Of a DNA stretch of 64,000 nucleotides, positions 1 through 64,000 are shown piece by piece. The stretch comes from Mycobacterium intracellulare ATCC 13950 (GTDB lineage Bacteria; Actinomycetota; Actinomycetes; Mycobacteriales; Mycobacteriaceae). Made by a program: the position numbers and the translations under genes. Position 1 is the stretch's first letter. Each line of letters begins with the position of its first letter. Under the pieces are notes generated by a model that searched no databases, was not told the origin of the DNA, and saw only the letters and a list, made by a program, of their open reading frames with translations. The stretch covers positions 5,146,001-5,210,000 of the forward strand of contig NC_016946.1 of assembly GCF_000277125.1 (NCBI RefSeq), in the 5' to 3' direction.

Positions 1-493
1 GTTCCTGGCCGGCGGCGTCGCCACCGCCGCCGACACTCGCGCCGCGCTGGACGGCGGCGCCAGCGGTGTCATCGCGGGCACGCGATTCCTGTTGACGCAC
101 GAGGCCAACGCGAGCCGCGAGTATCAGCGGCGAATCCTTCGGGCCGACAGGACGATCGAGACAAACCTGTTCGGCCTGAGCTGGCCGCTACGGCACCGCG
201 TCGTGCCCAACGAGGCGACGCGCCGGTGGTGCCGCGCCGACGGGCGGGCCAAGGCGGTGCCGGCGGCGCTCAACGCGGCCAGTCGTCCCCTGTCGGCGCT
301 GGGCTATTTCGATGCGGGCGCACTGATGCGCCTGCAGTCGCCGGCCCTGCCGTTCTTCACGCCGCTGGCACCGGTGGCCGGTGTGCCCGACTCCTGGCTG
401 GACGGCGCCGCCCTGTACGCCGGTGAAACCGCCCTGCGGATCGGCGAACTCACCTCCGCCGGGCAGGCGGTCGCCGACCTGTCCCCGCGCTGA
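1..493 (+). CDS. nitronate monooxygenase family protein, C-terminal part
   Basis: The reading frame is open from the left edge of the window (first full codon at base 2), so the start lies outside. Early residues read AGGV, then a DGGASGVIAGTRFL segment, the FMN phosphate-binding C-terminal part of the 2-nitropropane dioxygenase / nitronate monooxygenase TIM barrel. Such enzymes use FMN and O2 to oxidise alkyl nitronates to carbonyl compounds and nitrite; many mycobacterial paralogues have no proven substrate. The stop is 1 base from the end of the convergent O-methyltransferase gene. In M. tuberculosis this place next to Rv0187 is occupied by other genes, so this is a local difference in gene order. 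Confidence 0.8.
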   Translation, partial: FLAGGVATAADTRAALDGGASGVIAGTRFLLTHEANASREYQRRILRADRTIETNLFGLSWPLRHRVVPNEATRRWCRADGRAKAVPAALNAASRPLSALGYFDAGALMRLQSPALPFFTPLAPVAGVPDSWLDGAALYAGETALRIGELTSAGQAVADLSPR

Positions 494-494
494 G

Positions 495-1151
495 CTACTG
501 CACCAGCGCCAAGGCGAAGCCGTCCCAGTGCTTGGCCCCCACCGTCTGGATCACCGCGGTGTCCAGCCGCGGGTGCTCGCCCATCGCCTGCAGCGTCTCG
601 CGGGTCGCCCGCACCCGGGCATCGTCGGAATCCGGCCGCAGAATCCGCCCGTCTCGAATCACGTTGTCCACCACCACGACCGCACCGGGCCGGGCCAATC
701 GGACCGCCCACTCCACATACGCCAGGTTGTTCTCCTTGTCGGCGTCGATGAAGATCAGATCGAAGGGTCCGGTGACCGTCGGCAGCGTTTCCAGCGCCGC
801 GCCGACGATCACCTCCACCCGATCGGCGACGCCGGCGCGCTTCAAGTTGCCCCGCGCCACCTCGGCGTGCTTCGGCTCGTACTCCAGCGTCACCACGCGG
901 CCCTGCGGCCCGGCGCCACGCGCCAACCAGATGGTGCTGAAGCCGCCCAGGGTGCCGATCTCGAGGATGCGCCGCGCGCCGATGGCGCCGGCGAGCAGGC
1001 TCAGGAACTTTCCCTGTTGTACCGAGACCGCGATCGGCGGTAGGCCGGCCGCGTTGCTGGCCTCGAGCGCCGCGGTCAAGGACGGATCGTCGCCCACCAC
1101 CGTGCTGTCCAGGAATGCGTCGACGTCGTGGGGGGTCGGTTTCTCGCTCAT
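495..1151 (-). CDS. SAM-dependent O-methyltransferase (Rv0187-like)
   Basis: A 218-aa class I methyltransferase of the catechol/caffeoyl-CoA O-methyltransferase family. The SAM-binding motif ILEIGTLGGFSTIWLA lies near residue 62, and FDLIFIDADKENN with a following VVVDNV segment carries the metal and catalytic residues of this family. It should transfer a methyl group from SAM to a hydroxyl of a small aromatic or similar acceptor; the substrate is unknown. The frame is open further upstream to 1238, but the ATG at 1151 gives the family length of about 220 aa and keeps the gene clear of the copper-responsive promoter of mymT, which is divergent. Position next to mymT and bglS matches Rv0187. 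Confidence 0.85.
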   Translation of the reverse strand: MSEKPTPHDVDAFLDSTVVGDDPSLTAALEASNAAGLPPIAVSVQQGKFLSLLAGAIGARRILEIGTLGGFSTIWLARGAGPQGRVVTLEYEPKHAEVARGNLKRAGVADRVEVIVGAALETLPTVTGPFDLIFIDADKENNLAYVEWAVRLARPGAVVVVDNVIRDGRILRPDSDDARVRATRETLQAMGEHPRLDTAVIQTVGAKHWDGFALALVQ

Positions 1152-1223
1152 GACGTCAACGCTAGCCGCGCCCGCCGGGCCCCCGCACGACAGCCGTCCC
1201 CGCCACGAAACCCGTCGCGACCG

Positions 1224-1252
1224 TTTACGTATACCCATGGGGGGTATATAGT
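1224..1252 (+). promoter_or_regulatory. mymT promoter with RicR-like operator in the spacer
   Basis: A perfect inverted repeat TATACCC-N5-GGGTATA occupies 1230-1248. A TTTACG (-35 like) at 1224-1229 and a TATAGT (-10) at 1247-1252 are 17 bases apart, so the palindrome fills the spacer and runs into the -10. In M. tuberculosis mymT is repressed by the copper sensor RicR through a TACCC/GGGTA palindrome. The placement here would let a bound repressor block RNA polymerase directly. The hexamers and the palindrome are seen; binding by RicR is inferred from the mymT context. Confidence 0.75.
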
Positions 1253-1299
1253 GGGGGTGCGGCCGAACCGCGCCGCACGAGTCACACCAGGAGAAAAGG

Positions 1300-1455
1300 G
1301 TGAGTCAAATGGCAACTTACGAAGCCGGGACCCTGCTGACGTGCGGTCACGAAGGCTGCGGCTGCCGTGTCCGCATCGAGGTGCCCTGCCACTGCTCGGG
1401 CGCCGGCGAGGGCTACCGCTGCACGTGCGGCGACGCGCTGACCCCCGTGGAGTAA
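1300..1455 (+). CDS. mymT: copper metallothionein MymT
   Basis: A 51-aa protein with seven cysteines arranged as C-x4-C-x-C near residues 15-22, C-x-C at 30-32 and C-x-C at 42-44, plus two histidines. This matches mycobacterial MymT, which binds several Cu(I) ions in the cytosol and protects against copper toxicity. The GTG at 1300 is chosen because AGGAGA at 1289-1294 is 5 bases upstream; the in-frame ATG at 1309 is 14 bases from that site and would give 48 aa. It follows the RicR-like promoter at 1224-1252. The gene is convergent with bglS, as in M. tuberculosis (Rv0186A), and a strong hairpin separates them. Confidence 0.93.
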
Positions 1456-1464
1456 CGCCTCGGG

Positions 1465-1520
1465 CCGGTCGTACGTTCGGGCGTCAGCCCGAGGGGGTCA
1501 TCGCCCGAACGTACGGCCGG
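1465..1520. terminator. hairpin between mymT and bglS
   Basis: A perfect 13-bp inverted repeat pairs 1470-1482 (CGTACGTTCGGGC) with 1503-1515, loop of 20 bases, extended by CCGG/CCGG after one mismatch. It lies just after the mymT stop and the right arm covers the last codons of bglS. It has no U-tract, which is common for mycobacterial terminators. It could end transcription from both sides. Confidence 0.6.
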
Positions 1521-3615
1521 TCAGTTCGACCCCGGCCGCGAGCCGCATGGCCAACGCCGAAATGCCCACGGCCGCCGCGTAATCGCCCGCCTCGATCCGC
1601 CAGCATCCGGCGCCGCCGTCGTAGCGTGCGAGCAGGCGCGGATCGGCCTCGATCCTCAGCCGGCGGCTGGCGCCCGGTTCTAACTCGATCCGCTCGAATC
1701 CCAGCAGCCGCAGGCACGGTCCGCCGGGCTCCGCCGTCACGTACAGCTGCGGCACGTCGGCCCCGGCGCGGTCGCCGGCATTGACGACGGTGAAACTGGC
1801 CGTGATGGTCTCCCCGCCGGTGACCACCAGGTCACGGTAGTCAAACCTGGTGTAGGACAGGCCATGACCGAAGGCGAACATCGGGACGTGGCCGTTGGCC
1901 GCATACCATCGATAGCCGACATCGGCGCCCTCGAAGTATTCGATCGTGCTCGCGGTCCCCCACGGCGTGCCGACACCGGGTAGCCGCGGGCGAGGCGTCT
2001 GGTCCAGATCGGCGGGAAAGGTGATCGGAAGCCGGCCCGAAGGATTGACCCGGCCGGTGAGGATCTCGGCGATCGCCCGGGCGCCGGCCTGACCCGGATA
2101 CCACGCCTGCACAACGGCATTCACCGCGTCGCGCCACGGCATGCTCACCGGGTTGCCGGTCTCGAGCACCACCACGGTATTGGGGTTGGCCGCCGCCACC
2201 GCCGCGATCATTTCGTCCTGGCCCCAGGGCAGCGACAGGTCGGCGAGATCGTATCCCTCCCCTTCCGCGCGCACCGCGAACACGATCGCGACATCGGCGA
2301 GCCGCGCCGCCAGCGCCGCCTCGGCCGGACTGATGCCAGGGTCGAATTCGATCTGCGCCCGCGGCAACTGGTTTCGCAACTCCTGCAACGGCGACGACGG
2401 CAGCAGGTACAGGTTGCGCAGCCCGGCCTCCAGCCCCGCGCCGCCGATCGGGACCACGCCCGCGTAGCCGCCGTCGGGAACGACGGTGCTCGAACCATAG
2501 CCGGCCGGCACGCCCAGGTGCGCGTATCCGCCGATGACGGCGATGCGCATGCCCGGCTCGGGCGTCAACGGGAGCGCTCCCCGGTTGGTCAGCAACACGG
2601 CCCCCTGGCGGGCGATGCGCAGCGCAATCTCGTTGTGCGCGGCCCGATCCGGATCCGGCGGCGCGGCGTCGCGGTCGATACCGACGGCGAACATGGACCG
2701 CAGGATCCGTCGGACCATGTCCGACAACCGCTCCCTGGGCAGCCTGCCCTCGGCGTACGCGTCGCGCAGCGGCGCGCCGAAGGCCTCGGCCTGCCACAGC
2801 AGCGCGTCGATCTGGGCGCCGCACTCCTGATCGAGGCCGGCCAGCGCACACTCCCAGCTCGGCGTGGCGCCCCAGTCGGACATGACCCAACCGCGATACG
2901 CCCAGGCGCCCTTGAGCACCTCGTTGATCAGGACATCGTTCGCCGCGGCGTAGACGCCGTTGACCTTGTTGTAGGCGGTCATCACGGCGCCCGGTTGCGC
3001 CCGCTCGATCGCGATCTCGAAGGCGAGCAGGTCGGACTCGCGGTGCGCGTCGGGATCGATGACCGCGTCCAGGAAGTGCCGATTGGTCTCGTTGCAGTTC
3101 AGCGAGTAGTGCTTGACCGTCGAGATGACGCCGTGGCGCTGAATGCCGTCGATCGACTCCGCGATCATCGCGGCGGTCAAAAGCGGGTCCTCGGAAAGGT
3201 ATTCGAAGTTGCGGCCGTTGCGCGGGTCGCGCGCGAGGTTCATCGCCCCGGCGAGCTGCACGTTGAATCCGCGGCTGCGCGCCTCTGAGCCGATCACTTC
3301 GCCTGCGGACCGGGCCAGCGCCGGATCGAAACCCGCGGCCAGCGCCAGCCCGGCCGGCAGCGCGGTGGCCGTGTCGCCCGGACGGTAGCCGGGGTTGGTG
3401 ACGCCCAGACCGGCATCGCTCATCCGCAGGGGCGGCACCCCGAGGCGGGGAATCCCGGGCACGTACCCCGCGCTCATCGGCGTGTCCGCCGGGATGCGTT
3501 CGTCGCGCACCGGCCACAGGTCGCCGGCGCCCATCACCGAGACCAGCAGGGAGAACCGCTCGTCGTCGGTCATCTGGGCTTCGATCTCGCGGGCCCTCTC
3601 GTCGGGATCGCTCAC
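1498..3615 (-). CDS. bglS: glycoside hydrolase family 3 beta-glucosidase
   Basis: A 705-aa GH3 enzyme (M. tuberculosis BglS is 691 aa). The N-terminal barrel shows VKHYSLN near residue 168 and the nucleophile motif VMSDWGA with Asp247. A second alpha/beta domain and a C-terminal fibronectin-III-like domain ending in the last 70 residues follow. It hydrolyses terminal beta-glucosides. No signal peptide is seen, so the enzyme is probably cytoplasmic and acts on imported or internal glycosides. The GTG at 3615 is chosen because it overlaps the stop of the upstream gene as GTGA (3612-3615), implying translational coupling; the open frame to 3738 runs through that neighbour and is not used. Confidence 0.92.
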   Translation of the reverse strand: MSDPDERAREIEAQMTDDERFSLLVSVMGAGDLWPVRDERIPADTPMSAGYVPGIPRLGVPPLRMSDAGLGVTNPGYRPGDTATALPAGLALAAGFDPALARSAGEVIGSEARSRGFNVQLAGAMNLARDPRNGRNFEYLSEDPLLTAAMIAESIDGIQRHGVISTVKHYSLNCNETNRHFLDAVIDPDAHRESDLLAFEIAIERAQPGAVMTAYNKVNGVYAAANDVLINEVLKGAWAYRGWVMSDWGATPSWECALAGLDQECGAQIDALLWQAEAFGAPLRDAYAEGRLPRERLSDMVRRILRSMFAVGIDRDAAPPDPDRAAHNEIALRIARQGAVLLTNRGALPLTPEPGMRIAVIGGYAHLGVPAGYGSSTVVPDGGYAGVVPIGGAGLEAGLRNLYLLPSSPLQELRNQLPRAQIEFDPGISPAEAALAARLADVAIVFAVRAEGEGYDLADLSLPWGQDEMIAAVAAANPNTVVVLETGNPVSMPWRDAVNAVVQAWYPGQAGARAIAEILTGRVNPSGRLPITFPADLDQTPRPRLPGVGTPWGTASTIEYFEGADVGYRWYAANGHVPMFAFGHGLSYTRFDYRDLVVTGGETITASFTVVNAGDRAGADVPQLYVTAEPGGPCLRLLGFERIELEPGASRRLRIEADPRLLARYDGGAGCWRIEAGDYAAAVGISALAMRLAAGVELTGRTFGR

Positions 3616-4124
3616 CGCACACCCTCTTTGGCGTAGACGACGCGCAGCACATGCCCCACTTCGGGTCCCATCACCAGCTCCGTCAACTCGCAGATCGTCG
3701 CGACGAACTCGCGGCCGTGCGGCGGCTCGGCCCGGCACAAATGATGCGCCACTTCGTGCAACATCACCAGCTCACGCAGCGCCCAGTCGGCGGTGTCACG
3801 GTCGGGGACCGCGATAACGCCTGCGCCGTCCTGGTTTTCGTAGTGCGCGGCGGTGGCGGCCCGGCGCGGCCGGACCCGCAACGGGGCCACCCCGGGCCAC
3901 CGGCTGCGCACCGCCGGCAGCGCCAGCACGTCGTCCACGTAGCGCTGGGCGGAGGCCACCGAGCCGAATCGGCCCTCCGGCGGCAGCGTCAATTGTGTGC
4001 CGAAGAAGTCCACGGCGGGTGAACCGTGCTGGGCGGCGCGGTCGAACAACGTGCGGACGAATTCCTCGGCCGCATAGACCCTGGAGCGTTGAGAATCCCG
4101 CCGCGGGGAGTTCCCGGGAGTCAC
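3612..4124 (-). CDS. zinc metallohydrolase-like protein (TIGR04338 type, Rv0185-like)
   Basis: A 170-aa protein with a metal-binding HEXXH motif (MLHEVAHHL) near residue 130, followed by a cysteine and a further His in PPHGRE. This is the signature of the small mycobacterial putative metallohydrolases in the TIGR04338 group. The substrate is unknown; a peptidase role is plausible but not shown. The start overlaps the stop of the DUF2786 gene by 4 bases and its own stop overlaps the bglS start, so the three genes form one coupled operon in the order Rv0184, Rv0185, bglS. Confidence 0.8.
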   Translation of the reverse strand: MTPGNSPRRDSQRSRVYAAEEFVRTLFDRAAQHGSPAVDFFGTQLTLPPEGRFGSVASAQRYVDDVLALPAVRSRWPGVAPLRVRPRRAATAAHYENQDGAGVIAVPDRDTADWALRELVMLHEVAHHLCRAEPPHGREFVATICELTELVMGPEVGHVLRVVYAKEGVR

Positions 4125-4870
4125 CCGCTCAGCGCGCTCCGCGCCCCGGGGAGTTCCGGGCTGTTGCCGAGCCGCGCTCGCTTGCCGGCCCGGTCGCCCG
4201 CGCGCCGCGCCGCCGAGGAATACCCGGCCGAGGCTCGACTGGCCTGCCAGGTGCCGCGCGCCTTGGACGCACCGCGGTAGTAGTCCACGAGCTCAACCTC
4301 CTTGTCCCGCAAGGCGATAGCGGTTCCCGGCGCACGTTGCCGGTCCTTGGTGGCTTCCCGCCGGGCCTCGTCGCGGGCCTCGGCCAGCCGTTGGCCCACA
4401 CGCGCCCCGAAGGCCAGCTGAAAGTTGAGCCGGGCGGTGATCGTCGGCGTGGGACGGTGCGCGCCCGAGGCGAGGTAGGCGTCCGACGCGCGCACCATTT
4501 GCACAACCAGGCTGGCGTACAGGGCGTGGCTGGCGTCGATGTCCTCGGCAAACCCGTAGGCGTAGACGAACGTCGAATTGGACGCGACGTCGCACCGCAC
4601 GTCGTTGGCCGCGGCGATCAGCACGAAGAGCTGAACGTAGGTCCGCAACCCCTTGGTGCCCGCCGCGCCGATGGTGATGGTGCGCTGCGTCGGGGCCTGC
4701 GCGGCCGAACGCTGGGCCGAATGGGAGCGCGCCACCGCGAGGTCGATGGACGCGGCCGTCGCGAGCCGCTGCGCGGCCGACATGAACGCGTCGGCCTCGT
4801 GGGAGTTGTCGGTGCCTTCGGCCTGACGCAGCAGCGCGGCGATGCGCGCCAGCATCTTGTCGTCAGTCAT
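4121..4870 (-). CDS. DUF2786 domain protein (Rv0184-like)
   Basis: A 249-aa protein. Residues 1-40 (DDKMLARIAALLRQAEGT and the following helix) match the DUF2786 domain seen in phage and bacterial proteins of unknown function. The C-terminal 100 residues are basic and contain an Arg-rich tail. No catalytic motif is seen. AGGAGG lies about 9 bases upstream of the ATG at 4870. That Shine-Dalgarno and the start codon belong to the last copy of a 53-bp tandem repeat, so the start is coupled to a 17-codon mini-ORF whose TAA overlaps the ATG as TAATG. First gene of a three-gene operon with the metallohydrolase-like gene and bglS. Confidence 0.8.
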   Translation of the reverse strand: MTDDKMLARIAALLRQAEGTDNSHEADAFMSAAQRLATAASIDLAVARSHSAQRSAAQAPTQRTITIGAAGTKGLRTYVQLFVLIAAANDVRCDVASNSTFVYAYGFAEDIDASHALYASLVVQMVRASDAYLASGAHRPTPTITARLNFQLAFGARVGQRLAEARDEARREATKDRQRAPGTAIALRDKEVELVDYYRGASKARGTWQASRASAGYSSAARRAGDRAGKRARLGNSPELPGARSALSG

Positions 4871-5015
4871 TAGCGCCGTTCCTCCTCATCGCTACGCTCT
4901 GCATCGTCACCGGCGCGAGTCATTAGCGCCGTTCCTCCTCATCGCTACGCTCTGCATCGTCACCGGCGCGAGTCATGGCGCCGTTCCTCCTCGCCCGTGC
5001 GAGTCATTAGCGCCA
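4867..5015 (-). repeat. MIRU-type 53-bp tandem repeat with coupled mini-ORFs
   Basis: Two identical 53-bp units (4867-4919 and 4920-4972), a shortened 31-bp unit (4973-5003) and the beginning of a fourth. On the minus strand each full unit encodes the 17-aa peptide MTRAGDDAERSDEEERR. Its TAA overlaps the next ATG as TAATG, at 4923 and at 4870, where the next ATG is the real gene. Each unit carries its own GAGGAGGAA Shine-Dalgarno. This architecture (53-bp units, overlapping start and stop, inside or ahead of operons) is that of mycobacterial interspersed repetitive units as described in the senX3-regX3 region. Confidence 0.85.
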
Positions 5016-5043
5016 ACGTACGGGAGCGGTCCGACACGCCCGC

Positions 5044-5886
<843 letters not shown>

Positions 5887-5957
5887 CTAGTCATTGAGGT
5901 GCAGCGTAATGGCTGGGATCCCGGCCGGGGTTGCGGACACTGCGTAGGCTCATCCGC

Positions 5958-6965
5958 GTGAGTCTTCTCGCCCAAGACCCCGAAGGCGACGCGGTGCTGG
6001 GGACCGATTTCTCGGCCCAGGCCGAGCCCTATCGCCGCGAGCTGCTCGCCCACTGCTATCGGATGACCGGGTCGCTGCACGACGCCGAAGATCTGGTGCA
6101 GGAGACGTTGCTGCGGGCCTGGAAGTCCTACGACCGTTTCGAAGGCAAGTCCTCGCTGCGGACCTGGCTGCACCGCATCGCCACCAACACCTGCCTGAGC
6201 GCGCTGGAGGGCAAGGGGCGCAGGGCGTTGCCGGTGGGCCTGGGCGCCCCGAGCTCGGACCCGACCGCGGAGCTGGTGGAGCGCCGCGAAGTGCCCTGGC
6301 TCGAGCCGCTGCCGGAGTTGACCGATCACCCGGCGGACCCGTCGGTGGTCGTCGGGTCGCGGGAGTCGGTACGGCTGGCGTTCGTGGCTGCGCTGCAATA
6401 CCTTCCGCCGCGGCAGCGGGCGGTGCTGCTGCTGCGCGACGTGCTGCAGTGGCGCTCCGCCGAGGTCGCCGAGGCGGTCGGCACCACCACGACCGCCGTC
6501 AACAGCCTGCTGCAGCGGGCCCGGTCGCAACTGGACGCCGTCGGTCCCAGCGCCGACGACCAACTGGCGCCGCCGGATTCGCCCGAGGCCCAAGACCTGC
6601 TGGCCCGCTACATCGCCGCGTTCGAGACCTACGACATCGACCGCCTGGTGGAGTTGTTCACCGCGGAGGCGATCTGGGAAATGCCGCCGTACGCCGGCTG
6701 GTATCGGGGCGCGGCGGACATCGTGACCCTGATCCACCAGCAATGCCCGGCCGAGGCGGGCGGAGACATGCGGCTGCTGCCGCTGGTCGCCAACGGTCAG
6801 CTCGCCGCCGCGATGTACATGCGCGCCGGCGACGTGCACGTCCCCTTCCAGTTGCATGTGCTGGATGTGCACGGCGAGAAGGTTTCTCACGTGGTGGCGT
6901 TCCTCGATGAGACGTTGTTCACGAAGTTCGGGCTGCCCGGTTCGCTGTCCGCCGGTCAGGAGTAA
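5958..6965 (+). CDS. sigG: ECF sigma factor SigG
   Basis: A 335-aa ECF sigma factor. Sigma region 2 spans about residues 25-80 (DAEDLVQETLLRAWKSYDRF) and region 4 about 140-190 (LPPRQRAVLLLRDVLQW followed by a helix-turn-helix). A C-terminal SnoaL-like domain covers about 205-325, an arrangement shared with SigG/SigJ-type factors. In M. tuberculosis sigG is induced by DNA damage and in macrophages. The GTG at 5958 is chosen over a TTG at 5931 because it starts closer to the conserved region and lies downstream of a possible TAGGCT -10 at 5945. It is followed after 13 bases by a hydrolase gene, not by pirin as in M. tuberculosis. Confidence 0.88.
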   Translation: MSLLAQDPEGDAVLGTDFSAQAEPYRRELLAHCYRMTGSLHDAEDLVQETLLRAWKSYDRFEGKSSLRTWLHRIATNTCLSALEGKGRRALPVGLGAPSSDPTAELVERREVPWLEPLPELTDHPADPSVVVGSRESVRLAFVAALQYLPPRQRAVLLLRDVLQWRSAEVAEAVGTTTTAVNSLLQRARSQLDAVGPSADDQLAPPDSPEAQDLLARYIAAFETYDIDRLVELFTAEAIWEMPPYAGWYRGAADIVTLIHQQCPAEAGGDMRLLPLVANGQLAAAMYMRAGDVHVPFQLHVLDVHGEKVSHVVAFLDETLFTKFGLPGSLSAGQE

Positions 6966-6978
6966 GAAGGTTGCGCAC

Positions 6979-8391
6979 ATGACGAATTCCACCGCCCTGG
7001 TCACGGCCGCGCCCGGCAAGCCGCTGCTGCTGCTGAGCGCCTATGACCTCGCCGACGTGGGCTACCGCGTCAAGGAATTCTTCGTTTCCGCGACGGCGTC
7101 GTCCTATACTCCGGTGTCCGAGTTGGGACCCGATGGCCGCTGGGACGTAACACCCTCGGGCTCCGCCGATTTCACGACGCGGATCGTGGTGTTGACACCC
7201 ACCGATCCGGCGCGATTCAACGGAACCGTGCTGGTCGAATGGCTCAACGTGAGCGGCGGCATCGACGCTCCCGCGGTATGGATGATGGCGCACCGCGAAA
7301 TCATCCGGTCGGGCTACGCCTACGTCGGGGTCTCGGCGCAGCGGGTGGGGGTCGAGGGCGGCGACAGCCTGCTCGGCGCGGACATGTCGCTGAAAACCCA
7401 GGACCCACAACGGTATGCGCCCCTACACCACCCGGGCGACGCCTTCTGCTACGACATCTTCTCCCAGATCGGCGGCCTGCTCAAATGCGACGAGGGCCGG
7501 GCCCTGCTGGGGGATCTGCCCGTGCGGCGCGTCATCGCGCTGGGCGAATCGCAATCGGCCATGTTCCTCACGACCTACATCAACGCCGTCGACCCGTTGG
7601 CCCGCACCTACGACGGGTTCCTCGTCCATTCCCGTTTCGGCTCAGCCGCCCCGCTCGACGGAACCTCGATCTTCGCGGAAACCGAAGAGCCGCAAGGGGT
7701 TGCGTTCCGCCCGGAGCTGCGCGTCCCGCTGCTGACGGTCGTCACGGAAACCGACGTGTTCGGCGGAGCCCGGCAGGGCTACTACTTCGCCCGCCAGCCC
7801 GACAGCAACTACCTGCGGGTCTGGGAGATCGCCGGCGCCGCCCACGCCGACAACTACACCATCCAGGTCGCGTTCATCGACAGCGGGTCGGCGCCGCTCG
7901 CGGACATCGCCGCCGCCTACACGCCGACCAACATGCTGATGGGCCAGCAGTTGGCGCACTGCATCAACTTCGGGCCGCAACACCACTATGTGGTGCAGGC
8001 CGCGCTCGCCGCCCTCAACACGTGGGTCGCCAGCGGCGAGCCGGCGCCGAGCGCGGAACCCCTTAAGGCCCGGGAAACCGAAGGGCCGCAACCGGTTCTG
8101 GATGGCAACGGCCTCGCCCGCGGAGGGCTCAGGACCCCCTGGGTGGACGTGCCGGTCGCCCGGACGTCGGGGCTGGGTGGCGAGGAAAGCATCATGTCCA
8201 TGATCTTCGGCTCCGGCGAGCTTTTCGACGCCGCCACGCTGCGCCGGCTCTATCCCGGCGGGAGCACGGAATACCTGGAGCGCTTCACCGGCGCGCTCGA
8301 CGCGGCGATCCGCTCCGGATTCATTCTGGCGGCCGACCGCGCCGAGATCCTGGAGCTCGCCGCCGCGACGTACCCCGGCGCGCGGTCCTAG
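6979..8391 (+). CDS. alpha/beta-hydrolase domain protein (Abhydrolase_10 type)
   Basis: A 470-aa protein of the large alpha/beta hydrolase group of the Abhydrolase_10 type. Residues near 80-90 read VLVEWLNVSGG and the nucleophile elbow is ALGESQSA around residue 192; AAHADNY further on is the likely catalytic His region. The substrate is unknown; relatives act as esterases. AGAAGG at 6965-6970 is 8 bases before the ATG at 6979, so the longer open frame is not used. The gene begins 13 bases after sigG and probably shares its transcript. It is absent from this place in M. tuberculosis. Confidence 0.8.
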   Translation: MTNSTALVTAAPGKPLLLLSAYDLADVGYRVKEFFVSATASSYTPVSELGPDGRWDVTPSGSADFTTRIVVLTPTDPARFNGTVLVEWLNVSGGIDAPAVWMMAHREIIRSGYAYVGVSAQRVGVEGGDSLLGADMSLKTQDPQRYAPLHHPGDAFCYDIFSQIGGLLKCDEGRALLGDLPVRRVIALGESQSAMFLTTYINAVDPLARTYDGFLVHSRFGSAAPLDGTSIFAETEEPQGVAFRPELRVPLLTVVTETDVFGGARQGYYFARQPDSNYLRVWEIAGAAHADNYTIQVAFIDSGSAPLADIAAAYTPTNMLMGQQLAHCINFGPQHHYVVQAALAALNTWVASGEPAPSAEPLKARETEGPQPVLDGNGLARGGLRTPWVDVPVARTSGLGGEESIMSMIFGSGELFDAATLRRLYPGGSTEYLERFTGALDAAIRSGFILAADRAEILELAAATYPGARS

Positions 8392-8540
8392 GCAAGATTG
8401 CCCGCCTCCTCACTCGCGCCGTTCCGGCGCTCGCCGTCACCGGGCGAGGCAAGATTGCCCGCCTCCTCACTCGCGCCGTTCCGGCGCTCGCCGTCACCGG
8501 GCGAGGCAAGATTGCCCGCCTCCTCACTCGCGCCGTCACC
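8392..8540. repeat. 57-bp tandem repeat, 2.6 copies
   Basis: Two identical 57-bp units (8392-8448, 8449-8505) and a partial third (from 8506) fill the gap between two convergent genes. The unit contains CCTCCTCACTCGCGCCG and a GTTCCGGCGCTCGCCGTCACC segment. Because 57 is a multiple of three, several frames stay open through the array. No translation start with a convincing ribosome site is seen, so I treat it as a non-coding minisatellite. Confidence 0.85.
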
Positions 8541-8542
8541 AA

Positions 8543-9676
8543 CTAGAACAGCCTGCTGTCGGGCGGCGGGCCCGGCACCGGACGCAACAGGCCGTTCCCG
8601 GTGATCAGCGGCAGGTCCAGCGCGGAGAGCAGCCCGGGCGCGGCGGCGCACACGGCGGGGATGGCGTTGACCATCCTCGAGGAGCCCGCGATGCGCGCCC
8701 CCAGGTCGTGGTCGTGGTCTTCGGCCATCTCGAATTCGCAGCGCATGCTGGGGGAACCCTCGATCTCGACGCGGTACAACCCGCGGCCGGACGCCGGGCC
8801 GTAACCGAGGTCCTTCGGCTCGATGCAGATGCGGGGCTGGGGCCAGTCCGGGGCGATGTCGTCGCGCATGCGCGTCACGTGGTCGAGGACGAAGGTCGGT
8901 TTCCCCCCGACGTAACCGGTCAGCGTCGAGCGCATGGCCGCGATCGTTCCGGCCGCGATGTGCCCCGTTGGCGTGTCGAAAGATTCGCCGGCGGGGATCC
9001 GCTCGTTGGCCTCCTCGATGTTGTCGATCTTGACCCCCAACCCGGCGGCGAGCTGGTGCAACACGGGCCCCCAGCCGAAGGTGAAAATCCCCGGCTGGGC
9101 CGCGAAGGCCGGGTAGTCCGGTTGCTGCCCGAACCCGAGGATCTCGTAGACGGCGGAGCGGTCCGGGTAGGTCGCGTAGTTGAACATCTCGGTCACGCGC
9201 ACCGATTCGATCACCCGCGACACGCCGGTAAGCATCAGCGGCAGAACGTCGTTGGCGAATCCGGAGTCGATGCCGGTGGTGAAGAACGACACCCCGCCGT
9301 CGATCGCGGCCTGGCGCAGCGGCTCGGTGAACGCGGCGTCGACGGCGTCGGGAAAGACCAGCGGCACCACCGAACACGACACCACGTTCTTTCCGGCCCG
9401 CAGGATCGACACCATGTCCTCGACGGCGTCCAGCGGCCGCAGGTTGGCGGCGGCGGCGTACACCACGGCGTCGGCGTCGCCGGCGAGCATGGCCGCCGGA
9501 TCCTGGGTGGCCACCACGCCCACCGGCGCAATGCCGCACAGCTCCCCGGCATCTCGGCCGGCCTTGGCATCGCTGTGCACCACGACGTCGACCAGTTGCA
9601 GCTCCGGATGGTCGATCACGCCACGCAGGGCGACCACTCCCATGGACCCGGGCCCCCACACCCCCACCTTCAACAC
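8543..9676 (-). CDS. DapB-like NAD(P)H-dependent reductase family protein
   Basis: A 377-aa protein with an N-terminal Rossmann fold (KVGVWGPGSMG) and the layout of the dihydrodipicolinate-reductase-like proteins often annotated as NAD(P)H-dependent amine dehydrogenase family. It has ELCGI near residue 46, TGIDSGFANDVLP near 150 and FGWGP near 210. It is too long and too divergent to be DapB. The reaction is unknown. The start is GTG at 9676, with AGGAGA seven bases upstream, part of a 14-bp palindrome. Divergent from an IclR-like regulator gene. A paralogue with the same landmarks lies at 51534-52634. Confidence 0.8.
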   Translation of the reverse strand: MLKVGVWGPGSMGVVALRGVIDHPELQLVDVVVHSDAKAGRDAGELCGIAPVGVVATQDPAAMLAGDADAVVYAAAANLRPLDAVEDMVSILRAGKNVVSCSVVPLVFPDAVDAAFTEPLRQAAIDGGVSFFTTGIDSGFANDVLPLMLTGVSRVIESVRVTEMFNYATYPDRSAVYEILGFGQQPDYPAFAAQPGIFTFGWGPVLHQLAAGLGVKIDNIEEANERIPAGESFDTPTGHIAAGTIAAMRSTLTGYVGGKPTFVLDHVTRMRDDIAPDWPQPRICIEPKDLGYGPASGRGLYRVEIEGSPSMRCEFEMAEDHDHDLGARIAGSSRMVNAIPAVCAAAPGLLSALDLPLITGNGLLRPVPGPPPDSRLF

Positions 9677-9683
9677 GATTGTC

Positions 9684-9697
9684 TCCTAATATTAGGA
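9684..9697. promoter_or_regulatory. palindrome between divergent reductase and regulator genes
   Basis: TCCTAATATTAGGA is a perfect 14-bp palindrome in an AT-rich spot. It overlaps the Shine-Dalgarno of the minus-strand reductase (start 9676) and lies 41 bases upstream of the regulator start at 9739. Position and symmetry fit an operator for the adjacent IclR-like protein. Binding is inferred. Confidence 0.5.
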
Positions 9698-9738
9698 CAT
9701 ATATTCTGGCATTTTGGACGGATCGTAGGGAGGCGGCG

Positions 9739-10629
9739 GTGGCTACGTCAATGGCGCAGGCGCGCGGCGAACCACGCCCCAAATCGCCGCCGACGGCGCG
9801 GGTGATGGATGTCCTTGCCGCCCTGGCGAATTCGCCGGGTGGGCTCACATCGGCGGAACTGGCAAAACGTTGCGCCATCAGCACCTCGACGTGCGCCCTC
9901 GTGCTGGCCGAGTTGGAACGGCGCGCCTGGGTGGCGCGGCGCGGGGATCGTCGCTACGTGCTGGGCAGCGGGCTGTTCGGGCTGGTGCACGGGCTGCGCG
10001 AGCAGTTTCCGCTGCTGGACCGCGGGCGCGACGCGCTGCGCTTCCTGCACGACAGGCTCGGCGCGGGCTGCTCGATGTCGAAGATCGGCGCCCGGCACCT
10101 GATCACCGTCGACACGGTCGGCCACGGCACCGACGGCGAACACGCTGTGGGCCAGCGCTTCCCCATCGACCCGCCCTTCGGCCTGGTGGCCATGGCCTGG
10201 CGCGACGAGGATTTCGTCCAGGCCTGGCTGCATCGCGTGATGCCCCGGCTCACCCGCGCCGAAATCTCCGAGCACCAGCGTGTGCTCGCCGATATCCGTG
10301 CCCGCGGCTATGGCGCGTGGCGCTTCGACGACACCCACCAGTCGCTGCACCATCGGCTGGCCGAGGTGCTGGCCTCGCTGGAGCCGACGGCCCACGTCAC
10401 GCGTCAGCTCACCACGCTGATGACGATGGTGACGCTGCGGTCGGTCACCGATGTCCTCGAAACGGACTTGGCCACCGCCGAATTCGTCGTGCTGCCGATC
10501 TTCTCCCCCGATGGCCAGCCGGAGTATCAGATCGAGATCCACCTGGGCCACGCCACCGGGTTGACCCTGCCCGAGCTCGACGCCGCGCTCCGCCACGCCC
10601 AGCGGCTGCTCACCGCGGCGGTCGGCTGA
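9739..10629 (+). CDS. IclR-like winged-helix transcriptional regulator
   Basis: A 296-aa protein. Residues about 20-75 form a winged helix-turn-helix (ARVMDVLAALANSPGGLTSA, then LAKRCAISTSTC) like IclR-family regulators. The rest is an effector-domain-like region that departs from canonical IclR ligand domains. It probably controls the divergent DapB-like reductase gene. AGGGAGG at 9727-9733 lies 5 bases ahead of the GTG at 9739, which decides the start over the ATG at 9751 and the upstream TTG at 9679. The palindrome at 9684-9697 is a candidate binding site. Pirin follows after 25 bases. Confidence 0.75.
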   Translation: MATSMAQARGEPRPKSPPTARVMDVLAALANSPGGLTSAELAKRCAISTSTCALVLAELERRAWVARRGDRRYVLGSGLFGLVHGLREQFPLLDRGRDALRFLHDRLGAGCSMSKIGARHLITVDTVGHGTDGEHAVGQRFPIDPPFGLVAMAWRDEDFVQAWLHRVMPRLTRAEISEHQRVLADIRARGYGAWRFDDTHQSLHHRLAEVLASLEPTAHVTRQLTTLMTMVTLRSVTDVLETDLATAEFVVLPIFSPDGQPEYQIEIHLGHATGLTLPELDAALRHAQRLLTAAVG

Positions 10630-10654
10630 CCCGCCCGGGCATTACGCTGGGATC

Positions 10655-11380
10655 ATGTCTGCCACCGCGGAGATCCGCCGCGCGGCCGATCGGGCCGTCA
10701 CCACCACGCCGTGGTTGACCTCCCGGCACTCGTTCTCCTTCGGCGACCACTACGACCCGGACAACACCCACTACGGGTTGCTGTTGGTCAACAACGACGA
10801 CATCGTCTCCCCCGGAACGGGATTCGACACGCACCCGCACCGGGACATGGAAATCGTGACCTGGGTGCTGCGCGGCGAACTGTCCCATCGCGACTCCACC
10901 GGCAACCACGGGGTCGTCTATCCCGGACTGGCGCAACGCATGTCGGCCGGCAGCGGCATCCTGCACTCCGAGCGCAACGACTCCCCCAGCGAGCCGGTGC
11001 ATTTCGTGCAGATGTGGGTGGTACCCGACGAGTCCGGCATCGACCCGAGCTACCAACAGCACGAGATCGACCCGAAAATGCTGGACGACAACCTGGTGAC
11101 GATCGCCTCAGGCATCCCCACCCACGACGCGGCCATCACCCTGCACAACCGCCACGCCGCGCTGCACGGCACGCGCCTGCGGGCCGGGGCGGCCGCGCAC
11201 CTCCCGGCCGCGCCCTACCTGCATCTTTTCCTGGCCCGCGGCCGGGTCAGCGTCGAAGGGATCGGGGAGTTGCACGCGGGCGACGCCGTGCGATTGACCG
11301 ACGCCGACGGCCGCCGCGCGGCGGCGAGCGAGCCCTCGGAACTGCTGCTGTGGGAGATGCACGCCAAGCTGGGCGACTGA
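10655..11380 (+). CDS. pirin family protein (Rv0181c-like)
   Basis: A 241-aa cupin of the pirin family. The metal ligands can be read as His60 and His62 in THPHRDMEI, His104 and Glu106 in ILHSERN. The N-terminal half carries this site; the C-terminal cupin half lacks it. Bacterial pirins include quercetinase-like dioxygenases and redox-sensing regulators of metabolism; the role in mycobacteria is not settled. In M. tuberculosis it follows sigG directly, while here three genes separate them. The Rv0180c-like membrane protein gene follows on the same strand. Confidence 0.9.
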   Translation: MSATAEIRRAADRAVTTTPWLTSRHSFSFGDHYDPDNTHYGLLLVNNDDIVSPGTGFDTHPHRDMEIVTWVLRGELSHRDSTGNHGVVYPGLAQRMSAGSGILHSERNDSPSEPVHFVQMWVVPDESGIDPSYQQHEIDPKMLDDNLVTIASGIPTHDAAITLHNRHAALHGTRLRAGAAAHLPAAPYLHLFLARGRVSVEGIGELHAGDAVRLTDADGRRAAASEPSELLLWEMHAKLGD

Positions 11381-11436
11381 GACATGGAGGGCCGGCGACG
11401 CAGCCCATAGAGTGGGCACGACAGACAGGAGTCGGC

Positions 11437-12861
11437 ATGCCTCAGTCGCACGCGCAGCACGCGGCGCCCAATCCCAAGCACAACATCAAGGCGATCCGCA
11501 CCGTGCGGTTCTGGGCGGCGCCCCTGATCATCACGTTGGCGCTGATGTCGGCGCTGTGCGCGCTCTACCTCGGCGGCATCTTGAACCCGAGCACCAACCT
11601 GCACCATTTCCCCATCGCGGTGGTGAACGAGGACGCCGGCCCCGGGGGCGCGCAGATCACCGACCGGCTGGTCAATGGGTTGGACAAGAACAAGTTCGAC
11701 GTCCGCGTGCTCTCCCGCGGCGAGGCCAAACGTCAACTGGACACGGGCCGGGTCTACGGGTCGGTCGTGATACCGCCCAGCTTCTCGTCCAAGCTGCGGG
11801 ACTTCGGGACCAGCGCCGTGGCGCCGATCCGCGCCGAACGGCCGTCGATCACCGTCTCCACCAACCCGCGGGCCGGCACGCTGGGCGCGAGCATCGCCGG
11901 CCAAACCCTCAGCACGGCCATGGGGATGGCCAACGGCATAGCGGGGCAACGGGTTACGGCGGAGGTCGCCGCGCAGACCGGCGGCGCGCCGCTACCCGGC
12001 GCGGCCCAGGTGGGGCTGGCCGCCCCCATCGAGATCCAGTCGGTCGTCTACAACCCGCTGCCCAATGGCACCGGCAACGGACTGTCCGCGTTCTATTACG
12101 CGCTGCTGCTCCTGCTTGCCGGGTTCACCGGCAGCATCGTGGTCAGCACGCTGGTCGACGCGCTGCTCGGCTACGTGCCCGCCGAATTCGGCCCGGTGTA
12201 CCGATTCGCCGAGCAGGTCAGGATCTCGAGATTCCAGACGCTGCTGCTCAAGTGGGCCATGATGGTGCTGCTCGGACTGCTCACCTCGGCGGTGTACGTC
12301 TGGATCGCCGACGCGCTCGGCATGCCCATCGATCTCAGTTGGCAACTCTGGGCGTTCGGCGTGTTCGCGATCGCCGCGGTGGGCATCACGTCCAGTTCGC
12401 TGCTCTCGGTGCTCGGCACCGCGGGGATGTTGGTGAGCATGCTCATCTTCGTGATCCTCGGCCTGCCGTCGGCCGGAGCCACGGTGCCGCTGGAGGCGAC
12501 GCCGTCCTTCTTCCGATGGCTGGCCGAATTCGAGCCGATGCATCAGGTTTTCCTGGGCGCGCGATCGCTGCTGTACTTCGGCGGCCGCGGGGATGCGGGC
12601 CTGAGCCAGGCGCTGACCATGACGGCGGTGGGCCTCGTCATCGGCCTGCTGCTCGGCGGCATCGTCACGCACCTCTACGACCGCAAGGGCTTTCACCGGA
12701 TCCAGGGCGCGGCCGCCCTGGCGCTCGCGCAGGAACACCAGGCTCAACACAAGGCCCGCCGCGGCAAGCGGGCCGAGCCCGCCGCCACCGAGTCGGCGCC
12801 GGCCGCCACCGAATCAACCCCGGACGTCGCCGAGCCCGAAAGTTCCAGCGAACAAACGTAA
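11437..12861 (+). CDS. YhgE/Pip-type membrane protein (Rv0180c-like)
   Basis: A 474-aa membrane protein with one N-terminal transmembrane helix (about residues 25-45), a roughly 170-residue extracytoplasmic domain containing VVNEDAGP and GSVVIPPSFSS, then about five transmembrane helices from residue 220 to 420 and a charged, Ala/Pro/Glu-rich cytoplasmic tail. This is the ABC-2/YhgE-Pip fold seen in ESX-type and MmpL-linked helper proteins and phage-infection proteins. The transported substrate is unknown. AGGAG at 11427-11431 is 5 bases from the ATG at 11437; the frame is open further upstream through pirin in another frame, which is not used. Confidence 0.85.
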   Translation: MPQSHAQHAAPNPKHNIKAIRTVRFWAAPLIITLALMSALCALYLGGILNPSTNLHHFPIAVVNEDAGPGGAQITDRLVNGLDKNKFDVRVLSRGEAKRQLDTGRVYGSVVIPPSFSSKLRDFGTSAVAPIRAERPSITVSTNPRAGTLGASIAGQTLSTAMGMANGIAGQRVTAEVAAQTGGAPLPGAAQVGLAAPIEIQSVVYNPLPNGTGNGLSAFYYALLLLLAGFTGSIVVSTLVDALLGYVPAEFGPVYRFAEQVRISRFQTLLLKWAMMVLLGLLTSAVYVWIADALGMPIDLSWQLWAFGVFAIAAVGITSSSLLSVLGTAGMLVSMLIFVILGLPSAGATVPLEATPSFFRWLAEFEPMHQVFLGARSLLYFGGRGDAGLSQALTMTAVGLVIGLLLGGIVTHLYDRKGFHRIQGAAALALAQEHQAQHKARRGKRAEPAATESAPAATESTPDVAEPESSSEQT

Positions 12862-12900
12862 TTCGCACGTGGCCCCAGCGTCATCGGCTCGTTATCTTTA

Positions 12901-12929
12901 TTGACAGTGTGACTAATGAGGCTGATGAT
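12901..12929 (+). promoter_or_regulatory. promoter of lprO
   Basis: TTGACA at 12901-12906 is a perfect -35, followed after 17 bases by GATGAT at 12924-12929. This would start transcription about 12936, a few bases before the ATG at 12950. The pattern fits a SigA-type promoter. It implies that lprO is not only a read-through product of the upstream membrane protein gene. Confidence 0.55.
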
Positions 12930-12967
12930 GTCTCTGTTGCATCCAGATCATGGCCGAAAGGGCTATC

Positions 12968-14050
12968 GTGCTGACCCGACGCGCCAGCTTCCGCCGGCTG
13001 GCGGCGTGCTGCACCGCCCTCCTCGCCTGCTTCACGCTGGCCGCCACCAACGGGCTGCCCCTGGCGCGAGCCGCCGACGGGCGCGATCTGCTCGCCAACG
13101 CCATCGGCAGCACCCGCGGTTCCTACCTGGTGTACAACTTCGGCCCCGGCCATCCCGCGCCGATGCTCAACGCCGCCGGCAGCTGGTATGAGATGAACAA
13201 CGGCGGCCACCTGATGATCATCAAGAACGCGGCCGGACGTCTCTCACCGCACCTGCTGGTCGACACGCACCAGGGCGACCAGGCCCGCTGCGAGAACAAT
13301 CCCGGCGCCCGCACCGGGGAGGGGCTGTGGCAGGCCTCGGAGCTCTACACACCGCTGCAGGCGTGGCAACGCATGGGCCAGCCGACGATCGCGATCAACG
13401 CCAACTTCTTCGACGTGCGCGGGCAAAAGGGCGGTTCGTGGCGCCAGACCGGGTGCAGCTCACCGTTGGGCGCCTTCGTGGACAACACCAATGGCCGGGG
13501 CCGCGCCAACCAGGCGGTCACGGGCACCCTCGCCTATCCCGGCAAGCAGGGTCTCTCCGGCGGCGGCGAGAGCTGGAGCGCGCTGACGACGATGATCCTG
13601 CCGTCCGGCGGCGCGCCGTATGTGGTGTGGCCCAAGACAAAAAAGGACTACGACGCCGCGACCCCGGTCGTCCAGGATCTGCTCAGCAAGAACGAGAGGT
13701 TCGTGGCGGTGTCGGGCATCGGGCTGCTGGCACCCGGCAACACCGAACAGCTGCACGACGGCGGGCCCAGCGCCGCGCGAACGGCGTTGGCCTACGCGCG
13801 GCAAAAGGACGAGATGTACATCTTCGAGGGCGGCAACTACACCCCGGACAACATGCAGGACCTCTTCCGCGGGCTGGGCAGCGACAACGCCGTGCTGCTC
13901 GACGGCGGTGGCTCCTCGGCGATCGTGCTGCGCCGTGACACCGGCGGCATGTGGGCCGGCGCCGGCTCCCCCAGGGGGTCGTGCGACACCCGACAGGTAC
14001 TCTGCGACTCACACGAGCGGGCGCTGCCGAGCTGGCTCGCGTTCAACTAA
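12968..14050 (+). CDS. lprO: LprO: exported phosphodiester-glycosidase-like (NAGPA domain) protein
   Basis: A 360-aa exported protein. An Arg-rich start and hydrophobic segment (ALLACFTLAA) form a signal peptide; LLAC is a possible lipobox, and cleavage after PLARA is an alternative. The C-terminal 200 residues match the NAGPA / phosphodiester glycosidase domain: INANFFD, FVAVSGIGLL, FEGGNYTPDN and the DGGGSSA motif near the end. The domain cleaves or binds sugar phosphodiesters in other bacteria; the target in mycobacteria is unknown. GTG at 12968 is preferred because GAAAGGG at 12955-12961 precedes it; ATG at 12950 adds six residues but has no ribosome site. Matches Rv0179c by position. Confidence 0.82.
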   Translation: MLTRRASFRRLAACCTALLACFTLAATNGLPLARAADGRDLLANAIGSTRGSYLVYNFGPGHPAPMLNAAGSWYEMNNGGHLMIIKNAAGRLSPHLLVDTHQGDQARCENNPGARTGEGLWQASELYTPLQAWQRMGQPTIAINANFFDVRGQKGGSWRQTGCSSPLGAFVDNTNGRGRANQAVTGTLAYPGKQGLSGGGESWSALTTMILPSGGAPYVVWPKTKKDYDAATPVVQDLLSKNERFVAVSGIGLLAPGNTEQLHDGGPSAARTALAYARQKDEMYIFEGGNYTPDNMQDLFRGLGSDNAVLLDGGGSSAIVLRRDTGGMWAGAGSPRGSCDTRQVLCDSHERALPSWLAFN

Positions 14051-14744
14051 CCACGGCCGCAGCGCCTTTCGTTGCACCGGGCCCGAACCTGAAGATCAGC
14101 AGGCTCGTCGCTATCACCGCCGCGGCCACGACGAACACCGGGGCGACCGTGTACCTCGACATCGTCGCGCCGACGAAGGCGCCGGCGCCCATCGTGACGA
14201 CAACGCCGACCCGCAGCCTTTGGCGCTCACCGGTGCCGCCAGCCAGCCGGCTGTCCAGGCCGAGGCTGACGATCGTCGATGTCAGCACGGTGGTGGAGAG
14301 TTCCGGGATGCCGAACTGGCGCGCGCTCGAGTGCTGCAGCCCGAACGTCACGGCGAGGATGCCGATCATGACGAGGGTGGAATTCCGTTGGTAGGTCAGC
14401 ACTCCCGCGCCCGCCAGGATCGACACGGTAACCAGCAGGACGATCTCCGTGGCCAGCACCGTGGTGATCCACGCCCGCGTCCGTTCGCCGAAATGCCGGG
14501 ACAGCCGGCCGCTGAGCACGGTGGTGCACACGAAGGTCGGCAGGGCGACCACGACGGCGGTCAGGTCGATGCTGGTTCTCGGCGCCAGCCAGAAACCCAG
14601 GAAGATCACGTTGCCGGTCATGTTGGCGACGAACACGTGGCCGAGCACCAGGATACTGATCGCGTCGGCCAGTCCCGTCGCGAACGTCAGCAACAGCAGC
14701 GCCGCCACCGTCGATCGTTGTGAGACCGGTGAGGTAACCGCCAT
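14043..14744 (-). CDS. YoaK/DUF1275 family membrane protein
   Basis: A 233-aa protein with six hydrophobic segments and the conserved opening ATGLADAISILVLGHVFVANMTGN of the DUF1275 (YoaK) family, followed by FGLQHSSARQFG near residue 135. Members are inner-membrane proteins with no settled function. ATG at 14744 gives the usual family length; the frame extends upstream across the Mce-associated genes but is not coding there. Its stop overlaps the end of lprO by 8 bases in a tail-to-tail layout. This gene is not present between Rv0178 and Rv0179c in M. tuberculosis. Confidence 0.85.
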   Translation of the reverse strand: MAVTSPVSQRSTVAALLLLTFATGLADAISILVLGHVFVANMTGNVIFLGFWLAPRTSIDLTAVVVALPTFVCTTVLSGRLSRHFGERTRAWITTVLATEIVLLVTVSILAGAGVLTYQRNSTLVMIGILAVTFGLQHSSARQFGIPELSTTVLTSTIVSLGLDSRLAGGTGERQRLRVGVVVTMGAGAFVGATMSRYTVAPVFVVAAAVIATSLLIFRFGPGATKGAAAVVS

Positions 14745-14782
14745 GGGGTGCAGTCTATTTCGGCGTGCCCGTGGCTGCGGCG

Positions 14783-15487
14783 TCAGGTTTTCGGTGTCAG
14801 ATCCAGCGAGGTGATCGTCGTCATCCTGGTCACCAGCCAGCGGCTCTTTTGACGCTTCATGAACAGCCGATAGGACAGGTACTTCAGCGACGGCACGTTC
14901 TTGGTCAGCGGGCTGGTCGACGTGGTGTTGGTGTAGATGATGACCACGGCGTTGTTGTCGTCGAGCGATTCGACCGCCGCGCCGGTGACGTCGGTGTGGT
15001 TGGTGATCTTGGCCTGTTTGTTGGGCGCCACGATGGCGTCGACGAATTTGCGGTACTGCGCCGCGAAATCGCCGGTGAGATAGGCGGATGCGCGGTCGGC
15101 GAGGGTGTCCATGTTTTCCGGGGTGTAGGTCCACAGCGTGGTGATCGCGTTGGCCGCCGTGCGCGCGACGTTGATTTTCGTTTCGGCGACGGCCCGGTCG
15201 GTTAGGTAGGGCTGCACCATCGCGCCGGCGAACCCGGCGGAGCCGACGAACAGCACGGCGGCGACCAGGGCGACGATTGCCCATGCCTTGCCGGCGAGGC
15301 GCCGCTTGCGTGGCGCCGGCGCCGGGGCGTCCGCCGCCTGCTCGCCGGCGTCCTCGGTAGCCTCGGCGTCGGTGGCGTCGTCGGTGGCCCCGGCGTCGCC
15401 GTCGTCCGGCGCCGCAACGGTCGCCTCGTCAACGGTCGCCTCGTCCTCGGCGGTCAGATCACCTGCTGCAGGTTGCTGATCTTCCAC
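14783..15487 (-). CDS. mam1D: Mce-associated membrane protein (Rv0178-like)
   Basis: A 234-aa protein with an acidic, Ala/Asp/Glu-rich N-terminal 60 residues, a transmembrane helix at about 67-95 and a periplasmic domain of the Mce-associated (VirB8/NTF2-like) type with YLTGDFAAQYRKFVDAI. It is the last gene of the mce1 operon. In other mycobacteria such proteins stabilise or assist the Mce transporter at the membrane. The start is GTG at 15487, overlapping the previous gene by 34 bases. I keep the long overlap because no better-placed start with the full acidic leader is available. Confidence 0.85.
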   Translation of the reverse strand: MEDQQPAAGDLTAEDEATVDEATVAAPDDGDAGATDDATDAEATEDAGEQAADAPAPAPRKRRLAGKAWAIVALVAAVLFVGSAGFAGAMVQPYLTDRAVAETKINVARTAANAITTLWTYTPENMDTLADRASAYLTGDFAAQYRKFVDAIVAPNKQAKITNHTDVTGAAVESLDDNNAVVIIYTNTTSTSPLTKNVPSLKYLSYRLFMKRQKSRWLVTRMTTITSLDLTPKT

Positions 15488-16008
15488 TGGTTACCTTCCT
15501 GCGTCGCGGTTGCCGCCCAACGATTGGCGTTCTCCAAAACCTGTTTCTCGTCCGGTGATTTCGTGGTGATGGCCGTGGCCACCATGACATTGGCGCTGCC
15601 GTCGTCGTTCCATCGCTCCAGGCCGGCGTCGAGCACGCTGCCCGTGGCCGGTTCGGCACGGGCGACCTGAAGCAGGATCTCGTTGGCGTTCTTCTCGTAC
15701 TGCTTGGCGAAATCGCCGGTCGCCTGGGCGAGTATCCGGTTCACGTAGTCGTTGGCGTGAAATGGGTCGATGGAGGTGAACTGCGTCATGAATCCGGTCA
15801 CGTAGGTGAGCACCTCGCGGTCCCGGGACGCGGCGCGCGCCCGGGATTCGTGAGAGCCCCACATCAGCGCGCAAACGCTGATCGCCGCGACCATCAGCAC
15901 CGCCGCCACCGTGGCGGCCAGCGGCACCAGCCATCCTTGCCGCGGCGGCACCGGGTGCTCGACGAGCAGTGGCCGCTCACCGGGCGTGAACTTGCGGCGC
16001 GGGCTCAT
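15454..16008 (-). CDS. mam1C: Mce-associated membrane protein (Rv0177-like)
   Basis: A 184-aa protein with a basic N-terminus, one transmembrane helix at about 27-50 and a periplasmic Mce-associated domain. YVTGFMTQFTSI and ATGDFAKQYEKNANEI are shared in kind with the neighbouring paralogues. The ATG at 16008 overlaps the stop of the upstream gene as ATGA (16005-16008), which fixes the start. It probably forms a complex with the other three mce1-associated proteins and the Mce1 transporter. No enzymatic motif is seen. Confidence 0.87.
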   Translation of the reverse strand: MSPRRKFTPGERPLLVEHPVPPRQGWLVPLAATVAAVLMVAAISVCALMWGSHESRARAASRDREVLTYVTGFMTQFTSIDPFHANDYVNRILAQATGDFAKQYEKNANEILLQVARAEPATGSVLDAGLERWNDDGSANVMVATAITTKSPDEKQVLENANRWAATATQEGNQWKISNLQQVI

Positions 16009-16976
16009 TTGCCGTTCCCCGGCGGCTTCGGCTTGGACAGCACGGTGAGATCGTCGACGCGCCAAGCGTTTCCGCCGCCCTTGGCGAAGTTCACCCGCAC
16101 GGTTGCGCTGATGTAGCGCACCTCGGGTGCCGCGCCGCGCCGTCCCTGCATGAACAGCAGCATGGTGGCCCGGTTCGGGGCGGCCGATTCGATCGAGCTG
16201 TTGGTGACCCAGTACTCGTTGATGACCGGGGTGCCCTTGCGCACCAGGTCCTGCTGGGCCGCCAACTGTCCGCGGTACTTGTCGGTCGCCAGCGACTGCG
16301 CCCGGGCGAAGTCGTCCTGCAGCGACTTGGGGTCATACGTCAGCATCTGGGCCACGATCTTGGGCCCCTGCGTGGCGATTTCGGCGCGGGTCTGATCGCT
16401 CGCCCGCTGTGGGGCGTACCCCGCGCCGTAGCTGAGCGCGGCGCCGCCCAGGCACACCGCCGTCGCGGCCAGCACCGCGCCCGCGGCCCAGCGCCGGACG
16501 TTCCGGGGCGCCTGGTCCGGCTGCAGGCGTCGCGCCTCGGTGCGCGCCACCATGTCGGCGAACGTGCGGCGACGCGAATCCCACAGCGGCCACAGCCATC
16601 CCACCACCGTCGCGGTGTCGAGCAGGTGGACGACGTCGCGCAGCAGCAGCGTCCACGGCCCCGCGGCCTCACCGCCGCGACGCGTCACGGCGATGCCCGC
16701 CACGCCGCGGCCCAGGCTCCAGCCGAGGATGGTCGGCAGCAGCAACCGGTTGACCAGCATCGCCAGGACGGCGAGTCCCATGACGCAGATGGACACCCAC
16801 CACCACACGCCGCGCGCCGGCACCGTGAGCGACACCAACGCCAGCGTCGCCAGCACCGCCACGCCCGGCAGCACGTCGATGGCGAAGGCGCCGACACGAG
16901 AATGCCAGGGCGCCAAGGCTTCCCGCGGTGGCTCTGGGACGTCCGTGGGTGCAGTCTGTTCGACCACCACCGTCAC
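16005..16976 (-). CDS. mam1B: RDD-domain Mce-associated membrane protein (Rv0176-like)
   Basis: A 323-aa fusion. Residues about 20-155 are an RDD domain with Arg/Asp-containing membrane helices (AFAIDVLPG, RRRTFADMVARTEARR). A further helix at about 165-190 leads into a periplasmic Mce-associated domain (LTYDPKSLQDDFARAQSLAT). The RDD module is found in several Mce loci and is of unknown role, possibly ion or subunit related. Start at 16976 overlaps the stop of the Rv0175-like gene by 4 bases, and its stop overlaps the next start by 4 bases. Confidence 0.88.
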   Translation of the reverse strand: MTVVVEQTAPTDVPEPPREALAPWHSRVGAFAIDVLPGVAVLATLALVSLTVPARGVWWWVSICVMGLAVLAMLVNRLLLPTILGWSLGRGVAGIAVTRRGGEAAGPWTLLLRDVVHLLDTATVVGWLWPLWDSRRRTFADMVARTEARRLQPDQAPRNVRRWAAGAVLAATAVCLGGAALSYGAGYAPQRASDQTRAEIATQGPKIVAQMLTYDPKSLQDDFARAQSLATDKYRGQLAAQQDLVRKGTPVINEYWVTNSSIESAAPNRATMLLFMQGRRGAAPEVRYISATVRVNFAKGGGNAWRVDDLTVLSKPKPPGNGK

Positions 16977-17653
16977 TTCGTCACCTGGTCGAGTTTGGAG
17001 ATCCTGTATTGCCCCTCGGCGAAGGCCATCTTCACCCGCAGGCGGTAGCCGGTCTCGTTCTCAGTCTGATCGCTGGCCACCTTGACGCGGAGCGCGACAA
17101 GGATATTTATCGACCCGTCGGGGTTGTTGCGCTCGACCGCCGCCCGCACATCGGACACCTGAACGTGGATGTTCGCGGCCTGGTACGCCTGAACGAGCAT
17201 GCTGGTATACAGCAAGGCCTGCGTGCGGAAAGTGTCTGTGCCACATTCGATGATCTTCTGCTCAGCCGCGGTCATCGCGTTGGTGTCCGGCGCCTGCGTC
17301 GCCGTGACGCATTCGACCGCCGCCTTGAGCGCGGTGGCATCGTTGCGGGCGATCACCAGGCTGTCGCGGTGATAGCGCTGCGCGAGGTAGCCCCCCGCCC
17401 CGATCGCGGCGGCGCACAGCACCAGCAGCACCGCGATGGCGGCCAGCCACCCGCGTCCCACCCGCGACGGGCCGCGCGGCGCGGTCGCACCGGGCTCACC
17501 GGATTCCACCGGATCCTGGGGGTCACCCTGCGGATCGGCCTGCTCGGCTCCGCTGTCGGGTGCCGTCGAATCCTCGTCCTTGTCTTCGGGGCTCAACGAA
17601 TCGTCGTCCGTGTCGATGGGGTTCAGCCGGCTGGTGCCAGCATCTCCTTCCAT
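16973..17653 (-). CDS. mam1A: Mce-associated membrane protein (Rv0175-like)
   Basis: A 226-aa protein with an acidic cytoplasmic leader of about 60 residues (Asp/Glu/Pro rich), one transmembrane helix at about 66-90 and a periplasmic Mce-associated domain containing two cysteines (VECVTATQ, IIECGTDTF). It is the first of four associated genes after mce1F. The start at 17653 lies 31 bases inside the end of mce1F, so translation of the two genes is probably coupled. Function is inferred from the operon: assistance of Mce1 complex assembly or stability. Confidence 0.87.
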   Translation of the reverse strand: MEGDAGTSRLNPIDTDDDSLSPEDKDEDSTAPDSGAEQADPQGDPQDPVESGEPGATAPRGPSRVGRGWLAAIAVLLVLCAAAIGAGGYLAQRYHRDSLVIARNDATALKAAVECVTATQAPDTNAMTAAEQKIIECGTDTFRTQALLYTSMLVQAYQAANIHVQVSDVRAAVERNNPDGSINILVALRVKVASDQTENETGYRLRVKMAFAEGQYRISKLDQVTK

Positions 17654-19173
17654 CCGTCGTCTCCTGTTCTGGTCGAGTTCTCGACGGAGTATTTAACCCC
17701 GTCTGGCCCCACCAGTTCACCGCTTTGGGGACTGTAGACCGCCGTGGGAGGCCCGCTGGGGGTGTAGACACACGGGTTGGGTTGCTGGCCGTTGCACTGC
17801 ACGCTACCCGACCCCGGCCGCGACAACGGATCGCTGGTGGGCGGGGGAGTCCCCGCCACCCGGTCCGAGGGCGCGGGGTTGAGCCCGTTGTTGATCGACG
17901 GCGCGGGGATCACCATGCCCGGGCGCACCGACTGATCGCATCGCGCTCCCGGCGCGGGGCAGGTCAGGATCTGGTTGGGGTCGCCGTACCAGGGGTTGGT
18001 GCCCGCCGGAACGTACGGCTTGGGGTCGCGGCATTCCCGCGGGGTGGCCGCCCGTTTGCCCGGGATGTCCGTACAGGGGATGTTGCGCGACCCGCGCACG
18101 CTGTTGGCCGGTGTCTCCATCGGGATCTTGCAGTACGTGCCCGTCGGCAACGGCTGAATGCTGGTGTCCGCCGGGGACCGCCACTCCGAGGCCGGGATGA
18201 AGCCGGTCAGGCACGGCGGCGGCTGGTTGATCGACAGCGCCAGGTCGAGCGCGGCCATGTTCGGGAATGGGGCGGCCACCGTCTGGGCGATCGACGCGCC
18301 CTGCGGAAGGAACACCAGGACCTGCTCGACGCCGGTGTGGTAGCGCTTGAGCAGGTCGAAGACGACCTCAAGGTTGGCCAGCGTCTGCGGCAGCGACTCC
18401 CGGACGCCGCTGAAGAGGTCGTTGACCTGATCGGCCGTCGGCGCCGCCTGGTGCAGCAGGCTTTTCAGACGCTGGTCCTGCTGCGCGGACTGGGCGGCGA
18501 GCCTGTTCAGGTTGCGTGCCCAGCGCTCGATGTTGTCGCGCGATTTGACCTGGCTGTCCAGCACCGGGCCGGAGTTCTCGATGATGTCGTTGACGTCGGT
18601 GATCTGGGTCTTGAAATCGCCGACGATGGCCTGGGTGGAGTCGACCAAGCGCTGCAGGGCGGGACCCAGCCCGCCGACGGATTGCGCCGTCTCGTCGAGC
18701 AGCTGGCCGATCTTTTCCTTGGGCAGCACCGCCAAGCCGCGGTTCGCCGTGTCCAGGGCCGGCCCGATTTCGGCGGGCACCGTGCCCTTGGTGATGGTCT
18801 GTCCGTCCGCGAGGTACTTGCCGGGGTTTCCGCTCGACACCAGGTCCAGGTATTGCTCACCGACGGCCGAGACCGAGTGCACGTTGGCGATCGTGTCGGT
18901 CGGGATCTTGTAGTGGCTGTCGATGCTCATCGTCGCCTCGGCGCCGCGCTCGGTCGGCTCGACGTCGGTGACCTTGCCGATGGTGATGCCGCGATAGGTG
19001 ACATTCGCCGTCGGATACAGCCCGCCCGAGGCGGGCAGCTCGGCCTTCAGCGTGTACCGGCCGATGCCCATCAGGCTCGGGATCTGCAGGTAGTACACCC
19101 CGAGCACGAGCAGCGAGATGACGGTCAGGATCCCGAAGGCGATCAGCTGGCGTCGGATGAAGGGAGTCAGCAA
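17623..19173 (-). CDS. mce1F: Mce1F, MCE-family protein of the Mce1 transporter
   Basis: A 516-aa MCE protein. A single N-terminal transmembrane helix (about 10-30) is followed by the MlaD/MCE beta-barrel domain (about 40-120, with GRYTLKAELPASGGLYPTAN and VTYRGITIGKVTDVEP), a long helical region of about 180 residues rich in Gln/Asp/Leu, and a Pro-rich C-terminus. Six different Mce subunits form a hexamer whose helical needle conducts fatty acids and mycolic acid from the envelope to the YrbE1AB permease. It overlaps the end of mce1E by 7 bases. Confidence 0.95.
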   Translation of the reverse strand: MLTPFIRRQLIAFGILTVISLLVLGVYYLQIPSLMGIGRYTLKAELPASGGLYPTANVTYRGITIGKVTDVEPTERGAEATMSIDSHYKIPTDTIANVHSVSAVGEQYLDLVSSGNPGKYLADGQTITKGTVPAEIGPALDTANRGLAVLPKEKIGQLLDETAQSVGGLGPALQRLVDSTQAIVGDFKTQITDVNDIIENSGPVLDSQVKSRDNIERWARNLNRLAAQSAQQDQRLKSLLHQAAPTADQVNDLFSGVRESLPQTLANLEVVFDLLKRYHTGVEQVLVFLPQGASIAQTVAAPFPNMAALDLALSINQPPPCLTGFIPASEWRSPADTSIQPLPTGTYCKIPMETPANSVRGSRNIPCTDIPGKRAATPRECRDPKPYVPAGTNPWYGDPNQILTCPAPGARCDQSVRPGMVIPAPSINNGLNPAPSDRVAGTPPPTSDPLSRPGSGSVQCNGQQPNPCVYTPSGPPTAVYSPQSGELVGPDGVKYSVENSTRTGDDGWKEMLAPAG

Positions 19174-20330
19174 TTCCTGTCCCCCCTTTCCACCAGCGGT
19201 CCACCCGGCGCGTCATTCGGGTTCGGCGTGTAGCGCACGTCGGGGATCATCGTCTCGGGGTCACGCCCGAACGACTGCTCGAGCGCCCGCAGGGCTCCCG
19301 ACAGCCCGGTCCCGGTCAGGAACGCGTTGTCGACCGCGCTGTAGGTCAGGTCCAGCGTCAACGAGATGTTGATGTAGTCGCCGCGGAAGATCTTCGGCAC
19401 CGTGTCGATGTCGAACGGCTGCGTGAGGATCAACTTCAGCGCGCCGATCAGGTACGGCGAGGCCCGGCCGAGCTCCTTCAACGGGCATTGCAGCGCCTGC
19501 AGGTCGGTGTACAGCGGCGCTCGCGCCTCCGACAGGTACTGGTCGGCGACCTGGCTCAGGCGCCCCACCGAATCGACGGCGTTGATCAGCAGGTTTTGCG
19601 TGTCGGCGAAGTGTTTGATCAGCGGCGGGATGTCGGTGAGCACCCGGTCCAGGACATCCGCCCGCCCGCCGACGTAGGTCAGCAGCCGGTTGGTGGAGTC
19701 GATGGCGTGGGTGATGTCGTCGCGCTGCGCGTTGAGCTGGGTGGTGAAGGTGTCCAGCTTGCCGAGCAGGGACCGGATCGCCTCGCCGCGGCCGTTGAAG
19801 ATGTTGTAGATCTCGTTCTGCAGCACCTCCAGGTTGGGGATGCCGCCGCCGCGCAGGATCAATGAAAGGCTGGCCAGCGTCTGCTCGGTGGTGGGATACG
19901 CCGACGAGTTCTTCAGCGGAATGGTGTCGCCGTCCTTGAGCAGCTCGGGCGACGGGTTCGGCGGCGACGCGAGCTCGACGTGCTGCGAACCCAGCAGCGA
20001 GGTCTGGCCGATCTTGGCGGTGGCGTTCTTGGGCAGCTTGGTGTGCTTGTCCAAGCCCAGCGTCAGGGTGGCCACCCAGTTCTTCAGGTTGATGGCCTTG
20101 ATCGAGCCGACGAACACGTCGGCCACCATCACCTTGCTGTTGCCGTTGATCGCCAGGGTGTCGGGCACCTGCACATAGATGGTCATCGATCCCGCGCCGC
20201 TGCCGGGGCCGCCCGGAATCGAGACGTTCGAGATGCCCTTCCAGCCACACGAGCTCAGCACCATCGCGGCCACCAGCAGGGTCAACCCCTGCCAGGCCCG
20301 GTGCCGGATCAGCCTCATCGCGCTCGTCAC
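19167..20330 (-). CDS. lprK: Mce1E / LprK lipoprotein of the Mce1 transporter
   Basis: A 387-aa MCE-family lipoprotein. The lipobox VLSSC puts the modified cysteine at residue 28. The MCE domain spans about 45-125 (MTIYVQVPDTLAINGNSKV), then a helical region ends in a short tail with a C-terminal cysteine. As the lipidated subunit, Mce1E anchors one side of the Mce hexamer. The start at 20330 overlaps the mce1D stop by 4 bases. Confidence 0.95.
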   Translation of the reverse strand: MTSAMRLIRHRAWQGLTLLVAAMVLSSCGWKGISNVSIPGGPGSGAGSMTIYVQVPDTLAINGNSKVMVADVFVGSIKAINLKNWVATLTLGLDKHTKLPKNATAKIGQTSLLGSQHVELASPPNPSPELLKDGDTIPLKNSSAYPTTEQTLASLSLILRGGGIPNLEVLQNEIYNIFNGRGEAIRSLLGKLDTFTTQLNAQRDDITHAIDSTNRLLTYVGGRADVLDRVLTDIPPLIKHFADTQNLLINAVDSVGRLSQVADQYLSEARAPLYTDLQALQCPLKELGRASPYLIGALKLILTQPFDIDTVPKIFRGDYINISLTLDLTYSAVDNAFLTGTGLSGALRALEQSFGRDPETMIPDVRYTPNPNDAPGGPLVERGDRNC

Positions 20331-21940
20331 TGGCCACCTCCGAAGTCAGCGGCCGACGCCGGCCCGCCAGCGTTCGGCGCGGGCGCGGACACCGGCGCCG
20401 GGGTCGGCGCCACGGGACCCGGGGCCACGCCCGGCCCGGGCGGCGGCGGCTGGATCGGCACCGGGGCGTTCAGTCCCATCGGCGGCAGGATCGGGTTCTC
20501 GTCGTAGGCGTTCGGCGGACCCGGCGGGGTCTGCAGGTTCGACTGGACGGGTTCGATGTTCGGGCCACCCATGAGCTCTTCCAACGACTCCGGCGTCATC
20601 AGGCCCGCGGTGATGGGACCGACCTGCTGACCCTGCATGCCCGGGGCGACGATCCAGCCCGGCTGGGTGTTGCGGTGCGAGGTCGGGGTGTCGGGCACCC
20701 AGATGCCGGGGACGGTCGTGTCCTTGTACCCGTTGGGCGGCTGCAACCGCGGCTCGGAGTAGGCCACTTGCTTGGGCAATGTCTCGGCGGTGCTGAACAG
20801 GTTCAGGCCGAACGGCGGGTAGTTGAACTTGATCGCGTCGAGGATCGGCGCCAGGTACTGCGCGCACAGTTCGGCCGACTCCTGGTACCCAAGCCGGCTG
20901 CCGGCCTGGATCGCGCTACAGATGAACTGCATCGGGTTGGCGAAGTTGGTGATCGACGGGATGGCGACCACCGATCCGTGCGACGGGTGATAGATCTGGT
21001 TGATGTTCGCCGCGGCTGTCGGAAGGACGTGCAGCGCGGTCTCCAAACCGTTCAGCGAATCCGGTTGCAGCAACGCGTTCGTCGCGGTCTCCAGGTTGTT
21101 GACGTCGTAGGTCAGCACCCCGGCGTTCTTGTCGAGCCAGGGGCGCACGGTGGTGAGCAGGCTGTCGAACTGCTGGATCGCGTTGGACAGGTCGGTGTCG
21201 TTATGCGCGAGCCGGGTGGTGAAGTCGGCCAGGTTTTGGTTGAGCGCGACGAACTGCGCGTCGTCTTGGTGCAGCGCGTTGACGAACAGCGCCAGGCTGC
21301 GCACCACGGCGAAGAAGTCGCCGCGGCCCTCGTTCAATGCGGTCAACGCCTGCGACAGGTTGCTCAGCGTGGTGTTGAACTGCTTGCCCTTGCCGGCCAG
21401 CCCGTTGGCGAACGACTCGATGACCTCACCGAACGGGCCCTTCGGCTGCTCGGCGGTGGGACCCAGCTTCGAGATGATGTTGGTGATGCTGTTGCGCAGC
21501 TGGTCCCATTCGACCGGAACCTGGGTGCGCTCTTCGGGGATCACGGCGTTATCGGCCAGCACCGGACCGCCCTTGTACGGCGGCTCCAGCTGGATGGCGC
21601 GCGAGGCCACCAGGGTGGGGTTGAGGATCACCGCCGACGCGTTGGCCGGCACCCGGTATTTGTTCTCGTAGTGGAAGGTGACCTTCATCTTGTCGCCGGT
21701 GGGCTCGATCTTGTCGATCGCACCCACCCGCAGGCCCATGATCTGGACCTTGTCCCCCGGGTACAGAGCGTTGGCCGCCGGGAAGTAGGCCACCACGGTG
21801 TTGTTGGTCAGCTTCTCGTAGAGCCGCCAGCCGACGTAGCCGACGACGAGGGCCAGCACGATCACCAGTGATCCGATGATCACCGACGCCCGGGACAGCT
21901 TCGGGAGTCGAATGTTGCGGATGTCAAAGATGGTGCTCAA
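20327..21940 (-). CDS. mce1D: Mce1D, MCE-family protein of the Mce1 transporter
   Basis: A 537-aa MCE protein. One transmembrane helix (about 18-40), the MCE domain with VVAYFPAANALYPGDKVQIM and GLRVGAIDKIEP (about 45-130), a long helical stretch and a C-terminal tail of about 120 residues very rich in Pro, Gly and Ala. The tail probably reaches outward and may interact with cell-wall material. The start at 21940 overlaps the mce1C stop as ATGA, and the stop overlaps the lprK start in the same way, showing tight translational coupling. Confidence 0.95.
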   Translation of the reverse strand: MSTIFDIRNIRLPKLSRASVIIGSLVIVLALVVGYVGWRLYEKLTNNTVVAYFPAANALYPGDKVQIMGLRVGAIDKIEPTGDKMKVTFHYENKYRVPANASAVILNPTLVASRAIQLEPPYKGGPVLADNAVIPEERTQVPVEWDQLRNSITNIISKLGPTAEQPKGPFGEVIESFANGLAGKGKQFNTTLSNLSQALTALNEGRGDFFAVVRSLALFVNALHQDDAQFVALNQNLADFTTRLAHNDTDLSNAIQQFDSLLTTVRPWLDKNAGVLTYDVNNLETATNALLQPDSLNGLETALHVLPTAAANINQIYHPSHGSVVAIPSITNFANPMQFICSAIQAGSRLGYQESAELCAQYLAPILDAIKFNYPPFGLNLFSTAETLPKQVAYSEPRLQPPNGYKDTTVPGIWVPDTPTSHRNTQPGWIVAPGMQGQQVGPITAGLMTPESLEELMGGPNIEPVQSNLQTPPGPPNAYDENPILPPMGLNAPVPIQPPPPGPGVAPGPVAPTPAPVSAPAPNAGGPASAADFGGGQ

Positions 21941-23499
21941 TTCTGGCTACCTCCCGTGACACCGCTGCCTCCGGCTCCACCGGGGTTGATGAACGGCGCC
22001 GGCAACTGGTTGCCCGGCCCGGGCGGTGCCGGCGGACCCGGCGGTAGCCCCGGCGCGAACGTCGACGGCGGCGGCACCGGTCCGGCCGGCGCCAGGTTCT
22101 CGGTACGCGCACCCGGGGGCGCCTGCGTCGGCAACGGGACGGGTGTCCCGGGCACGTCCGGCGGCGGGTCGCCCGGCCGGCCCGCGATATTGATGCCGGG
22201 CGTGGGTGGCAGGCCCGCGGGGTTCGGCGGTGACGTCATCACGTCCACCGGCGCCGGGAAGCCCGGTCCACCGAACGGCCCGGACACCGCACCCGCACAG
22301 GGCAGCGGGTTGTCGGGGCGGGGCAGCCCGTCCGCCGCCGGCGTGTACGAGCACGGCGATCCCGGAGGGACGGCCGGCCCCGGGTGGTCGGGCGTGCCCT
22401 CGAGCACCGGGGGCGCCGGGGGCGGCGCGCCGTTGGGGAACCGGGTGCCGTTGGGGTCGGGGAACCGGTAGGCCGGCAATCCGGCGCTGCGCCAGAAGTC
22501 CTCCGGGTCGATCCCACGCTTCTTGAACGCCGCGTCGACCCACGGCTGCGAAATCTGATACAGGGCCAGGTTGTGCAGGACCACCTTGAAGAACGGTCCC
22601 GAGGCGATGGCCTCGTTCAACGACGGCAGGAACTTGCCGACCTCGGTGAGCCCATTGGCAAGGTCGTCTTTGCGCTGCACCAGGATGTCGCTGAGCGTGC
22701 GCAATTGCTCGAGCACGTGATTGATGTTCGGGTTGTCGTCGAGCAGCCCCTTGACCTGTTCGGAGAAGGCGGCGATGTTGGCCAGCAAGGCGTTGATGGC
22801 CTGGCCGCGCTCGTTGAAGGCGGCCAGGAGCGTTTTCGCATTGACCAAGGCCCGGTCGATCTGGTCGCTGCGATCCCCCAGGACGCCGGCCACCTGGTTG
22901 GCCTGGGCGAGCAGGTGCTTGACCTCCTCGTCGCGCTTGCCGATCGTGTCGGAGAACTTGGCCACCCCTTCGAGCGCCGGGCTCAGGTGCGGGTAGGTCT
23001 GGTCGATGGTCTGGGAGAGCACGTGCAGGGACTGCTTGACGGTATCGATGTCCCAGCCCTGGGCGGCCTTGGTGACGTCGAAGAACGCGTCGTAAATCTG
23101 GTACGGCGTGGTGCTTTGGCCCAGCGGCAGACTCGCCCCGGGCCGCAGGGGCTGGTTGCCGCGGGCCTCGACGTCGAGGATCTTCTTCCCCAGGATGGTG
23201 TCGGTCTTGATCGCCAGCCGGCTCTCGGTGCCGATGGTGTTGGTGCCGATGGAGAACTTCAACCGGATGTGGTCCCCGTCGATCTTGATGCCCTCCACCT
23301 TGCCGACGTCCAGGCCGGCGATACGCACTTTGTCGCCGGTGTTGATGCCGCCGGAGTCGGTGAACTGGCCGTAGTAGCTCGGCTTGGCGAACAGCATCGG
23401 GACGCTGGTGAAGCTTTGGCCGACGCCGATCACGAGCACCGTCACGACGATGCCCATCAGCCCGATGCGGACCCGGTTCGGCGGTTCCAGTGTTCTCAT
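21937..23499 (-). CDS. mce1C: Mce1C, MCE-family protein of the Mce1 transporter
   Basis: A 520-aa MCE protein (M. tuberculosis Mce1C is 515 aa). It opens MRTLEPPNRVRIGLMG, followed by a transmembrane helix, the MCE domain (about 35-115, YGQFTDSGGINTGDKVRIAG), a helical needle region and a Pro-rich tail of roughly 160 residues. The ATG at 23499 is chosen over an upstream start at 23511 because it forms an ATGA overlap with the mce1B stop (23496-23499) and matches the known N-terminus. Confidence 0.95.
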   Translation of the reverse strand: MRTLEPPNRVRIGLMGIVVTVLVIGVGQSFTSVPMLFAKPSYYGQFTDSGGINTGDKVRIAGLDVGKVEGIKIDGDHIRLKFSIGTNTIGTESRLAIKTDTILGKKILDVEARGNQPLRPGASLPLGQSTTPYQIYDAFFDVTKAAQGWDIDTVKQSLHVLSQTIDQTYPHLSPALEGVAKFSDTIGKRDEEVKHLLAQANQVAGVLGDRSDQIDRALVNAKTLLAAFNERGQAINALLANIAAFSEQVKGLLDDNPNINHVLEQLRTLSDILVQRKDDLANGLTEVGKFLPSLNEAIASGPFFKVVLHNLALYQISQPWVDAAFKKRGIDPEDFWRSAGLPAYRFPDPNGTRFPNGAPPPAPPVLEGTPDHPGPAVPPGSPCSYTPAADGLPRPDNPLPCAGAVSGPFGGPGFPAPVDVMTSPPNPAGLPPTPGINIAGRPGDPPPDVPGTPVPLPTQAPPGARTENLAPAGPVPPPSTFAPGLPPGPPAPPGPGNQLPAPFINPGGAGGSGVTGGSQN

Positions 23500-24536
23500 T
23501 GCGGCGTGCACCTACCCGTCGGCTGCTGGAACAACCGGACCGTGCGGACCGGGCCGCCGGCCTGCAGACCGTTGATCTTGAGGGTGATGTCGCAGGCGTA
23601 GAAGTTCACGAAGTCCCCGTAGGAGCCGATCGCGCGCCCGATCATGTTCAGCGCTGTGGGCACCTTCTTCAGGTAGTCCTGCAGTTGGTCTTGCTGGTCG
23701 ATCAGCGGCTGCTGAACGGCGTCCAGGTAGTTGATCGTCTTGTGCAGTAGCGCTCGGTCCTCGGCGAGCAGGTCGGCGACCGTCCCGGCGGCGTTGCTGA
23801 TGTGGGCGAACCCCGCGGCCTGCGAGTCGCCGTGGTTCTTGAGGCCGGTGATCAACACCTCGAGCTTGTCGACCGTCTGGTCGAATTGCTGCCGGTGCCG
23901 GACCGTGGTGTCCAAGACGATGTTCAGGTTCTTGATGACCTCACCGATCGCTTGGTCGCGCTCGCCGAGCTGGTTGGTCAGCTGCGCGGTGTTGTCGAGG
24001 ATGTCGTTGATGGTGCCGCCCTGGCCCTGGAACACGGTGACCAGCGCGGTCGCGATGGTGTTGACCTTCTGTGGGTCGAGCGCCCGGAACAGTGGCTTGA
24101 AACCGCCGATCAGGGCGTCGAGGTCGAGCGCCGGCGTCGTCCGCGACAAGGGGATGAACCCGCCGGGCGGCAGGACCTTGTCCGCGCCTTCGCCCTGACC
24201 GCGTTTGATCTCCAGGTAGCGGTTACCGATCAGGTCGAGGTAGCGGATCTGGGCGGTCGTCGACTGGTACAGCGGGATGGAGCGGTCGACGTTGAATTTC
24301 ACCCGGGCGCGCTTGCCGCCGTCGACCAGCTCCACCTTGTCGACCTTGCCGACCTCGACGCCCGAGGCGCGGACGAACTGGCCCGCCCGCAGGCCGCTGA
24401 TGTTGCTGAATTCCGCCGAATACCCGTTGGTGCGGTCGAAGCGCATCTGACCGAACACCACGAAGATCATCACGGTGAAGATCAACAGCACCACCGAGAA
24501 GATGCTGAGCCTGGTAATGGTTCCGGAGATTTTCAT
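23496..24536 (-). CDS. mce1B: Mce1B, MCE-family protein of the Mce1 transporter
   Basis: A 346-aa MCE protein, the shortest of the six. An N-terminal transmembrane helix (about 10-30) is followed by the MCE domain (YSAEFSNISGLRAGQFVRAS, GVEVGKVDKVEL) and a helical region; there is no long Pro-rich tail. The C-terminus has two cysteines (FYACDIT and GRCTPQ). The start at 24536 overlaps the mce1A stop by 4 bases. Confidence 0.95.
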   Translation of the reverse strand: MKISGTITRLSIFSVVLLIFTVMIFVVFGQMRFDRTNGYSAEFSNISGLRAGQFVRASGVEVGKVDKVELVDGGKRARVKFNVDRSIPLYQSTTAQIRYLDLIGNRYLEIKRGQGEGADKVLPPGGFIPLSRTTPALDLDALIGGFKPLFRALDPQKVNTIATALVTVFQGQGGTINDILDNTAQLTNQLGERDQAIGEVIKNLNIVLDTTVRHRQQFDQTVDKLEVLITGLKNHGDSQAAGFAHISNAAGTVADLLAEDRALLHKTINYLDAVQQPLIDQQDQLQDYLKKVPTALNMIGRAIGSYGDFVNFYACDITLKINGLQAGGPVRTVRLFQQPTGRCTPQ

Positions 24537-25840
24537 GGGTTGATCGTGTTATCCCCTACCTGGCGTCCCCAGACATACTCGATCGCGTACGGCGATCCGG
24601 TGTCCAGGTGGTTGTACGGCGCGATGCTGTTGCCGGAGTCCATCACCAACTCCGGTGCCGGCCACAGATCGTGGGTGAGCGGCTGCCAGCAACCGGGGGC
24701 GCCGCCGGGGCCGCCGCGGGCGTTCACCCGCGGCAGGTTCTCGGGCCAGACGTAGGGGTTGGGCGCCCCACCGACCAAACCTGCCGTGGCACCGAGCCCA
24801 AGCGTGAGCGCGGCGACGGCGACCAGCGACAGCGGGTTGGCGATCAGGCCCAGCCCGGACAGGGCCTGGGTGTGGCTGTTGAGCGAGTAGCCGTTGCCGC
24901 CCAGGAACGAGGCGGCCTTGGGCTCGATGTCGTGGTAATTGCGGACCGCGCAGAACAGTTCGGGGCTGTAGGTGTCGAGCAGCTGGGCCGTGGGCACCAG
25001 ATCGGCGGCCCCGCGCGCCAGATACGGGCCGCCCTTGGTGAACAGGTCCGCGCCGGTGTTGCCGAACCCGGCCGCCGACAACAACGCCTGATCCAGATCC
25101 TTTTGCTGCGCGTTGATCGTGCGCGAGGTGACCACCGCGTTGTTCAAGAAGTCGAACAGATCCGGCGAGGCGTCCGCATAGGTGTCGCCCAGCGCCGCCA
25201 ACTGCTGAATGTCCTTGCGCGCCTGCGGCATCCGCGGATTCACCTCATCCAAAACCGCGTTCGCATTCACCACCGACTGCCCGAACTTCTCCCCCAGCCC
25301 GGCCAACGACTGCGCCGCCGCGCTCAACGTCAGATTCAACTTGACCGGATCGACCTTCTGCGCGATCGAGGTGATCGTCTGAAACAGCGTGTTGATCTCG
25401 GTGGTCACCGAACGCGCGTCGAGCACGGTGTGCGCCGAGATCTTCTGCGGCGACGGGTGCGCCGGCGTCGTCAACGACACGTACTTGCCACCGAACACCG
25501 TCGTCGCCTTGATATCGGCATTCACATTGGACGGGATCAGCTTCAAATACCGCGGATAGACCTCGAGCGTGAACTTCGCCGCCGGCTTGCCGTCGCGCAC
25601 CGTCTCCGCGATGCTGCCGACCCGCCCGATCTCCACCCCGTTGTAGGTCACCTTCGAGCCCGGATCCATCACCAGACCGGCCCGCGACGCCAGCATCGTC
25701 AGGTTGGTCTTGGGGGTGAAGTCGCCGCGGAACTGGCCGTAGACGAAACCGAGGACCAGCGCGGCGATCACCAGCGCCGCCAACCCGGCCCACTTGTACG
25801 GCGGGGTCCGGGGGGCGTTGGTCTGGATCGGCGCTGACAT
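24533..25840 (-). CDS. mce1A: Mce1A, MCE-family protein of the Mce1 transporter
   Basis: A 435-aa MCE protein. A transmembrane helix at about 17-36, then the MCE domain (about 40-125: LTMLASRAGLVMDPGSKVTY and GVEIGRVGSI) and the cholesterol-uptake-porter-1-like helical region, ending in a Pro/Gly-rich tail. M. tuberculosis Mce1A is the classic mammalian-cell-entry protein; the complex imports fatty acids. Codon choice between about 25070 and 25660 differs from the rest of the gene, with many GCG, ACG, TTG, GAT and AAT codons in place of GCC, ACC, CTG, GAC and AAC; this may mark recombination with another mce copy. Confidence 0.95.
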   Translation of the reverse strand: MSAPIQTNAPRTPPYKWAGLAALVIAALVLGFVYGQFRGDFTPKTNLTMLASRAGLVMDPGSKVTYNGVEIGRVGSIAETVRDGKPAAKFTLEVYPRYLKLIPSNVNADIKATTVFGGKYVSLTTPAHPSPQKISAHTVLDARSVTTEINTLFQTITSIAQKVDPVKLNLTLSAAAQSLAGLGEKFGQSVVNANAVLDEVNPRMPQARKDIQQLAALGDTYADASPDLFDFLNNAVVTSRTINAQQKDLDQALLSAAGFGNTGADLFTKGGPYLARGAADLVPTAQLLDTYSPELFCAVRNYHDIEPKAASFLGGNGYSLNSHTQALSGLGLIANPLSLVAVAALTLGLGATAGLVGGAPNPYVWPENLPRVNARGGPGGAPGCWQPLTHDLWPAPELVMDSGNSIAPYNHLDTGSPYAIEYVWGRQVGDNTINP

Positions 25841-25842
25841 GG

Positions 25843-26712
25843 CTACACCGTGAGCGCGAAGTTGGGGTTGACGCCATAGAGCGCCAACGCGGCGGCCAAC
25901 ACGACAACCTGCACCGACACCAGCGAGAAGCGCATCGATCGGCCGACGGCCTCGCCCACGCCGACCGGCCCGCCGCCGGCGTTGTAGCCGTAGAAGCAGT
26001 GGGTGATCATGACGACCGCGGTGATAAGGATGGCTTCCAGGAACGACCAGAAGACGTCGTCGGGGCGCAGGAACGTCCGGAAGTAGTGCTCGTAGGTGCC
26101 GTTGGATTGTCCGTAGAGCACGGTCGTGGTGATCTGCGGCGACAGGAACGACATGATCATCGCCAGCGCGTACAGCGGGATGATCACCACCAGCCCGGCC
26201 ATGATCCGGGTGGTCGCCAGGAACGAAATCGACTTGATACCCATCACTTCCAGCGCGTCGATCTCCTCGCTGATGCGCATCGCGCCCAGCTCGGCCGTCG
26301 CGCCGGCGCCGACCGTGGCGGCCATCGCGATGCCGGTGACGACGGGCGCGGCGATGCGCACGTTGATCAGCGCGGCGAAGAATCCGGTGAACGCCTCGAC
26401 GCCGATGTTGCCCAGCGAGGCGAACCCCTGGATCGCGACCAGGGAGCTACCGGACAACGTCACGAAGCCGACGATGGCGACGGTGCCGCCGATGACGGCC
26501 ATGGCGCCGGTGCCCATCCCGATCTGGGCGACCAGACGCAGGGTTTCCTTGCGGTAGTTGCGCAGCGCGTGCGGGATGTGTGCCAGGGCCACCCCGCCGA
26601 ACCACGCCATCTGGCCGATGTCGTCGAGCCCGCGCGCCGCGGCCAGGCCGTAGCGGTTGAGATTCTCTGCGGCCCGCGGGAAGCGGGAGCGAAAGACGGT
26701 GGTCGTCGACAT
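25843..26712 (-). CDS. yrbE1B: YrbE1B, MlaE-type permease subunit of the Mce1 transporter
   Basis: A 289-aa integral membrane protein of the MlaE/YrbE permease family with five to six hydrophobic segments. The conserved EEIDALEVMGIKS motif lies near residue 147 and is the coupling-helix region that contacts the MceG ATPase, which is encoded elsewhere in the genome. With YrbE1A it forms the inner-membrane channel that receives lipid from the Mce hexamer. It starts 1 base after the yrbE1A stop and ends 2 bases before mce1A. Confidence 0.96.
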   Translation of the reverse strand: MSTTTVFRSRFPRAAENLNRYGLAAARGLDDIGQMAWFGGVALAHIPHALRNYRKETLRLVAQIGMGTGAMAVIGGTVAIVGFVTLSGSSLVAIQGFASLGNIGVEAFTGFFAALINVRIAAPVVTGIAMAATVGAGATAELGAMRISEEIDALEVMGIKSISFLATTRIMAGLVVIIPLYALAMIMSFLSPQITTTVLYGQSNGTYEHYFRTFLRPDDVFWSFLEAILITAVVMITHCFYGYNAGGGPVGVGEAVGRSMRFSLVSVQVVVLAAALALYGVNPNFALTV

Positions 26713-26713
26713 G

Positions 26714-27529
26714 TCAGTGCCCCGTCCCGAATCGCACGCCGATCGTGGTCAGCACGACGTTGACCGCATACAGCGCGACGACGCAGAGCACGACGGTCTC
26801 GTTGACGGCGGTGCCCAGGCCTTTGGATCCGCCGCGCACCGTCAGCCCGCGGAAGCAGCCGACCAGTCCGGCGATCAGGCCGAAGACCGCGGCCTTGACC
26901 GTCGCGATGACGACCTCGGGCAGGCCGGTGATGGTGGTCAGGGTGGCCAGGTACGCCCCTCCCGACACGTTCTGCAGGTAGACGCCGAACAGGTAGCCGC
27001 CGACCAGGCCGACGGTGATCACCAGGCCGTTGAGCAGGGTGGCGACCAGGGTCGCGGCGATCACCCGGGGCACCACCAGCCGGTGGATCGGGTCGATGCC
27101 GAGCACCTCCATCGCGTCGATCTCTTCGCGGATGGTGCGCGCGCCCAGGTCGGCGCAGATCGCCGTCGACCCGGCCCCGGCGACCACCAGCACCGTGGTG
27201 AGCGGGCCGAGCTGGGTGACCGCGCCGATCGCCGCGCCGGCGCCGGACAGGTCGGCGGCGCCGAACTGCGCCAGCAAAACGTTGAGGGTGAAGATCAGCA
27301 GCACCGTCAGCGGGATCGACACCATGATCGTCGGCAGGAACGCCACCCGCATGATGAACCAACACTGCAGGACGAATTCGCGCCACTGGAACGGCCAGCG
27401 GAACAGGGCTTTCCCGGTGAGCACGCACATCCGGAAGAACCCGCCGACAAGCTCCAGCGGGGTTTGCAGTTGATCGCGCACATAGCCGACCAGGTAGGGG
27501 CCCCGTCGACTAGTCGACGTCGAAGTCAC
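26714..27529 (-). CDS. yrbE1A: YrbE1A, MlaE-type permease subunit of the Mce1 transporter
   Basis: A 271-aa MlaE/YrbE permease (M. tuberculosis YrbE1A is 265 aa). VGGFFRMCVLTGKALF near residue 25 and the coupling motif EEIDAMEVLGIDP near residue 135 are diagnostic. It is the first gene of the transporter part of the operon and is separated by 260 bases from fadD5. The start at 27529 adds a short Ser/Thr/Arg leader relative to the M. tuberculosis protein; YVRDQLQTPLELVGG then aligns well. Confidence 0.96.
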   Translation of the reverse strand: MTSTSTSRRGPYLVGYVRDQLQTPLELVGGFFRMCVLTGKALFRWPFQWREFVLQCWFIMRVAFLPTIMVSIPLTVLLIFTLNVLLAQFGAADLSGAGAAIGAVTQLGPLTTVLVVAGAGSTAICADLGARTIREEIDAMEVLGIDPIHRLVVPRVIAATLVATLLNGLVITVGLVGGYLFGVYLQNVSGGAYLATLTTITGLPEVVIATVKAAVFGLIAGLVGCFRGLTVRGGSKGLGTAVNETVVLCVVALYAVNVVLTTIGVRFGTGH

Positions 27530-27789
27530 CGCTGCCCCCTCTGGCCGTCACCGCGCGCCGTCCGGCGCCGCGGCGGAACATATAGCACGCCCCCTCCTCG
27601 CCCCGATTCGACGTCTGTGACCATCGGCTCCCTACTGGCAAGTAGTAACGGAGACCACAGGAATGTACCCGATGGCCAAGCACGTGTGAACCGCATCCGC
27701 ACAATTAACCCTTCGCCAACGACTGGCAAACGTTACAGCTCCTGCCCAATTTCCTTTCTGGTCCTAAAACCTCTTGCCCTAGAATGGAT
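27530..27789 (-). promoter_or_regulatory. intergenic region between fadD5 and yrbE1A
   Basis: These 260 bases hold no gene I can support. Two copies of ACTGGCAA (27634-27641 and 27722-27729) are each followed by a TAACG or GTTAC block; the first sits in the inverted repeat CTACT-GGCA-AGTAG at 27632-27645. The stretch near 27700-27780 is AT-richer than its surroundings. The layout suggests a secondary promoter or a post-transcriptional site that lets yrbE1A-mce1 be expressed apart from fadD5. No clear hexamer pair was fixed. Confidence 0.4.
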
Positions 27790-29385
27790 TTAGTCGATTT
27801 TTGCGGCCCCGTAGCGGATCCGCAGCTCAGTTTTGAGCACCTTGCCGGCCGGGTTGCGCGGCAGCGCGTCGACGATCTCGAGCGCCTTCGGGTGCTTGTA
27901 GCGCGCCAGTCGCTCGGTCAGGAACTCGTCCAACTCGTCGAGCGCCAACCCCTCGCCCGCCACCGCGGCGACCGCGATCGGCACCTCGCCCCACTTGTCG
28001 TGGGCCCGGCCGATGACGGCGACTTCGACGATGCTCGGGTGGCTGGCCAGGACGTTCTCCACCTCGGCGCAGTAGATGTTCTCGCCACCCGAGATGATCA
28101 TGTCCTTCTTGCGGTCGACCACCCACACGTAGCCGTCGGAGTCCATGCGGACCAGGTCGCCGGAGTGGAACCAGCCGCCGGCGAACGCTTCCGCCGTCGC
28201 CTCGGGATTGTTCCAGTAGCCGCTCATCAAAGTTGGTGCGCGATAAACGATTTCACCGACCTCGCCGATGGGCACGTCGTTCATGTTCTCGTCGACGACC
28301 CGGGCGGCGACCGTCGGGATCACCTTGCCGACCGAGCCGCGCTTCCGGATGGCGTCCTCGCCGAGCAGCATGCAGGTGACCGGCGACATCTCCGTCTGGC
28401 CGAACGCGGCCAGGATCTGGGTGCCGGGAAACCTCGCCGACATCTCCCGCAGCAGCGCGTCGGGAGCCGGGGCGGCACCCCACGAGATCACCCGCAGTTT
28501 CAGGTCGCGCGGGCGCGCCTGTTGCTCGGCGCAGACCGCCTGCCACTGCGCGGGAACCAGAAAAATCCCGGTGACCTTTTCTGCCGCCAGCACGTCGAGG
28601 AGCTGCCCGGGCTCGAACGCGCCGAGCGGGTAGATGACCGTGGGGATGCCGAGCAGCACCCCGGTCAGCAAGTTGCCGATGCCGGCGATGTGGAAGAACG
28701 GCACCCCGATGAACCCGACGTCGCTGTTGATGTCGGCGCCGTTGGTGTACAGCCCGGTCATCGTCTGTCCGGTCAGGTTGGTGTGGGTGAGCACGGCGCC
28801 CTTGGGGCGGCCGGTGGTGCCCGAGGTGTACATGATCAGCGCCGGCGAGTCGTTCGGGATGTCGACGGGTTGGTGCGACTCCCCGGTCTCGTTGACGAGG
28901 TCTTCGTAACCGAGCACGGTGTCGTCGGTCGAACCGCCGGCGACCACGATGGTGCCGAGCATCGACTCGATGTCGCGCACGCCGGTTGCCACCGGGGCGA
29001 GCACCGATTCGGTGATGATCACCCGCGCTTCGCAATCCTGGACCAGGAAGGCGATTTCGGCCGCGGTCAGCCGGAAGTTCAGCGGCACGGCGATGGCGCC
29101 GAGCATGTTGATGGCCAGCACCGATTCGACGAACTCGGTGCGGTTGAGCATCAGGATCATGACGCGGTCGCCGAAGCCGACACCCCGGCGGCTCAGCGCG
29201 TCGGCCAGCGCCGCCACCCGGCCGCGCAGTTCGCCCCACGTCAGTGTCTTGCCCAGGAACCTCAGCGCGGTCGCGTTCGGCTGCATCAGCGCGTGCCGCT
29301 CGAGTTGGTTCACCCAGTTCTGCCGCCGGGCGAGGTACGGCTGCTCTGTCAGATGGTCTGCCAATTGCGCGGTCAAACTCGACAC
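27790..29385 (-). CDS. fadD5: FadD5, fatty-acyl-CoA synthetase of the mce1 operon
   Basis: A 531-aa ANL-superfamily enzyme. The AMP-binding signature MYTSGTTGRPKGA lies near residue 180, WFHSGDLVRMD and DRKKDMIISGGENIY mark the hinge, and PAGKVLK near the C-terminus carries the catalytic lysine. It activates fatty acids with ATP and CoA; FadD5 is thought to process fatty acids imported or recycled through Mce1. The first gene of the operon, divergent from its repressor mce1R. The frame begins with GTG at 29385; a TTG three codons later would match the shorter N-terminus known from M. tuberculosis. Confidence 0.95.
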   Translation of the reverse strand: MSSLTAQLADHLTEQPYLARRQNWVNQLERHALMQPNATALRFLGKTLTWGELRGRVAALADALSRRGVGFGDRVMILMLNRTEFVESVLAINMLGAIAVPLNFRLTAAEIAFLVQDCEARVIITESVLAPVATGVRDIESMLGTIVVAGGSTDDTVLGYEDLVNETGESHQPVDIPNDSPALIMYTSGTTGRPKGAVLTHTNLTGQTMTGLYTNGADINSDVGFIGVPFFHIAGIGNLLTGVLLGIPTVIYPLGAFEPGQLLDVLAAEKVTGIFLVPAQWQAVCAEQQARPRDLKLRVISWGAAPAPDALLREMSARFPGTQILAAFGQTEMSPVTCMLLGEDAIRKRGSVGKVIPTVAARVVDENMNDVPIGEVGEIVYRAPTLMSGYWNNPEATAEAFAGGWFHSGDLVRMDSDGYVWVVDRKKDMIISGGENIYCAEVENVLASHPSIVEVAVIGRAHDKWGEVPIAVAAVAGEGLALDELDEFLTERLARYKHPKALEIVDALPRNPAGKVLKTELRIRYGAAKID

Positions 29386-29432
29386 TTCCCTTCACTCGCG
29401 CACCGCTTGCGCCAGGTTGATATTTGATAAAA

Positions 29433-29458
29433 CATAGTGTTGTGTGGGTCACACTATG
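29433..29458. promoter_or_regulatory. inverted repeat, candidate Mce1R operator
   Basis: CATAGTGT at 29433-29440 and ACACTATG at 29451-29458 form a perfect 8-bp inverted repeat with a 10-base spacer. It lies between the divergent fadD5 (start 29385) and mce1R (start 29559). Mce1R is known to repress the mce1 operon from this intergenic region. The half-site spacing of 18 bases fits a dimeric regulator. Assignment to Mce1R is inferred from position. Confidence 0.55.
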
Positions 29459-29558
29459 GCTTTGACGGTCCACTGACAAGTCCTCGACAAGCGCCCGTCA
29501 AGGTCCGTCAAAACTTGAATCCCGTCCCGCCAAGTCACTGAAAGTCCTGGCAGACCCT

Positions 29559-30251
29559 GTGAACGCACCGATGTCCATGCAGCCGAGGAGCCGGCGGCCG
29601 CTGCGGCGGGCTCAGCTGTCCGATGAGGTCGCGGGCCATCTGCGGGCGTCGATCATGTCCGGAACGCTGCGTCCGGGGACGTTCATCCGTCTCGACGAGA
29701 CCGCGGCCCAGCTAGGGGTCAGCGTCACCCCGGTGCGCGAAGCCCTGCTGAAGTTGCGCGGCGAGGGCATGGTGCAGCTGGAGCCGCACCGCGGCCACGT
29801 CGTGTTGCCGCTCACCCGCCAGGACATCGAGGACATCTTCTGGCTGCAGGCCTCGATCGCCAAGGAGCTGGCGGCCGCGGCCACCGACCACATCACCGAC
29901 GCCGAGATCGACGAGCTGGACCGCATCAACGAGTCGCTCGCCGCGGCCGTCGGATCCGGCGACGCCGAGACCATCGCGGGCATCGAGTTCGCCTTTCACC
30001 GGGTCTTCAACCAGGCCAGCGGCCGGATCAAGCTCGCGTGGTTCCTGCTCAACGCCGCCCGCTACATGCCGGTGCTGGTGTACGCGGCCGATCCGCACTG
30101 GGGCAAGGCCGCCGTCGACAACCACCGGAAGCTGATCGCCGCGCTGCGCCACCGCGACACCGCCGCGGTGATCGAGCACACCGTATGGCAGTTCACCGAC
30201 GCGGCGGCCCGGCTGACCGAGATGCGCGACCGCGCCGGCAATCCCTTCTAG
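29559..30251 (+). CDS. mce1R: Mce1R, GntR/FadR-family repressor of the mce1 operon
   Basis: A 230-aa FadR-subfamily GntR regulator. The winged helix is at about residues 17-80 (LSDEVAGHLRASIMSG, ETAAQLGVSVTPVREAL) and an all-helical FCD effector domain follows (HRVFNQASG, DNHRKLIAALR). In M. tuberculosis Mce1R (Rv0165c) represses fadD5-mce1 and may sense fatty-acid derivatives. The frame starts with GTG at 29559; ATG at 29571 or 29577 are possible. The stop is embedded in the first copy of a 54-bp repeat. Confidence 0.93.
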   Translation: MNAPMSMQPRSRRPLRRAQLSDEVAGHLRASIMSGTLRPGTFIRLDETAAQLGVSVTPVREALLKLRGEGMVQLEPHRGHVVLPLTRQDIEDIFWLQASIAKELAAAATDHITDAEIDELDRINESLAAAVGSGDAETIAGIEFAFHRVFNQASGRIKLAWFLLNAARYMPVLVYAADPHWGKAAVDNHRKLIAALRHRDTAAVIEHTVWQFTDAAARLTEMRDRAGNPF

Positions 30252-30355
30252 CGGCGATCGTGAGCGCGGCGCAGCCGGGCGAAGCGGGTCGCCGCCATCT
30301 CCTAGCGGCGATCGTGAGCGCGGCGCAGTCGGGCGAAGCGGGTCGCCGCCATCTT
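30248..30355. repeat. 54-bp tandem repeat with mini-ORFs, two copies
   Basis: Two 54-bp units (30248-30301, 30302-30355) differ at one or two bases. The mce1R stop lies in the first unit and the TB18.5 stop abuts the second. On the minus strand each unit encodes the same 16-aa peptide MAATRFARLRRAHDRR with its own ATG (30298, 30352) and TAG (30248, 30302). The peptides follow the TB18.5 stop by 3 bases. No Shine-Dalgarno is evident. The arrangement resembles a MIRU, but the unit sequence differs from the one at 4867. Confidence 0.8.
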
Positions 30356-30796
30356 CTAGGTCGCGGCCAGCTGCTCGGCGCGCTGCTTGAGGCTCTCGGC
30401 GAGGTGGTCGAGGACGTTGTTGAGAAGTTGCTTGACCATCGGCGCCGGGACCGGCATCGACGTTTCGACGTCCAGGTCCACGGTCAGCAGGCTGGAAGCG
30501 CCCATGGCCACCACGGAGAAGAGCTGCTCCTGCTTGGTGAACAGGTCGCCCTGCTGCAGGACGGTCTGGATCTGGTTTTCCCCCGGGTAGTACACGGCCT
30601 GGATGAACATGCTCTGCATGCCCTGGTAATCGGTGTCGAGCCGCAGCTGGCTGGGCCGCCCGTCGTCATAGCGGGCGAGCACCCAGAGACCCTTGATCTC
30701 CTCGTTCCACTGCGGGTAGGCCTCGAAATCGCCGACGATCTTCATGATCAACCCGGCGTCGGCGCCGATCTCGACGGTCTTGCTCAACACTGGCAT
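30356..30796 (-). CDS. TB18.5: SRPBCC family protein, TB18.5-like (Rv0164)
   Basis: A 146-aa START/SRPBCC lipid-binding-fold protein, starting MPVLSKTVEIGADAGLIMKIV with DFEAYPQWNEEIKGLWVL, the typical opening of the polyketide-cyclase-like group. M. tuberculosis TB18.5 is a culture-filtrate antigen of unknown ligand. The frame is open further upstream to 30958, but ATG 30796 gives the conserved start. It lies 59 bases downstream of the thioesterase gene on the same strand and is probably co-transcribed. Confidence 0.88.
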   Translation of the reverse strand: MPVLSKTVEIGADAGLIMKIVGDFEAYPQWNEEIKGLWVLARYDDGRPSQLRLDTDYQGMQSMFIQAVYYPGENQIQTVLQQGDLFTKQEQLFSVVAMGASSLLTVDLDVETSMPVPAPMVKQLLNNVLDHLAESLKQRAEQLAAT

Positions 30797-30855
30797 GCGC
30801 GCAGCATAACGGGGTGCGCGAAAACCCCAGCGCAGGGCGGTATCTGGGCCCGGAG

Positions 30856-31332
30856 CTAGGCCGATTCGCCGACGCTGGCCGTCGACAGCAGGGTCCGGAC
30901 GGGGTCGGGAATCGGGACGGACTTGCGCGTAACCCGGTCGACGTAGACGTGCACCCAATGTCCCAGCGCGGTGATCGGCCGCGGGTCGCCGTCACCGGAC
31001 TCGAACACGCCCAGCCGGTAGGTGACGCTGCTGCGGCCCAGCCGGGTCACGGCCAGGCCCACCGTGAGGTCTTGGGGGAAATGCAGTTCGGAGAAGTAGC
31101 GGCAGCCCGACTCGGCGACGATGCCCAGCGCCGGAGTGGTGATCGGGTCCAGCCCGGTGGCGGTGTTGATCCAGGCGTTGATCGCGGTGTCGAACAACTG
31201 GTAGTAGACGGCGTTGTTGAGGTGGCCGAACATGTCGTTGTCGGCCCATCGCGTCCCGACGGGCCACAGCACCGGGAAGTCGTTGCTGGTCAACCCGTCC
31301 GGGGCGGGGGGAACTACTGGAGCCGACGCCAT
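30856..31332 (-). CDS. 4HBT hotdog thioesterase (Rv0163-like)
   Basis: A 158-aa acyl-CoA thioesterase of the 4-hydroxybenzoyl-CoA type. The RWADNDMFGHLNNAVYY motif near residue 28 contains the catalytic Asp and Asn-His helix of this fold. It hydrolyses acyl-CoA to the free acid and CoA; the chain preference is unknown. The start at 31332 is only 14 bases from the divergent adhE1 start, and TB18.5 follows. Confidence 0.9.
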   Translation of the reverse strand: MASAPVVPPAPDGLTSNDFPVLWPVGTRWADNDMFGHLNNAVYYQLFDTAINAWINTATGLDPITTPALGIVAESGCRYFSELHFPQDLTVGLAVTRLGRSSVTYRLGVFESGDGDPRPITALGHWVHVYVDRVTRKSVPIPDPVRTLLSTASVGESA

Positions 31333-31346
31333 GGTTGTATTCCAGC

Positions 31347-32459
31347 ATGTCCGGAATTCGGGGCGCGGTACTGGAGCACATCGGGGCGCCCCGGCCCTAC
31401 GCGCGGTCGCGGCCCATCAGCATCGCCGACGTCGACCTCGCGCCGCCGGGTCGCGACGAGGTCCTGGTCCGCATCGAGGCGGCCGGCCTCTGCCACTCCG
31501 ACCTGTCGGTGGTCGACGGCAACCGCGTGCGCCCGGTGCCGATGCTGCTCGGCCACGAGGCCGCCGGGATCGTCGAGCGGGTCGGTGACGGTGTCGGCGA
31601 TGTGGCCGTCGGCCAGCGGGTGGTGCTGGTGTTCCTGCCGCGCTGCGGCCATTGCGCGGCGTGCGCGACCGAAGGCCTGACGCCGTGCGAGCCGGGCAGC
31701 GCCGCCAACGGCGCCGGCACCCTGCTGGGCGGCGACATCCGGCTCAGCCGGGCCGGCCAACCGGTGTTTCACCACCTCGGGGTCTCGGGTTTCGCGACGC
31801 ACGCGGTCGTCAATCGGGCCAGCGCGGTCGCGGTGCCGCCCGACGTGCCCGCCGATGTCGCCGCGCTGTTGGGGTGCGCGGTGCTCACCGGCGGCGGCGC
31901 GGTGCTCAACGTGGGGCAGCCGCGGCCGGGCCAGACGGTCGCCGTGGTCGGGCTGGGCGGCGTCGGGATGGCGGCGCTGCTCACCGCCCTCACCTATGAC
32001 GACGTGCGCGTCGTCGCCGTCGACCAGTTGCCCGACAAGTTGGCCGCCGCCCGCGCCCTGGGTGCCCACGAGGCCTACACGCCGCAGCAGGCCGAGGACG
32101 CGCGGGTGAAGGCGGCCGTGGTCGTCGAGGCCGTCGGCCACCCCGCCGCGCTCGAGACCGCGATCGCCTTGACCGCGCCGGGCGGGCGCACCATCACCGT
32201 CGGCTTGCCCCCGCCGGACGCCCGGATCACGGTGTCGCCGTTGGGTTTTGTGGCCGAGGGCCGGTCGCTGATCGGCAGCTATCTCGGTTCGGCGGTGCCT
32301 AGCCGGGACATTCCGCGGTTCGTCGAGCTGTGGCGTTCCGGCCGGCTGCCGGTGCAATCGCTGGTGTCGTCGACGATCGCGCTCGACGAGATCAACGAGG
32401 CGATGGACCACCTGGCCGACGGCACCGCCGTGCGCCAGCTGATCCGATTCGACGCCTAG
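31347..32459 (+). CDS. adhE1: zinc-type alcohol dehydrogenase AdhE1 (Rv0162c)
   Basis: A 370-aa medium-chain dehydrogenase. Catalytic zinc ligands are read in AAGLCHSD (about residue 50) and GHEAAG (about residue 72). The four-Cys structural zinc lobe is CGHCAACATEGLTPC around 98-112, and the NAD-binding Rossmann motif is VVGLGGVGMAAL. It oxidises alcohols to aldehydes or ketones with NAD. ATG at 31347 is preferred to TTG at 31335. Its stop overlaps the stop of the convergent esterase gene by 4 bases, and this point marks the left edge of the accessory block. Confidence 0.92.
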   Translation: MSGIRGAVLEHIGAPRPYARSRPISIADVDLAPPGRDEVLVRIEAAGLCHSDLSVVDGNRVRPVPMLLGHEAAGIVERVGDGVGDVAVGQRVVLVFLPRCGHCAACATEGLTPCEPGSAANGAGTLLGGDIRLSRAGQPVFHHLGVSGFATHAVVNRASAVAVPPDVPADVAALLGCAVLTGGGAVLNVGQPRPGQTVAVVGLGGVGMAALLTALTYDDVRVVAVDQLPDKLAAARALGAHEAYTPQQAEDARVKAAVVVEAVGHPAALETAIALTAPGGRTITVGLPPPDARITVSPLGFVAEGRSLIGSYLGSAVPSRDIPRFVELWRSGRLPVQSLVSSTIALDEINEAMDHLADGTAVRQLIRFDA

Positions 32460-33379
32460 TCGCCGTGCAGCGCGCCGGCCAGCGCCTCGCCTTGCAGCGC
32501 GAACAGGCGTTGCGAGCCCGGCCATTCCGGCAGCAGTGAGTCGAATCCATGGCAGGCGCGCGCAAACACGTGCAGCTCCGCCGAGATCCCGGCGTGCAGC
32601 AGCCGCAGCGCATAGTCGATGGCCTCGTCGCGGAAGGGATCGATCTCCGCGCAGGTGATCAAAGCCGGTGCCAGCCCGGCGAATTCGGGTCGCCGTGCGG
32701 GCACCGCGGCCTCCGGCGCGGCCTTTGGGTCGAGGTAGTGGCGCCACATCAGCTCGGCACCCTCGCCGTCGAACGCGGGACTGGTGCGGAACTCCGACTT
32801 GGATCCGGTGGGCCGGTCGTCGAGCACCGGCTGGTGCAGCAGCTGGAACACCACCGGCGGCAAGGATCCATCGGCGGCGCGCTGCGCCAGGCATGCGGCC
32901 AGGGCGGCGCCGGCGCTGCTGCCCGCGACGGCCACCCGCGCCGGGTCCACGCCGAGCGACGCCGCGTCGTCGATCACCCAGCGCAGCACGGCGCTCGCGT
33001 CGTCGAGCGCGGCCGGATAGGGGTGCTCCGGAGCCAGCCGGTAGTCCACCGACACCACCGTGCAGCGACCGCGTCGGGCGAGCTCCACGCACTGGCGGTG
33101 ATCGGTGTCCAGGTTGCCCAGCGCGAAACCGCCGGCGTGGCAATACACGAGGGCGGGCGCCGGGGCTGGGCCACCGCGATAGATGCGCACCCCGACGCCG
33201 GCCGCGTTGTCCTCGTCGATCCGGACGTCACCGGCGTCGGTCTGCTCGGCGGTGATGCGGCGGCGTTCGTTGAACGGTCCACGCGTCAGCTGGATCGCGG
33301 CGGCCGAGAAGTCCGTGCGCGTGGTCGCCAGTGCGCGCAGCGCCGGGTCGAGGCGGTCAGCGCCGTCGAGCTCCGTCAT
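32456..33379 (-). CDS. alpha/beta-hydrolase, HSL-type esterase
   Basis: A 307-aa hormone-sensitive-lipase-like esterase. The oxyanion motif appears as CHAGGF (in place of HGGG), the nucleophile elbow is GSSAGA near residue 158, and Asp and His follow in EIDPFRDEA and ACHGFD. In the operon it is the obvious candidate to hydrolyse the ester or lactone made by the Baeyer-Villiger enzyme encoded just upstream. ATG at 33379 forms an ATGA overlap with that gene. It is the last gene of the nine-gene operon. Confidence 0.85.
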   Translation of the reverse strand: MTELDGADRLDPALRALATTRTDFSAAAIQLTRGPFNERRRITAEQTDAGDVRIDEDNAAGVGVRIYRGGPAPAPALVYCHAGGFALGNLDTDHRQCVELARRGRCTVVSVDYRLAPEHPYPAALDDASAVLRWVIDDAASLGVDPARVAVAGSSAGAALAACLAQRAADGSLPPVVFQLLHQPVLDDRPTGSKSEFRTSPAFDGEGAELMWRHYLDPKAAPEAAVPARRPEFAGLAPALITCAEIDPFRDEAIDYALRLLHAGISAELHVFARACHGFDSLLPEWPGSQRLFALQGEALAGALHGD

Positions 33380-34881
33380 CGGGTGCCCCGCTCGGGCACG
33401 GCGACCGGGGACGCGGCGGAGGTGGCGGGCGGTTCGAAACGGAAGTCGGCGGGCCTGAACCTGCGCGTCATCCCCCAGAAGGTTCGGGCGCTGCGCGGCC
33501 ACTGGGTGACCACGCGCCCGTTGGGGGCGCGGAAGTAGTTGCTGCACTGGGTGGTCCAGACGGTGCCCACCATCCAGCGGTCGATCTTGGCGACGAACTC
33601 GGCCAGCGCCGAGGCACGCACCGCGACGTAGCGTTTGCGGCGGCGGCGCAGGTGCCGCAGCGCCCGCACGATGTAGCGCGCCTGGGCTTCGAGGATGAAG
33701 ATGACGCTGTTGGAGCCGACGTTGGTGTTCGGCCCGTACAGCATGAAGAAATTGGGGAAATCAGGCATGGCCATGCCGAGGTAGGCGTGCGCGCCGTCGC
33801 GCCAGACCTGCCGCAGCGTGATTCCGTGTTCGCCGGAAACGTCCAGCTCCCCGAGATAGTCGGCGGCGGCGTAGCCGGTGGCGCACACCACCAGGTCGAC
33901 CTCGCGTTCGGTGCCGTCTTCGGTCACCAGGGACCGGGCGCGCAGGGAGCGCGCCGGGCTGGTCACCACCTCGACGTTGGGGCGGGTCAGCGCGGGCAGG
34001 TAGTCCGAGGAGAACACCAGCCGCTTGCAGCCCATCGGATGGTCCGGTGTGAGCTTGCGGCGCAATTCCTCATCGTCGACCGTGTTTTCGAGCAGCCGCA
34101 GGGCGAGGGCGGTGAATTGCTCGGTCTTTTCGCTGCCGTGCTCGATCACCGCGATGTTGGATTCGCTGCGCAGCCACAGCCGGGTGCGGTAGATCTTCTT
34201 GGCGAACGGGAGGTGCGCGAAGGCCCAGCGCTCCCCCCGGGTGTAGCGCCGGTCGGGCTTGGGCAGTATCCAGGTGGGCGATCGTTGCACCGAATACACC
34301 GTGCCGGCCACTTTGGCCAATTCGGGGATCAGCTGGGAGGCCGTCGACCCGGTGCCGAGCACCGCAATCTTCTTGCCTTCCAGCGGGATCGAGTGGTCCC
34401 AGCGTGACGAGTGCATCACCGTTCCGGTGAAGGGCTCTTCCTCGACGAGGTCGGGCAGCAGCGGCCGGGTGAACAGGCCCACGGCCGAGACGACGACGTT
34501 GAAGTGGTGCTGTTCGCCGGTCGCGGTGGTCAGGCACCATCGCTGGGTGTCCGAATCCCATCGTGCGGAACGGATTTCGGTGCGCAGTTTCAGGTGGGTC
34601 CCCAGGCCGTGCTTGTCGGCGCTGCGCTGGAAGTAGTCCAGGATTTCGGGTTGGCCCGACCACAGCCGTGACCAGTGGGCGTTCAGGTCGAACGAGAACG
34701 AGTAGAGGTGCGACTTGACGTCGCACGCCAGTCCCGGATAGGTGTTGATCCGCCAGGTGCCCCCGACGCCATCTTCGCGGTCGAAGATGGTGAAGTCACG
34801 AAACCCGGCGCGTGACAGCATGATTCCCAGCGCCAGGCCGCCCGGGCCGGCGCCGATGATGCCGACCGACAGGTCGGTCAT
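33376..34881 (-). CDS. flavin monooxygenase of Baeyer-Villiger type
   Basis: A 501-aa two-dinucleotide-domain flavoprotein. The FAD motif GAGPGG is at residues 10-15 and the NADPH motif GTGSTA at 176-181. The fingerprint FTGTVMHSSRWDH (151-163) matches the Baeyer-Villiger FxGxxxHxxxW(P/D) signature. Such enzymes insert oxygen next to a ketone to give an ester or lactone. The ATG at 34881 overlaps the stop of the SDR gene as ATGA; the ATG at 34896 would lie inside that neighbour. Confidence 0.88.
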   Translation of the reverse strand: MTDLSVGIIGAGPGGLALGIMLSRAGFRDFTIFDREDGVGGTWRINTYPGLACDVKSHLYSFSFDLNAHWSRLWSGQPEILDYFQRSADKHGLGTHLKLRTEIRSARWDSDTQRWCLTTATGEQHHFNVVVSAVGLFTRPLLPDLVEEEPFTGTVMHSSRWDHSIPLEGKKIAVLGTGSTASQLIPELAKVAGTVYSVQRSPTWILPKPDRRYTRGERWAFAHLPFAKKIYRTRLWLRSESNIAVIEHGSEKTEQFTALALRLLENTVDDEELRRKLTPDHPMGCKRLVFSSDYLPALTRPNVEVVTSPARSLRARSLVTEDGTEREVDLVVCATGYAAADYLGELDVSGEHGITLRQVWRDGAHAYLGMAMPDFPNFFMLYGPNTNVGSNSVIFILEAQARYIVRALRHLRRRRKRYVAVRASALAEFVAKIDRWMVGTVWTTQCSNYFRAPNGRVVTQWPRSARTFWGMTRRFRPADFRFEPPATSAASPVAVPERGTR

Positions 34882-35606
34882 CGGATCTGCAGGCATTGAC
34901 CACCGTCGATGATGAGTTCGGAGCCGGTGATGAACGACGCCTCGCCGGAGACCAGGAACGCCACGGCGTCGGCGACTTCGTCGGCGCGGCCTATCCGCCC
35001 GAACATCGATGCCGCAGCGAGCCGGGTCTGGGTGGTCTCGTCGAGCATCGTGGTGGCGATCGGCCCGGGGAACACCGCGTTGACCCGGATGCCGGAGGGC
35101 GCGAGTTCGGCGGCGGCGGTCTGGGTCAGGCCGCGCAGCGCCCACTTCGACGAGCCGTAGGCGCCGTGCTGGGGGAACGGGCGGATCGCGCCGGTGCTGC
35201 AGATGTTGACGATGGAGGCGTCGGGCGCCGCGCGCAGGTGTTCGAGCGTGGCGCGCATGCCGAGGAACGCGCCCAGACAGTTGACCCGCCACGAGTTTTC
35301 GAATCCTTCGGCGGTCTCCTCGGTCAACGACGCGCGGTGCAGCACGCCGGCGCAGTTGACCAGCGTGCTCAGCGACCCGAAACGGTCGACGACGCGTGCG
35401 ACGGCCGAGTCCCACTGCTGCTCCGCGGTGACGTCGAGCTCCACCGCGATCAGTTCCTCGTCGCCCGATTGGCGCACCGCGGCGGCGAGTTCGTCGGCCC
35501 GCCGATCGCAGGCGGCCACCGAAAACCCCTTGGCACGTAGGCGTTCGGCGATGGCCCGGCCCTGCCCGCCGGCCGCGCCGGTCACGAGTGCGACACGTGG
35601 GTTCAT
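34878..35606 (-). CDS. short-chain dehydrogenase/reductase
   Basis: A 242-aa SDR with NAD(P) motif GAAGGQG (residues 9-15), NCAGVL near 88 and catalytic YGSSK near 150. It should interconvert an alcohol and a ketone, and in this operon would supply the ketone for the monooxygenase. The start at 35606 overlaps the SnoaL-like gene by 4 bases, so the open frame further upstream is not used. Confidence 0.87.
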   Translation of the reverse strand: MNPRVALVTGAAGGQGRAIAERLRAKGFSVAACDRRADELAAAVRQSGDEELIAVELDVTAEQQWDSAVARVVDRFGSLSTLVNCAGVLHRASLTEETAEGFENSWRVNCLGAFLGMRATLEHLRAAPDASIVNICSTGAIRPFPQHGAYGSSKWALRGLTQTAAAELAPSGIRVNAVFPGPIATTMLDETTQTRLAAASMFGRIGRADEVADAVAFLVSGEASFITGSELIIDGGQCLQIR

Positions 35607-36013
35607 GCCGGCGCGCCCTCGGGGTTGTCGGACAGTCCGCCGCTGGTGATGAAGCGGCACCGGCGCCGCGCGAAACGCCACTGGCCGTCCACGCGGGTCA
35701 GCTCGTCGTCGTAGAGGGCGGGCCGCAACTGCAGATCGCCGCACCGGACGAACAGCACCTGCGATCGGGCGCTCGCGCGGTCCCCGTCGACTGTGATCCG
35801 CGAGACGCCGGTCAGATGCAGGCCGCGCGCCGCGGCGCGGAACATGTCGGCGATCCCGTCATGGCCCGCGAAAGTCCGGCCGTACGCCAGGAATTCGCCG
35901 TCGGGGGCGAACAGCCGGACGCAACCGTCGACATCACCGGCGTCGAGAGCGAGCGCGTAGCCGGCGATCAAATCGCGGATCGCTGCCTCGTCGTCCGGCG
36001 GGTAGGCGGTCAT
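35603..36013 (-). CDS. SnoaL-like / NTF2-fold protein
   Basis: A 136-aa protein of the SnoaL_4 / nuclear transport factor 2 fold: EAAIRDLIAGYALALDAGDV at the N-terminus and DGCVRLFAPDGEFLAYG next. Members act as cyclases, hydratases or small-molecule isomerases, or have no known activity. ATGA overlaps link it to both neighbours. Its role in the pathway cannot be set from sequence. Confidence 0.8.
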   Translation of the reverse strand: MTAYPPDDEAAIRDLIAGYALALDAGDVDGCVRLFAPDGEFLAYGRTFAGHDGIADMFRAAARGLHLTGVSRITVDGDRASARSQVLFVRCGDLQLRPALYDDELTRVDGQWRFARRRCRFITSGGLSDNPEGAPA

Positions 36014-36768
36014 TGCGTCGCCTCACGCAGGTGTTCGGCGGCCCCGCGGCGCAGTGCCTGCGACTCGGCGGCCAGCGTGATCATGCGAAAACCCAGCCGC
36101 GCCATGGCCTGGCCCGTCATGCCGTCCCCGGCGTGAATGCCGGTGACCAGCCCCGCATCCGAGGCCGCCCGGTGGATGCGCGTGATCGCGTCGAGCACCT
36201 CGGGATGCCGGGTCGCACCGAGGACGCCGGCGCCCATCGAGATGGCGAGATCGGCCGGGCCGACGTAGATCCCGGTCAGGCCGTCGACCGCGCAGATCTC
36301 GCGGATGTCCGCCAGCGCCGCCGCGGTCTCGATCATCGCGAACACGCCGATCCGGGATTCGTGGGCGGCGGGGTCGTGCCCCAGGCTGGCGCGCAGCGGT
36401 CCGAAGCTGCGCACGCCCGCCGGCGGGTAGCGGGTGGCGGCCACGGCGGCGGCGGCCTCGCCGGCCGATTCGATCATCGCGATGACGACGGCGTCGGCCC
36501 CGGCGTCGGCCACCCGCCCGATCGGTGCGGCGTCGGCGTTGGGCAGGCGCACGACGGTGCCCAGCGGCAGGTGTTCGGTGCGGCGCAGCATGCGGGCGAT
36601 GCCGGCGTCGTCGAGATAGCCGTGCTGGGCGTCGAATCCGACGTAGTCGTAACCGGCGCGGGCGAATTCCTCGGGTCCCAGCCAGGTGGGGCCGGTGACC
36701 CAGCCGCCGAAGATGGCGGGCTTGCTGCTGAGCGCCAGTTGCAGATTGCCCGGCGAAGCGTCGGTCAC
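36010..36768 (-). CDS. HpcH/HpaI-family aldolase
   Basis: A 252-aa class II metal-dependent aldolase of the HpcH/HpaI type. FDAQHGYLDD near residue 44 holds the catalytic His, VRLPN the Arg, and MIETAAAL and IYVGPADLAISMG hold the metal-binding Glu and Asp. The family cleaves 4-hydroxy-2-oxo acids, or related hydroxyacyl substrates, to pyruvate plus an aldehyde. It would act late in the pathway, after ring opening. GTG at 36768; 10 bases after the dehydrogenase stop. Confidence 0.85.
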   Translation of the reverse strand: MTDASPGNLQLALSSKPAIFGGWVTGPTWLGPEEFARAGYDYVGFDAQHGYLDDAGIARMLRRTEHLPLGTVVRLPNADAAPIGRVADAGADAVVIAMIESAGEAAAAVAATRYPPAGVRSFGPLRASLGHDPAAHESRIGVFAMIETAAALADIREICAVDGLTGIYVGPADLAISMGAGVLGATRHPEVLDAITRIHRAASDAGLVTGIHAGDGMTGQAMARLGFRMITLAAESQALRRGAAEHLREATQ

Positions 36769-36778
36769 GGTCGGCCCC

Positions 36779-37747
36779 TCACCCGGCGATCGCAATCTTG
36801 ATGCGCTCGGCCACCGGTCGGCAGGCCAGCTCGAACGCGTCCTGCACCTGCTCGACGCCGAACGTGTGGGTGAGGTACGCGCCGAGCAGCCAGGGATGCT
36901 CGGCGGCGAACTTGCTCGCGAGCTCCAGCATCCGCCGACGGTCAAGCGTCACACCGGATTTCAGCGTCAGGTTGTTGCGCAGCATGGCCCGCATGCTGAT
37001 GGGATACATCTCGTCGTCGGCGACACCGAAGTAGAAGACGGTGCCGCCGGGGGCGGTGGCGTCGATGGCGTGGGTGAGGGTGGCCACCTGGTGACCGACC
37101 GCCTCGATGACGACGTCGGCGCGGTCCCCCGGTTCCAGCTGACTCGCCCAGCGGTCGCTGGTGGCGCGCACCGGTTCGTCGACGCCGAATGCCCTTGCCA
37201 CATCGCGGCGGTCGATCGGATCGACCCCGGTGACGCGGCGCGCACCGGCCGCCTTGGCGACGTAGGAGAACAGCAGGCCGATCGATCCCTGGCCGATGAT
37301 CGCGACGCGCCGCCCGGCCAGATCGCCGAGTTGCTCGCAGGCGTAGAGCACACAGGCCAGCGGTTGCAGGCCGATCGCCTGCGCCGGCGTCAGCGCCGGG
37401 TCGTAGGGCGCCAAACCGTCACCGTCGGTGACGATGCGTTCCATCATGCCGTCGAACCCGGAGGCCCAGCCGACGACGAGGTCCCCGGGGCGGTGCGCGG
37501 GGTGGCGGCTGGCGATCACCTCGCCGGCGACCTCGTGGATGGGGAAGCCGTCCTTCTCGGGTCCGCTGCGGCCGTCGTCGCCGGGGATTCGGCCCTTGGC
37601 GCCGCGAAACGCGGGCAGATCGCTGCCGCAGACGCCGGCGGCCAGGAACCGCAGCAGCACCTGCCCGTCGGTCAGGGACTCAGGGGCGGTGTCGGCGATC
37701 GTCGTCCGCTCGAACAGATACGGGGCGATGAGCCGGTAGGACCACAC
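36779..37747 (-). CDS. medium-chain (zinc-type) dehydrogenase
   Basis: A 322-aa MDR-family oxidoreductase with AAGVCGSDLP near residue 33 (zinc Cys) and HEVAGEV. The coenzyme motif is IIGQGSIGLLF near 137, and VIEAVGHQ follows. The structural zinc lobe is not evident, so it is shorter than classic alcohol dehydrogenases. It probably oxidises the hydroxyl introduced by the P450. GTG at 37747 is preceded by GGAGG about 6 bases upstream and lies 1 base after the P450 stop. Confidence 0.82.
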   Translation of the reverse strand: MWSYRLIAPYLFERTTIADTAPESLTDGQVLLRFLAAGVCGSDLPAFRGAKGRIPGDDGRSGPEKDGFPIHEVAGEVIASRHPAHRPGDLVVGWASGFDGMMERIVTDGDGLAPYDPALTPAQAIGLQPLACVLYACEQLGDLAGRRVAIIGQGSIGLLFSYVAKAAGARRVTGVDPIDRRDVARAFGVDEPVRATSDRWASQLEPGDRADVVIEAVGHQVATLTHAIDATAPGGTVFYFGVADDEMYPISMRAMLRNNLTLKSGVTLDRRRMLELASKFAAEHPWLLGAYLTHTFGVEQVQDAFELACRPVAERIKIAIAG

Positions 37748-37748
37748 C

Positions 37749-38990
37749 TCAGACCTCCACCGGGATGTTGTTCCAGCCCCATTGGAAGCTGGACGGCAAC
37801 CGGGTGGCGGCGTGGGTCTGGATCGCGTAGTCGGGCACCCGACGCAGCCATTCGGCAAGCAGCACATCGATTTCCAGCCTGGCCAGGTGGTAGCCGATGC
37901 AGAAGTGCTGGCCGCGGCCGAACGCCAGCGAGCGGCGGATGGGCCGGTCCCAGATGAACTCGTCGGGCTCGGGGTATTCCCGCTCGTCGCGGCTGGCCGA
38001 GGCGAGCAGGGTGATGACGCGCTGGCCGGGATTGATGGTCTGACCGTGAATGTCGAAGGGCTTGCGCGCCGTTCGCGCGAACCACTGCGCGGGCGCGCAG
38101 TATCGGATCATCTCCTCGCGGGCGACGGGCACGTTGCCTTCGGGATCGGCGCGCACGGCGGCCAACTGGTCGGGCCGCCGGCTGAGCTCCCACAGCCCGT
38201 GGGCGACGATCTTGGGGACCGTCTCGGTTCCGCCGATGAAGATGCACAGCATCTGGGTGGCGACTTCCATGTCGTCCAGGGCGCTGCCGTCGGGCAGGTG
38301 GTAGCCGAGCAGGCCGTCGACCACGTCCAGCGGCGGCCCGGACCGGTCGGCGCGGCGGCGCGCGACCGCGGGCAGCAGGAACTCGAAATAGTTCGGGCGC
38401 GCCTGCCCGGTGTCCACGCCGACACCCGGCTGGGCGAGGCTGCCGGCGTTGACCGCGGCGAGGACCTGCGGCGCGAGATCGGTGGGAATGCCGAGGAGTT
38501 CGCAGACGATCGCGGCAACCACGACGCCGCCGTAGTCCTGGGTCAGGTCGAACGAGCCGCGCGGCAACAGCAGGTCGAGGCGTTCGTTGGCCAGCTCGCG
38601 GATCCTGCCCTCGAGGTCGGTGACCGAACGCGGCCGAAACGGCCGGGAGTGCGTGCGCCGGATCTCGCCGTACAGGTCGGCGTCGAACATGGCGTGGAAC
38701 GGAAGCGGGTGCAGCGGCGGGTCGTCGACCGGTCCGGAGTTGTGTTGGGCCAGAACCGATGCCGCCGGCAGCGTGCCCTCCGAGGCGACGAACGTGCCGT
38801 TGTTGACTTCCAGCACCTTCCAGATGTCCTCGAAACGCGACAGCGCGAAGGTGTCCCATTGCGGCATGTAATACACCGGGTGCTGGTCGCGCAGGATTCG
38901 GTAGTACGGCAAGGGGTTTGCCATCACCGCAGCGTCGAAGGGGTCGTACCTGAAGTCGGTGTGGTCCATGGGTCCTTGGCGCTCGGTCAC
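37749..38990 (-). CDS. cytochrome P450
   Basis: A 413-aa soluble class I-type P450. The heme-binding motif FGRGQHFCIG places the axial Cys at about residue 364, EEMIR is the K-helix ExxR, and FIGGTETV is the I-helix oxygen-activation site. It hydroxylates or otherwise oxidises an organic substrate using ferredoxin. No ferredoxin or ferredoxin reductase gene is in the operon. GTG at 38990 overlaps the upstream stop as GTGA, like all other junctions here; an ATG at 38969 would remove seven residues. Confidence 0.93.
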   Translation of the reverse strand: MTERQGPMDHTDFRYDPFDAAVMANPLPYYRILRDQHPVYYMPQWDTFALSRFEDIWKVLEVNNGTFVASEGTLPAASVLAQHNSGPVDDPPLHPLPFHAMFDADLYGEIRRTHSRPFRPRSVTDLEGRIRELANERLDLLLPRGSFDLTQDYGGVVVAAIVCELLGIPTDLAPQVLAAVNAGSLAQPGVGVDTGQARPNYFEFLLPAVARRRADRSGPPLDVVDGLLGYHLPDGSALDDMEVATQMLCIFIGGTETVPKIVAHGLWELSRRPDQLAAVRADPEGNVPVAREEMIRYCAPAQWFARTARKPFDIHGQTINPGQRVITLLASASRDEREYPEPDEFIWDRPIRRSLAFGRGQHFCIGYHLARLEIDVLLAEWLRRVPDYAIQTHAATRLPSSFQWGWNNIPVEV

Positions 38991-39691
38991 TGCAGGGGTG
39001 AGGGCGGGAGGGCCTGCAGGATGGAATCTTCCCACCCGTCCCGCAACGCGGGGGCCACGCTCATCCAGGTGACGATCTCGGCGGGTGGGCTCTCCTTCCA
39101 CGACGGGTAGTGCTCGGCGAAGCAGTCCCATCCCCCGTCCAGCGCCCAGTAGTGGATGACCTCGTTGAAGCGGAAGGTCGTCGTGAACGAACCGAGCCAG
39201 CGTTTTCCGGTGCGTTCCGACCACGGCACGTAGAGCCGCTCGAGCTCCCGGATGTAGTCGTCCTGCCGGCCGGGCTTGGTCTGCATGATCTCCTGGATCA
39301 CCAGCGGCGCAGTGAAATTGGCCTCGCGCAGCTGGGCGAGCGTCCTGTTGCTGGGGCCGGCGTACATGATGCGTCCCTCGCCCGAGGCGCCGAGGTCGGC
39401 CAGGAACGCCGACCATTTGCCGGCGGCGGACTCGTGACTGCCGCCGCGGGCCTGGGCGGCGCCGATCCTGGCGTAATCGGCGAACCCGTCGATCTCCCAG
39501 ATCACCGTCACCTGTGGCCAGTGGCCGTTGTACGGGGTGGATTCCCAGATCGCGAACAGCCGGGCGCCGAGTTGTTCCATCATCGGCTGGTAGGTGTCGG
39601 CGAAGACCTCGGTGAACCGGTCGCTGCGCCCGGATCCCAGCGAGATCGTCTCGTGCAGGTAGAGCAACGCGTGTTTGTAGTACTTCTTCAT
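38987..39691 (-). CDS. NIPSNAP-like dimeric alpha/beta-barrel protein
   Basis: A 234-aa protein with two similar halves, one starting KKYYKHALLYLHETI and the other APLVIQEIMQTKPGRQDDYI. This is typical of dimeric alpha/beta-barrel (NIPSNAP-like) proteins. Trp residues are frequent. The activity is unknown; such folds act as small monooxygenases, isomerases or ligand binders. ATGs and stops overlap the P450 gene by 4 bases downstream. I am not certain of the family name. Confidence 0.6.
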   Translation of the reverse strand: MKKYYKHALLYLHETISLGSGRSDRFTEVFADTYQPMMEQLGARLFAIWESTPYNGHWPQVTVIWEIDGFADYARIGAAQARGGSHESAAGKWSAFLADLGASGEGRIMYAGPSNRTLAQLREANFTAPLVIQEIMQTKPGRQDDYIRELERLYVPWSERTGKRWLGSFTTTFRFNEVIHYWALDGGWDCFAEHYPSWKESPPAEIVTWMSVAPALRDGWEDSILQALPPSPLQ

Positions 39692-39694
39692 GGC

Positions 39695-40258
39695 CTAGTC
39701 GAGCCGGATCAGCTCGGAGTCGGCCCCCGAACCCACGTCGCACAGCAGCGTCTCCGTCGGGGCGACCGTGGCGTCCGAAATACCCTCTGCCGCAAGCGCA
39801 TAGCCCTTGAACATGCGCGCCGCCCCGCTGAGCAGGTGCTGGGCGCGGGTCGTGGCACGCTGCACTCCCAGCGGCCACCCGTCGCCCCACAACGCGACCT
39901 CCGTCAGCCGGTTATCCAGCGACTCGAGCACCGCGTCGCGCACCCGCGCGTCGGCGGTGAACGCGTCGGCGCTGACGGCCAGGCTGGTCGAGCCCGCACC
40001 CAGCGCGCCCAGGGACGGCTCGAGGTCGGACGCCCGCACCCCCAGGATCCGCAGCGCGCGGGTGTCGCGGCCCTGCGGGAGCAGCACCGTCACCTCCCAG
40101 CCGGCCATCGCCCGGTCGTAGAGCCACCCCCCGGCCGATTGCACGACGTCGACGGCGCTGGCGGCGACGACGTCCAGGCGATAGCGCAGGCCGTCGGCGT
40201 TGGCCTGGGTTGCTCGGGCGGCGTCGGTCTTGCTGATGTCGAACGTTGGAGCGACCAT
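39695..40258 (-). CDS. conserved protein of unknown function, first gene of the accessory operon
   Basis: A 187-aa protein. No domain is recognised with confidence. The middle contains GWEVTVLLPQGRDTRALRIL and later ARMFKGYALAAEGI; the protein looks soluble and alpha/beta. It is the first gene of the nine-gene operon and starts at ATG 40258, 3 bases upstream of the NIPSNAP-like gene. The 158-base region upstream holds one copy of the 28-bp shared element. Confidence 0.65.
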   Translation of the reverse strand: MVAPTFDISKTDAARATQANADGLRYRLDVVAASAVDVVQSAGGWLYDRAMAGWEVTVLLPQGRDTRALRILGVRASDLEPSLGALGAGSTSLAVSADAFTADARVRDAVLESLDNRLTEVALWGDGWPLGVQRATTRAQHLLSGAARMFKGYALAAEGISDATVAPTETLLCDVGSGADSELIRLD

Positions 40259-40374
40259 CGATCCATTCCTCACCACGGCCCCAACGACTCCGTTGGCGGG
40301 CCTCACGCGCTTGTCACGGCTTTCTCAAGGGCTGGAGCCGCTGCACGCGTCGGGTGAAGCGACTCACCGCACAG

Positions 40375-40402
40375 CGTGACACTTCCGGCGAAATTTGTAA
40401 AG
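40375..40402. promoter_or_regulatory. shared 28-bp element, copy 1
   Basis: CGTGACACTT at 40375-40384 and TTTGTAAAG at 40394-40402 with nine bases between. The same two blocks with the same spacing occur at 46475 and 47063. Here the element lies 117 bases upstream of the minus-strand operon that begins at 40258, in the reverse orientation relative to it, and 15 bases beyond the stop of the CoA-transferase gene. TGACA and TGTAA form an imperfect dyad. Confidence 0.7.
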
Positions 40403-40416
40403 GTCCGGTCGGGTCC

Positions 40417-41586
40417 TCACGACCCGCGGCGCGCCTCGAGGTCGGCCAGGACCTCCTCGGTGTGCTGCCCGAGTTCCGGTGCCGCAGAACGCGGTGCCCA
40501 GGGGGTGCCGTGAAAATCCGCCGGCGTGGCCACCATCGGCACGGCCGCGTCCCCGTCGGGCACGTCGACGATGCCGCCCGCGGCGTGGAACTGCTCGTCG
40601 GCCACGACGTCCTCGAGCGTGTTGACCGGCGACCAGAAGAAATCCGGTTCGCCGGCAAAGATCCGCGCCCATTCATCAAGGGGGCGCGTCGCGAAGATCT
40701 CGTCCAGCGCGACGATCAGCGCCGCCGAGTTGGCCGCGCGGGAGCGGGCGTCGGCGAACCGCGGGTCGTCGCGCCATTCGGGTCGCCCCACGGCGCGGCA
40801 CAGGGCCGGCCAGTGCCGCTCGGGCTCCAGGCCGACGATCCAGAACCGCCGCCCGTCTTGGGCGGCGTAGTTGTTCATGCACGGGTTGCCCATCGACTCG
40901 CGTTGCCCGATCGCGATCGGCTGCCCGCTCATCAGGTAGGTGTTCAGGTCGAAGCTCACGGTGTAGGCGCCCTGCCGGTACAGCGAGGTGGTCACCAGTT
41001 GGCCCGCCCCGGTGCGTTCGCGCGCGAGCAGCGCCGCGCACACGGCCGCGGCCATCGTCATCCCCGCGGAGTGATCGCCCATGCCACCACGCTGAAACGG
41101 GGGCGTCTCGCCGGGCCGGGTGAGCAGGTGGGCCACCCCGGCCCGGGACCAGAACGCGGCCACGTCGAAGGCGGCGCGATCGGCGTCCGGCCCGTTTTCG
41201 CCATACCCGGTGATGAGCCCGTAGACCAGGCGGGGGTTGGCCGCCGACACCGACTCGAAGTCCAGCCCCAGACGCTGCAGCGCGCCGGGTCGCACGTTGG
41301 TCAGGAAAACGTCTGCGCCGGCGAGCAATTCGAACGCGGTGGCGCGGCCCGCGTCGGTGCCGAGATTGAGGACCACGCTGCGCTTGGAGCGGTTGTCCAT
41401 TTCGAAGGGCGGGTTGAGGCCCATGTCGCAGCCCAGCATGCGGCCGAACATGCGCGCCGGGTCGCCCGTCGGCGGCTCGATCTTGATCACGTCGGCGCCC
41501 CAGTCCGCCAGGATGCCGCCGGCGGCCGGTCCGGCCACCCACACCCCGAGTTCGACGACCTTGACGCCTTCCACCGGTCCCGCCAT
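40417..41586 (-). CDS. family III (CaiB/BaiF) CoA-transferase
   Basis: A 389-aa CoA-transferase of the CaiB/BaiF type, with VVELGVWVAGPAAGGILADWGA near residue 10, KIEPPTGDP, and the catalytic Asp in GGMGDHSAG near residue 170. It moves CoA between carboxylic acids and would activate an acid for beta-oxidation. ATG at 41586. The longer open frame upstream to 41727 crosses the divergent gap of 200 bases to the SDR gene at 41787, where I see no clear promoter. Confidence 0.88.
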   Translation of the reverse strand: MAGPVEGVKVVELGVWVAGPAAGGILADWGADVIKIEPPTGDPARMFGRMLGCDMGLNPPFEMDNRSKRSVVLNLGTDAGRATAFELLAGADVFLTNVRPGALQRLGLDFESVSAANPRLVYGLITGYGENGPDADRAAFDVAAFWSRAGVAHLLTRPGETPPFQRGGMGDHSAGMTMAAAVCAALLARERTGAGQLVTTSLYRQGAYTVSFDLNTYLMSGQPIAIGQRESMGNPCMNNYAAQDGRRFWIVGLEPERHWPALCRAVGRPEWRDDPRFADARSRAANSAALIVALDEIFATRPLDEWARIFAGEPDFFWSPVNTLEDVVADEQFHAAGGIVDVPDGDAAVPMVATPADFHGTPWAPRSAAPELGQHTEEVLADLEARRGS

Positions 41587-41786
41587 GCGTAAGTTCCTAC
41601 TCCCTGCGCCGGCCGCCCGTTGCCACCGGGTCATCCGGTTCGCCGTTCTGATCTGCCCGCCGATGAATCTGGGTGGCCCCGTGTATCGGAATACATGCGG
41701 GCGTCGCGCAACGACTGGCCGCGGCAAGCCACCTCACCTATGCGGCCTGCCCAATCCGACACCAATCAATGAAGGAGGCCGTCATC

Positions 41787-42521
41787 GTGGCCACAATCTC
41801 ATGCAGGACGGTGCTGATCACCGGGGGAAATCGTGGCATCGGCGCCGCGCTGGTCGCGGAGGCCTTACGCCGGGGCGCCCGACGGGTGTACGTCGGCACC
41901 CGGAAGGCCTTGGCCGGCAACGGCGATTCCCGCGTGACACCGCTGGCCCTCGACATCACCGACCCCGCGCAGATTCGGCGGGCCGTGGCCAGGGTCGACT
42001 CGCTCGATGTCCTGGTCAACAACGCCGGCCTGGCGGTGTACGACGATCTCGGCGACGCCTCCGCACTGCGGACGCACCTTGCGGTGAATCTGCTCGGCAC
42101 GTACGACGTGATTCAGGCCTTCCTGCCGATGCTGACGCGATCCGGGGGATCGATCGTCAACAACCTGTCGGTGAACGCCCTGGCGCCGTTGCCGCTGATC
42201 CCGGCGTATTCGATCTCCAAGGCCGCGGCGTTCTCCCTCACGCAATCGCTGCGTGTCATCCTGGCCGGGCGGGGCGTGCGGGTTCATGCGGTGCTGACCG
42301 GTCCCGTCGACACCGACATGACCCGAGGCCTCGACATCCCCAAGGCCTCAACGCAATCCGTGGCACAAGGCATCTTCGACGGGCTGGAGAACGGCGACGA
42401 CGAGATCTTTCCCGACCCGATGTCGCGTTCGTTGGCGCAGCGCTGGCAGGTGGGCGTCGCCAAGCTGCTCGAGCAGCAGTACGCGGCCCTGCTCGCACCC
42501 GGAGATCCCGTCACATCCTGA
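41787..42521 (+). CDS. short-chain dehydrogenase/reductase
   Basis: A 244-aa SDR. NAD(P) motif ITGGNRGIG near residue 11, NNAGLAVYDD near 78 and catalytic YSISK near 150. GTG at 41787 is chosen because GAAGGAGG at 41771-41778 precedes it by 8 bases; the ATG at 41769 and the longer frame upstream have no comparable site. Substrate unknown. It is divergent from the CoA-transferase gene. Confidence 0.87.
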   Translation: MATISCRTVLITGGNRGIGAALVAEALRRGARRVYVGTRKALAGNGDSRVTPLALDITDPAQIRRAVARVDSLDVLVNNAGLAVYDDLGDASALRTHLAVNLLGTYDVIQAFLPMLTRSGGSIVNNLSVNALAPLPLIPAYSISKAAAFSLTQSLRVILAGRGVRVHAVLTGPVDTDMTRGLDIPKASTQSVAQGIFDGLENGDDEIFPDPMSRSLAQRWQVGVAKLLEQQYAALLAPGDPVTS

Positions 42522-42670
42522 CTCGCAATCACGAATCCGAATGCCGCCACGCTTACTCGGCCGCGCTGCGGTCGGGCTCCCGCCCTAACCGGGTCTGTCG
42601 GATCGAGGCCGGTGTGCACCACAATGGCCTACGCGGGAGCTAGATGAGTGGTTGCAACCGGGAGGAACGC

Positions 42671-43378
42671 ATGACTCTGGTGGCCGGGCGGGGACCGCTC
42701 AGCAGCGATCCGGCGGGGCGCTTCTCGCCCGCGATACCCGACGGGCCAGAAGGGATTGTGTACGTCGAGCCGCATCCCCGGCGCGTGCAGGCGGTCAAGG
42801 ACGGGCGGCTGGTGATCGACACAGAGCGGGCGCTGATGGTGCACCGGCGGGGCCGACCGCTGAGCTACGTCTTCGCGCCCGACGACGTCGGCGACCTGCC
42901 GAATGAGCCCGAGCCGGAGGCCCCCGGTTTCGTTCACGTTCCCTGGGACGCGGTGGACACGTGGTTCGAGGAGGGGCGCAAACTCGTGCACTATCCGCCC
43001 AATCCGTATCACCGCGTCGACTGCCGTCCGACGCAGCGCCGCCTGCGCGTCCGCGTCGGCGGCACCACGCTGGTCGACACCGACGACACGACGATCCTCT
43101 TCGAGACGGCGCTCGAGCCGAGGTTGTATGTCGACCCGGCACACGTGCGCACCGATCTGCTGGTGCGCTCCGAGACGTCGAGTTACTGCAACTACAAGGG
43201 CTTTGCGACGTATTGGTCGTTGGTCTCGGGTGAGCGCGTCGTCGAGGACGTCGCCTGGTGTTATCCCGATCCGCCGCCGGAAAGCCTGCCGATCAAGGGA
43301 TTCCTCAGCTTCGACGACACCCGCGCCGACGTGCTCGCCGAGCTGCCCGGTGGCCCCCGCGATCCCGCGAGAGTGTAA
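42671..43378 (+). CDS. DUF427 domain protein
   Basis: A 235-aa protein carrying two DUF427-like repeats. Each half has a VRVGG or VRVEPHPRRV type core, and the second half contains SSYCNYKGFATYWSL near residue 175. DUF427 proteins are common in actinobacteria and their function is unknown. ATG at 42671 is favoured by GGGAGGA at 42660-42666; an ATG at 42644 would add nine residues. The stop TAA lies inside a long dyad at 43365. Confidence 0.85.
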   Translation: MTLVAGRGPLSSDPAGRFSPAIPDGPEGIVYVEPHPRRVQAVKDGRLVIDTERALMVHRRGRPLSYVFAPDDVGDLPNEPEPEAPGFVHVPWDAVDTWFEEGRKLVHYPPNPYHRVDCRPTQRRLRVRVGGTTLVDTDDTTILFETALEPRLYVDPAHVRTDLLVRSETSSYCNYKGFATYWSLVSGERVVEDVAWCYPDPPPESLPIKGFLSFDDTRADVLAELPGGPRDPARV

Positions 43379-43427
43379 CTGGCAACGCATCTCCCGGGTG
43401 CCACCGTCGGTGGTGACACTCTCGCGG
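43365..43427. terminator. 12-bp perfect inverted repeat between convergent genes
   Basis: CCGCGAGAGTGT at 43365-43376 pairs perfectly with ACACTCTCGCGG at 43416-43427. An inner CCACCG/CGGTGG-like hairpin adds structure. It sits between the convergent DUF427 and acyl-CoA dehydrogenase genes and overlaps the DUF427 stop. A 46-base part of it recurs at 49343-49388 between another convergent pair. A bidirectional terminator is the simplest reading. Confidence 0.65.
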
Positions 43428-43433
43428 CAAAAG

Positions 43434-44609
43434 TCAGCGGCCGTAGCTGGGACGCCCGAGCCCCAGCTCGTGCTGGGCGATCATGTTGCGGAACACCTCC
43501 ATGGTGCCGCCGTAGATTCCGGCGGGCACGCCGTGGCGGAAGATGAACTCGATGGCACCGTCGTCCGCGGAACCCGTTGTGTCGGTGGGCAATGCCGAGG
43601 CCGTCCCCAGCAGGTCCATCAATTCCTGGGAGACCTCCCGCATGGTCTGGATGAGGCCCACGCGCCCGTACATCCCGGGAGTCGACATGGCCGCCTCGAT
43701 CCGAGCCATGGCGCGCCCGAGGCGGTATTTCGTCGCCTCGTCGTCGATCGGGCGGCGCCCGTCGGCGTCGGGCGTGGCCAGGATGGCCGCGACTCCGTCG
43801 GCCGCCTCGGCCATCAGCTGGCCGTGTTCGGAGAGCATCGAAATGTTCTGCAGGCCATGGTCTTGGACCTCGGTGATGCCGTGTTCGGCGTCGAGGGCGA
43901 ACCGCATCACCGTCCAGCCGCCGTTGACCTCGCCGATCCGGTAGAGGTCATCGACCCGCACGTCGCTGTAGTACACGATGTTGGTGCGGTCACCATCCAG
44001 CGTGCGGATGCCCTGGATCTCGATGCCCTCCGAATCCAGCGGCACCAGAAACATGGTCAGGTTCTTGTGCTTGGGTCCCTGCGGATCGGTGTTGGTGAGC
44101 AGGAAGACGTACTTGGCGTTCTGCGCGTTCGAGGTGAACATCTTGGACCCGTTGATGACCCACGCATCGCCGTCGCGCACGGCGCGCGTCTTGCAGGTGG
44201 CGACGTCGGAGCCGCCCTCGGGTTCGGTGTAGCCCAGGCAGAGCCGGATCTCACCGGACAGCACGCCCGGCAGCACCGCGTCGACGAGTTCGGGCGCCCC
44301 GAACTGCTGCACCAACCGCGCGACGACCGCCGTGGTGCCCCAGTGGAACCACGGGGCGTGGGCGCGACCGATCTCGAGGTGAAAGATCCGGCGGCGCACC
44401 GGATTGAAGCCGCCCTCGGACTCCAGCTTCCAGTCCGATTCCAGATAACCGGCTTCGCCCAACGCCAAATGCACCGGTTCACTGAAGTTTTCACCGGTCT
44501 CCCGGTCACGCCGCCGCACCTCATCGGTGACGTGCTCGGCGATGAACTCCCGGAACTGATCGTAGAAATCCTGGTCCTCGGGTGAGAGCGCGACGCGGGA
44601 GAAGTCCAT
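43434..44609 (-). CDS. acyl-CoA dehydrogenase
   Basis: A 391-aa FadE-type flavoprotein. LGYTEPEGGSDVA near residue 130 and NGSKMFTSNAQ near 157 belong to the FAD/substrate site, and IYGGTMEVFRNMIA near the C-terminus is the last conserved block. The position of the MCAD catalytic Glu (IYEGT) is Gly here, so the base must come from elsewhere, as in some other FadE groups. It introduces a trans-2 double bond into an acyl-CoA. It starts next to the stop of the oxidoreductase gene. Confidence 0.88.
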   Translation of the reverse strand: MDFSRVALSPEDQDFYDQFREFIAEHVTDEVRRRDRETGENFSEPVHLALGEAGYLESDWKLESEGGFNPVRRRIFHLEIGRAHAPWFHWGTTAVVARLVQQFGAPELVDAVLPGVLSGEIRLCLGYTEPEGGSDVATCKTRAVRDGDAWVINGSKMFTSNAQNAKYVFLLTNTDPQGPKHKNLTMFLVPLDSEGIEIQGIRTLDGDRTNIVYYSDVRVDDLYRIGEVNGGWTVMRFALDAEHGITEVQDHGLQNISMLSEHGQLMAEAADGVAAILATPDADGRRPIDDEATKYRLGRAMARIEAAMSTPGMYGRVGLIQTMREVSQELMDLLGTASALPTDTTGSADDGAIEFIFRHGVPAGIYGGTMEVFRNMIAQHELGLGRPSYGR

Positions 44610-45530
44610 TCAGGCCGCGTCGATCACGAGGGTGCGGAAACGGTCGAGGGTCTCGAGTGCGTGCGTCATGCTGTCGCCGGGCAGGTGGACACTGACCCAC
44701 GTCACCCCCAGCTTCGCCAGCCTGTCCAGGCCGTCGAGGTACGCGTCGGCGTTGAACGCGTCATCGGCGGGGCTGCCGCCCTCGAAGTTGGTGAAGGTGA
44801 TGTCGATCGCCGACCAATCCCGGCCCGCCGCATCGCATCTGCGTCGCAGGTCCTCGATGCCCTCGGCGAGCTTTTGCACCGAATCGATGGTGGCCGTGCC
44901 GGCGGTCTGCGCCAACTGGGGCGGGGCGGGAAACGGGCACCAGCCGTCGCCGTACTGTGCCACCCGCTGGCGCGACGCGGTGGTGTTGCCGCCGATCCAG
45001 ATCGGCGGGTGCGGGCTGCTCAGCGGCCGGGGATGCGCGGTGATGCCGCGCGCGCTGAAGTGCTTGCCCTCAAAGGAGATGTCGTCTTCGGTCCAGACGG
45101 CCCGGATCACCTGCAGCGCTTCCTCGAACAACTCGGCGCGCTCGTCGTAGCTGACGCCCAGCGCCGCGAACTCGCGCTTGAGGTAGCCCACGCCCACCGC
45201 GAGGGTGAAGCGGCCGCCGGATAGCAGATCCAGGGTGGCGCCGGACTTGGCCACCACGAACGGGTTTCGGTACGGCAGCACGACGATGTTGGGAATCAGC
45301 CGCAGGGTGGAGGTGGTGGCGGCGGCGAAACCCAGTGCGACGAAAGGGTCTAACGCGTCATGCCCGCCCGCGTCCAGCCACCGCTGCGACGGCGCGGGGT
45401 GATCGGTGAAGCCGAAACCGTGGATCCCGGCCGCTTCGGTGGCCGCGGCCACCTTGCCGATGCCGTCCCCACTGACCAATTCCGGGTTGTAGGGATGGCT
45501 GTGCATCGGGTGGGTGATGGTGAAGCGCAT
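44610..45530 (-). CDS. LLM-class F420-dependent oxidoreductase
   Basis: A 306-aa luciferase-like TIM-barrel protein: HGFGFTDHPAPSQRW near residue 38, LRLIPNIVVLPYRNPFVVAKS, and GRFTLAVGVGYLKREFAALG near 105. PIWIGGNTTASRQRVAQYGDGW further on is typical of the mycobacterial F420-dependent (TIGR03619-like) group. Mycobacteria use F420 rather than FMN in most of these. The substrate is unknown; it may reduce or oxidise an intermediate of the same pathway. 16 bases separate it from the thioesterase upstream. Confidence 0.87.
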   Translation of the reverse strand: MRFTITHPMHSHPYNPELVSGDGIGKVAAATEAAGIHGFGFTDHPAPSQRWLDAGGHDALDPFVALGFAAATTSTLRLIPNIVVLPYRNPFVVAKSGATLDLLSGGRFTLAVGVGYLKREFAALGVSYDERAELFEEALQVIRAVWTEDDISFEGKHFSARGITAHPRPLSSPHPPIWIGGNTTASRQRVAQYGDGWCPFPAPPQLAQTAGTATIDSVQKLAEGIEDLRRRCDAAGRDWSAIDITFTNFEGGSPADDAFNADAYLDGLDRLAKLGVTWVSVHLPGDSMTHALETLDRFRTLVIDAA

Positions 45531-45545
45531 CTGACTTTCCAGCCG

Positions 45546-46436
45546 TCAGAAGCGCGCGCGGGAATCGATCGCGGTGTCGCTGGTCCGCAGCGGGCGGATC
45601 AGCGCCTCCTGGGAGAACGACGCCAGCAGCTCCCCCTCCTCGGCGTGCACGGTGCCGCGCACGTACGACATGCCCGCGCCCACCTGGGTGCTCTCATGGG
45701 TGTAGAGGAGCCAGCCGCTCCAGCGCGCCGGCTCGTGGAAGGCGACCGAGATGCTCATCGGCGCGGTGGACACGGTCAGGTGCGCCTGGGCGGTGCCGAT
45801 GCCCTCGTGCGCGCGCATGGTGGTGGAGATCCCCAGGTGACCGGTGAAGTACGCCAGCAGCGCCTTGGCGAGGTCGTCGCGGGTCGGGATGGGGTCGTAG
45901 TGCAGCCACGCGTAGAGCTCCGGCGGGCCGACCTCGTCGGGGCTGTTGACGTCGACGACGTCCACCAGGCGCAGCTCGCGGCCGACCATCGGCATCGGTG
46001 AGGGGTTGGCGTCGGCCGGCGCGGCCACCTCGGGGCGCGGCAGGTGGTGACGGATGACGTCGGCGGTGGGGACGTCGGCCAGCACCGTGATGCTCAGGCA
46101 CCGGCGGCCGTTCTGGTGGACGGCCACGACGGCGGTGGCGGTGGACCGGCCCTCGGCCACGACGTCGAGGATCAGTTCGATCGGCGGGCCGACGGTCACG
46201 GCGCGGGAGAACACCGCGTGCGCCGAGCGCACCGACTTGTCCGGGAATCGTTTGGCCACCGCGACAATCGCCTGGGCGAGCACCTGGGTGCCCTCCACCA
46301 CCTGACGTTCGTCGCCGCCGGCGATGCCGGTCTCGCCGGCGAACCGGTCCTGCCCGTCGGCCTGCACGTCAAACAGATCCAGCAGGCCTTGCACCGTCCA
46401 CTCGGTCTGCTGAGACTCCTCGGAAGCTTTCGTCAA
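45546..46436 (-). CDS. TesB-like acyl-CoA thioesterase (double hotdog)
   Basis: A 296-aa protein of the acyl-CoA thioesterase II type. The first hotdog contains GTQVLAQAIVAVAKRFPDKS and SAHAVFSRAV, and the second LHYDPIPTRDDLAKALLAYF and ISVAFHEPARWSGWLLY. It should release free acid from acyl-CoA. ATG at 46436. It heads the minus-strand set with the LLM oxidoreductase and acyl-CoA dehydrogenase genes and is divergent from the SRPBCC gene, with one shared 28-bp element between. Confidence 0.83.
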   Translation of the reverse strand: MTKASEESQQTEWTVQGLLDLFDVQADGQDRFAGETGIAGGDERQVVEGTQVLAQAIVAVAKRFPDKSVRSAHAVFSRAVTVGPPIELILDVVAEGRSTATAVVAVHQNGRRCLSITVLADVPTADVIRHHLPRPEVAAPADANPSPMPMVGRELRLVDVVDVNSPDEVGPPELYAWLHYDPIPTRDDLAKALLAYFTGHLGISTTMRAHEGIGTAQAHLTVSTAPMSISVAFHEPARWSGWLLYTHESTQVGAGMSYVRGTVHAEEGELLASFSQEALIRPLRTSDTAIDSRARF

Positions 46437-46474
46437 ATCCGCTCCACCTCTCGCGCTAGCAGCTCAGGGCTCAG

Positions 46475-46502
46475 CGTGACACTTTGAGTAGGATTTGTAA
46501 AG
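46475..46502. promoter_or_regulatory. shared 28-bp element, copy 2
   Basis: CGTGACACTT at 46475-46484 and TTTGTAAAG at 46494-46502, the same blocks and nine-base gap as at 40375 and 47063. It is in the 132-base divergent gap between the thioesterase (start 46436) and the SRPBCC gene (start 46569), so it could act on both. Confidence 0.7.
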
Positions 46503-46568
46503 CTTGGCTAACAAGACCGCGGCCCGGCGGACCAGCCCGCCGACGAAAAGCGCAGGGAGGCAACGTCA

Positions 46569-47045
46569 TTGGGCATCGTGACCACCACTTCGGAGACCGC
46601 GTTCACGCAGTCCGCCGAGACCGTCTACGACTTCGTCACCAACCCGTTGAACTGGACCAAGACCTACCCCGGCAGCGCGCACATCGGCGGGTTGCCCGAC
46701 CTACCCCTCAAGGTGGGTGACACCTGGGAGGAAGCAGGGCCCGACGGCGACCGGATCTTCCGCTGGCAGCTGGCCGCCGCCGTGCGGCCGACGCTGTTCG
46801 TGTTCACCTCGATCGGCCGCCTGGGCCATGACCGCGACGGGAACGGCGGCATGGAGGGCAGGATCACCGTGTCGTACCACTTCACCCGGCCGGGCCAGGA
46901 CGTCACGCTGTTCTCCCGGACCATGACGATCGAGGCGTACAAGCACGCGCCCCTGCCCGATCAGCTCTTCATCCAGGCCAACCCGGCGAAGATCGACGCC
47001 TACCACGAGGCCGTCGCACGAGAACTCGCCCGGTCCGCAGATTGA
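46569..47045 (+). CDS. SRPBCC family protein
   Basis: A 158-aa START/SRPBCC-fold protein (SAETVYDFVTNPLNWTKTYPG near residue 15 and TVSYHFTRPGQDVTLFSRTM). Members bind or modify hydrophobic ligands. The start is TTG at 46569, set by AGGGAGG at 46554-46560, eight bases upstream; the GTG at 46578 is too far from that site. It lies 66 bases downstream of one shared element and 72 bases before the lactonase gene. Confidence 0.82.
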   Translation: MGIVTTTSETAFTQSAETVYDFVTNPLNWTKTYPGSAHIGGLPDLPLKVGDTWEEAGPDGDRIFRWQLAAAVRPTLFVFTSIGRLGHDRDGNGGMEGRITVSYHFTRPGQDVTLFSRTMTIEAYKHAPLPDQLFIQANPAKIDAYHEAVARELARSAD

Positions 47046-47062
47046 CACCGGTACCCGCGGTG

Positions 47063-47090
47063 CGTGACACTTTTTCGGTGTTTTGTAAAG
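47063..47090. promoter_or_regulatory. shared 28-bp element, copy 3
   Basis: CGTGACACTT at 47063-47072 and TTTGTAAAG at 47082-47090 with nine bases between, as at 40375 and 46475. It begins 18 bases after the SRPBCC stop and ends 28 bases before the SMP-30 start, a position suited to a promoter or operator of the + strand genes 47118-49339. Confidence 0.7.
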
Positions 47091-47117
47091 CGGAAGGTTG
47101 GCCAAAGGCATGAGCGG

Positions 47118-47936
47118 ATGATCCCCGAGCCGCTGGCCAACGGGTTCTGCTTCGGCGAGGGGCCGCGCTGGTTCGAGGGCCTGCTGTGGTTCTCCGACAT
47201 GCTAGGCGAGGCGGTCCACACCTCGACCATGGGGGGCTCGCTGACCACGCTGCCGTTGCCCGGGCACTCGCCGTCGGGCTTGGGTTTCCGTCCCGACGGC
47301 TCGCTGCTGATCGCGTCGACCGAGGATCGGCGGGTGCTGCGCTACGACGGCGAAAGCGTCGCCACCATCGCCGATCTCGCCGACGTGGCCCCGGCCAACC
47401 TCGGTGACATGGTCATCGACGACGTGGGCCGCGCCTACATCGGATGCCAGGCGCTGCGCGGCGGCGTCATCGTCCGCCTCGACCCCGACGACAGCGCGAC
47501 CGTCGTCGCCGAGGATCTCGACTTCCCCAACGGGATGGTGATCACCCCGGACCGCAAGACGCTGATCGTCGCCGAGTCGACGGGCCGGCGGCTGACCGCG
47601 TTTTCGATCGGCGGCGACGGTGGGCTGACCAACCGCCGGAGCTTCGCCGACGGCCTGGACGGGCCGCCCGACGGCATCGCGCTCGACGCCGAGGGCGGGG
47701 TGTGGACGTCGATGACCCTGGCCCACCAGTTCGAGCGGATCGTGGCCGGCGGGGACGTGACCGACCGGATCGACATGGGCGATCGGGTCGCCATCGCCTG
47801 CGCCCTCGGCGGCCCGCAGCGCCGCACCCTGTTTCTGTTGTCGAGCACGGACGCCTATCCTCAGCGCCTGGCCGGCACCCGGCTTTCCCGGCTGGACGCC
47901 GTCACGGTGACCACTCCCGGCGCCGGCCTGCCCTGA
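47118..47936 (+). CDS. SMP-30/gluconolactonase-like protein
   Basis: A 272-aa six-bladed beta-propeller. The N-terminus reads GFCFGEGPRWFEGLLWFSDM (calcium-binding Glu), the middle FPNGMVITPDRKTLIVAEST and PDGIALDAEGGVWTS. Members hydrolyse lactones with a divalent metal. In this block it is a second candidate for opening the product of the Baeyer-Villiger enzyme. ATG at 47118; the frame runs upstream to a GTG inside the shared element, which is unlikely to be the start. Confidence 0.87.
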   Translation: MIPEPLANGFCFGEGPRWFEGLLWFSDMLGEAVHTSTMGGSLTTLPLPGHSPSGLGFRPDGSLLIASTEDRRVLRYDGESVATIADLADVAPANLGDMVIDDVGRAYIGCQALRGGVIVRLDPDDSATVVAEDLDFPNGMVITPDRKTLIVAESTGRRLTAFSIGGDGGLTNRRSFADGLDGPPDGIALDAEGGVWTSMTLAHQFERIVAGGDVTDRIDMGDRVAIACALGGPQRRTLFLLSSTDAYPQRLAGTRLSRLDAVTVTTPGAGLP

Positions 47937-47953
47937 CCCCGAAGAGGTTGACG

Positions 47954-48775
47954 ATGACCGACGCCTACTACGAGTTGATCGATCCGGCCGACGCGCCGGG
48001 CCAGAAGTTCCGGGCGACCGACCTGGCGCGCGGCACCTGGTCGGCGGCGATCCAGCACGGTGGTCCGGTGTCGGGGCTGCTGGTCCGGGCGCTGGAGCGC
48101 TGCGAACAGCGCGACGACACCCGCCTGTCCCGGGTCGTGATCGACCTGCTGGGCGGGGTGCCGGCCGAGGGCGACCTGTGGGTCCGCGCGCAGGTGCAAC
48201 GGCCCGGCAAGCAGATCGAACTCGTCAGCGCCGAGATGCTGGCGCCGGGTCCCGACGGCGCTCCCCGGCCGGTGGCGCGCGCCACCGGTTGGCGGTTGCA
48301 GCACCAGGACACCGAGGAGCTCGCGCACGCCGCGGCTCCCCTGCCCCGGCCGAAGGCCGAGGCCTACGACCGCAACCTCAAGGCCAAGGACTGGGACCGC
48401 AACTACGTGCACAGCCTCGAGTGGCTGTGGCTGACCGAGCCGCTGAGCGAAGGCCCGGGCGAATCGTGGATCAACCCGACCGTCGACCTGGTCAACGGCG
48501 AGCCCATGACCCAGCTGGAACGGCTGTTCGCGGTCGCCGACTGCGCCAACGGCATCGGCAGCAAGCTGGACATCACCAAATGGACCTTCCTCAACACCGA
48601 TCTGGCCGTGCACGTGTTTCGTGTCCCCGATGGTGATTGGATCGGGATCAGGGCGGAAACCAGTTACGGGCCGGACGGGATCGGGACGACGATCGGCACA
48701 TTGTTCGACGAACAGGGCGCGGTCGGCGCCATCCAGCAGTCGGTGCTGGTGCGCCGGCGCCCGCCTCGGGCCTAA
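47954..48775 (+). CDS. thioesterase family protein (TesB-like, double hotdog)
   Basis: A 273-aa protein with IQHGGPVSGLLVRALERCEQ near residue 30 and MTQLERLFAVADCANGIGS near 180. These are the paired conserved blocks of the actinobacterial acyl-CoA thioesterase-like group. It probably hydrolyses a CoA ester. GAAGAGG at 47941 lies 6 bases before the ATG at 47954. It follows the lactonase gene by 17 bases and precedes the TetR gene by 15. Confidence 0.82.
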   Translation: MTDAYYELIDPADAPGQKFRATDLARGTWSAAIQHGGPVSGLLVRALERCEQRDDTRLSRVVIDLLGGVPAEGDLWVRAQVQRPGKQIELVSAEMLAPGPDGAPRPVARATGWRLQHQDTEELAHAAAPLPRPKAEAYDRNLKAKDWDRNYVHSLEWLWLTEPLSEGPGESWINPTVDLVNGEPMTQLERLFAVADCANGIGSKLDITKWTFLNTDLAVHVFRVPDGDWIGIRAETSYGPDGIGTTIGTLFDEQGAVGAIQQSVLVRRRPPRA

Positions 48776-48790
48776 CGTGGAGGCGAAAAC

Positions 48791-49339
48791 ATGAGCCACC
48801 CGATCCGGGCGACGACGATCGCCGACACTGACACCTCGACCCGTCAGCGCATTCTGGCGGCCACCGCCGAGGTGCTCGGCCGCAACGGCAAGACCAAACT
48901 GAGCCTGTCCGACGTGGCCACCCAGGCGGGTGTCTCCCGCCCGACGCTGTACCGCTGGTTCGCGTCCAAAGAGGAGTTGCTGTCGGCGTTTTCGGCCTAC
49001 GAGCGACAGATCTTCGAAAGCGGCCTCGTGAAGGCCACCGCGGGCCTCAAGGGCGTGGACAAGCTCGACGCCGTGCTGCGGTTCATCGTCGATTACCAGC
49101 ATTCGTACTCCGGCGTGCGCATGGTCGACGTCGAGCCCGAGCACACCATCGCCCAGTTCTCGTGGGTGATCCCGCAGATGCGCGAGGGCTTGCAGCGGCA
49201 CCTGCCCGGGCCCAACTCCGCGGTGAAGGCGGCGACGGTCATCCGGATCGCGATCTCGCACTACATCGTGCGCAGCGACGACGCCGACCAGTTCCTGGCG
49301 CAGCTGCGCCACGCGGTCGGGATCAAGGGCTCGTCCTAG
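48791..49339 (+). CDS. TetR-family transcriptional regulator
   Basis: A 182-aa TetR protein. The helix-turn-helix is at about residues 15-65 (STRQRILAATAEVLGRNG, then LSDVATQAGVSRPTLYRWFASKEELL). The C-terminal ligand domain is short. It is the last gene of the + strand set and so the natural candidate to bind the 28-bp element found three times in this block. Auto-regulation from 47063 would follow. Confidence 0.88.
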   Translation: MSHPIRATTIADTDTSTRQRILAATAEVLGRNGKTKLSLSDVATQAGVSRPTLYRWFASKEELLSAFSAYERQIFESGLVKATAGLKGVDKLDAVLRFIVDYQHSYSGVRMVDVEPEHTIAQFSWVIPQMREGLQRHLPGPNSAVKAATVIRIAISHYIVRSDDADQFLAQLRHAVGIKGSS

Positions 49340-49342
49340 CCC

Positions 49343-49388
49343 CGCGAAACTGTAACTGGCAACGCGTTTCCCGAGTAGCAGCGTCGGT
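49343..49388. repeat. 46-bp intergenic element, second copy
   Basis: Matches 43367-43412 at 38 of 46 positions, including an identical TGTAACTGGCAACGC core (49351-49365 here). As at the first site it lies right after the stop of a + strand gene that faces a minus-strand gene. The outer arms are weaker here. It may be a terminator or a small transcribed element that has been copied. Confidence 0.55.
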
Positions 49389-49411
49389 AACGAGGGGCTC
49401 GCGAAGGCGGG

Positions 49412-50752
49412 CTACTCGAACAGCACCGCGGCGTTGAGGTAGCCGGTCGGGTCCAGCGCGGCCTTGAGGGTGCGCATCGCGGCGATGTCCGCGGGCTCGC
49501 GTGACATCGCGAGGTAGGGCCGCTTGCGGCTGCCGACGCCGTGCTCGGAGCTGACGTTGCCGCCGCACCGCGCGATGAGGTCCATCATCGGCTCGTAGAG
49601 GTGCCGCTCTTGCTCGCCCGGGCAACGCAATACGTTCAGGTGCAGGTTGCCCTCGCCGATATGCCCGAACAGCACCGGCAGCGCCCCGGGGGCGTGGGTG
49701 CTGACCAAATCGACGGCTTGCCTTTCGAATTCGCTGATCGCCGACAACGGCAGCGACACGTCGAACTTCAGCGGCGGGCCGTACACGCCGAGCACCTCGG
49801 CGAGTGATTCGCGCACCTGCCACAACCGTTGCTGCGCGGCAAGATCCACACCCACCGCCGGTTCACCGCACATCGGCACGTTCTCGAGCAGCCCGGCGAG
49901 GCGCTCGGTCTGGTCGTGATCGGCGGCCAACTCCACCAGCAGCAGCCAGTCCCCGGTGACCGGGGCCCCCACGCCGCGATGCTCGCGGGTCAGCGCGGCG
50001 GCCCGGCCGTCGATCAATTCCAGGGCCGCGATGCCGTCCACGTCGCGGAAGATCCGGCCGGCGGAAACCAGCGCGTCGAGGTCGGCGAATCCGCAGATGG
50101 CGGTCACCCGGTGCGGGGGGATGGCGTGCAGCCGCAGATCCAGCCCGGTGATGACGCCGAGCGTGCCCTCGGCGCCCACGAACAGCGCCGGAAGGTCATA
50201 GCCGGTGTTGTCCCGGCGCACCCGGCTATGGCGGCGCAGCAGCGAGCCGTCGGGCAGCGCGACCTGGACGCCGATCACCTGCTCACCCATGTTGCCGTAC
50301 CGGACGGTGCGCAGGCCGCCGGCGTTGGTCGACGCCATGCCGCCGACGGTCGCCGTGTCGCGGGCGGACAGGTCCACACCGAACACGAGATTGGCCGCGG
50401 CCGCGGCCCGTTGCACCGCGGCCAGGGTGGCTCCGGCGCCGACCTCGATGCGGCTCTCGACGGTGTCGACGTCACCGATGGCGTGCAGCCGCTCGGTGGA
50501 CAGCAACACGTCGTCGTGTTCGGGGACGGTGCCGGCCACCAGTGAGGTCCGGCCGCCCTGCACCGTCACGTGCGCGCCCGCGTCGCGGCACACCCGCAGC
50601 ACCTCGGCGACCTGCTCGGGCGAGCCGGGCCGCACCAGCGCGCTCGCCCGCCCGCGGTAGCGGCCGGTGTGGTCGACGCTGCGCGCCGCCAGCACGTCGG
50701 GGTCGGTGACGACGTGATTCGATCCGACCAGGCCGGCCAGCCTACGCAGCAT
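49412..50752 (-). CDS. FAD-linked oxidase, GlcD/D-lactate dehydrogenase-like (Rv0161)
   Basis: A 446-aa flavoprotein (Rv0161 is 449 aa). The FAD-binding PP-loop region covers about residues 35-175 (VTVQGGRTSLVAGTVP, TVGGMASTNAGGLRTVRYGN, FVGAEGTLGVITGLDL). The C-terminal FAD-oxidase domain covers 210-445 with GHIGEGNLHLNVL and SSEHGVGSRKRPYL. It oxidises a 2-hydroxy acid to the 2-oxo acid; the substrate is unknown. It marks the right edge of the accessory block and the return to the M. tuberculosis gene order. Confidence 0.88.
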   Translation of the reverse strand: MLRRLAGLVGSNHVVTDPDVLAARSVDHTGRYRGRASALVRPGSPEQVAEVLRVCRDAGAHVTVQGGRTSLVAGTVPEHDDVLLSTERLHAIGDVDTVESRIEVGAGATLAAVQRAAAAANLVFGVDLSARDTATVGGMASTNAGGLRTVRYGNMGEQVIGVQVALPDGSLLRRHSRVRRDNTGYDLPALFVGAEGTLGVITGLDLRLHAIPPHRVTAICGFADLDALVSAGRIFRDVDGIAALELIDGRAAALTREHRGVGAPVTGDWLLLVELAADHDQTERLAGLLENVPMCGEPAVGVDLAAQQRLWQVRESLAEVLGVYGPPLKFDVSLPLSAISEFERQAVDLVSTHAPGALPVLFGHIGEGNLHLNVLRCPGEQERHLYEPMMDLIARCGGNVSSEHGVGSRKRPYLAMSREPADIAAMRTLKAALDPTGYLNAAVLFE

Positions 50753-50773
50753 GATTGCGGTTATAGCACCGCA

Positions 50774-51517
50774 CTAGAACAAGTCCTTGTGGTTCACGTC
50801 GGTGATCAGCCCGCCGTCCATGACGAACTCGCTGCCGGTGGCGTACGACGATTCGTCGCTGGCCAAAAACAGCACGAACGTTGCGACCTCCCGCACTTGC
50901 CCGGGCCGGCCCAGCGGGACGGTCACCATGTCCTCGGGCAGGTGCTTGGTCATCGGGGTGCGAATGAAGCCGGGGTGTATGGAGTTGACCCGGATGTTGT
51001 GCTTTGCCAGCTCCAGGGCGGCCGACTTGGCCAGGCCCCGCACTCCCCACTTGGATGCGACATACGGGTGCACCATGGGCGCACCGCGCAGGCCCTCGAT
51101 CGACGACACGTTGATGATCGAGCCACCGCCGGCCGCGATCATCGGGTCGACGGCCACCCGCATGCCCAGGAATGTTCCGGTCAGATTGACGTCAATGACC
51201 TTCTGCCACTTGGCCAGATCGAAGCTCCTGAGCGGGCCGAGCGCGACGGTGCCGGCGTTGTTGACCAAAACGTCGAGCTTGCCGAATTCGCCGACCGCGG
51301 TCGCGACCGCGGCTTCCCACTGGTCGGGCTGGGTGACGTCGAGGTGTACATAGCGCGCGGATTCCCCGATCTCGTCGGCCAGCGCCTTGCCCTGGTCGTC
51401 GAGGATGTCGCCGATGACAACCTTGGCGCCCTCCTCGACGAGCAGGCGCGCGTCTTCGGCGCCCATCCCACCGGCGGCGCCACTGATCAGTGCAACTTTT
51501 CCGTCAACGCGACCCAC
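50774..51517 (-). CDS. SDR, hydroxysteroid-dehydrogenase-like
   Basis: A 247-aa SDR with SGAAGGMG (12-19), NNAGTVALGP near 86 and catalytic YVASK near 150. It resembles the FabG3 / 20-beta-hydroxysteroid dehydrogenase type. It interconverts a hydroxyl and a ketone on a ring or acyl chain. It lies 16 bases after the DapB-like gene and 22 bases before the Rv0161-like gene, all on the minus strand. Confidence 0.87.
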   Translation of the reverse strand: MGRVDGKVALISGAAGGMGAEDARLLVEEGAKVVIGDILDDQGKALADEIGESARYVHLDVTQPDQWEAAVATAVGEFGKLDVLVNNAGTVALGPLRSFDLAKWQKVIDVNLTGTFLGMRVAVDPMIAAGGGSIINVSSIEGLRGAPMVHPYVASKWGVRGLAKSAALELAKHNIRVNSIHPGFIRTPMTKHLPEDMVTVPLGRPGQVREVATFVLFLASDESSYATGSEFVMDGGLITDVNHKDLF

Positions 51518-51533
51518 CTGGGTCTCCTTTCGA

Positions 51534-52634
51534 TTAACTGGTCACCAAAGTGCTTGGTGCGTAAAGGCCTTTTCCGGTGACCAGCGGCAGGTCGAGCGTG
51601 GTCCGGATGCCGGGGGGCGCCGCGATCACCGCCGGGATGGCGTTGACGACGCGGCCCGCGGCGCCCGCGATCGCGGCGTGATTGTGGTCGCCCTTGCGGC
51701 TGCTGGGAATGATGTCGACCGCGTAGGAGGGCTCGCCGGTGATCTCGACGCGGTACGAGCCGTCGCCCGCGGCGGGCTGGGGCAGGTCCGGGCGCAGGTC
51801 GGGCCGCAGCCGGGTGACGTGCTCGATGACGATGGCGGGGTGGCCCTTGACCATGCCGCGGATCTCGAACTGCAGCACGGCCACGGTCCCCTTGGCGACG
51901 TGGCCGACCGCGATGTCGAAGTCCTCGGGCGCGGGCTCGCGCTGGTAGGACTCGGTGATCTCGTCGACCTCGATGCCCAGGCCGGCCGCCAGCTGACGGA
52001 TCGCGGTGCCCCAGGCGATGCTGAGGATGCCCGGCTGCAGCAGCATCGGGATCTCGTCCATGGGCTTGGCGAATCCCATGTAGTCCATGACCTCGGTGCC
52101 GTTGTAGGACGCGTAGTCGTGAATCTCCATGCAGCGCACCTGCTCGATGCGCTGACACGTCCCGGCGAGCGCGAACGGGATCAGGTCGTTGGCGAACCCG
52201 GGGTCGACGCCGCTGATGAAGATGCTTGAATTGCCTTGCTTGGCAGCGTCTTCCACGCGGGCGATGTATTTGTCGGGCATCACGCCCCACGGGTACTGCA
52301 GCAGCCCCGGCGAGGATCCGACGACGTTGATCCCGGCGGCCAGGATGCGCATGACGTCGGCCATGGCCTCGGGCAGCCGGGTGTCGCCCATTGCGCAGTA
52401 GACGACGCACTCGGGCTTGGCGGCGATGATGGTGTCCAGGTCGTCGACGGCGGCGACGCCCGTCACCACGCCGGCGTCCAGGCCGACGCCGCACAGCTCG
52501 CCCGCGTCCTTACCCACCTTTTCCGGGGTGGAGACGCACACCCCGGTCAGCTCGAACTGCGGGTTGGTGATCAGTTCGGCGAGGGCCAGCCCACCGACGT
52601 TGCCGGTACCGACGTGCGCGACGCGGATCGCCAT
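51534..52634 (-). CDS. DapB-like NAD(P)H-dependent reductase family protein, second copy
   Basis: A 366-aa protein with Rossmann motif HVGTGNVGG, ELCGVG near residue 47, SGVDPGFANDLIPF near 145 and IAWGTAIRQLAAGLG near 200. It shares its landmarks with the protein at 8543-9676 and is its paralogue. Reaction unknown. ATG at 52634. It starts the unit with the SDR and FAD-oxidase genes; upstream is a run of short palindromes. Confidence 0.82.
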   Translation of the reverse strand: MAIRVAHVGTGNVGGLALAELITNPQFELTGVCVSTPEKVGKDAGELCGVGLDAGVVTGVAAVDDLDTIIAAKPECVVYCAMGDTRLPEAMADVMRILAAGINVVGSSPGLLQYPWGVMPDKYIARVEDAAKQGNSSIFISGVDPGFANDLIPFALAGTCQRIEQVRCMEIHDYASYNGTEVMDYMGFAKPMDEIPMLLQPGILSIAWGTAIRQLAAGLGIEVDEITESYQREPAPEDFDIAVGHVAKGTVAVLQFEIRGMVKGHPAIVIEHVTRLRPDLRPDLPQPAAGDGSYRVEITGEPSYAVDIIPSSRKGDHNHAAIAGAAGRVVNAIPAVIAAPPGIRTTLDLPLVTGKGLYAPSTLVTS

Positions 52635-52649
52635 GACAGTCTCCGTCCG

Positions 52650-52680
52650 TTGAGCGCTCAAAACGTTTCTAGACACTAGT
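52650..52680. promoter_or_regulatory. cluster of palindromes upstream of the DapB-like gene
   Basis: TTGAGCGCTCAA (52650-52661) and AAACGTTT (52661-52668) are perfect palindromes, followed directly by TCTAGA (52668-52673) and ACTAGT (52675-52680). The 31 bases lie between the divergent DapB-like gene (start 52634) and the hydrolase gene (start 52745). An operator for a dimeric regulator is likely; which one is not known. Confidence 0.5.
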
Positions 52681-52744
52681 CCATTAATTTGGGCGCGCAT
52701 ACCTGCGGACCGCCCGTGGACCGCGGGGGCAGAATCATCCGTTG

Positions 52745-53635
52745 ATGAGCACACGCGAAGACCTTCGGTTCCCGTCCGGCGACGACCTGATCAGCGCCTG
52801 GCTCTACCGCCCGCCGGGCGACGGCCCCGCGCCGCTGCTGGTGATGGCCCACGGCCTGGGCGCCGTGCGGAGCATGCGCCTGGACGCCTACGCCGAACGC
52901 TTCAGCGCGGCCGGCTACGCGTGCCTGGTGTTCGACTACCGCAACTTCGGCGACAGCGGGGGCCGGCCCCGTCAGGTCCTCGACGTCGGCATGCAGCTCG
53001 CCGACTGGGCCGCGGCCGTCGACTACGCGCGCACGCTGCCGGGTGTCGATCCCGCTCGAATCGCGTTGTGGGGCACCTCTTTTGCCGGCGGTCACGTGAT
53101 CGCGACGGCGGCGCGGCTGCCGGGCATCGCCGCGGCCGTCGCCCAGTGCCCCTTCACCGACGGCATCGCGTCCGCGGGCACCATCACCAACCCGCTGATC
53201 ACCGCACGCATCACCGCGCGGGCGGTGCGCGACGTGCTCGCGAGCAAGCGGGGCGGGCCACCGGTGATGGTCGCGACGGCGGGGCGGCCCGGCGAGGTCG
53301 CGTTGATGAACACGCCCGACGCGTACGAGGGCTACCTGCGGCTGGTGCCCGACGGCGCCGACGTACGCAACGAGGTCGCCGCCCGAATCGCGTTGCAGGT
53401 CTTCACCTATCGCCCGGGACGCCTGACACCGAAGATCGGTTGCCCGATCCTGTTCTGCGTGTGCGAGGCCGACTCGGTGGCCCCCGCGGCGGCGACGCTG
53501 CGCCACGCGGCCAGAGCGCCCCGCGGCGAGGTCAAGCTGTATCCCGAGGGCCATTTCGCGATCTACGTCGACGACGCGTTCGAGCGGGTGGTCGCCGACC
53601 AGCTCGCGTTCCTCGACAAGCACCTGCGCGGTTAA
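52745..53635 (+). CDS. alpha/beta-hydrolase
   Basis: A 296-aa alpha/beta-hydrolase related to dienelactone hydrolase and X-Pro dipeptidase-like proteins. MAHGLGAVRSMRLD near residue 35, nucleophile elbow GTSFAGG near 117, and the late Asp and His in CEADSVAP and EGHFAIY. The substrate is unknown. ATG 52745 preferred to TTG 52742. The stop overlaps the stop of the convergent TetR gene by 4 bases. Confidence 0.85.
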   Translation: MSTREDLRFPSGDDLISAWLYRPPGDGPAPLLVMAHGLGAVRSMRLDAYAERFSAAGYACLVFDYRNFGDSGGRPRQVLDVGMQLADWAAAVDYARTLPGVDPARIALWGTSFAGGHVIATAARLPGIAAAVAQCPFTDGIASAGTITNPLITARITARAVRDVLASKRGGPPVMVATAGRPGEVALMNTPDAYEGYLRLVPDGADVRNEVAARIALQVFTYRPGRLTPKIGCPILFCVCEADSVAPAAATLRHAARAPRGEVKLYPEGHFAIYVDDAFERVVADQLAFLDKHLRG

Positions 53636-54267
53636 GGACCCAGCGGAGACGTCGTGCGGATCGCCTCGTCGCGGATCAGTCCGCGCAGCAGCGCCGTGCT
53701 GAACTCCGCCGCGATCTCCTTGGCGGAGCGCCGCCCGCTGGGCCGCAGCCAGCGATAGCTGCCCAGCGTCATGCCGATGTAGCCCAGCGCCAGCACGTGC
53801 GAATCGCACTGGTAGAACTCGCCGCTGGCGATCCCGCGGTCGATCAGGCCGTGCACGTGGTGATAGACCTGCGCTTCCTTCTCGCGGACCTCGGCGACCT
53901 GCTCGCTGGTGAACCACTCGGTGATGTAGGGCTGCTCCTGGAAGTACACCGCGGCGCGCTCGGGATCGCTGGCGATGCCGGTCAGCAGCCGGACGGTGTA
54001 CTGGTAGAGCGCCTCGCGCGCGGTCCAGGACGGGTCGTCGTGCACGGCGGCCAGCGTGCCCTCGGCGGCCTGGCGGTAGATGTCGAACAGAATCAGCGAC
54101 TTGCTGGCGTAATAGTGGTAGACGGTCGCTTTGTTCAGGCCGATCACGTCGGCCACGTCGTCCATCCGGGTGCCGTGATAGCCGCGCGCCGCGAACAGCT
54201 TGGTGGCGACGGCCAGCAGCTCTTCGCGCCGCGTTTGCCCATTGGGTGTGATGCTGTCGGTGGGCAT
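53632..54267 (-). CDS. TetR-family regulator (Rv0158-like)
   Basis: A 211-aa TetR protein. Helix-turn-helix at about residues 13-60 (REELLAVATKLFAARGYHGT, MDDVADVIGLNKATVYHYYASK), followed by a TetR_C_33-like ligand domain with YFQEQPYITEWF. Position matches Rv0158, next to the transhydrogenase operon. A CAACTGGTT site upstream at 54330 recurs upstream of the Rv0148-like gene and may be its operator. Confidence 0.88.
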   Translation of the reverse strand: MPTDSITPNGQTRREELLAVATKLFAARGYHGTRMDDVADVIGLNKATVYHYYASKSLILFDIYRQAAEGTLAAVHDDPSWTAREALYQYTVRLLTGIASDPERAAVYFQEQPYITEWFTSEQVAEVREKEAQVYHHVHGLIDRGIASGEFYQCDSHVLALGYIGMTLGSYRWLRPSGRRSAKEIAAEFSTALLRGLIRDEAIRTTSPLGP

Positions 54268-54363
54268 CTGTTCTCACTATCGTCGGTACGGGCAGGCCAG
54301 GCCCGGTTCGGCCAAGAATAACTATCAATCAACTGGTTGGACAGTTTAAGCAAAAACGCCGGG

Positions 54364-54392
54364 TGTCACGTCGACGGGCATGCGACTAGACT
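54364..54392 (+). promoter_or_regulatory. promoter of the 41-aa Rv0157A-like gene
   Basis: TAGACT at 54387-54392 fits the mycobacterial TANNNT -10. TGTCAC at 54364-54369 is a weak -35 at a 17-base spacing. An imperfect CTCTTCGAA/TTCGAGAG dyad follows at about 54395-54416, ahead of the start at 54425. Confidence 0.4.
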
Positions 54393-54424
54393 CCTCTTCG
54401 AACGAGATTCGAGAGGTGGGACCG

Positions 54425-54550
54425 ATGGATCCGAGCCCGGATTACGACGGAAGCGACGAGATCGAGTTCTTCATGCGGTACCTCACCTGGGGCTTGCGCG
54501 GTGTCACCGACGGCAACGGGTACCCGCCGCCGGCCTACCCGCCCGTTTAG
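54425..54550 (+). CDS. 41-aa conserved small protein (Rv0157A-like)
   Basis: A 41-aa peptide starting MDPSPDYDGSDEIEFF, with RYLTWGLRG in the middle and a Pro/Tyr tail (GYPPPAYPPV). It has no transmembrane helix. The ATG at 54425 has AGGTGGG 4-8 bases upstream and its own possible promoter. Between Rv0158 and pntB, M. tuberculosis carries the small gene Rv0157A, which this matches by place and size. Function unknown. Its stop is 24 bases from the convergent pntB stop. Confidence 0.7.
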   Translation: MDPSPDYDGSDEIEFFMRYLTWGLRGVTDGNGYPPPAYPPV

Positions 54551-54574
54551 CCCCGGCGCGGAGGACCGCAGTCT

Positions 54575-55999
54575 TTACAGCGCTTTGAGTTCCTCGGCGA
54601 CCTCGGTCACCGACTTCTTCGCGTCGCCGAACAGCATGCTGGTGCCCTCGCCGTAGAACAGCGGGTTGTCGATACCCGCGAACCCGGAGTTCATCGACCG
54701 CTTCAGCACGATCACCGACTTGGCCTTGTCCACGTTGAGGATCGGCATGCCGTAGATCGGGCTGGACGCGTCGTTGCGGGCCGCGGGGTTGGTGACGTCG
54801 TTGGCGCCGATGACGATCGCGACGTCGGTGCGCGCGAACTCGTCGTTGATGTCGTCCATGTCCTTCATGGCGTCGTAGTCGACCTCGGCCTCGGCCAGCA
54901 ACACGTTCATGTGCCCGGGCATCCGGCCGGCGACCGGGTGGATGGCGTATTTGACCTCCACGCCCTTGTCCTCCAGCAGGGCCGCCATGTCCTTCACCGC
55001 GTGCTGCGCCTGCGCGACGGCCAGGCCGTAGCCCGGCACCACGATCACCTGGTTGGCGTAGGCCATCTGGATCGCGGCGTCCGCGGCCGAGGTGGCCTTG
55101 ACGGTCTTGTCTCCCCCGCCGTCGCCACTGGGGGCCACCCCGCCGCCGCCGAAGCCGCCGGCGACGATCGCGGGGATCGAGCGGTTCATGGCCTTGGCCA
55201 TCAGGTTGGTCAGGATCGAGCCGGACGCGCCGACGATCATGCCGGCCACGATCATCGCGGTGTTGTTCAGCGCCAGACCGGCGGCCGCGGCAGACAACCC
55301 CGTCATCGCGTTGAGCAGCGAGATGACCACGGGCATGTCCGCGCCGCCGATGGGCAGCACCACCATCAGGCCCAGCACGCCGGCCGCGGCCAGCAGCCCG
55401 ATCATCCACCACAGGGACGCCCCGCCGGTGCCGGGATGGGCGTGCACCCCGACCACCACCGCGGCGGCCACCGCGGCGACCAGCAGCAGCAGGTTGACCG
55501 GCTGCTGGGCCCTGCCGAAACCGATCGGTGCGCCGGAGATGATCTCCTGCAGCTTGCCGAACGCGATGATCGATCCCCAGAACGAGATCGAGCCGATGAC
55601 CGCGGCGAACAACGACGCCACCACGATGTGCACGGTCGGCGACTCACCGTGCTGGAACGCCGAAAAGCCTTGCGTCTCAATGAATTCCGACAGCGCGATC
55701 AGCGCGACCGTGCCGCCGCCGACGCCGTTGAAGAACGCCACCAGCTGCGGCATCGCCGTCATCTTGGTGTAGCGCGCCGGCGGGACACCGAGCACCACGC
55801 CCACCACCAGGCCGGCGATGATCAGCACCCATTGGTCGGTGTGGCGGATCTTGACCAGCGTCGCGGCCACCGCGATCGCCATGCCCACCGCGGCGATCAG
55901 GTTGCCCCGCACCGCCGTTTTGGGCCCGGTCAGGCCCATCAGGCCGTAGATGAACAGGGCGAACGAAATGATGTACAGGCCGATGACCAAGTAGTTCAT
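54575..55999 (-). CDS. pntB: NAD(P) transhydrogenase subunit beta
   Basis: A 474-aa membrane protein: about eight transmembrane helices over residues 1-260, then the soluble NADP-binding domain III with VVPGYGLAVAQAQHAV (near 310), HPVAGRMPGHMNVLLAEA and ANDVTNPAARND. With PntAa and PntAb it couples proton entry to hydride transfer from NADH to NADP, supplying NADPH. The start at 55999 overlaps the pntAb stop by 4 bases. Confidence 0.96.
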   Translation of the reverse strand: MNYLVIGLYIISFALFIYGLMGLTGPKTAVRGNLIAAVGMAIAVAATLVKIRHTDQWVLIIAGLVVGVVLGVPPARYTKMTAMPQLVAFFNGVGGGTVALIALSEFIETQGFSAFQHGESPTVHIVVASLFAAVIGSISFWGSIIAFGKLQEIISGAPIGFGRAQQPVNLLLLVAAVAAAVVVGVHAHPGTGGASLWWMIGLLAAAGVLGLMVVLPIGGADMPVVISLLNAMTGLSAAAAGLALNNTAMIVAGMIVGASGSILTNLMAKAMNRSIPAIVAGGFGGGGVAPSGDGGGDKTVKATSAADAAIQMAYANQVIVVPGYGLAVAQAQHAVKDMAALLEDKGVEVKYAIHPVAGRMPGHMNVLLAEAEVDYDAMKDMDDINDEFARTDVAIVIGANDVTNPAARNDASSPIYGMPILNVDKAKSVIVLKRSMNSGFAGIDNPLFYGEGTSMLFGDAKKSVTEVAEELKAL

Positions 56000-56325
56000 T
56001 TGGCGGCCGGCTCCTCACTCGCGGCGGGTACCGGTTTCCTCTTGCCCTTGAACATGCCCAGCATCCGGTCGGTGACGATGAACCCGCCGATGACGTTCAG
56101 CGTGCCGAACACGACGGCCACGAACAGGATGATCTGCACCGCCAGCGAGGGCTGCTCGACCGAGCCGAACACCACCAGCGCGCCCAGCACCACGATGCCG
56201 TGGATGGCGTTGGTGCCCGACATCAGCGGCGTGTGCAGCGTGTTGGGCACCTTGGAGATGACCGCGAACCCGACGAACCCGGACAGCACCAGGATCGCCA
56301 CGTTGGCCAACAGTTCGTCGTACAT
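55996..56325 (-). CDS. pntAb: NAD(P) transhydrogenase subunit alpha part 2
   Basis: A 109-aa protein with three hydrophobic helices (LLANVAILVLSGFVGFAVIS, then two more) and a short basic tail. It is the small membrane part of the alpha subunit, split from PntAa as in other mycobacteria. It contributes to the proton channel. Starts 9 bases after the pntAa stop. Confidence 0.95.
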   Translation of the reverse strand: MYDELLANVAILVLSGFVGFAVISKVPNTLHTPLMSGTNAIHGIVVLGALVVFGSVEQPSLAVQIILFVAVVFGTLNVIGGFIVTDRMLGMFKGKRKPVPAASEEPAAK

Positions 56326-56334
56326 GTAGTCCTC

Positions 56335-57417
56335 TCAGTCCCGCGTCACACAGGAGTCCGCGATGACCTCGTCGTCGAAGTCCGGCGCCAGCTTGCCGTC
56401 GGTGAGCAGCAAGTCCAGCAAAGCGGTGATGTTCTTGCTGTAGAGCTCGGAGGCGTGCTCGGGCATCGTCGCCGGCAGGTTCAGCGGCGACGCGATGGTG
56501 ACGTCGTGCTTGACGACCGTCTTGCCGGGTTCGGTGAGCTCGCAGTTGCCGCCGGTCTCGCCGGCCAGGTCCACCACCACGCTGCCGGGCTTCATCGCCT
56601 CCACGGCCGCAGCGGTCACCAACCGCGGCGCGGGCCGGCCCGGGACCAGCGCCGTGGTGATCACGACGTCGAAACCGCTGATCGCCTTCTCCAGCGCCTG
56701 CTGCTGCTGCGCGCGCTCCTCGTCGGTCAGCTCGCGGGCGTATCCGCCCTCACCGGCCGCGTCGATCCCGATGTCGAGCCACTGCGCGCCCACCGAGCGC
56801 ACCTGATCGGCCACCTCGGGCCGCACGTCGTAACCGGTGGTGCGGGCACCGAGCCGCTTGGCCGTCGCCAGCGCCTGCAGTCCGGCCACCCCGACCCCGA
56901 GCACCAGCACCGTGGCCGGCTTCACCGTTCCGGCGGCCGTCGTCAGCATCGGGAAGAACCGGGTCGCCTCCGAGGCCGCCAGCAGCACCGCCTTGTAGCC
57001 GGCCACGTTGCCCTGCGACGACAAGGCGTCCATCGCCTGAGCCCGCGAGATCCGCGGGATGGCCTCCAGCGCGAAGGCCTGCACGCCCGCCTGCTTCAAT
57101 GCGCCGATCGAGTTCTCGGCGTTGCGCGGCGCCAGGAAGCCGATCAGCGTCTGCCCGCTGTGTAGCTTGCCGACCTCGTCCGCGGTCGGCGGCGCGACCT
57201 TGACCACGACGTCGGCGGCCCACGCGTCCCCGATGGTGGCGCCGGCCTCGGTGTAGAGCGCGTCGGGCAGCAGCGCCCGTTCGCCCGCGCCGGACTCGAC
57301 CACGACCGCCACGCCGCTGCCCACCAGCGACGCCACCGCCTTCGGCACCAGCGCGACCCGCCGCTCGTCGGCCCCGGACTCGGAGACCACTCCTACCGTC
57401 GTCTGCGCATCTGTCAT
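56335..57417 (-). CDS. pntAa: NAD(P) transhydrogenase subunit alpha part 1
   Basis: A 360-aa soluble NAD(H)-binding subunit (domain I). The alanine-dehydrogenase-like N-terminal half is followed by the Rossmann motif VLVLGVGVAGLQALATAKRL near residue 170, with YDVRPEVADQV next. It binds NADH and faces the cytosol. First gene of the pntAa-pntAb-pntB operon; no clear promoter was fixed in the 244-base region upstream. Confidence 0.96.
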   Translation of the reverse strand: MTDAQTTVGVVSESGADERRVALVPKAVASLVGSGVAVVVESGAGERALLPDALYTEAGATIGDAWAADVVVKVAPPTADEVGKLHSGQTLIGFLAPRNAENSIGALKQAGVQAFALEAIPRISRAQAMDALSSQGNVAGYKAVLLAASEATRFFPMLTTAAGTVKPATVLVLGVGVAGLQALATAKRLGARTTGYDVRPEVADQVRSVGAQWLDIGIDAAGEGGYARELTDEERAQQQQALEKAISGFDVVITTALVPGRPAPRLVTAAAVEAMKPGSVVVDLAGETGGNCELTEPGKTVVKHDVTIASPLNLPATMPEHASELYSKNITALLDLLLTDGKLAPDFDDEVIADSCVTRD

Positions 57418-57661
57418 GGCGCGTACATCTACTTTCCGTACCCTTACGTACTGTCCGTGCCGATGGGCGTGGCGCTGGCTCGGCCGCGCGCTTCGCTACC
57501 TTAACCAGGTTCCGCCATGGATGGGTGATCGGCTCTGGGCCACCCGGGGCGGGATACCCCGCCGACGGGCGATCGACTCCCGGTCGATGGTTCGCCGCCG
57601 CATGCCGATGCAGTAGCGGCCACACCGTTGTGAGGTCACAAGGCGTCGTTGTTGCCCGCCG
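57418..57661. other. 244-base intergenic region upstream of pntAa
   Basis: I see no supported gene here. A GGCGGG-ATAC-CCCGCC hairpin lies at 57548-57563. The region is between the pntAa start and the stop of the DUF1348 gene, both on the minus strand, so it should hold a terminator for the latter and the promoter of the pnt operon. Confidence 0.5.
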
Positions 57662-58123
57662 CTACCAGAGCGGGATGTCGTGGGCGTGTTCGGACGACGG
57701 GCGGGGCCCGAAGATGCGTCGCTGCGATTCGTCGATCCGCACGTCGTTGATGCTGGCTTCGCGGCGGGCCATCAGCCCCGACTCGGCGAACTCCCACAGC
57801 TCGTTGCCGTAGCTGCGATACCACTGCCCCGACTGGTCGCGGCACTCGTATTGGAAGCGGACCGCGATGCGGTTGTCGTGGAAGTCCCAAAGAACCTTGC
57901 GCAGCGCGTAATCCAGTTCGCGCTGCCACTTGCGGGTCAGGAACGCCACGATCTCGTCGCGGCCAACGATGCGCTCGCCGCGGTTTCGCCACCGCGAATC
58001 GACCGTGTACGCCAGGCTGACGCGGTGCGGGTCCCGGGTGTTCCAGGCATCCTCGGCCGCCTGCACCTTCTGCAGCGCGGTCTCCCGCGTGAACGGCGGG
58101 AACGGGGGGCGGGATTCGGTCAC
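57662..58123 (-). CDS. DUF1348 / NTF2-fold protein
   Basis: A 153-aa protein. [17 protein letters not shown] near residue 16, [12 protein letters not shown] and [20 protein letters not shown] match the DUF1348 group of nuclear-transport-factor-2-fold proteins, whose function is not known. The start is GTG at 58123; the longer minus-strand frame is the antisense of fadE2. It is divergent from fadE2 with 108 bases between starts. Confidence 0.85.
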
Positions 58124-58231
58124 GCCCCAATCCTGCCGCGAACAGACACCCGAGCACCTCCTCAACGGCGTGTCGCGGTGCTTCTGCGTCTGCTCGCGCC
58201 CCCTTGTCGCGCGTGACCTATCGTGACGGGC

Positions 58232-59464
58232 ATGGACTTCGCGATGTCGGCCAAGGCCAGCGACTACCACAAGCGGCTGACCGATTTCATGACCGAGTAT
58301 GTGTTCCCGGCCGAGGCCGACTACGACAAGTTCCGTCACGAAGCCGGCCCGCGCGACCACACGGTTCCGCCCGTCGTCGAGGAACTGAAGATCAAGGCCA
58401 AGCAGCAGGGCCTGTGGAACCTGTTCCTGCCGGCCGAATCGGGCCTGACCAACCTCGAATACGCGCCGCTGGCCGAGATCACCGGCTGGAGCCTGGAGAT
58501 CGCCCCCGAGGCGCTCAACTGCGCGGCACCCGACACCGGCAACATGGAGACGCTGCACCTGTTCGCCACCGAGGAACAGCGCAAGCAGTGGCTGGAGCCG
58601 TTGCTGGCCGGCGAGATCCGCAGCGCCTTCTCCATGACGGAGCCGGCCGTGGCCAGCAGCGACGCCCGCAACATCGAGACCTCGATCGTGCGCGACGGCG
58701 CCGACTACGTGATCAACGGCCGCAAGTGGTGGACGTCGGGCGCGGCCGACCCGCGCTGCAAGATCCTGATCGTCATGGGCCGCACCAACCCCGACGCCGC
58801 GAGCCACCAGCAGCAGTCGATGGTGTTGGTGCCGATGGACACGCCCGGCGTGACGGTGGTGCGCTCCACCCCGGTCTTCGGCTGGCAGGACCAGCACGGC
58901 CACTGCGAGATCGTCTACGACAACGTGCGCGTGCCGGCCACCAACCTGCTCGGCGAGGAGGGCGGCGGCTTCGCGATCGCCCAGGCCCGCCTCGGGCCGG
59001 GCCGCATCCACCACTGCATGCGCGCGCTCGGCGGGGCCGAGCGCGCCCTGGCCCTGATGTCCGACCGGGCCCAAAAGCGGGTGGCGTTCGGCCGCCCGCT
59101 GGCCGAGCAGGGCGTGGTGCGGGAGTCAATTGCCAAGTCCCGCAACGAGATCGACCAGGCACGGCTGCTGTGCGAGAAGGCGGCGTGGACCATCGACCAG
59201 CACGGCAACAAGGCCGCGCACCTGCTGGTCTCCCAGATCAAGGCGGTGGCCCCGCAGGTGGCCTGCGACGTCATCGACCGCGCCATCCAGGTGCACGGGG
59301 CCGCCGGCGTCAGCGACGACACGGTGCTGGCCCGCCTCTACGGCTGGCACCGCGCCATGCGGATCTTCGACGGCCCGGACGAGGTGCACATGCGAACCAT
59401 CGCGCGCGCCGAGCTGGGCCGGGAGAAGTCGGCGCTCGCCGCGGCGGTCACCGCGCATGACTGA
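58232..59464 (+). CDS. fadE2: acyl-CoA dehydrogenase FadE2
   Basis: A 410-aa flavoprotein of the ACAD10/11-like group. [17 protein letters not shown] near residue 135 and [12 protein letters not shown] near 160 form the FAD/substrate region, and [16 protein letters not shown] ends the conserved core. It oxidises acyl-CoA at the alpha-beta bond. ATG 58232 is used; GTG 58223 would add three residues. It ends inside the first codons of ptbB (8-base overlap), so the two are co-translated, as in M. tuberculosis (Rv0154c-Rv0153c). Confidence 0.92.
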
Positions 59465-60287
59465 GGCGTTGCGAGAACTGTCGGGCGCGTGGAACTTTCG
59501 TGACGTCTCCGACGGCGCACCGGCGCTCAAACCCGGGCGGCTGTTCCGCTCCGGCGAACTGAGCGGGCTCGACGACGACGGCCGCGCGACGCTGAGCCGG
59601 CTGGGCATCACCGACGTCGCCGATCTGCGGGCGGCCCGCGAGGTCGCGCGGCGCGGGCCGGGGCTGGTTCCCGACGGCGTCGAGGTGCACCTGTTGCCCT
59701 TCCCCGATCTCGGCGAGCAGGACGCCGGGACCGACGACGCGGCGCCGCACGAACACGCCTTCCAGCGCCTGCTCACCGGCGAGGGCGTCGAGGAATCGGA
59801 GCAGTCGGTCAACGAGGCCGCCACCCGCTACATGATCGACGAATACCGCCAATTCCCAACGCGTAACGGGGCGCAGCGGGCGTTGCACCGCGTCATCTCG
59901 CTGCTGGCCGACGGGCATTCGGTGCTGACGCACTGCTTCGCCGGCAAGGACCGCACCGGCTTCGTGGTGGCGACCGTGCTGGAGGCGATCGGCATCGACC
60001 GCGACACCATCCTGGCCGACTTCCTGCGCAGCAACGACGCCGCGCCCGCCCTGCGGGCGCAGATCTCCGCGATGATCGCGCAGCGCCAGGACGCCGAGCT
60101 GACCCCGGAGGTGGTGACCTGGACCGAGGCGCGGCTGTCCGACGGCGTGCTCGGGGTCCGCGAGGTCTACCTGGCCGCCGCGCGCCAAACCATCGACGAG
60201 GAATTCGGGTCGCTGGACGCCTACTTGCGCGCCGCGAGCGTCAGCGAGTCAGACGTGGAGCGCCTGCGCGAGGCGCTGCTCGCCTGA
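59457..60287 (+). CDS. ptbB: secreted protein-tyrosine phosphatase PtbB (PtpB)
   Basis: A 276-aa phosphatase, the same length as M. tuberculosis PtpB. The P-loop HCFAGKDRTG puts the catalytic Cys at residue 160, the N-terminus shows NFRDVSDG, and the lid-like helices follow. PtpB is a triple-specificity phosphatase (Tyr, Ser/Thr and phosphoinositides) secreted into macrophages. It has no signal peptide here either. The stop is 27 bases from the convergent SDR gene. Confidence 0.94.
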   Translation: MTEALRELSGAWNFRDVSDGAPALKPGRLFRSGELSGLDDDGRATLSRLGITDVADLRAAREVARRGPGLVPDGVEVHLLPFPDLGEQDAGTDDAAPHEHAFQRLLTGEGVEESEQSVNEAATRYMIDEYRQFPTRNGAQRALHRVISLLADGHSVLTHCFAGKDRTGFVVATVLEAIGIDRDTILADFLRSNDAAPALRAQISAMIAQRQDAELTPEVVTWTEARLSDGVLGVREVYLAAARQTIDEEFGSLDAYLRAASVSESDVERLREALLA

Positions 60288-60314
60288 CCCGCCGACCACT
60301 CGGGAAGGCCGGGC

Positions 60315-61178
60315 TCAGCCCAGCTTGAAGCTGGCCTGCTGGGCGGCGGACAGGTCGGTGATCTGGCCCCACTTGGCGGCGATGTCCTCGACCGACGGCA
60401 CGCTGTCGAAGGTGATGCCGTCGTTCTGGAACAGCGCGGTGCGCTGCACCTTGCCGCCGCCGACGATGAACACCGAGTCGGTGTCGGTCAGCTCCTCGGT
60501 CATCAGGTAGGCCACCACCGGGGCGACGTACTCCGGGGTGAGCTTCTCGAAGACCTCCGGCGGCAGGATGTCCTGCGTCATCCGGGTGGCGGCGATCGGC
60601 GCGACCGCGTTGGTCTTGATGTTGTACTTGGCGCCCTCCTGGGCCAGCGTGTTGATCAGCCCGACGAGGCCGAGCTTCGCCGCGCCGTAGTTGGCCTGCC
60701 CGAAGTTGCCGAACAGCCCGCTGGTGGAGGTGGCGACGACGACACGGCCGAAGCTCTGCTCACGGAAGTGCGGCCACGCGGCGCGGATGACGTTGTACCC
60801 ACCGTAGAGGTGCACCTTGAGCACGGCGTCCCAGTTTTCGAAGGACATCTTGTGGAACGTGCCGTCGCGCAGAATGCCCGCGTTGCTGACCACGCCGTCG
60901 ACCTTGCCGAATTCGTCGAGCGCGGTCTTGACCATGTTCTCGGCGCCCTCGGGCTCGGCGACGCTGTCGTAGTTGGCGACCGCCCGGCCACCGGCGTCCT
61001 TGATCTCCTTGACCACCTCGTCGGCCATGTTGTGGCCGGCGCCGGTGCCGTCGCGGGCGCCACCGAGATCGTTGACCACGACGCTGGCGCCCTCCTTGGC
61101 GAGGGTCAGGGCGTACTCACGGCCCAGTCCCCCACCGGCTCCGGTGACGATGACGACGCGATCCTGCACTCCGGGCAT
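60315..61178 (-). CDS. SDR family dehydrogenase (Rv0148-like)
   Basis: A 287-aa SDR (Rv0148 is 286 aa). NAD(P) motif TGAGGGLG (12-19), the family-specific NDLGGARDGTG insert, NAGILRDGTFHKM near 100 and catalytic YGAAK near 160. It resembles the dehydrogenase part of peroxisomal multifunctional enzyme 2 and probably acts on 3-hydroxyacyl-CoA. It follows the aldehyde dehydrogenase gene on the same strand after 56 bases; that gap holds a CAACTGGTT site. Confidence 0.9.
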   Translation of the reverse strand: MPGVQDRVVIVTGAGGGLGREYALTLAKEGASVVVNDLGGARDGTGAGHNMADEVVKEIKDAGGRAVANYDSVAEPEGAENMVKTALDEFGKVDGVVSNAGILRDGTFHKMSFENWDAVLKVHLYGGYNVIRAAWPHFREQSFGRVVVATSTSGLFGNFGQANYGAAKLGLVGLINTLAQEGAKYNIKTNAVAPIAATRMTQDILPPEVFEKLTPEYVAPVVAYLMTEELTDTDSVFIVGGGKVQRTALFQNDGITFDSVPSVEDIAAKWGQITDLSAAQQASFKLG

Positions 61179-61234
61179 TAGGTTCCTCTCTGCTGTGAAA
61201 AACTTTGTCTAGCAACTGGTTCGGCGAAGCCGGG

Positions 61235-62668
61235 TCAGAACATCCGGCGGGCCATCTTGAAGGCCCGCTCGGTGTATGGAGGGTAGATGAAGCTCGACAG
61301 GTCGGGGCGGGTGGGCTTGGTCAGGACCGCCTTGCGGTGGCTGAACTCGTCGAAGCCCCACTTGCCGTGGTAGGCGCCCATGCCCGACGCGCCGACGCCA
61401 CCGAAGGGTAGCTTGGCCGTCGACACCTGGAAGGCGACGTGGTTGACCAGCATGCCGCCCGCCGGCACCTCCTTGATCACCCGCTCGCGGGTCTCGCGCC
61501 GCTTGGTGAACAGGTACGCCGACAGCGGCTTGGGCCGCGAGTTCACGAAACGTATTGCCTCGTCCAGGTTTTGGACGGTGATCACCGGCAGGACCGGGCC
61601 GAAGATCTCGTTCCGCATCAGCGGGCCGTCCGGGTCGGGATCCACCACCACCGCGGGCTGGATGCGCAGCGTCGACGCGTCGCACGCCCCGCCGACGGTG
61701 ACCGTGCCGTCCTTGCCGGAGAGGTAGCCGCTGATCCGGTCGAACTGCCGCTGGTTGACCACCCGCATGCCGTCCGGTTTGTCGGAGGTGAACTTGGTGA
61801 TGGCGGCGCCGATCTTGTCGACCAGTTCGTCGCGAATCGTGGCGTCGGCCAACACGTAATCCGGTGCGACGCAAGTCTGTCCGGCGTTGAGCAGCTTCAT
61901 CCAGGCGATCCGCTTGGCCGCCACCTCCACGTCGGCGTCCGCCGCGACGATCACCGGGCTCTTGCCGCCGAGCTCGAGCGTGCAGGGGGTCAGGTGCGGC
62001 GCCGCGCCCTCGTAGACCTTGCGGCCGATCTCGGTGCCGCCGGTGAACATCACCCGGTCCAGGCCCTGGGCGATGAGCTCCTGGCTGGTCGCGCCGTCGC
62101 CCTCGATGACCGCGATGGCATCGTTGTCGAGGTACTTGGGCACCAGCTCGGCCATCACGCGCGAGGACGCGGCCGCGATTTCCGACGGCTTGAGGATCAC
62201 GGTGTTGCCGGCGGCGATCGCCCCGACGGCCGGGCCCAGCGTGAGGTAGAAGGGGTAGTTCCAGGCTCCGATGATCAGCACGGTGCCGTAGGGCTCGTAT
62301 TCCACCCAGCCGCGGCCGGGCAGCTGCGGCAGCTCCAGCAGTTGATACTTGCGCCGCGTCCACTTGCGCACGCGCTTGGCCGCGTACTTGGCCTCACCGG
62401 CGGTGGTGGCGATGTCGGCGATGTAAGCCTCGAAGGGGCTGCGGTCCAGGTCTTCGGCGAGCGCGGCGGCCAGCGCGGCCTCGTTCTCCTCCATCAGCTT
62501 CACCAGCTGCAGCAACTGCCGCTTGCGCCAGTCGACGTCGCGGGTGCGTCCGGTGGCGAAGGTCTGACGAAGCCGGGCAACCGTGGCGGCGACGTCGGCC
62601 GAGCCGGTCCCGTTCGTGGAGTCCTTGGAGAGCGATGCCTGCGATGCAACCGATTCGGTGGTCATCAT
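61235..62668 (-). CDS. aldehyde dehydrogenase (Rv0147-like)
   Basis: A 477-aa class 3-type aldehyde dehydrogenase. GAWNYPFYLTLGPAVGAIAAG near residue 125 binds NAD, MFTGGTEIGRKVYEGA near 195 and LELGGKSP carry the catalytic Glu, and AGQTCVAPDYVL holds the catalytic Cys. It oxidises fatty or aromatic aldehydes to acids. The start is one of two adjacent ATGs (62668, 62665) after GGAAGGA; an earlier ATG at 62710 lacks such a site. Confidence 0.93.
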   Translation of the reverse strand: MMTTESVASQASLSKDSTNGTGSADVAATVARLRQTFATGRTRDVDWRKRQLLQLVKLMEENEAALAAALAEDLDRSPFEAYIADIATTAGEAKYAAKRVRKWTRRKYQLLELPQLPGRGWVEYEPYGTVLIIGAWNYPFYLTLGPAVGAIAAGNTVILKPSEIAAASSRVMAELVPKYLDNDAIAVIEGDGATSQELIAQGLDRVMFTGGTEIGRKVYEGAAPHLTPCTLELGGKSPVIVAADADVEVAAKRIAWMKLLNAGQTCVAPDYVLADATIRDELVDKIGAAITKFTSDKPDGMRVVNQRQFDRISGYLSGKDGTVTVGGACDASTLRIQPAVVVDPDPDGPLMRNEIFGPVLPVITVQNLDEAIRFVNSRPKPLSAYLFTKRRETRERVIKEVPAGGMLVNHVAFQVSTAKLPFGGVGASGMGAYHGKWGFDEFSHRKAVLTKPTRPDLSSFIYPPYTERAFKMARRMF

Positions 62669-62773
62669 TGTCCTTCCCGAGCAGAGTCCCGCCGCGGGGC
62701 GGCCGCTCATCGGTGATAACCGCGATACTAACCATCCGGTTGGGAGAGCAGTAGAAAGGATCGGGCCGCGCGG

Positions 62774-64000
62774 TTACTTGACGCAGGGGACGCTCGAGGC
62801 CGTCATCTGGCTGAGGTCGGTCGGCGCCGGGGCGCGGTCGCCGCTGCCGGTGGCGGCGACCGCACTCACCTGCCCGGACGACGGCGCGTCGCCGGCCGCG
62901 CCGGGTTGGGCTTCGGAATGGGAGAGGTAGTCCGCCGCGGGAAACCGCGTTCCCACGGTCAGCCGGACGGTTCCGGAGGCCACCGAGGGATCCGCGGTCG
63001 CCGGCACGTGCAGTTGCCCGGACAGGACCTGCGCGCCCGCGTCGGCCCCGGGACCGTATTCGATCGTGCTGTCGTCGGCCGCGGCGGCGGCGGTCGTGAC
63101 GCTGCCCCGGGTGAAGCCCCGGCCGGTGAGGGCCTCCTCGAGCGCGGCCGCGAGTCCGTCGCGCGAGCTGGCGTTGACGACGTCGAGGATGACGGGTTCG
63201 GTCAGCGCGGGCGGTGACTGGGCCGCCGGCGACGCGGCGTCGAGCGCGGCCGGCGCGTCGGACATGAAGCGCTCGTTGACGATGCGCCGGATCGCAGCGA
63301 GATCGACGAGGTTGATGTCGGAGCCGTTCGCGTCCTTGCCGAAGCCGGAGATCGGCAGGGTGTACAGCGACAGCGGCCGCCCGGTCAGCCGAGAGGCCCG
63401 CGCGGCGAACTGCCCGAGGTCGAGCCCGGCGTCGACGGCGACGTTGTCCCGGGCGACCTCGAGCATTTTGCGCAGCCCGCTCACGCTGGACAGCGCGCCG
63501 CCGCTGCGGGCCGCCTCGACCAACGACACCAGGAACGCCTGCTGGCGCCGCGTCCGATCGAAATCGGTGAACGAGCCGTCGTTTTCGTCGCGCCGCTGCC
63601 GCACGAAGGCCATCGCCTCCGCCGCATCGATGCGCTGTACACCCTGATGGAAGTCCGCGCCCGAGTAGCTGTCACGCGTATCGCCGTTGAGGCACACCGT
63701 GATTGGCTCCACCGCCTTGGCGATCTGGTAGAAGGCGCCCAACGTGACCTCGACGAAGTGGTCGACCGAGATACCCAAAAAGTCGCTGACGGCGCTGATT
63801 TCGGCCTTGCGGCCGGCCTCGCGGGCGGTTTGCTCGCGGGCCGCCAGATCGGTCGACCCCGCGCCGCCCGAGTCCCCGGCGGCCTGCGTGTTCAACGATT
63901 GCTGATAGGCCAGGCCGTACGCCTGCTTGATCTTGCCCGTGCACACCGAGCCGGGGCAGCCCGGCAGCTCGGCGTAGTCGTCGCGGGGAATCGACACCGC
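62774..64000 (-). CDS. LytR-CpsA-Psr family protein, C-terminal part
   Basis: The frame is open to the right edge, so the N-terminus and membrane anchor lie beyond. Visible first is SIPRDDY, the core LCP motif, then GVQRIDAAEAMAFVRQRRDEN and the RTRRQQ Arg motif, completing the LCP domain, which transfers arabinogalactan to peptidoglycan in mycobacteria. A LytR_C domain follows (VVNASSRDGLAAALEEALTG near residue 290) and a Ser/Ala-rich tail ending in Cys. Relatives include CpsA. The SIPRDDY start seen at the edge is internal to the domain. Confidence 0.88.
   Translation of the reverse strand, partial: AVSIPRDDYAELPGCPGSVCTGKIKQAYGLAYQQSLNTQAAGDSGGAGSTDLAAREQTAREAGRKAEISAVSDFLGISVDHFVEVTLGAFYQIAKAVEPITVCLNGDTRDSYSGADFHQGVQRIDAAEAMAFVRQRRDENDGSFTDFDRTRRQQAFLVSLVEAARSGGALSSVSGLRKMLEVARDNVAVDAGLDLGQFAARASRLTGRPLSLYTLPISGFGKDANGSDINLVDLAAIRRIVNERFMSDAPAALDAASPAAQSPPALTEPVILDVVNASSRDGLAAALEEALTGRGFTRGSVTTAAAAADDSTIEYGPGADAGAQVLSGQLHVPATADPSVASGTVRLTVGTRFPAADYLSHSEAQPGAAGDAPSSGQVSAVAATGSGDRAPAPTDLSQMTASSVPCVK

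Follow-up and report, generated by a model that had tools for sequence, protein, structure and literature searches.

The closest described systems are mycobacterial TetR-family repressors. In the accessible parts of the reports on KstR2 and BkaR, a TetR gene lies beside a pathway, with a handful of intergenic sites and divergent promoters; three occurrences of the KstR2 motif per genome are predicted (PMC3068626) and BkaR is autoregulatory (PMC3920632). The locus described here is arranged in the same way, but KstR2 and BkaR use short palindromes, AnCAAGnnCTTGnT and GTTA(N)T(N4)A(N)TAAC, respectively, according to the same excerpts, and comparison of these consensus sequences by eye showed them to be unrelated in letters to our 28–32-bp imperfect dyad. 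QacR, CgmR, Ms6564 and CprB are described in the available portion of a further study as dimer-of-dimers binders with sites of 22–32 bp, several of them non-palindromic (PMC4150764); in our case, in contrast, a dimer of dimers is suggested just by the length of the site and the distance between its half-sites. MAB_4384 of M. abscessus is another mycobacterial TetR protein whose operator is long, a degenerate inverted repeat of 27 bp in the gap between divergent genes, but it controls an efflux pump in the excerpt available (PMC5895659), and the likeness is one of operator description. Mce3R of M. tuberculosis binds two asymmetric 25-bp sites (PMC11667970), a pairing that resembles ours by description; however, Mce3R is a 406-aa double TetR protein, whereas our candidate, TetR48, has 182 aa and a single TetR_N stretch. 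Rv1255c is a mycobacterial TetR protein beside the P450 gene cyp130, as far as the seen part of the source goes (PMC4482099), but the divergent P450 beside TetR48 in one related locus (L191) is CYP268A2-like, not CYP130, which leaves a link to Rv1255c/CYP130 unsupported. In kind, the system is ordinary, a probable TetR repressor with its operator. A description of the 28-bp site was not found among titles, beginnings of abstracts and text passages, a body of literature in which subscription papers are mostly missing; in the part of PMC11596240 that was available, the letters of the element occur only in primers.

Three intergenic copies of the element

The window, the whole 64-kb stretch of Mycobacterium intracellulare DNA that was analysed, contains the motif CGTGACACTT-N9-TTTGTAAAG exactly at 40375–40402, 46475–46502 and 47063–47090, always on the plus strand. 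The copies lie in gaps between two minus genes (40259–40416), divergent genes (46437–46568) and two plus genes (47046–47117), confirming the three intergenic copies with fixed spacing reported in the first-pass annotation. The scan revealed no further match in the window at up to three mismatches, and none of 100 dinucleotide shuffles of the window contained the motif. A position-weight matrix from the sites of relatives and the window (training median 45.5) returned the same three window sites, and no others, at a score of 8 or more. In the whole genome (5,402,402 bases), only these three copies were found with zero to two mismatches; a motif that is common and unrelated to gene starts, the outcome named beforehand as speaking against the proposal, was thus not observed. 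A fourth genomic copy appeared only at three mismatches (C1:5100673, minus strand), which is about chance level, since, for a uniform base composition, we estimate that about one would occur. The reversed control pattern had no match in the whole genome, and a search bearing on phage origin gave no exact match in viral_contigs. The parts of the locus are as follows.

32456..40258, minus strand: operon behind copy 1, nine called genes (unknown at 39695, NIPSNAP, P450, zinc ADH, HpcH/HpaI aldolase, SnoaL-like, SDR, FMO-like monooxygenase, alpha/beta hydrolase)
40373..40404 (core 40375–40402), plus strand: predicted operator copy 1, ~117 bp upstream of the minus-operon start and 14 bp from the CoA-transferase 3′ end; class of 36 sites
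40417..41586, minus strand: CoA-transferase family III (PF02515), 3′ end converging on copy 1
43434..44609, minus strand: acyl-CoA dehydrogenase, FadE-like (PF02770/PF02771)
44610..45530, minus strand: F420-dependent LLM oxidoreductase, TIGR03619 family (TIGR03619, above cut-off)
45546..46436, minus strand: TesB-like acyl-CoA thioesterase (PF13622/PF20789), first minus-set gene at copy 2; start possibly 46394
46473..46504 (core 46475–46502), plus strand: predicted operator copy 2, between the divergent TesB-like thioesterase (minus) and SRPBCC-like (plus) genes
46578..47045, plus strand: SRPBCC-like protein behind copy 2, named by inference, no Pfam match; start 46569 or 46578
47042..47047, plus strand: TTGACA hexamer, the inferred -35 box for the SMP-30/TesB/TetR set; copy 3 follows after exactly 15 nt
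47061..47092 (core 47063–47090), plus strand: predicted operator copy 3, immediately before the SMP-30/gluconolactonase-like gene, the first of the TetR-ending set
47118..47936, plus strand: SMP-30/gluconolactonase/LRE-like protein (PF08450), first gene behind copy 3
47954..48775, plus strand: acyl-CoA thioesterase, TesB-like double hotdog (PF13622/PF20789)
48791..49339, plus strand: TetR-family regulator TetR48, 182 aa, candidate repressor; last gene of the SMP-30/TesB/TetR set

Distribution of the element and of TetR48

The motif core, with at most one mismatch, accompanied the same genes in 240 of the 296 genomes of the genus, compared with 9 of 296, by our count, for the reversed control, and was absent from 263 genomes from the rest of the order. 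Among the matches listed, 79 of the 80 named loci belonged to Mycobacteriaceae by title, the other being an Aldersonia with the same neighbours. A TetR48 orthologue was detected in 256 of the 296 genomes; both motif and TetR48 occurred in 238, the motif alone in 2, TetR48 alone in 18 and neither in 38, a table counted by hand in which 20 of the 40 TetR48-negative genomes were entered as such because the list of positives does not include them. The association is strong (Fisher p 1e-31, ignoring phylogeny), and it cannot be separated from the co-occurrence of the motif with the pathway genes.

The 18 TetR-only and 2 motif-only genomes were searched a second time. G249 contains two sites, with one mismatch each, and the pathway genes, and no TetR48 match at E 1e-20. 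Among the 18 TetR48-positive, motif-negative genomes, G149 carries a two-mismatch copy adjoining TetR48; G205, which has TetR48 and no core motif, has a copy with three mismatches, possibly due to chance, at a distance of 0.7 Mb. Seventeen TetR48 loci without the core motif were scanned, of which three contain a degenerate TKACA-N14-TGTAA and 14 nothing similar. TetR53 (53632–54267), the window's second TetR gene and also considered as the regulator, is a core gene, present in 294 of 296 genomes, and cannot explain the patchy motif.

Classification of 146 sites (at most one mismatch; sites less than 60 bp from a locus end left out, sites with identical flanks merged) gave 49 facing an SMP-30 gene, 29 facing TetR48, 10 of the SRPBCC class, 36 of the site-1 class and 22 unclassified, gene starts in the relatives being approximate (codon-usage caller). 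Of 92 exact sites, ten fell inside a called frame: one in a frame without a name, and nine where the 5′ end of the first gene (SMP-30, NIPSNAP or TesB) had been called too long. In other species the TetR48 gene is closely preceded by the element, even where this gene sits away from the SMP-30 cluster: three genomes (G004, G018, G024) each had one TetR48 match outside the 20 kb around the SMP-30 cluster, with the element at both places. Because the search scored 11 candidates per genome, TetR48 copy numbers are lower bounds.

TetR48 and the proposed regulon

The N-terminus of TetR48 matches the TetR_N helix-turn-helix (HTH) domain (PF00440, E 1.7e-13, above cut-off), and the structural model is all-helical, with nine helices, a C-terminal ligand domain and a mean pLDDT of 78. 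The first Foldseek matches of this model were the TetR proteins FasR and Rv0078 (best E 3.7e-5), and FadR-type proteins, BkaR and KstR were among the first 50. The helix VSRPTLYRWF was found in 108 of 111 TetR48 matches (VSRPTLYRYF in three); it fails to separate the motif groups, since it is intact in 17 motif-negative loci too.

The element very likely serves as operator for a TetR-family repressor that controls its own gene, TetR48 and its orthologues; comparative genomics argues for this reading through the dyad, the genus-wide recurrence at the starts of the same genes and the co-occurrence with TetR48. Adjacency to the regulator's own gene, as for an autoregulated operator, is seen at the 29 of 146 sites that face TetR48; in the window, copy 3 heads the set that TetR48 closes, and TetR48 is probably autoregulated through copy 3, because it is the last gene of the set behind that copy. 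The first-pass annotation had named the TetR gene at 48791 as the first candidate regulator, a choice that co-occurrence (238 of 240 motif-bearing genomes) and the sites facing its gene favour on comparative grounds.

Without inducer, TetR48 would bind all three sites, perhaps as a dimer of dimers, and block overlapping or neighbouring promoters of the nine-gene minus operon, of TesB-LLM-FadE with the divergent SRPBCC gene, and of SMP-30-TesB-TetR. A pathway intermediate would then release it; an acyl-CoA or a lactone would fit the enzymes. Judged from sequence, TetR48 most likely acts as the common on-off switch of an entire mycobacterial breakdown pathway. Mycobacteriologists gain a ready-made regulon that consists of a single regulator, its operator matrix and a set of enzymes that recurs (P450, FMO, NIPSNAP, HpcH-type aldolase, SMP-30, two TesB thioesterases, FadE, LLM and CoA-transferase), and deletion of TetR48 in a laboratory strain should switch on the whole pathway and help to reveal its substrate. 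TetR48-like proteins were also found in M. decipiens, M. lacus and M. riyadhense, which are close to the tuberculosis complex, so that loss or retention of the pathway can be traced.

Architecture of the proposed operator and alternative readings

At 58 sites with unselected flanks, conservation extended beyond the 28 bp to A(-1) and G(0) and, more weakly, to T(30), giving an imperfect dyad of 32 bp with its centre at motif position 14.5; the length of the element had thus been understated at first. The site is only partly palindromic: 7 of 16 pairs are symmetric, a score reached by 5 of 5000 column shuffles, which bears out the imperfect dyad initially proposed. Conservation over 28–32 bp falls within the 22–32 bp of the dimer-of-dimers subclass (range from PMC4150764), and this length, together with outer ACA/TGT 17 bp apart, fits a dimer of dimers of the QacR/CgmR/Ms6564 type better than one dimer. 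The TTTGTAAAG end faces the gene start at all 64 exact sites with SMP-30 (35), TetR48 (21) or SRPBCC (8) next downstream. It is conceivable, if rather unlikely, that a TetR protein with one domain recognises a 32-bp operator that is asymmetric and keeps a fixed orientation relative to the genes; the GTGACAC arm would double as the SMP-30 -10 box, the asymmetry would set unequal repression of divergent transcripts, and one TetR domain, as a dimer of dimers, would do the job of the two fused in Mce3R.

The operator probably overlaps the SMP-30 promoter, since an exact TTGACA lies 15 nt upstream in 44 of 49 SMP-30-facing sites; four of the five without it adjoin a TesB gene and look misfiled by the classing rule. 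The box was also found in 8 of 22 unclassified sites, and at that distance in none of the 29 TetR48, 10 SRPBCC or 36 site-1 sites, nor at any other fixed distance in these three classes. Consensus views of the TetR48 and site-1 classes revealed no clear -35/-10 pair, and the 10 SRPBCC-class sites, from close relatives, are conserved throughout and hence uninformative for promoter boxes. A candidate -10 (TGACAC or GACACT) is contained in the left arm of the predicted operator.

TetR-family activators exist, DhaS among the PDB sequence matches to the TetR48 HTH being named as one, and TetR48 might bind the element yet activate, or act both ways, on divergent genes. The element is 40–140 bp from some left-hand genes, a possible activator position; however, SMP-30-facing sites overlap the inferred -10 and start region, the position of a repressor, and KstR2 and BkaR, the characterised mycobacterial proteins of similar kind, act as repressors in the parts of the reports available (PMC3068626, PMC3920632), which makes activation improbable.

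We consider it distinctly improbable that the element is the operator of another regulator, such as an Mce3R-type double-TetR protein. The second HTH of Mce3R was the first PDB sequence match to the TetR48 HTH, narrowly (E 8.8e-7 vs 9.0e-7 for UidR), tandem copies 60–72 bp apart in some relatives (G007, G010, G023) recall its two asymmetric sites, G249 has sites without TetR48, and the M. intracellulare genome encodes five double-TetR proteins. Yet none of these five genes has a site that scores at least 6 with the matrix within the 7 kb taken around it, and the sites go with TetR48 genes, both in co-occurrence and in facing them.

Highly improbable is the suggestion of the first-pass annotation that an alternative sigma factor recognises the two blocks as -35 and -10 boxes, the whole element being a promoter: although GTGACA and the TGTAA/TAAAG block are a promoter-like 16–17 bp apart and the right end faces the gene start at the 64 exact sites above, a promoter would have a downstream gene at every site, whereas reading on from the 36 site-1 sites leads first to a convergent gene in 34, to the end of the locus in one and to a co-directional gene in only one, one-mismatch variants near the SRPBCC gene are reversed in two genomes (L064, L065), SMP-30-facing sites have their own separate TTGACA, and the element is a dyad that goes with a TetR gene across genomes.

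Two further features of the sites were observed. The spacer of copy 2, TGAGTAGGA, is also conserved in its class (10 sites, close relatives), and a possible extra half-site, GTGnCAC, lies upstream of SMP-30-facing sites; at the corresponding position, the TetR48 class has CAC.

Three copies of the element and their neighboring genes

The motif scan of the window found CGTGACACTT-N9-TTTGTAAAG in three exact copies, all on the plus strand, and no fourth match at up to three mismatches; 100 shuffles gave none. The copies and the features around them are as follows.

32456–40258, minus: nine-gene operon (alpha/beta hydrolase, FMO-like monooxygenase, SDR, SnoaL-like, HpcH/HpaI aldolase, zinc ADH, P450, NIPSNAP, unknown)
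40375–40402, plus: copy 1, ~117 bp upstream of the minus operon and 14 bp from the CoA-transferase III 3′ end
46475–46502, plus: copy 2, between the minus TesB-LLM-FadE set and a plus SRPBCC-like gene
47042–47047, plus: TTGACA, candidate −35 box before copy 3
47063–47090, plus: copy 3, ahead of the plus set SMP-30, TesB, TetR
48791–49339, plus: TetR48 gene, final gene of the SMP-30/TesB/TetR set

The genome-wide search allowing two mismatches, proposed in the first-pass annotation, returned nothing beyond these copies in the single-contig source genome (5,402,402 bases), and the reversed control pattern gave no match; the claim that one and the same element stands at three sites was thus borne out. 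The sole copy with three mismatches of 19 (C1:5100673–5100700; L055 ~10173–10200, minus) is at an estimated chance level. It scored 25 with a position-weight matrix trained on element copies of relatives and the window sites (training minimum, 17), lies a short way upstream of a gene for a 505-aa protein 29% identical to the AMP-binding enzyme of the window and ~0.85 kb from another TetR gene (C1:5101524), and represents either chance or the site of a related regulator.

The pathway block is adjoined by the AMP-binding enzyme gene (27790–29385) and a GntR-FCD gene (29571), which accompany an mce operon (~19000–27529, minus) with an MlaE permease, MlaD/Mce4_CUP1 proteins in the genes scanned, and a second MlaE; this operon may import the pathway substrate. 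Two alike intergenic stretches starting GTAACTGGCAACGC (43375–43410 and 49352–49390), each at or just past a plus-strand gene end, look like a short dispersed repeat.

Conservation and gene context

With at most one mismatch, the core TGACACTT-N9-TTTGTAA was found in 20 of 25 genomes of the genus versus 0 of 16 outside it (41 genomes), and the 19-base pattern in 32/35 versus 0/263 (298 genomes of the order; no control matches). Among 296 near-complete genus genomes, 240 contained the core and 9 matched the reversed control. Named genomes held at least 117 stretches with the element; record titles assign 79 of the 80 listed to Mycobacterium, Mycolicibacterium or Mycobacteriaceae and the last to Aldersonia, where NIPSNAP and SMP-30 are again the neighbors. 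Neighbor genes closest to those of the window, among the matches listed, were in Mycobacterium sp. WUMAC-067 and M. colombiense, which would probably place the window in or near the M. avium complex; viral contigs contained no exact copy.

The 92 exact sites in the 80 loci fell mainly into four contexts: the gap between NIPSNAP (or ADH, or TesB) and SMP-30, that from the unknown gene at 39695 to the CoA-transferase 3′ end, the TesB/SRPBCC gap, and the gap between a P450 gene and TetR48. The element also adjoins a second FadE-like gene in some species (L043 9844, L127 79, L161 7756, L177 5695; 67–68% to the FadE of the window in L043, L127 and L177, and the same flanking letters in L161), so that more genes may belong to the regulon there. 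In L191, the only locus compared, the P450 gene divergent from TetR48 (3633–4877, minus) had CYP268A2 (6bld) as best PDB match, followed by CYP125-/CYP124-type chains; its substrates may therefore be branched lipids, terpenoids or sterol side chains.

Flanks and symmetry of the site

In 58 sites picked by the core alone, the unselected flanks were conserved on the left (A(−1) 45, G(0) 53, C(1) 52, G(2) 50) and on the right (A(27) 54, G(28) 53, T(30) 32). The imperfect dyad noted earlier held, with its best center at 14.5 and 7 of 16 symmetric pairs (−1/30, 1/28, 3/26, 5/24, 6/23, 7/22, 10/19), a score that column shuffling reached in 5 of 5000 trials. A distance of 17 bp separates the outer ACA and TGT. 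In passages of one article, TetR proteins are described as occupying sites of 15–17 bp as one dimer and of 22–32 bp as a dimer of dimers, the latter non-palindromic in several instances (PMC4150764). The length of the element falls in the dimer-of-dimers class, suggesting two dimers on the predicted operator.

TetR48 as the candidate regulator

At an E cutoff of 1e-30, 256 of the 296 genus genomes have a TetR48 orthologue. Motif and TetR48 occurred together in 238, motif alone in 2, TetR48 alone in 18 and neither in 38, as tallied by hand from the two genome lists (Fisher p 1e-31, relatedness of genomes ignored). In three genomes with a single TetR48 match each (G004, G018, G024), the 20 kb retrieved at the SMP-30 cluster did not include TetR48, which in G004 lies over 1 Mb off on that contig; the element was nevertheless found both at this cluster and at TetR48, there beside NIPSNAP and P450 genes. 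The other TetR gene of the window (53632–54267), present in 294/296 genomes, cannot account for the patchy motif. These co-occurrences, together with the genus-wide conservation, the recurring gene contexts and the dyad, support the proposal of an operator bound by the TetR protein from 48791, and our verdict from sequence comparison is that the element is a real, conserved, predicted TetR operator.

The segment containing the recognition helix read VSRPTLYRWF in 108 of 111 TetR48 matches (non-independent, since the fetched loci partly overlap) and VSRPTLYRYF in the other three. Foldseek with the AlphaFold2 model (nine helices, mean pLDDT 78) gave FasR and Rv0078 first, with FadR-type proteins, BkaR and KstR in the first 50; several matches bear acyl-CoA-complex titles. 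Four loci (L191 ~4950–4977, L139, L147, L202) carry a second, diverged copy (GTGACAC..CCTGTAA, same spacing) ~60–70 bp closer to the TetR48 start than the first.

The pairing is strong but not absolute, because of two motif genomes lacking TetR48 and of TetR48 genomes and loci lacking the motif, and the data do not separate it from a pairing with the entire pathway. G249 (L266; 99% complete, single contig) keeps the pathway genes and two sites, each with one mismatch, yet gave no TetR48 match (E 1e-20) and none to the other TetR, making it a natural exception for asking what else can bind the element. G126 likewise lacks both regulators; its site, with 3/19 mismatches, could be a relic or a chance match. 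Two of the 18 genomes with TetR48 but without the core have weaker copies, G149 one with 2 mismatches adjoining TetR48 and G205 one with 3 mismatches at 0.7 Mb from that gene (reversed control: one match in the 20 discordant genomes rescanned). A scan of 17 TetR48 loci found degenerate TKACA-N14-TGTAA sites in 3 (five hits at four places, 0.05 expected) and none in the other 14; the recognition segment was identical in all 17.

Promoter signal and proposed repression

Classes of the 146 distinct sites (one mismatch allowed; earlier fetched loci added to the named loci), with the number having TTGACA exactly 15 nt before CGTGACACTT
SMP-30-facing: 49 sites, 44 with TTGACA
Site-1 class (gap like that of copy 1): 36 sites, 0
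TetR48-facing: 29 sites, 0
SRPBCC-facing: 10 sites, 0
Unclassified: 22 sites, 8
All: 146 sites, 52

The alternative proposed at first, that the two blocks are −35 and −10 regions of an alternative sigma factor, would agree with the right end pointing towards the gene start at 64 of 64 exact sites with SMP-30, TetR48 or SRPBCC as next gene. However, the next gene in reading direction was convergent at 34 of 36 site-1 sites (absent before the locus end at one, co-directional at one, L049), near the SRPBCC gene two variants have the opposite orientation (L064, L065), and the promoter signal of SMP-30-facing sites, TTGACA, lies outside the element; this reading was not supported.

For the predicted operator, TTGACA is taken as a putative −35 box rather than an extra half-site, because it opens with an invariant T at the position that G takes in the operator arm. 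The −10 box would therefore have to be TGACAC (17-bp spacer) or GACACT (18-bp spacer), within the left arm of the operator; neither is strong against the mycobacterial −10 consensus TANNNT. Transcription would start inside the operator at SMP-30-facing sites, and bound TetR would cover the −10 box and start, repressing by occlusion. No promoter box could be placed at copies 1 and 2.

Comparison with known regulators

The predicted system belongs to a known type, in which a TetR protein of mycobacteria governs a small catabolic regulon, as passages on KstR2 (operator AnCAAGnnCTTGnT, three promoters; PMC3068626) and BkaR (operator GTTA(N)T(N4)A(N)TAAC; PMC3920632) describe, but its operator letters are unlike those of both. 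The operator is apparently undescribed so far: the titles, abstract starts and passages searched, an incomplete coverage of the literature, gave no description of it or its regulon. Mce3R likewise has an asymmetric site, of comparable length, but carries two TetR units, unlike TetR48 (PMC11667970). Five genes of the source genome have the Mce3R architecture, two TetR_N hits within a single open frame (C1 118453, 636475, 1166684, 1436885 and 1498193).
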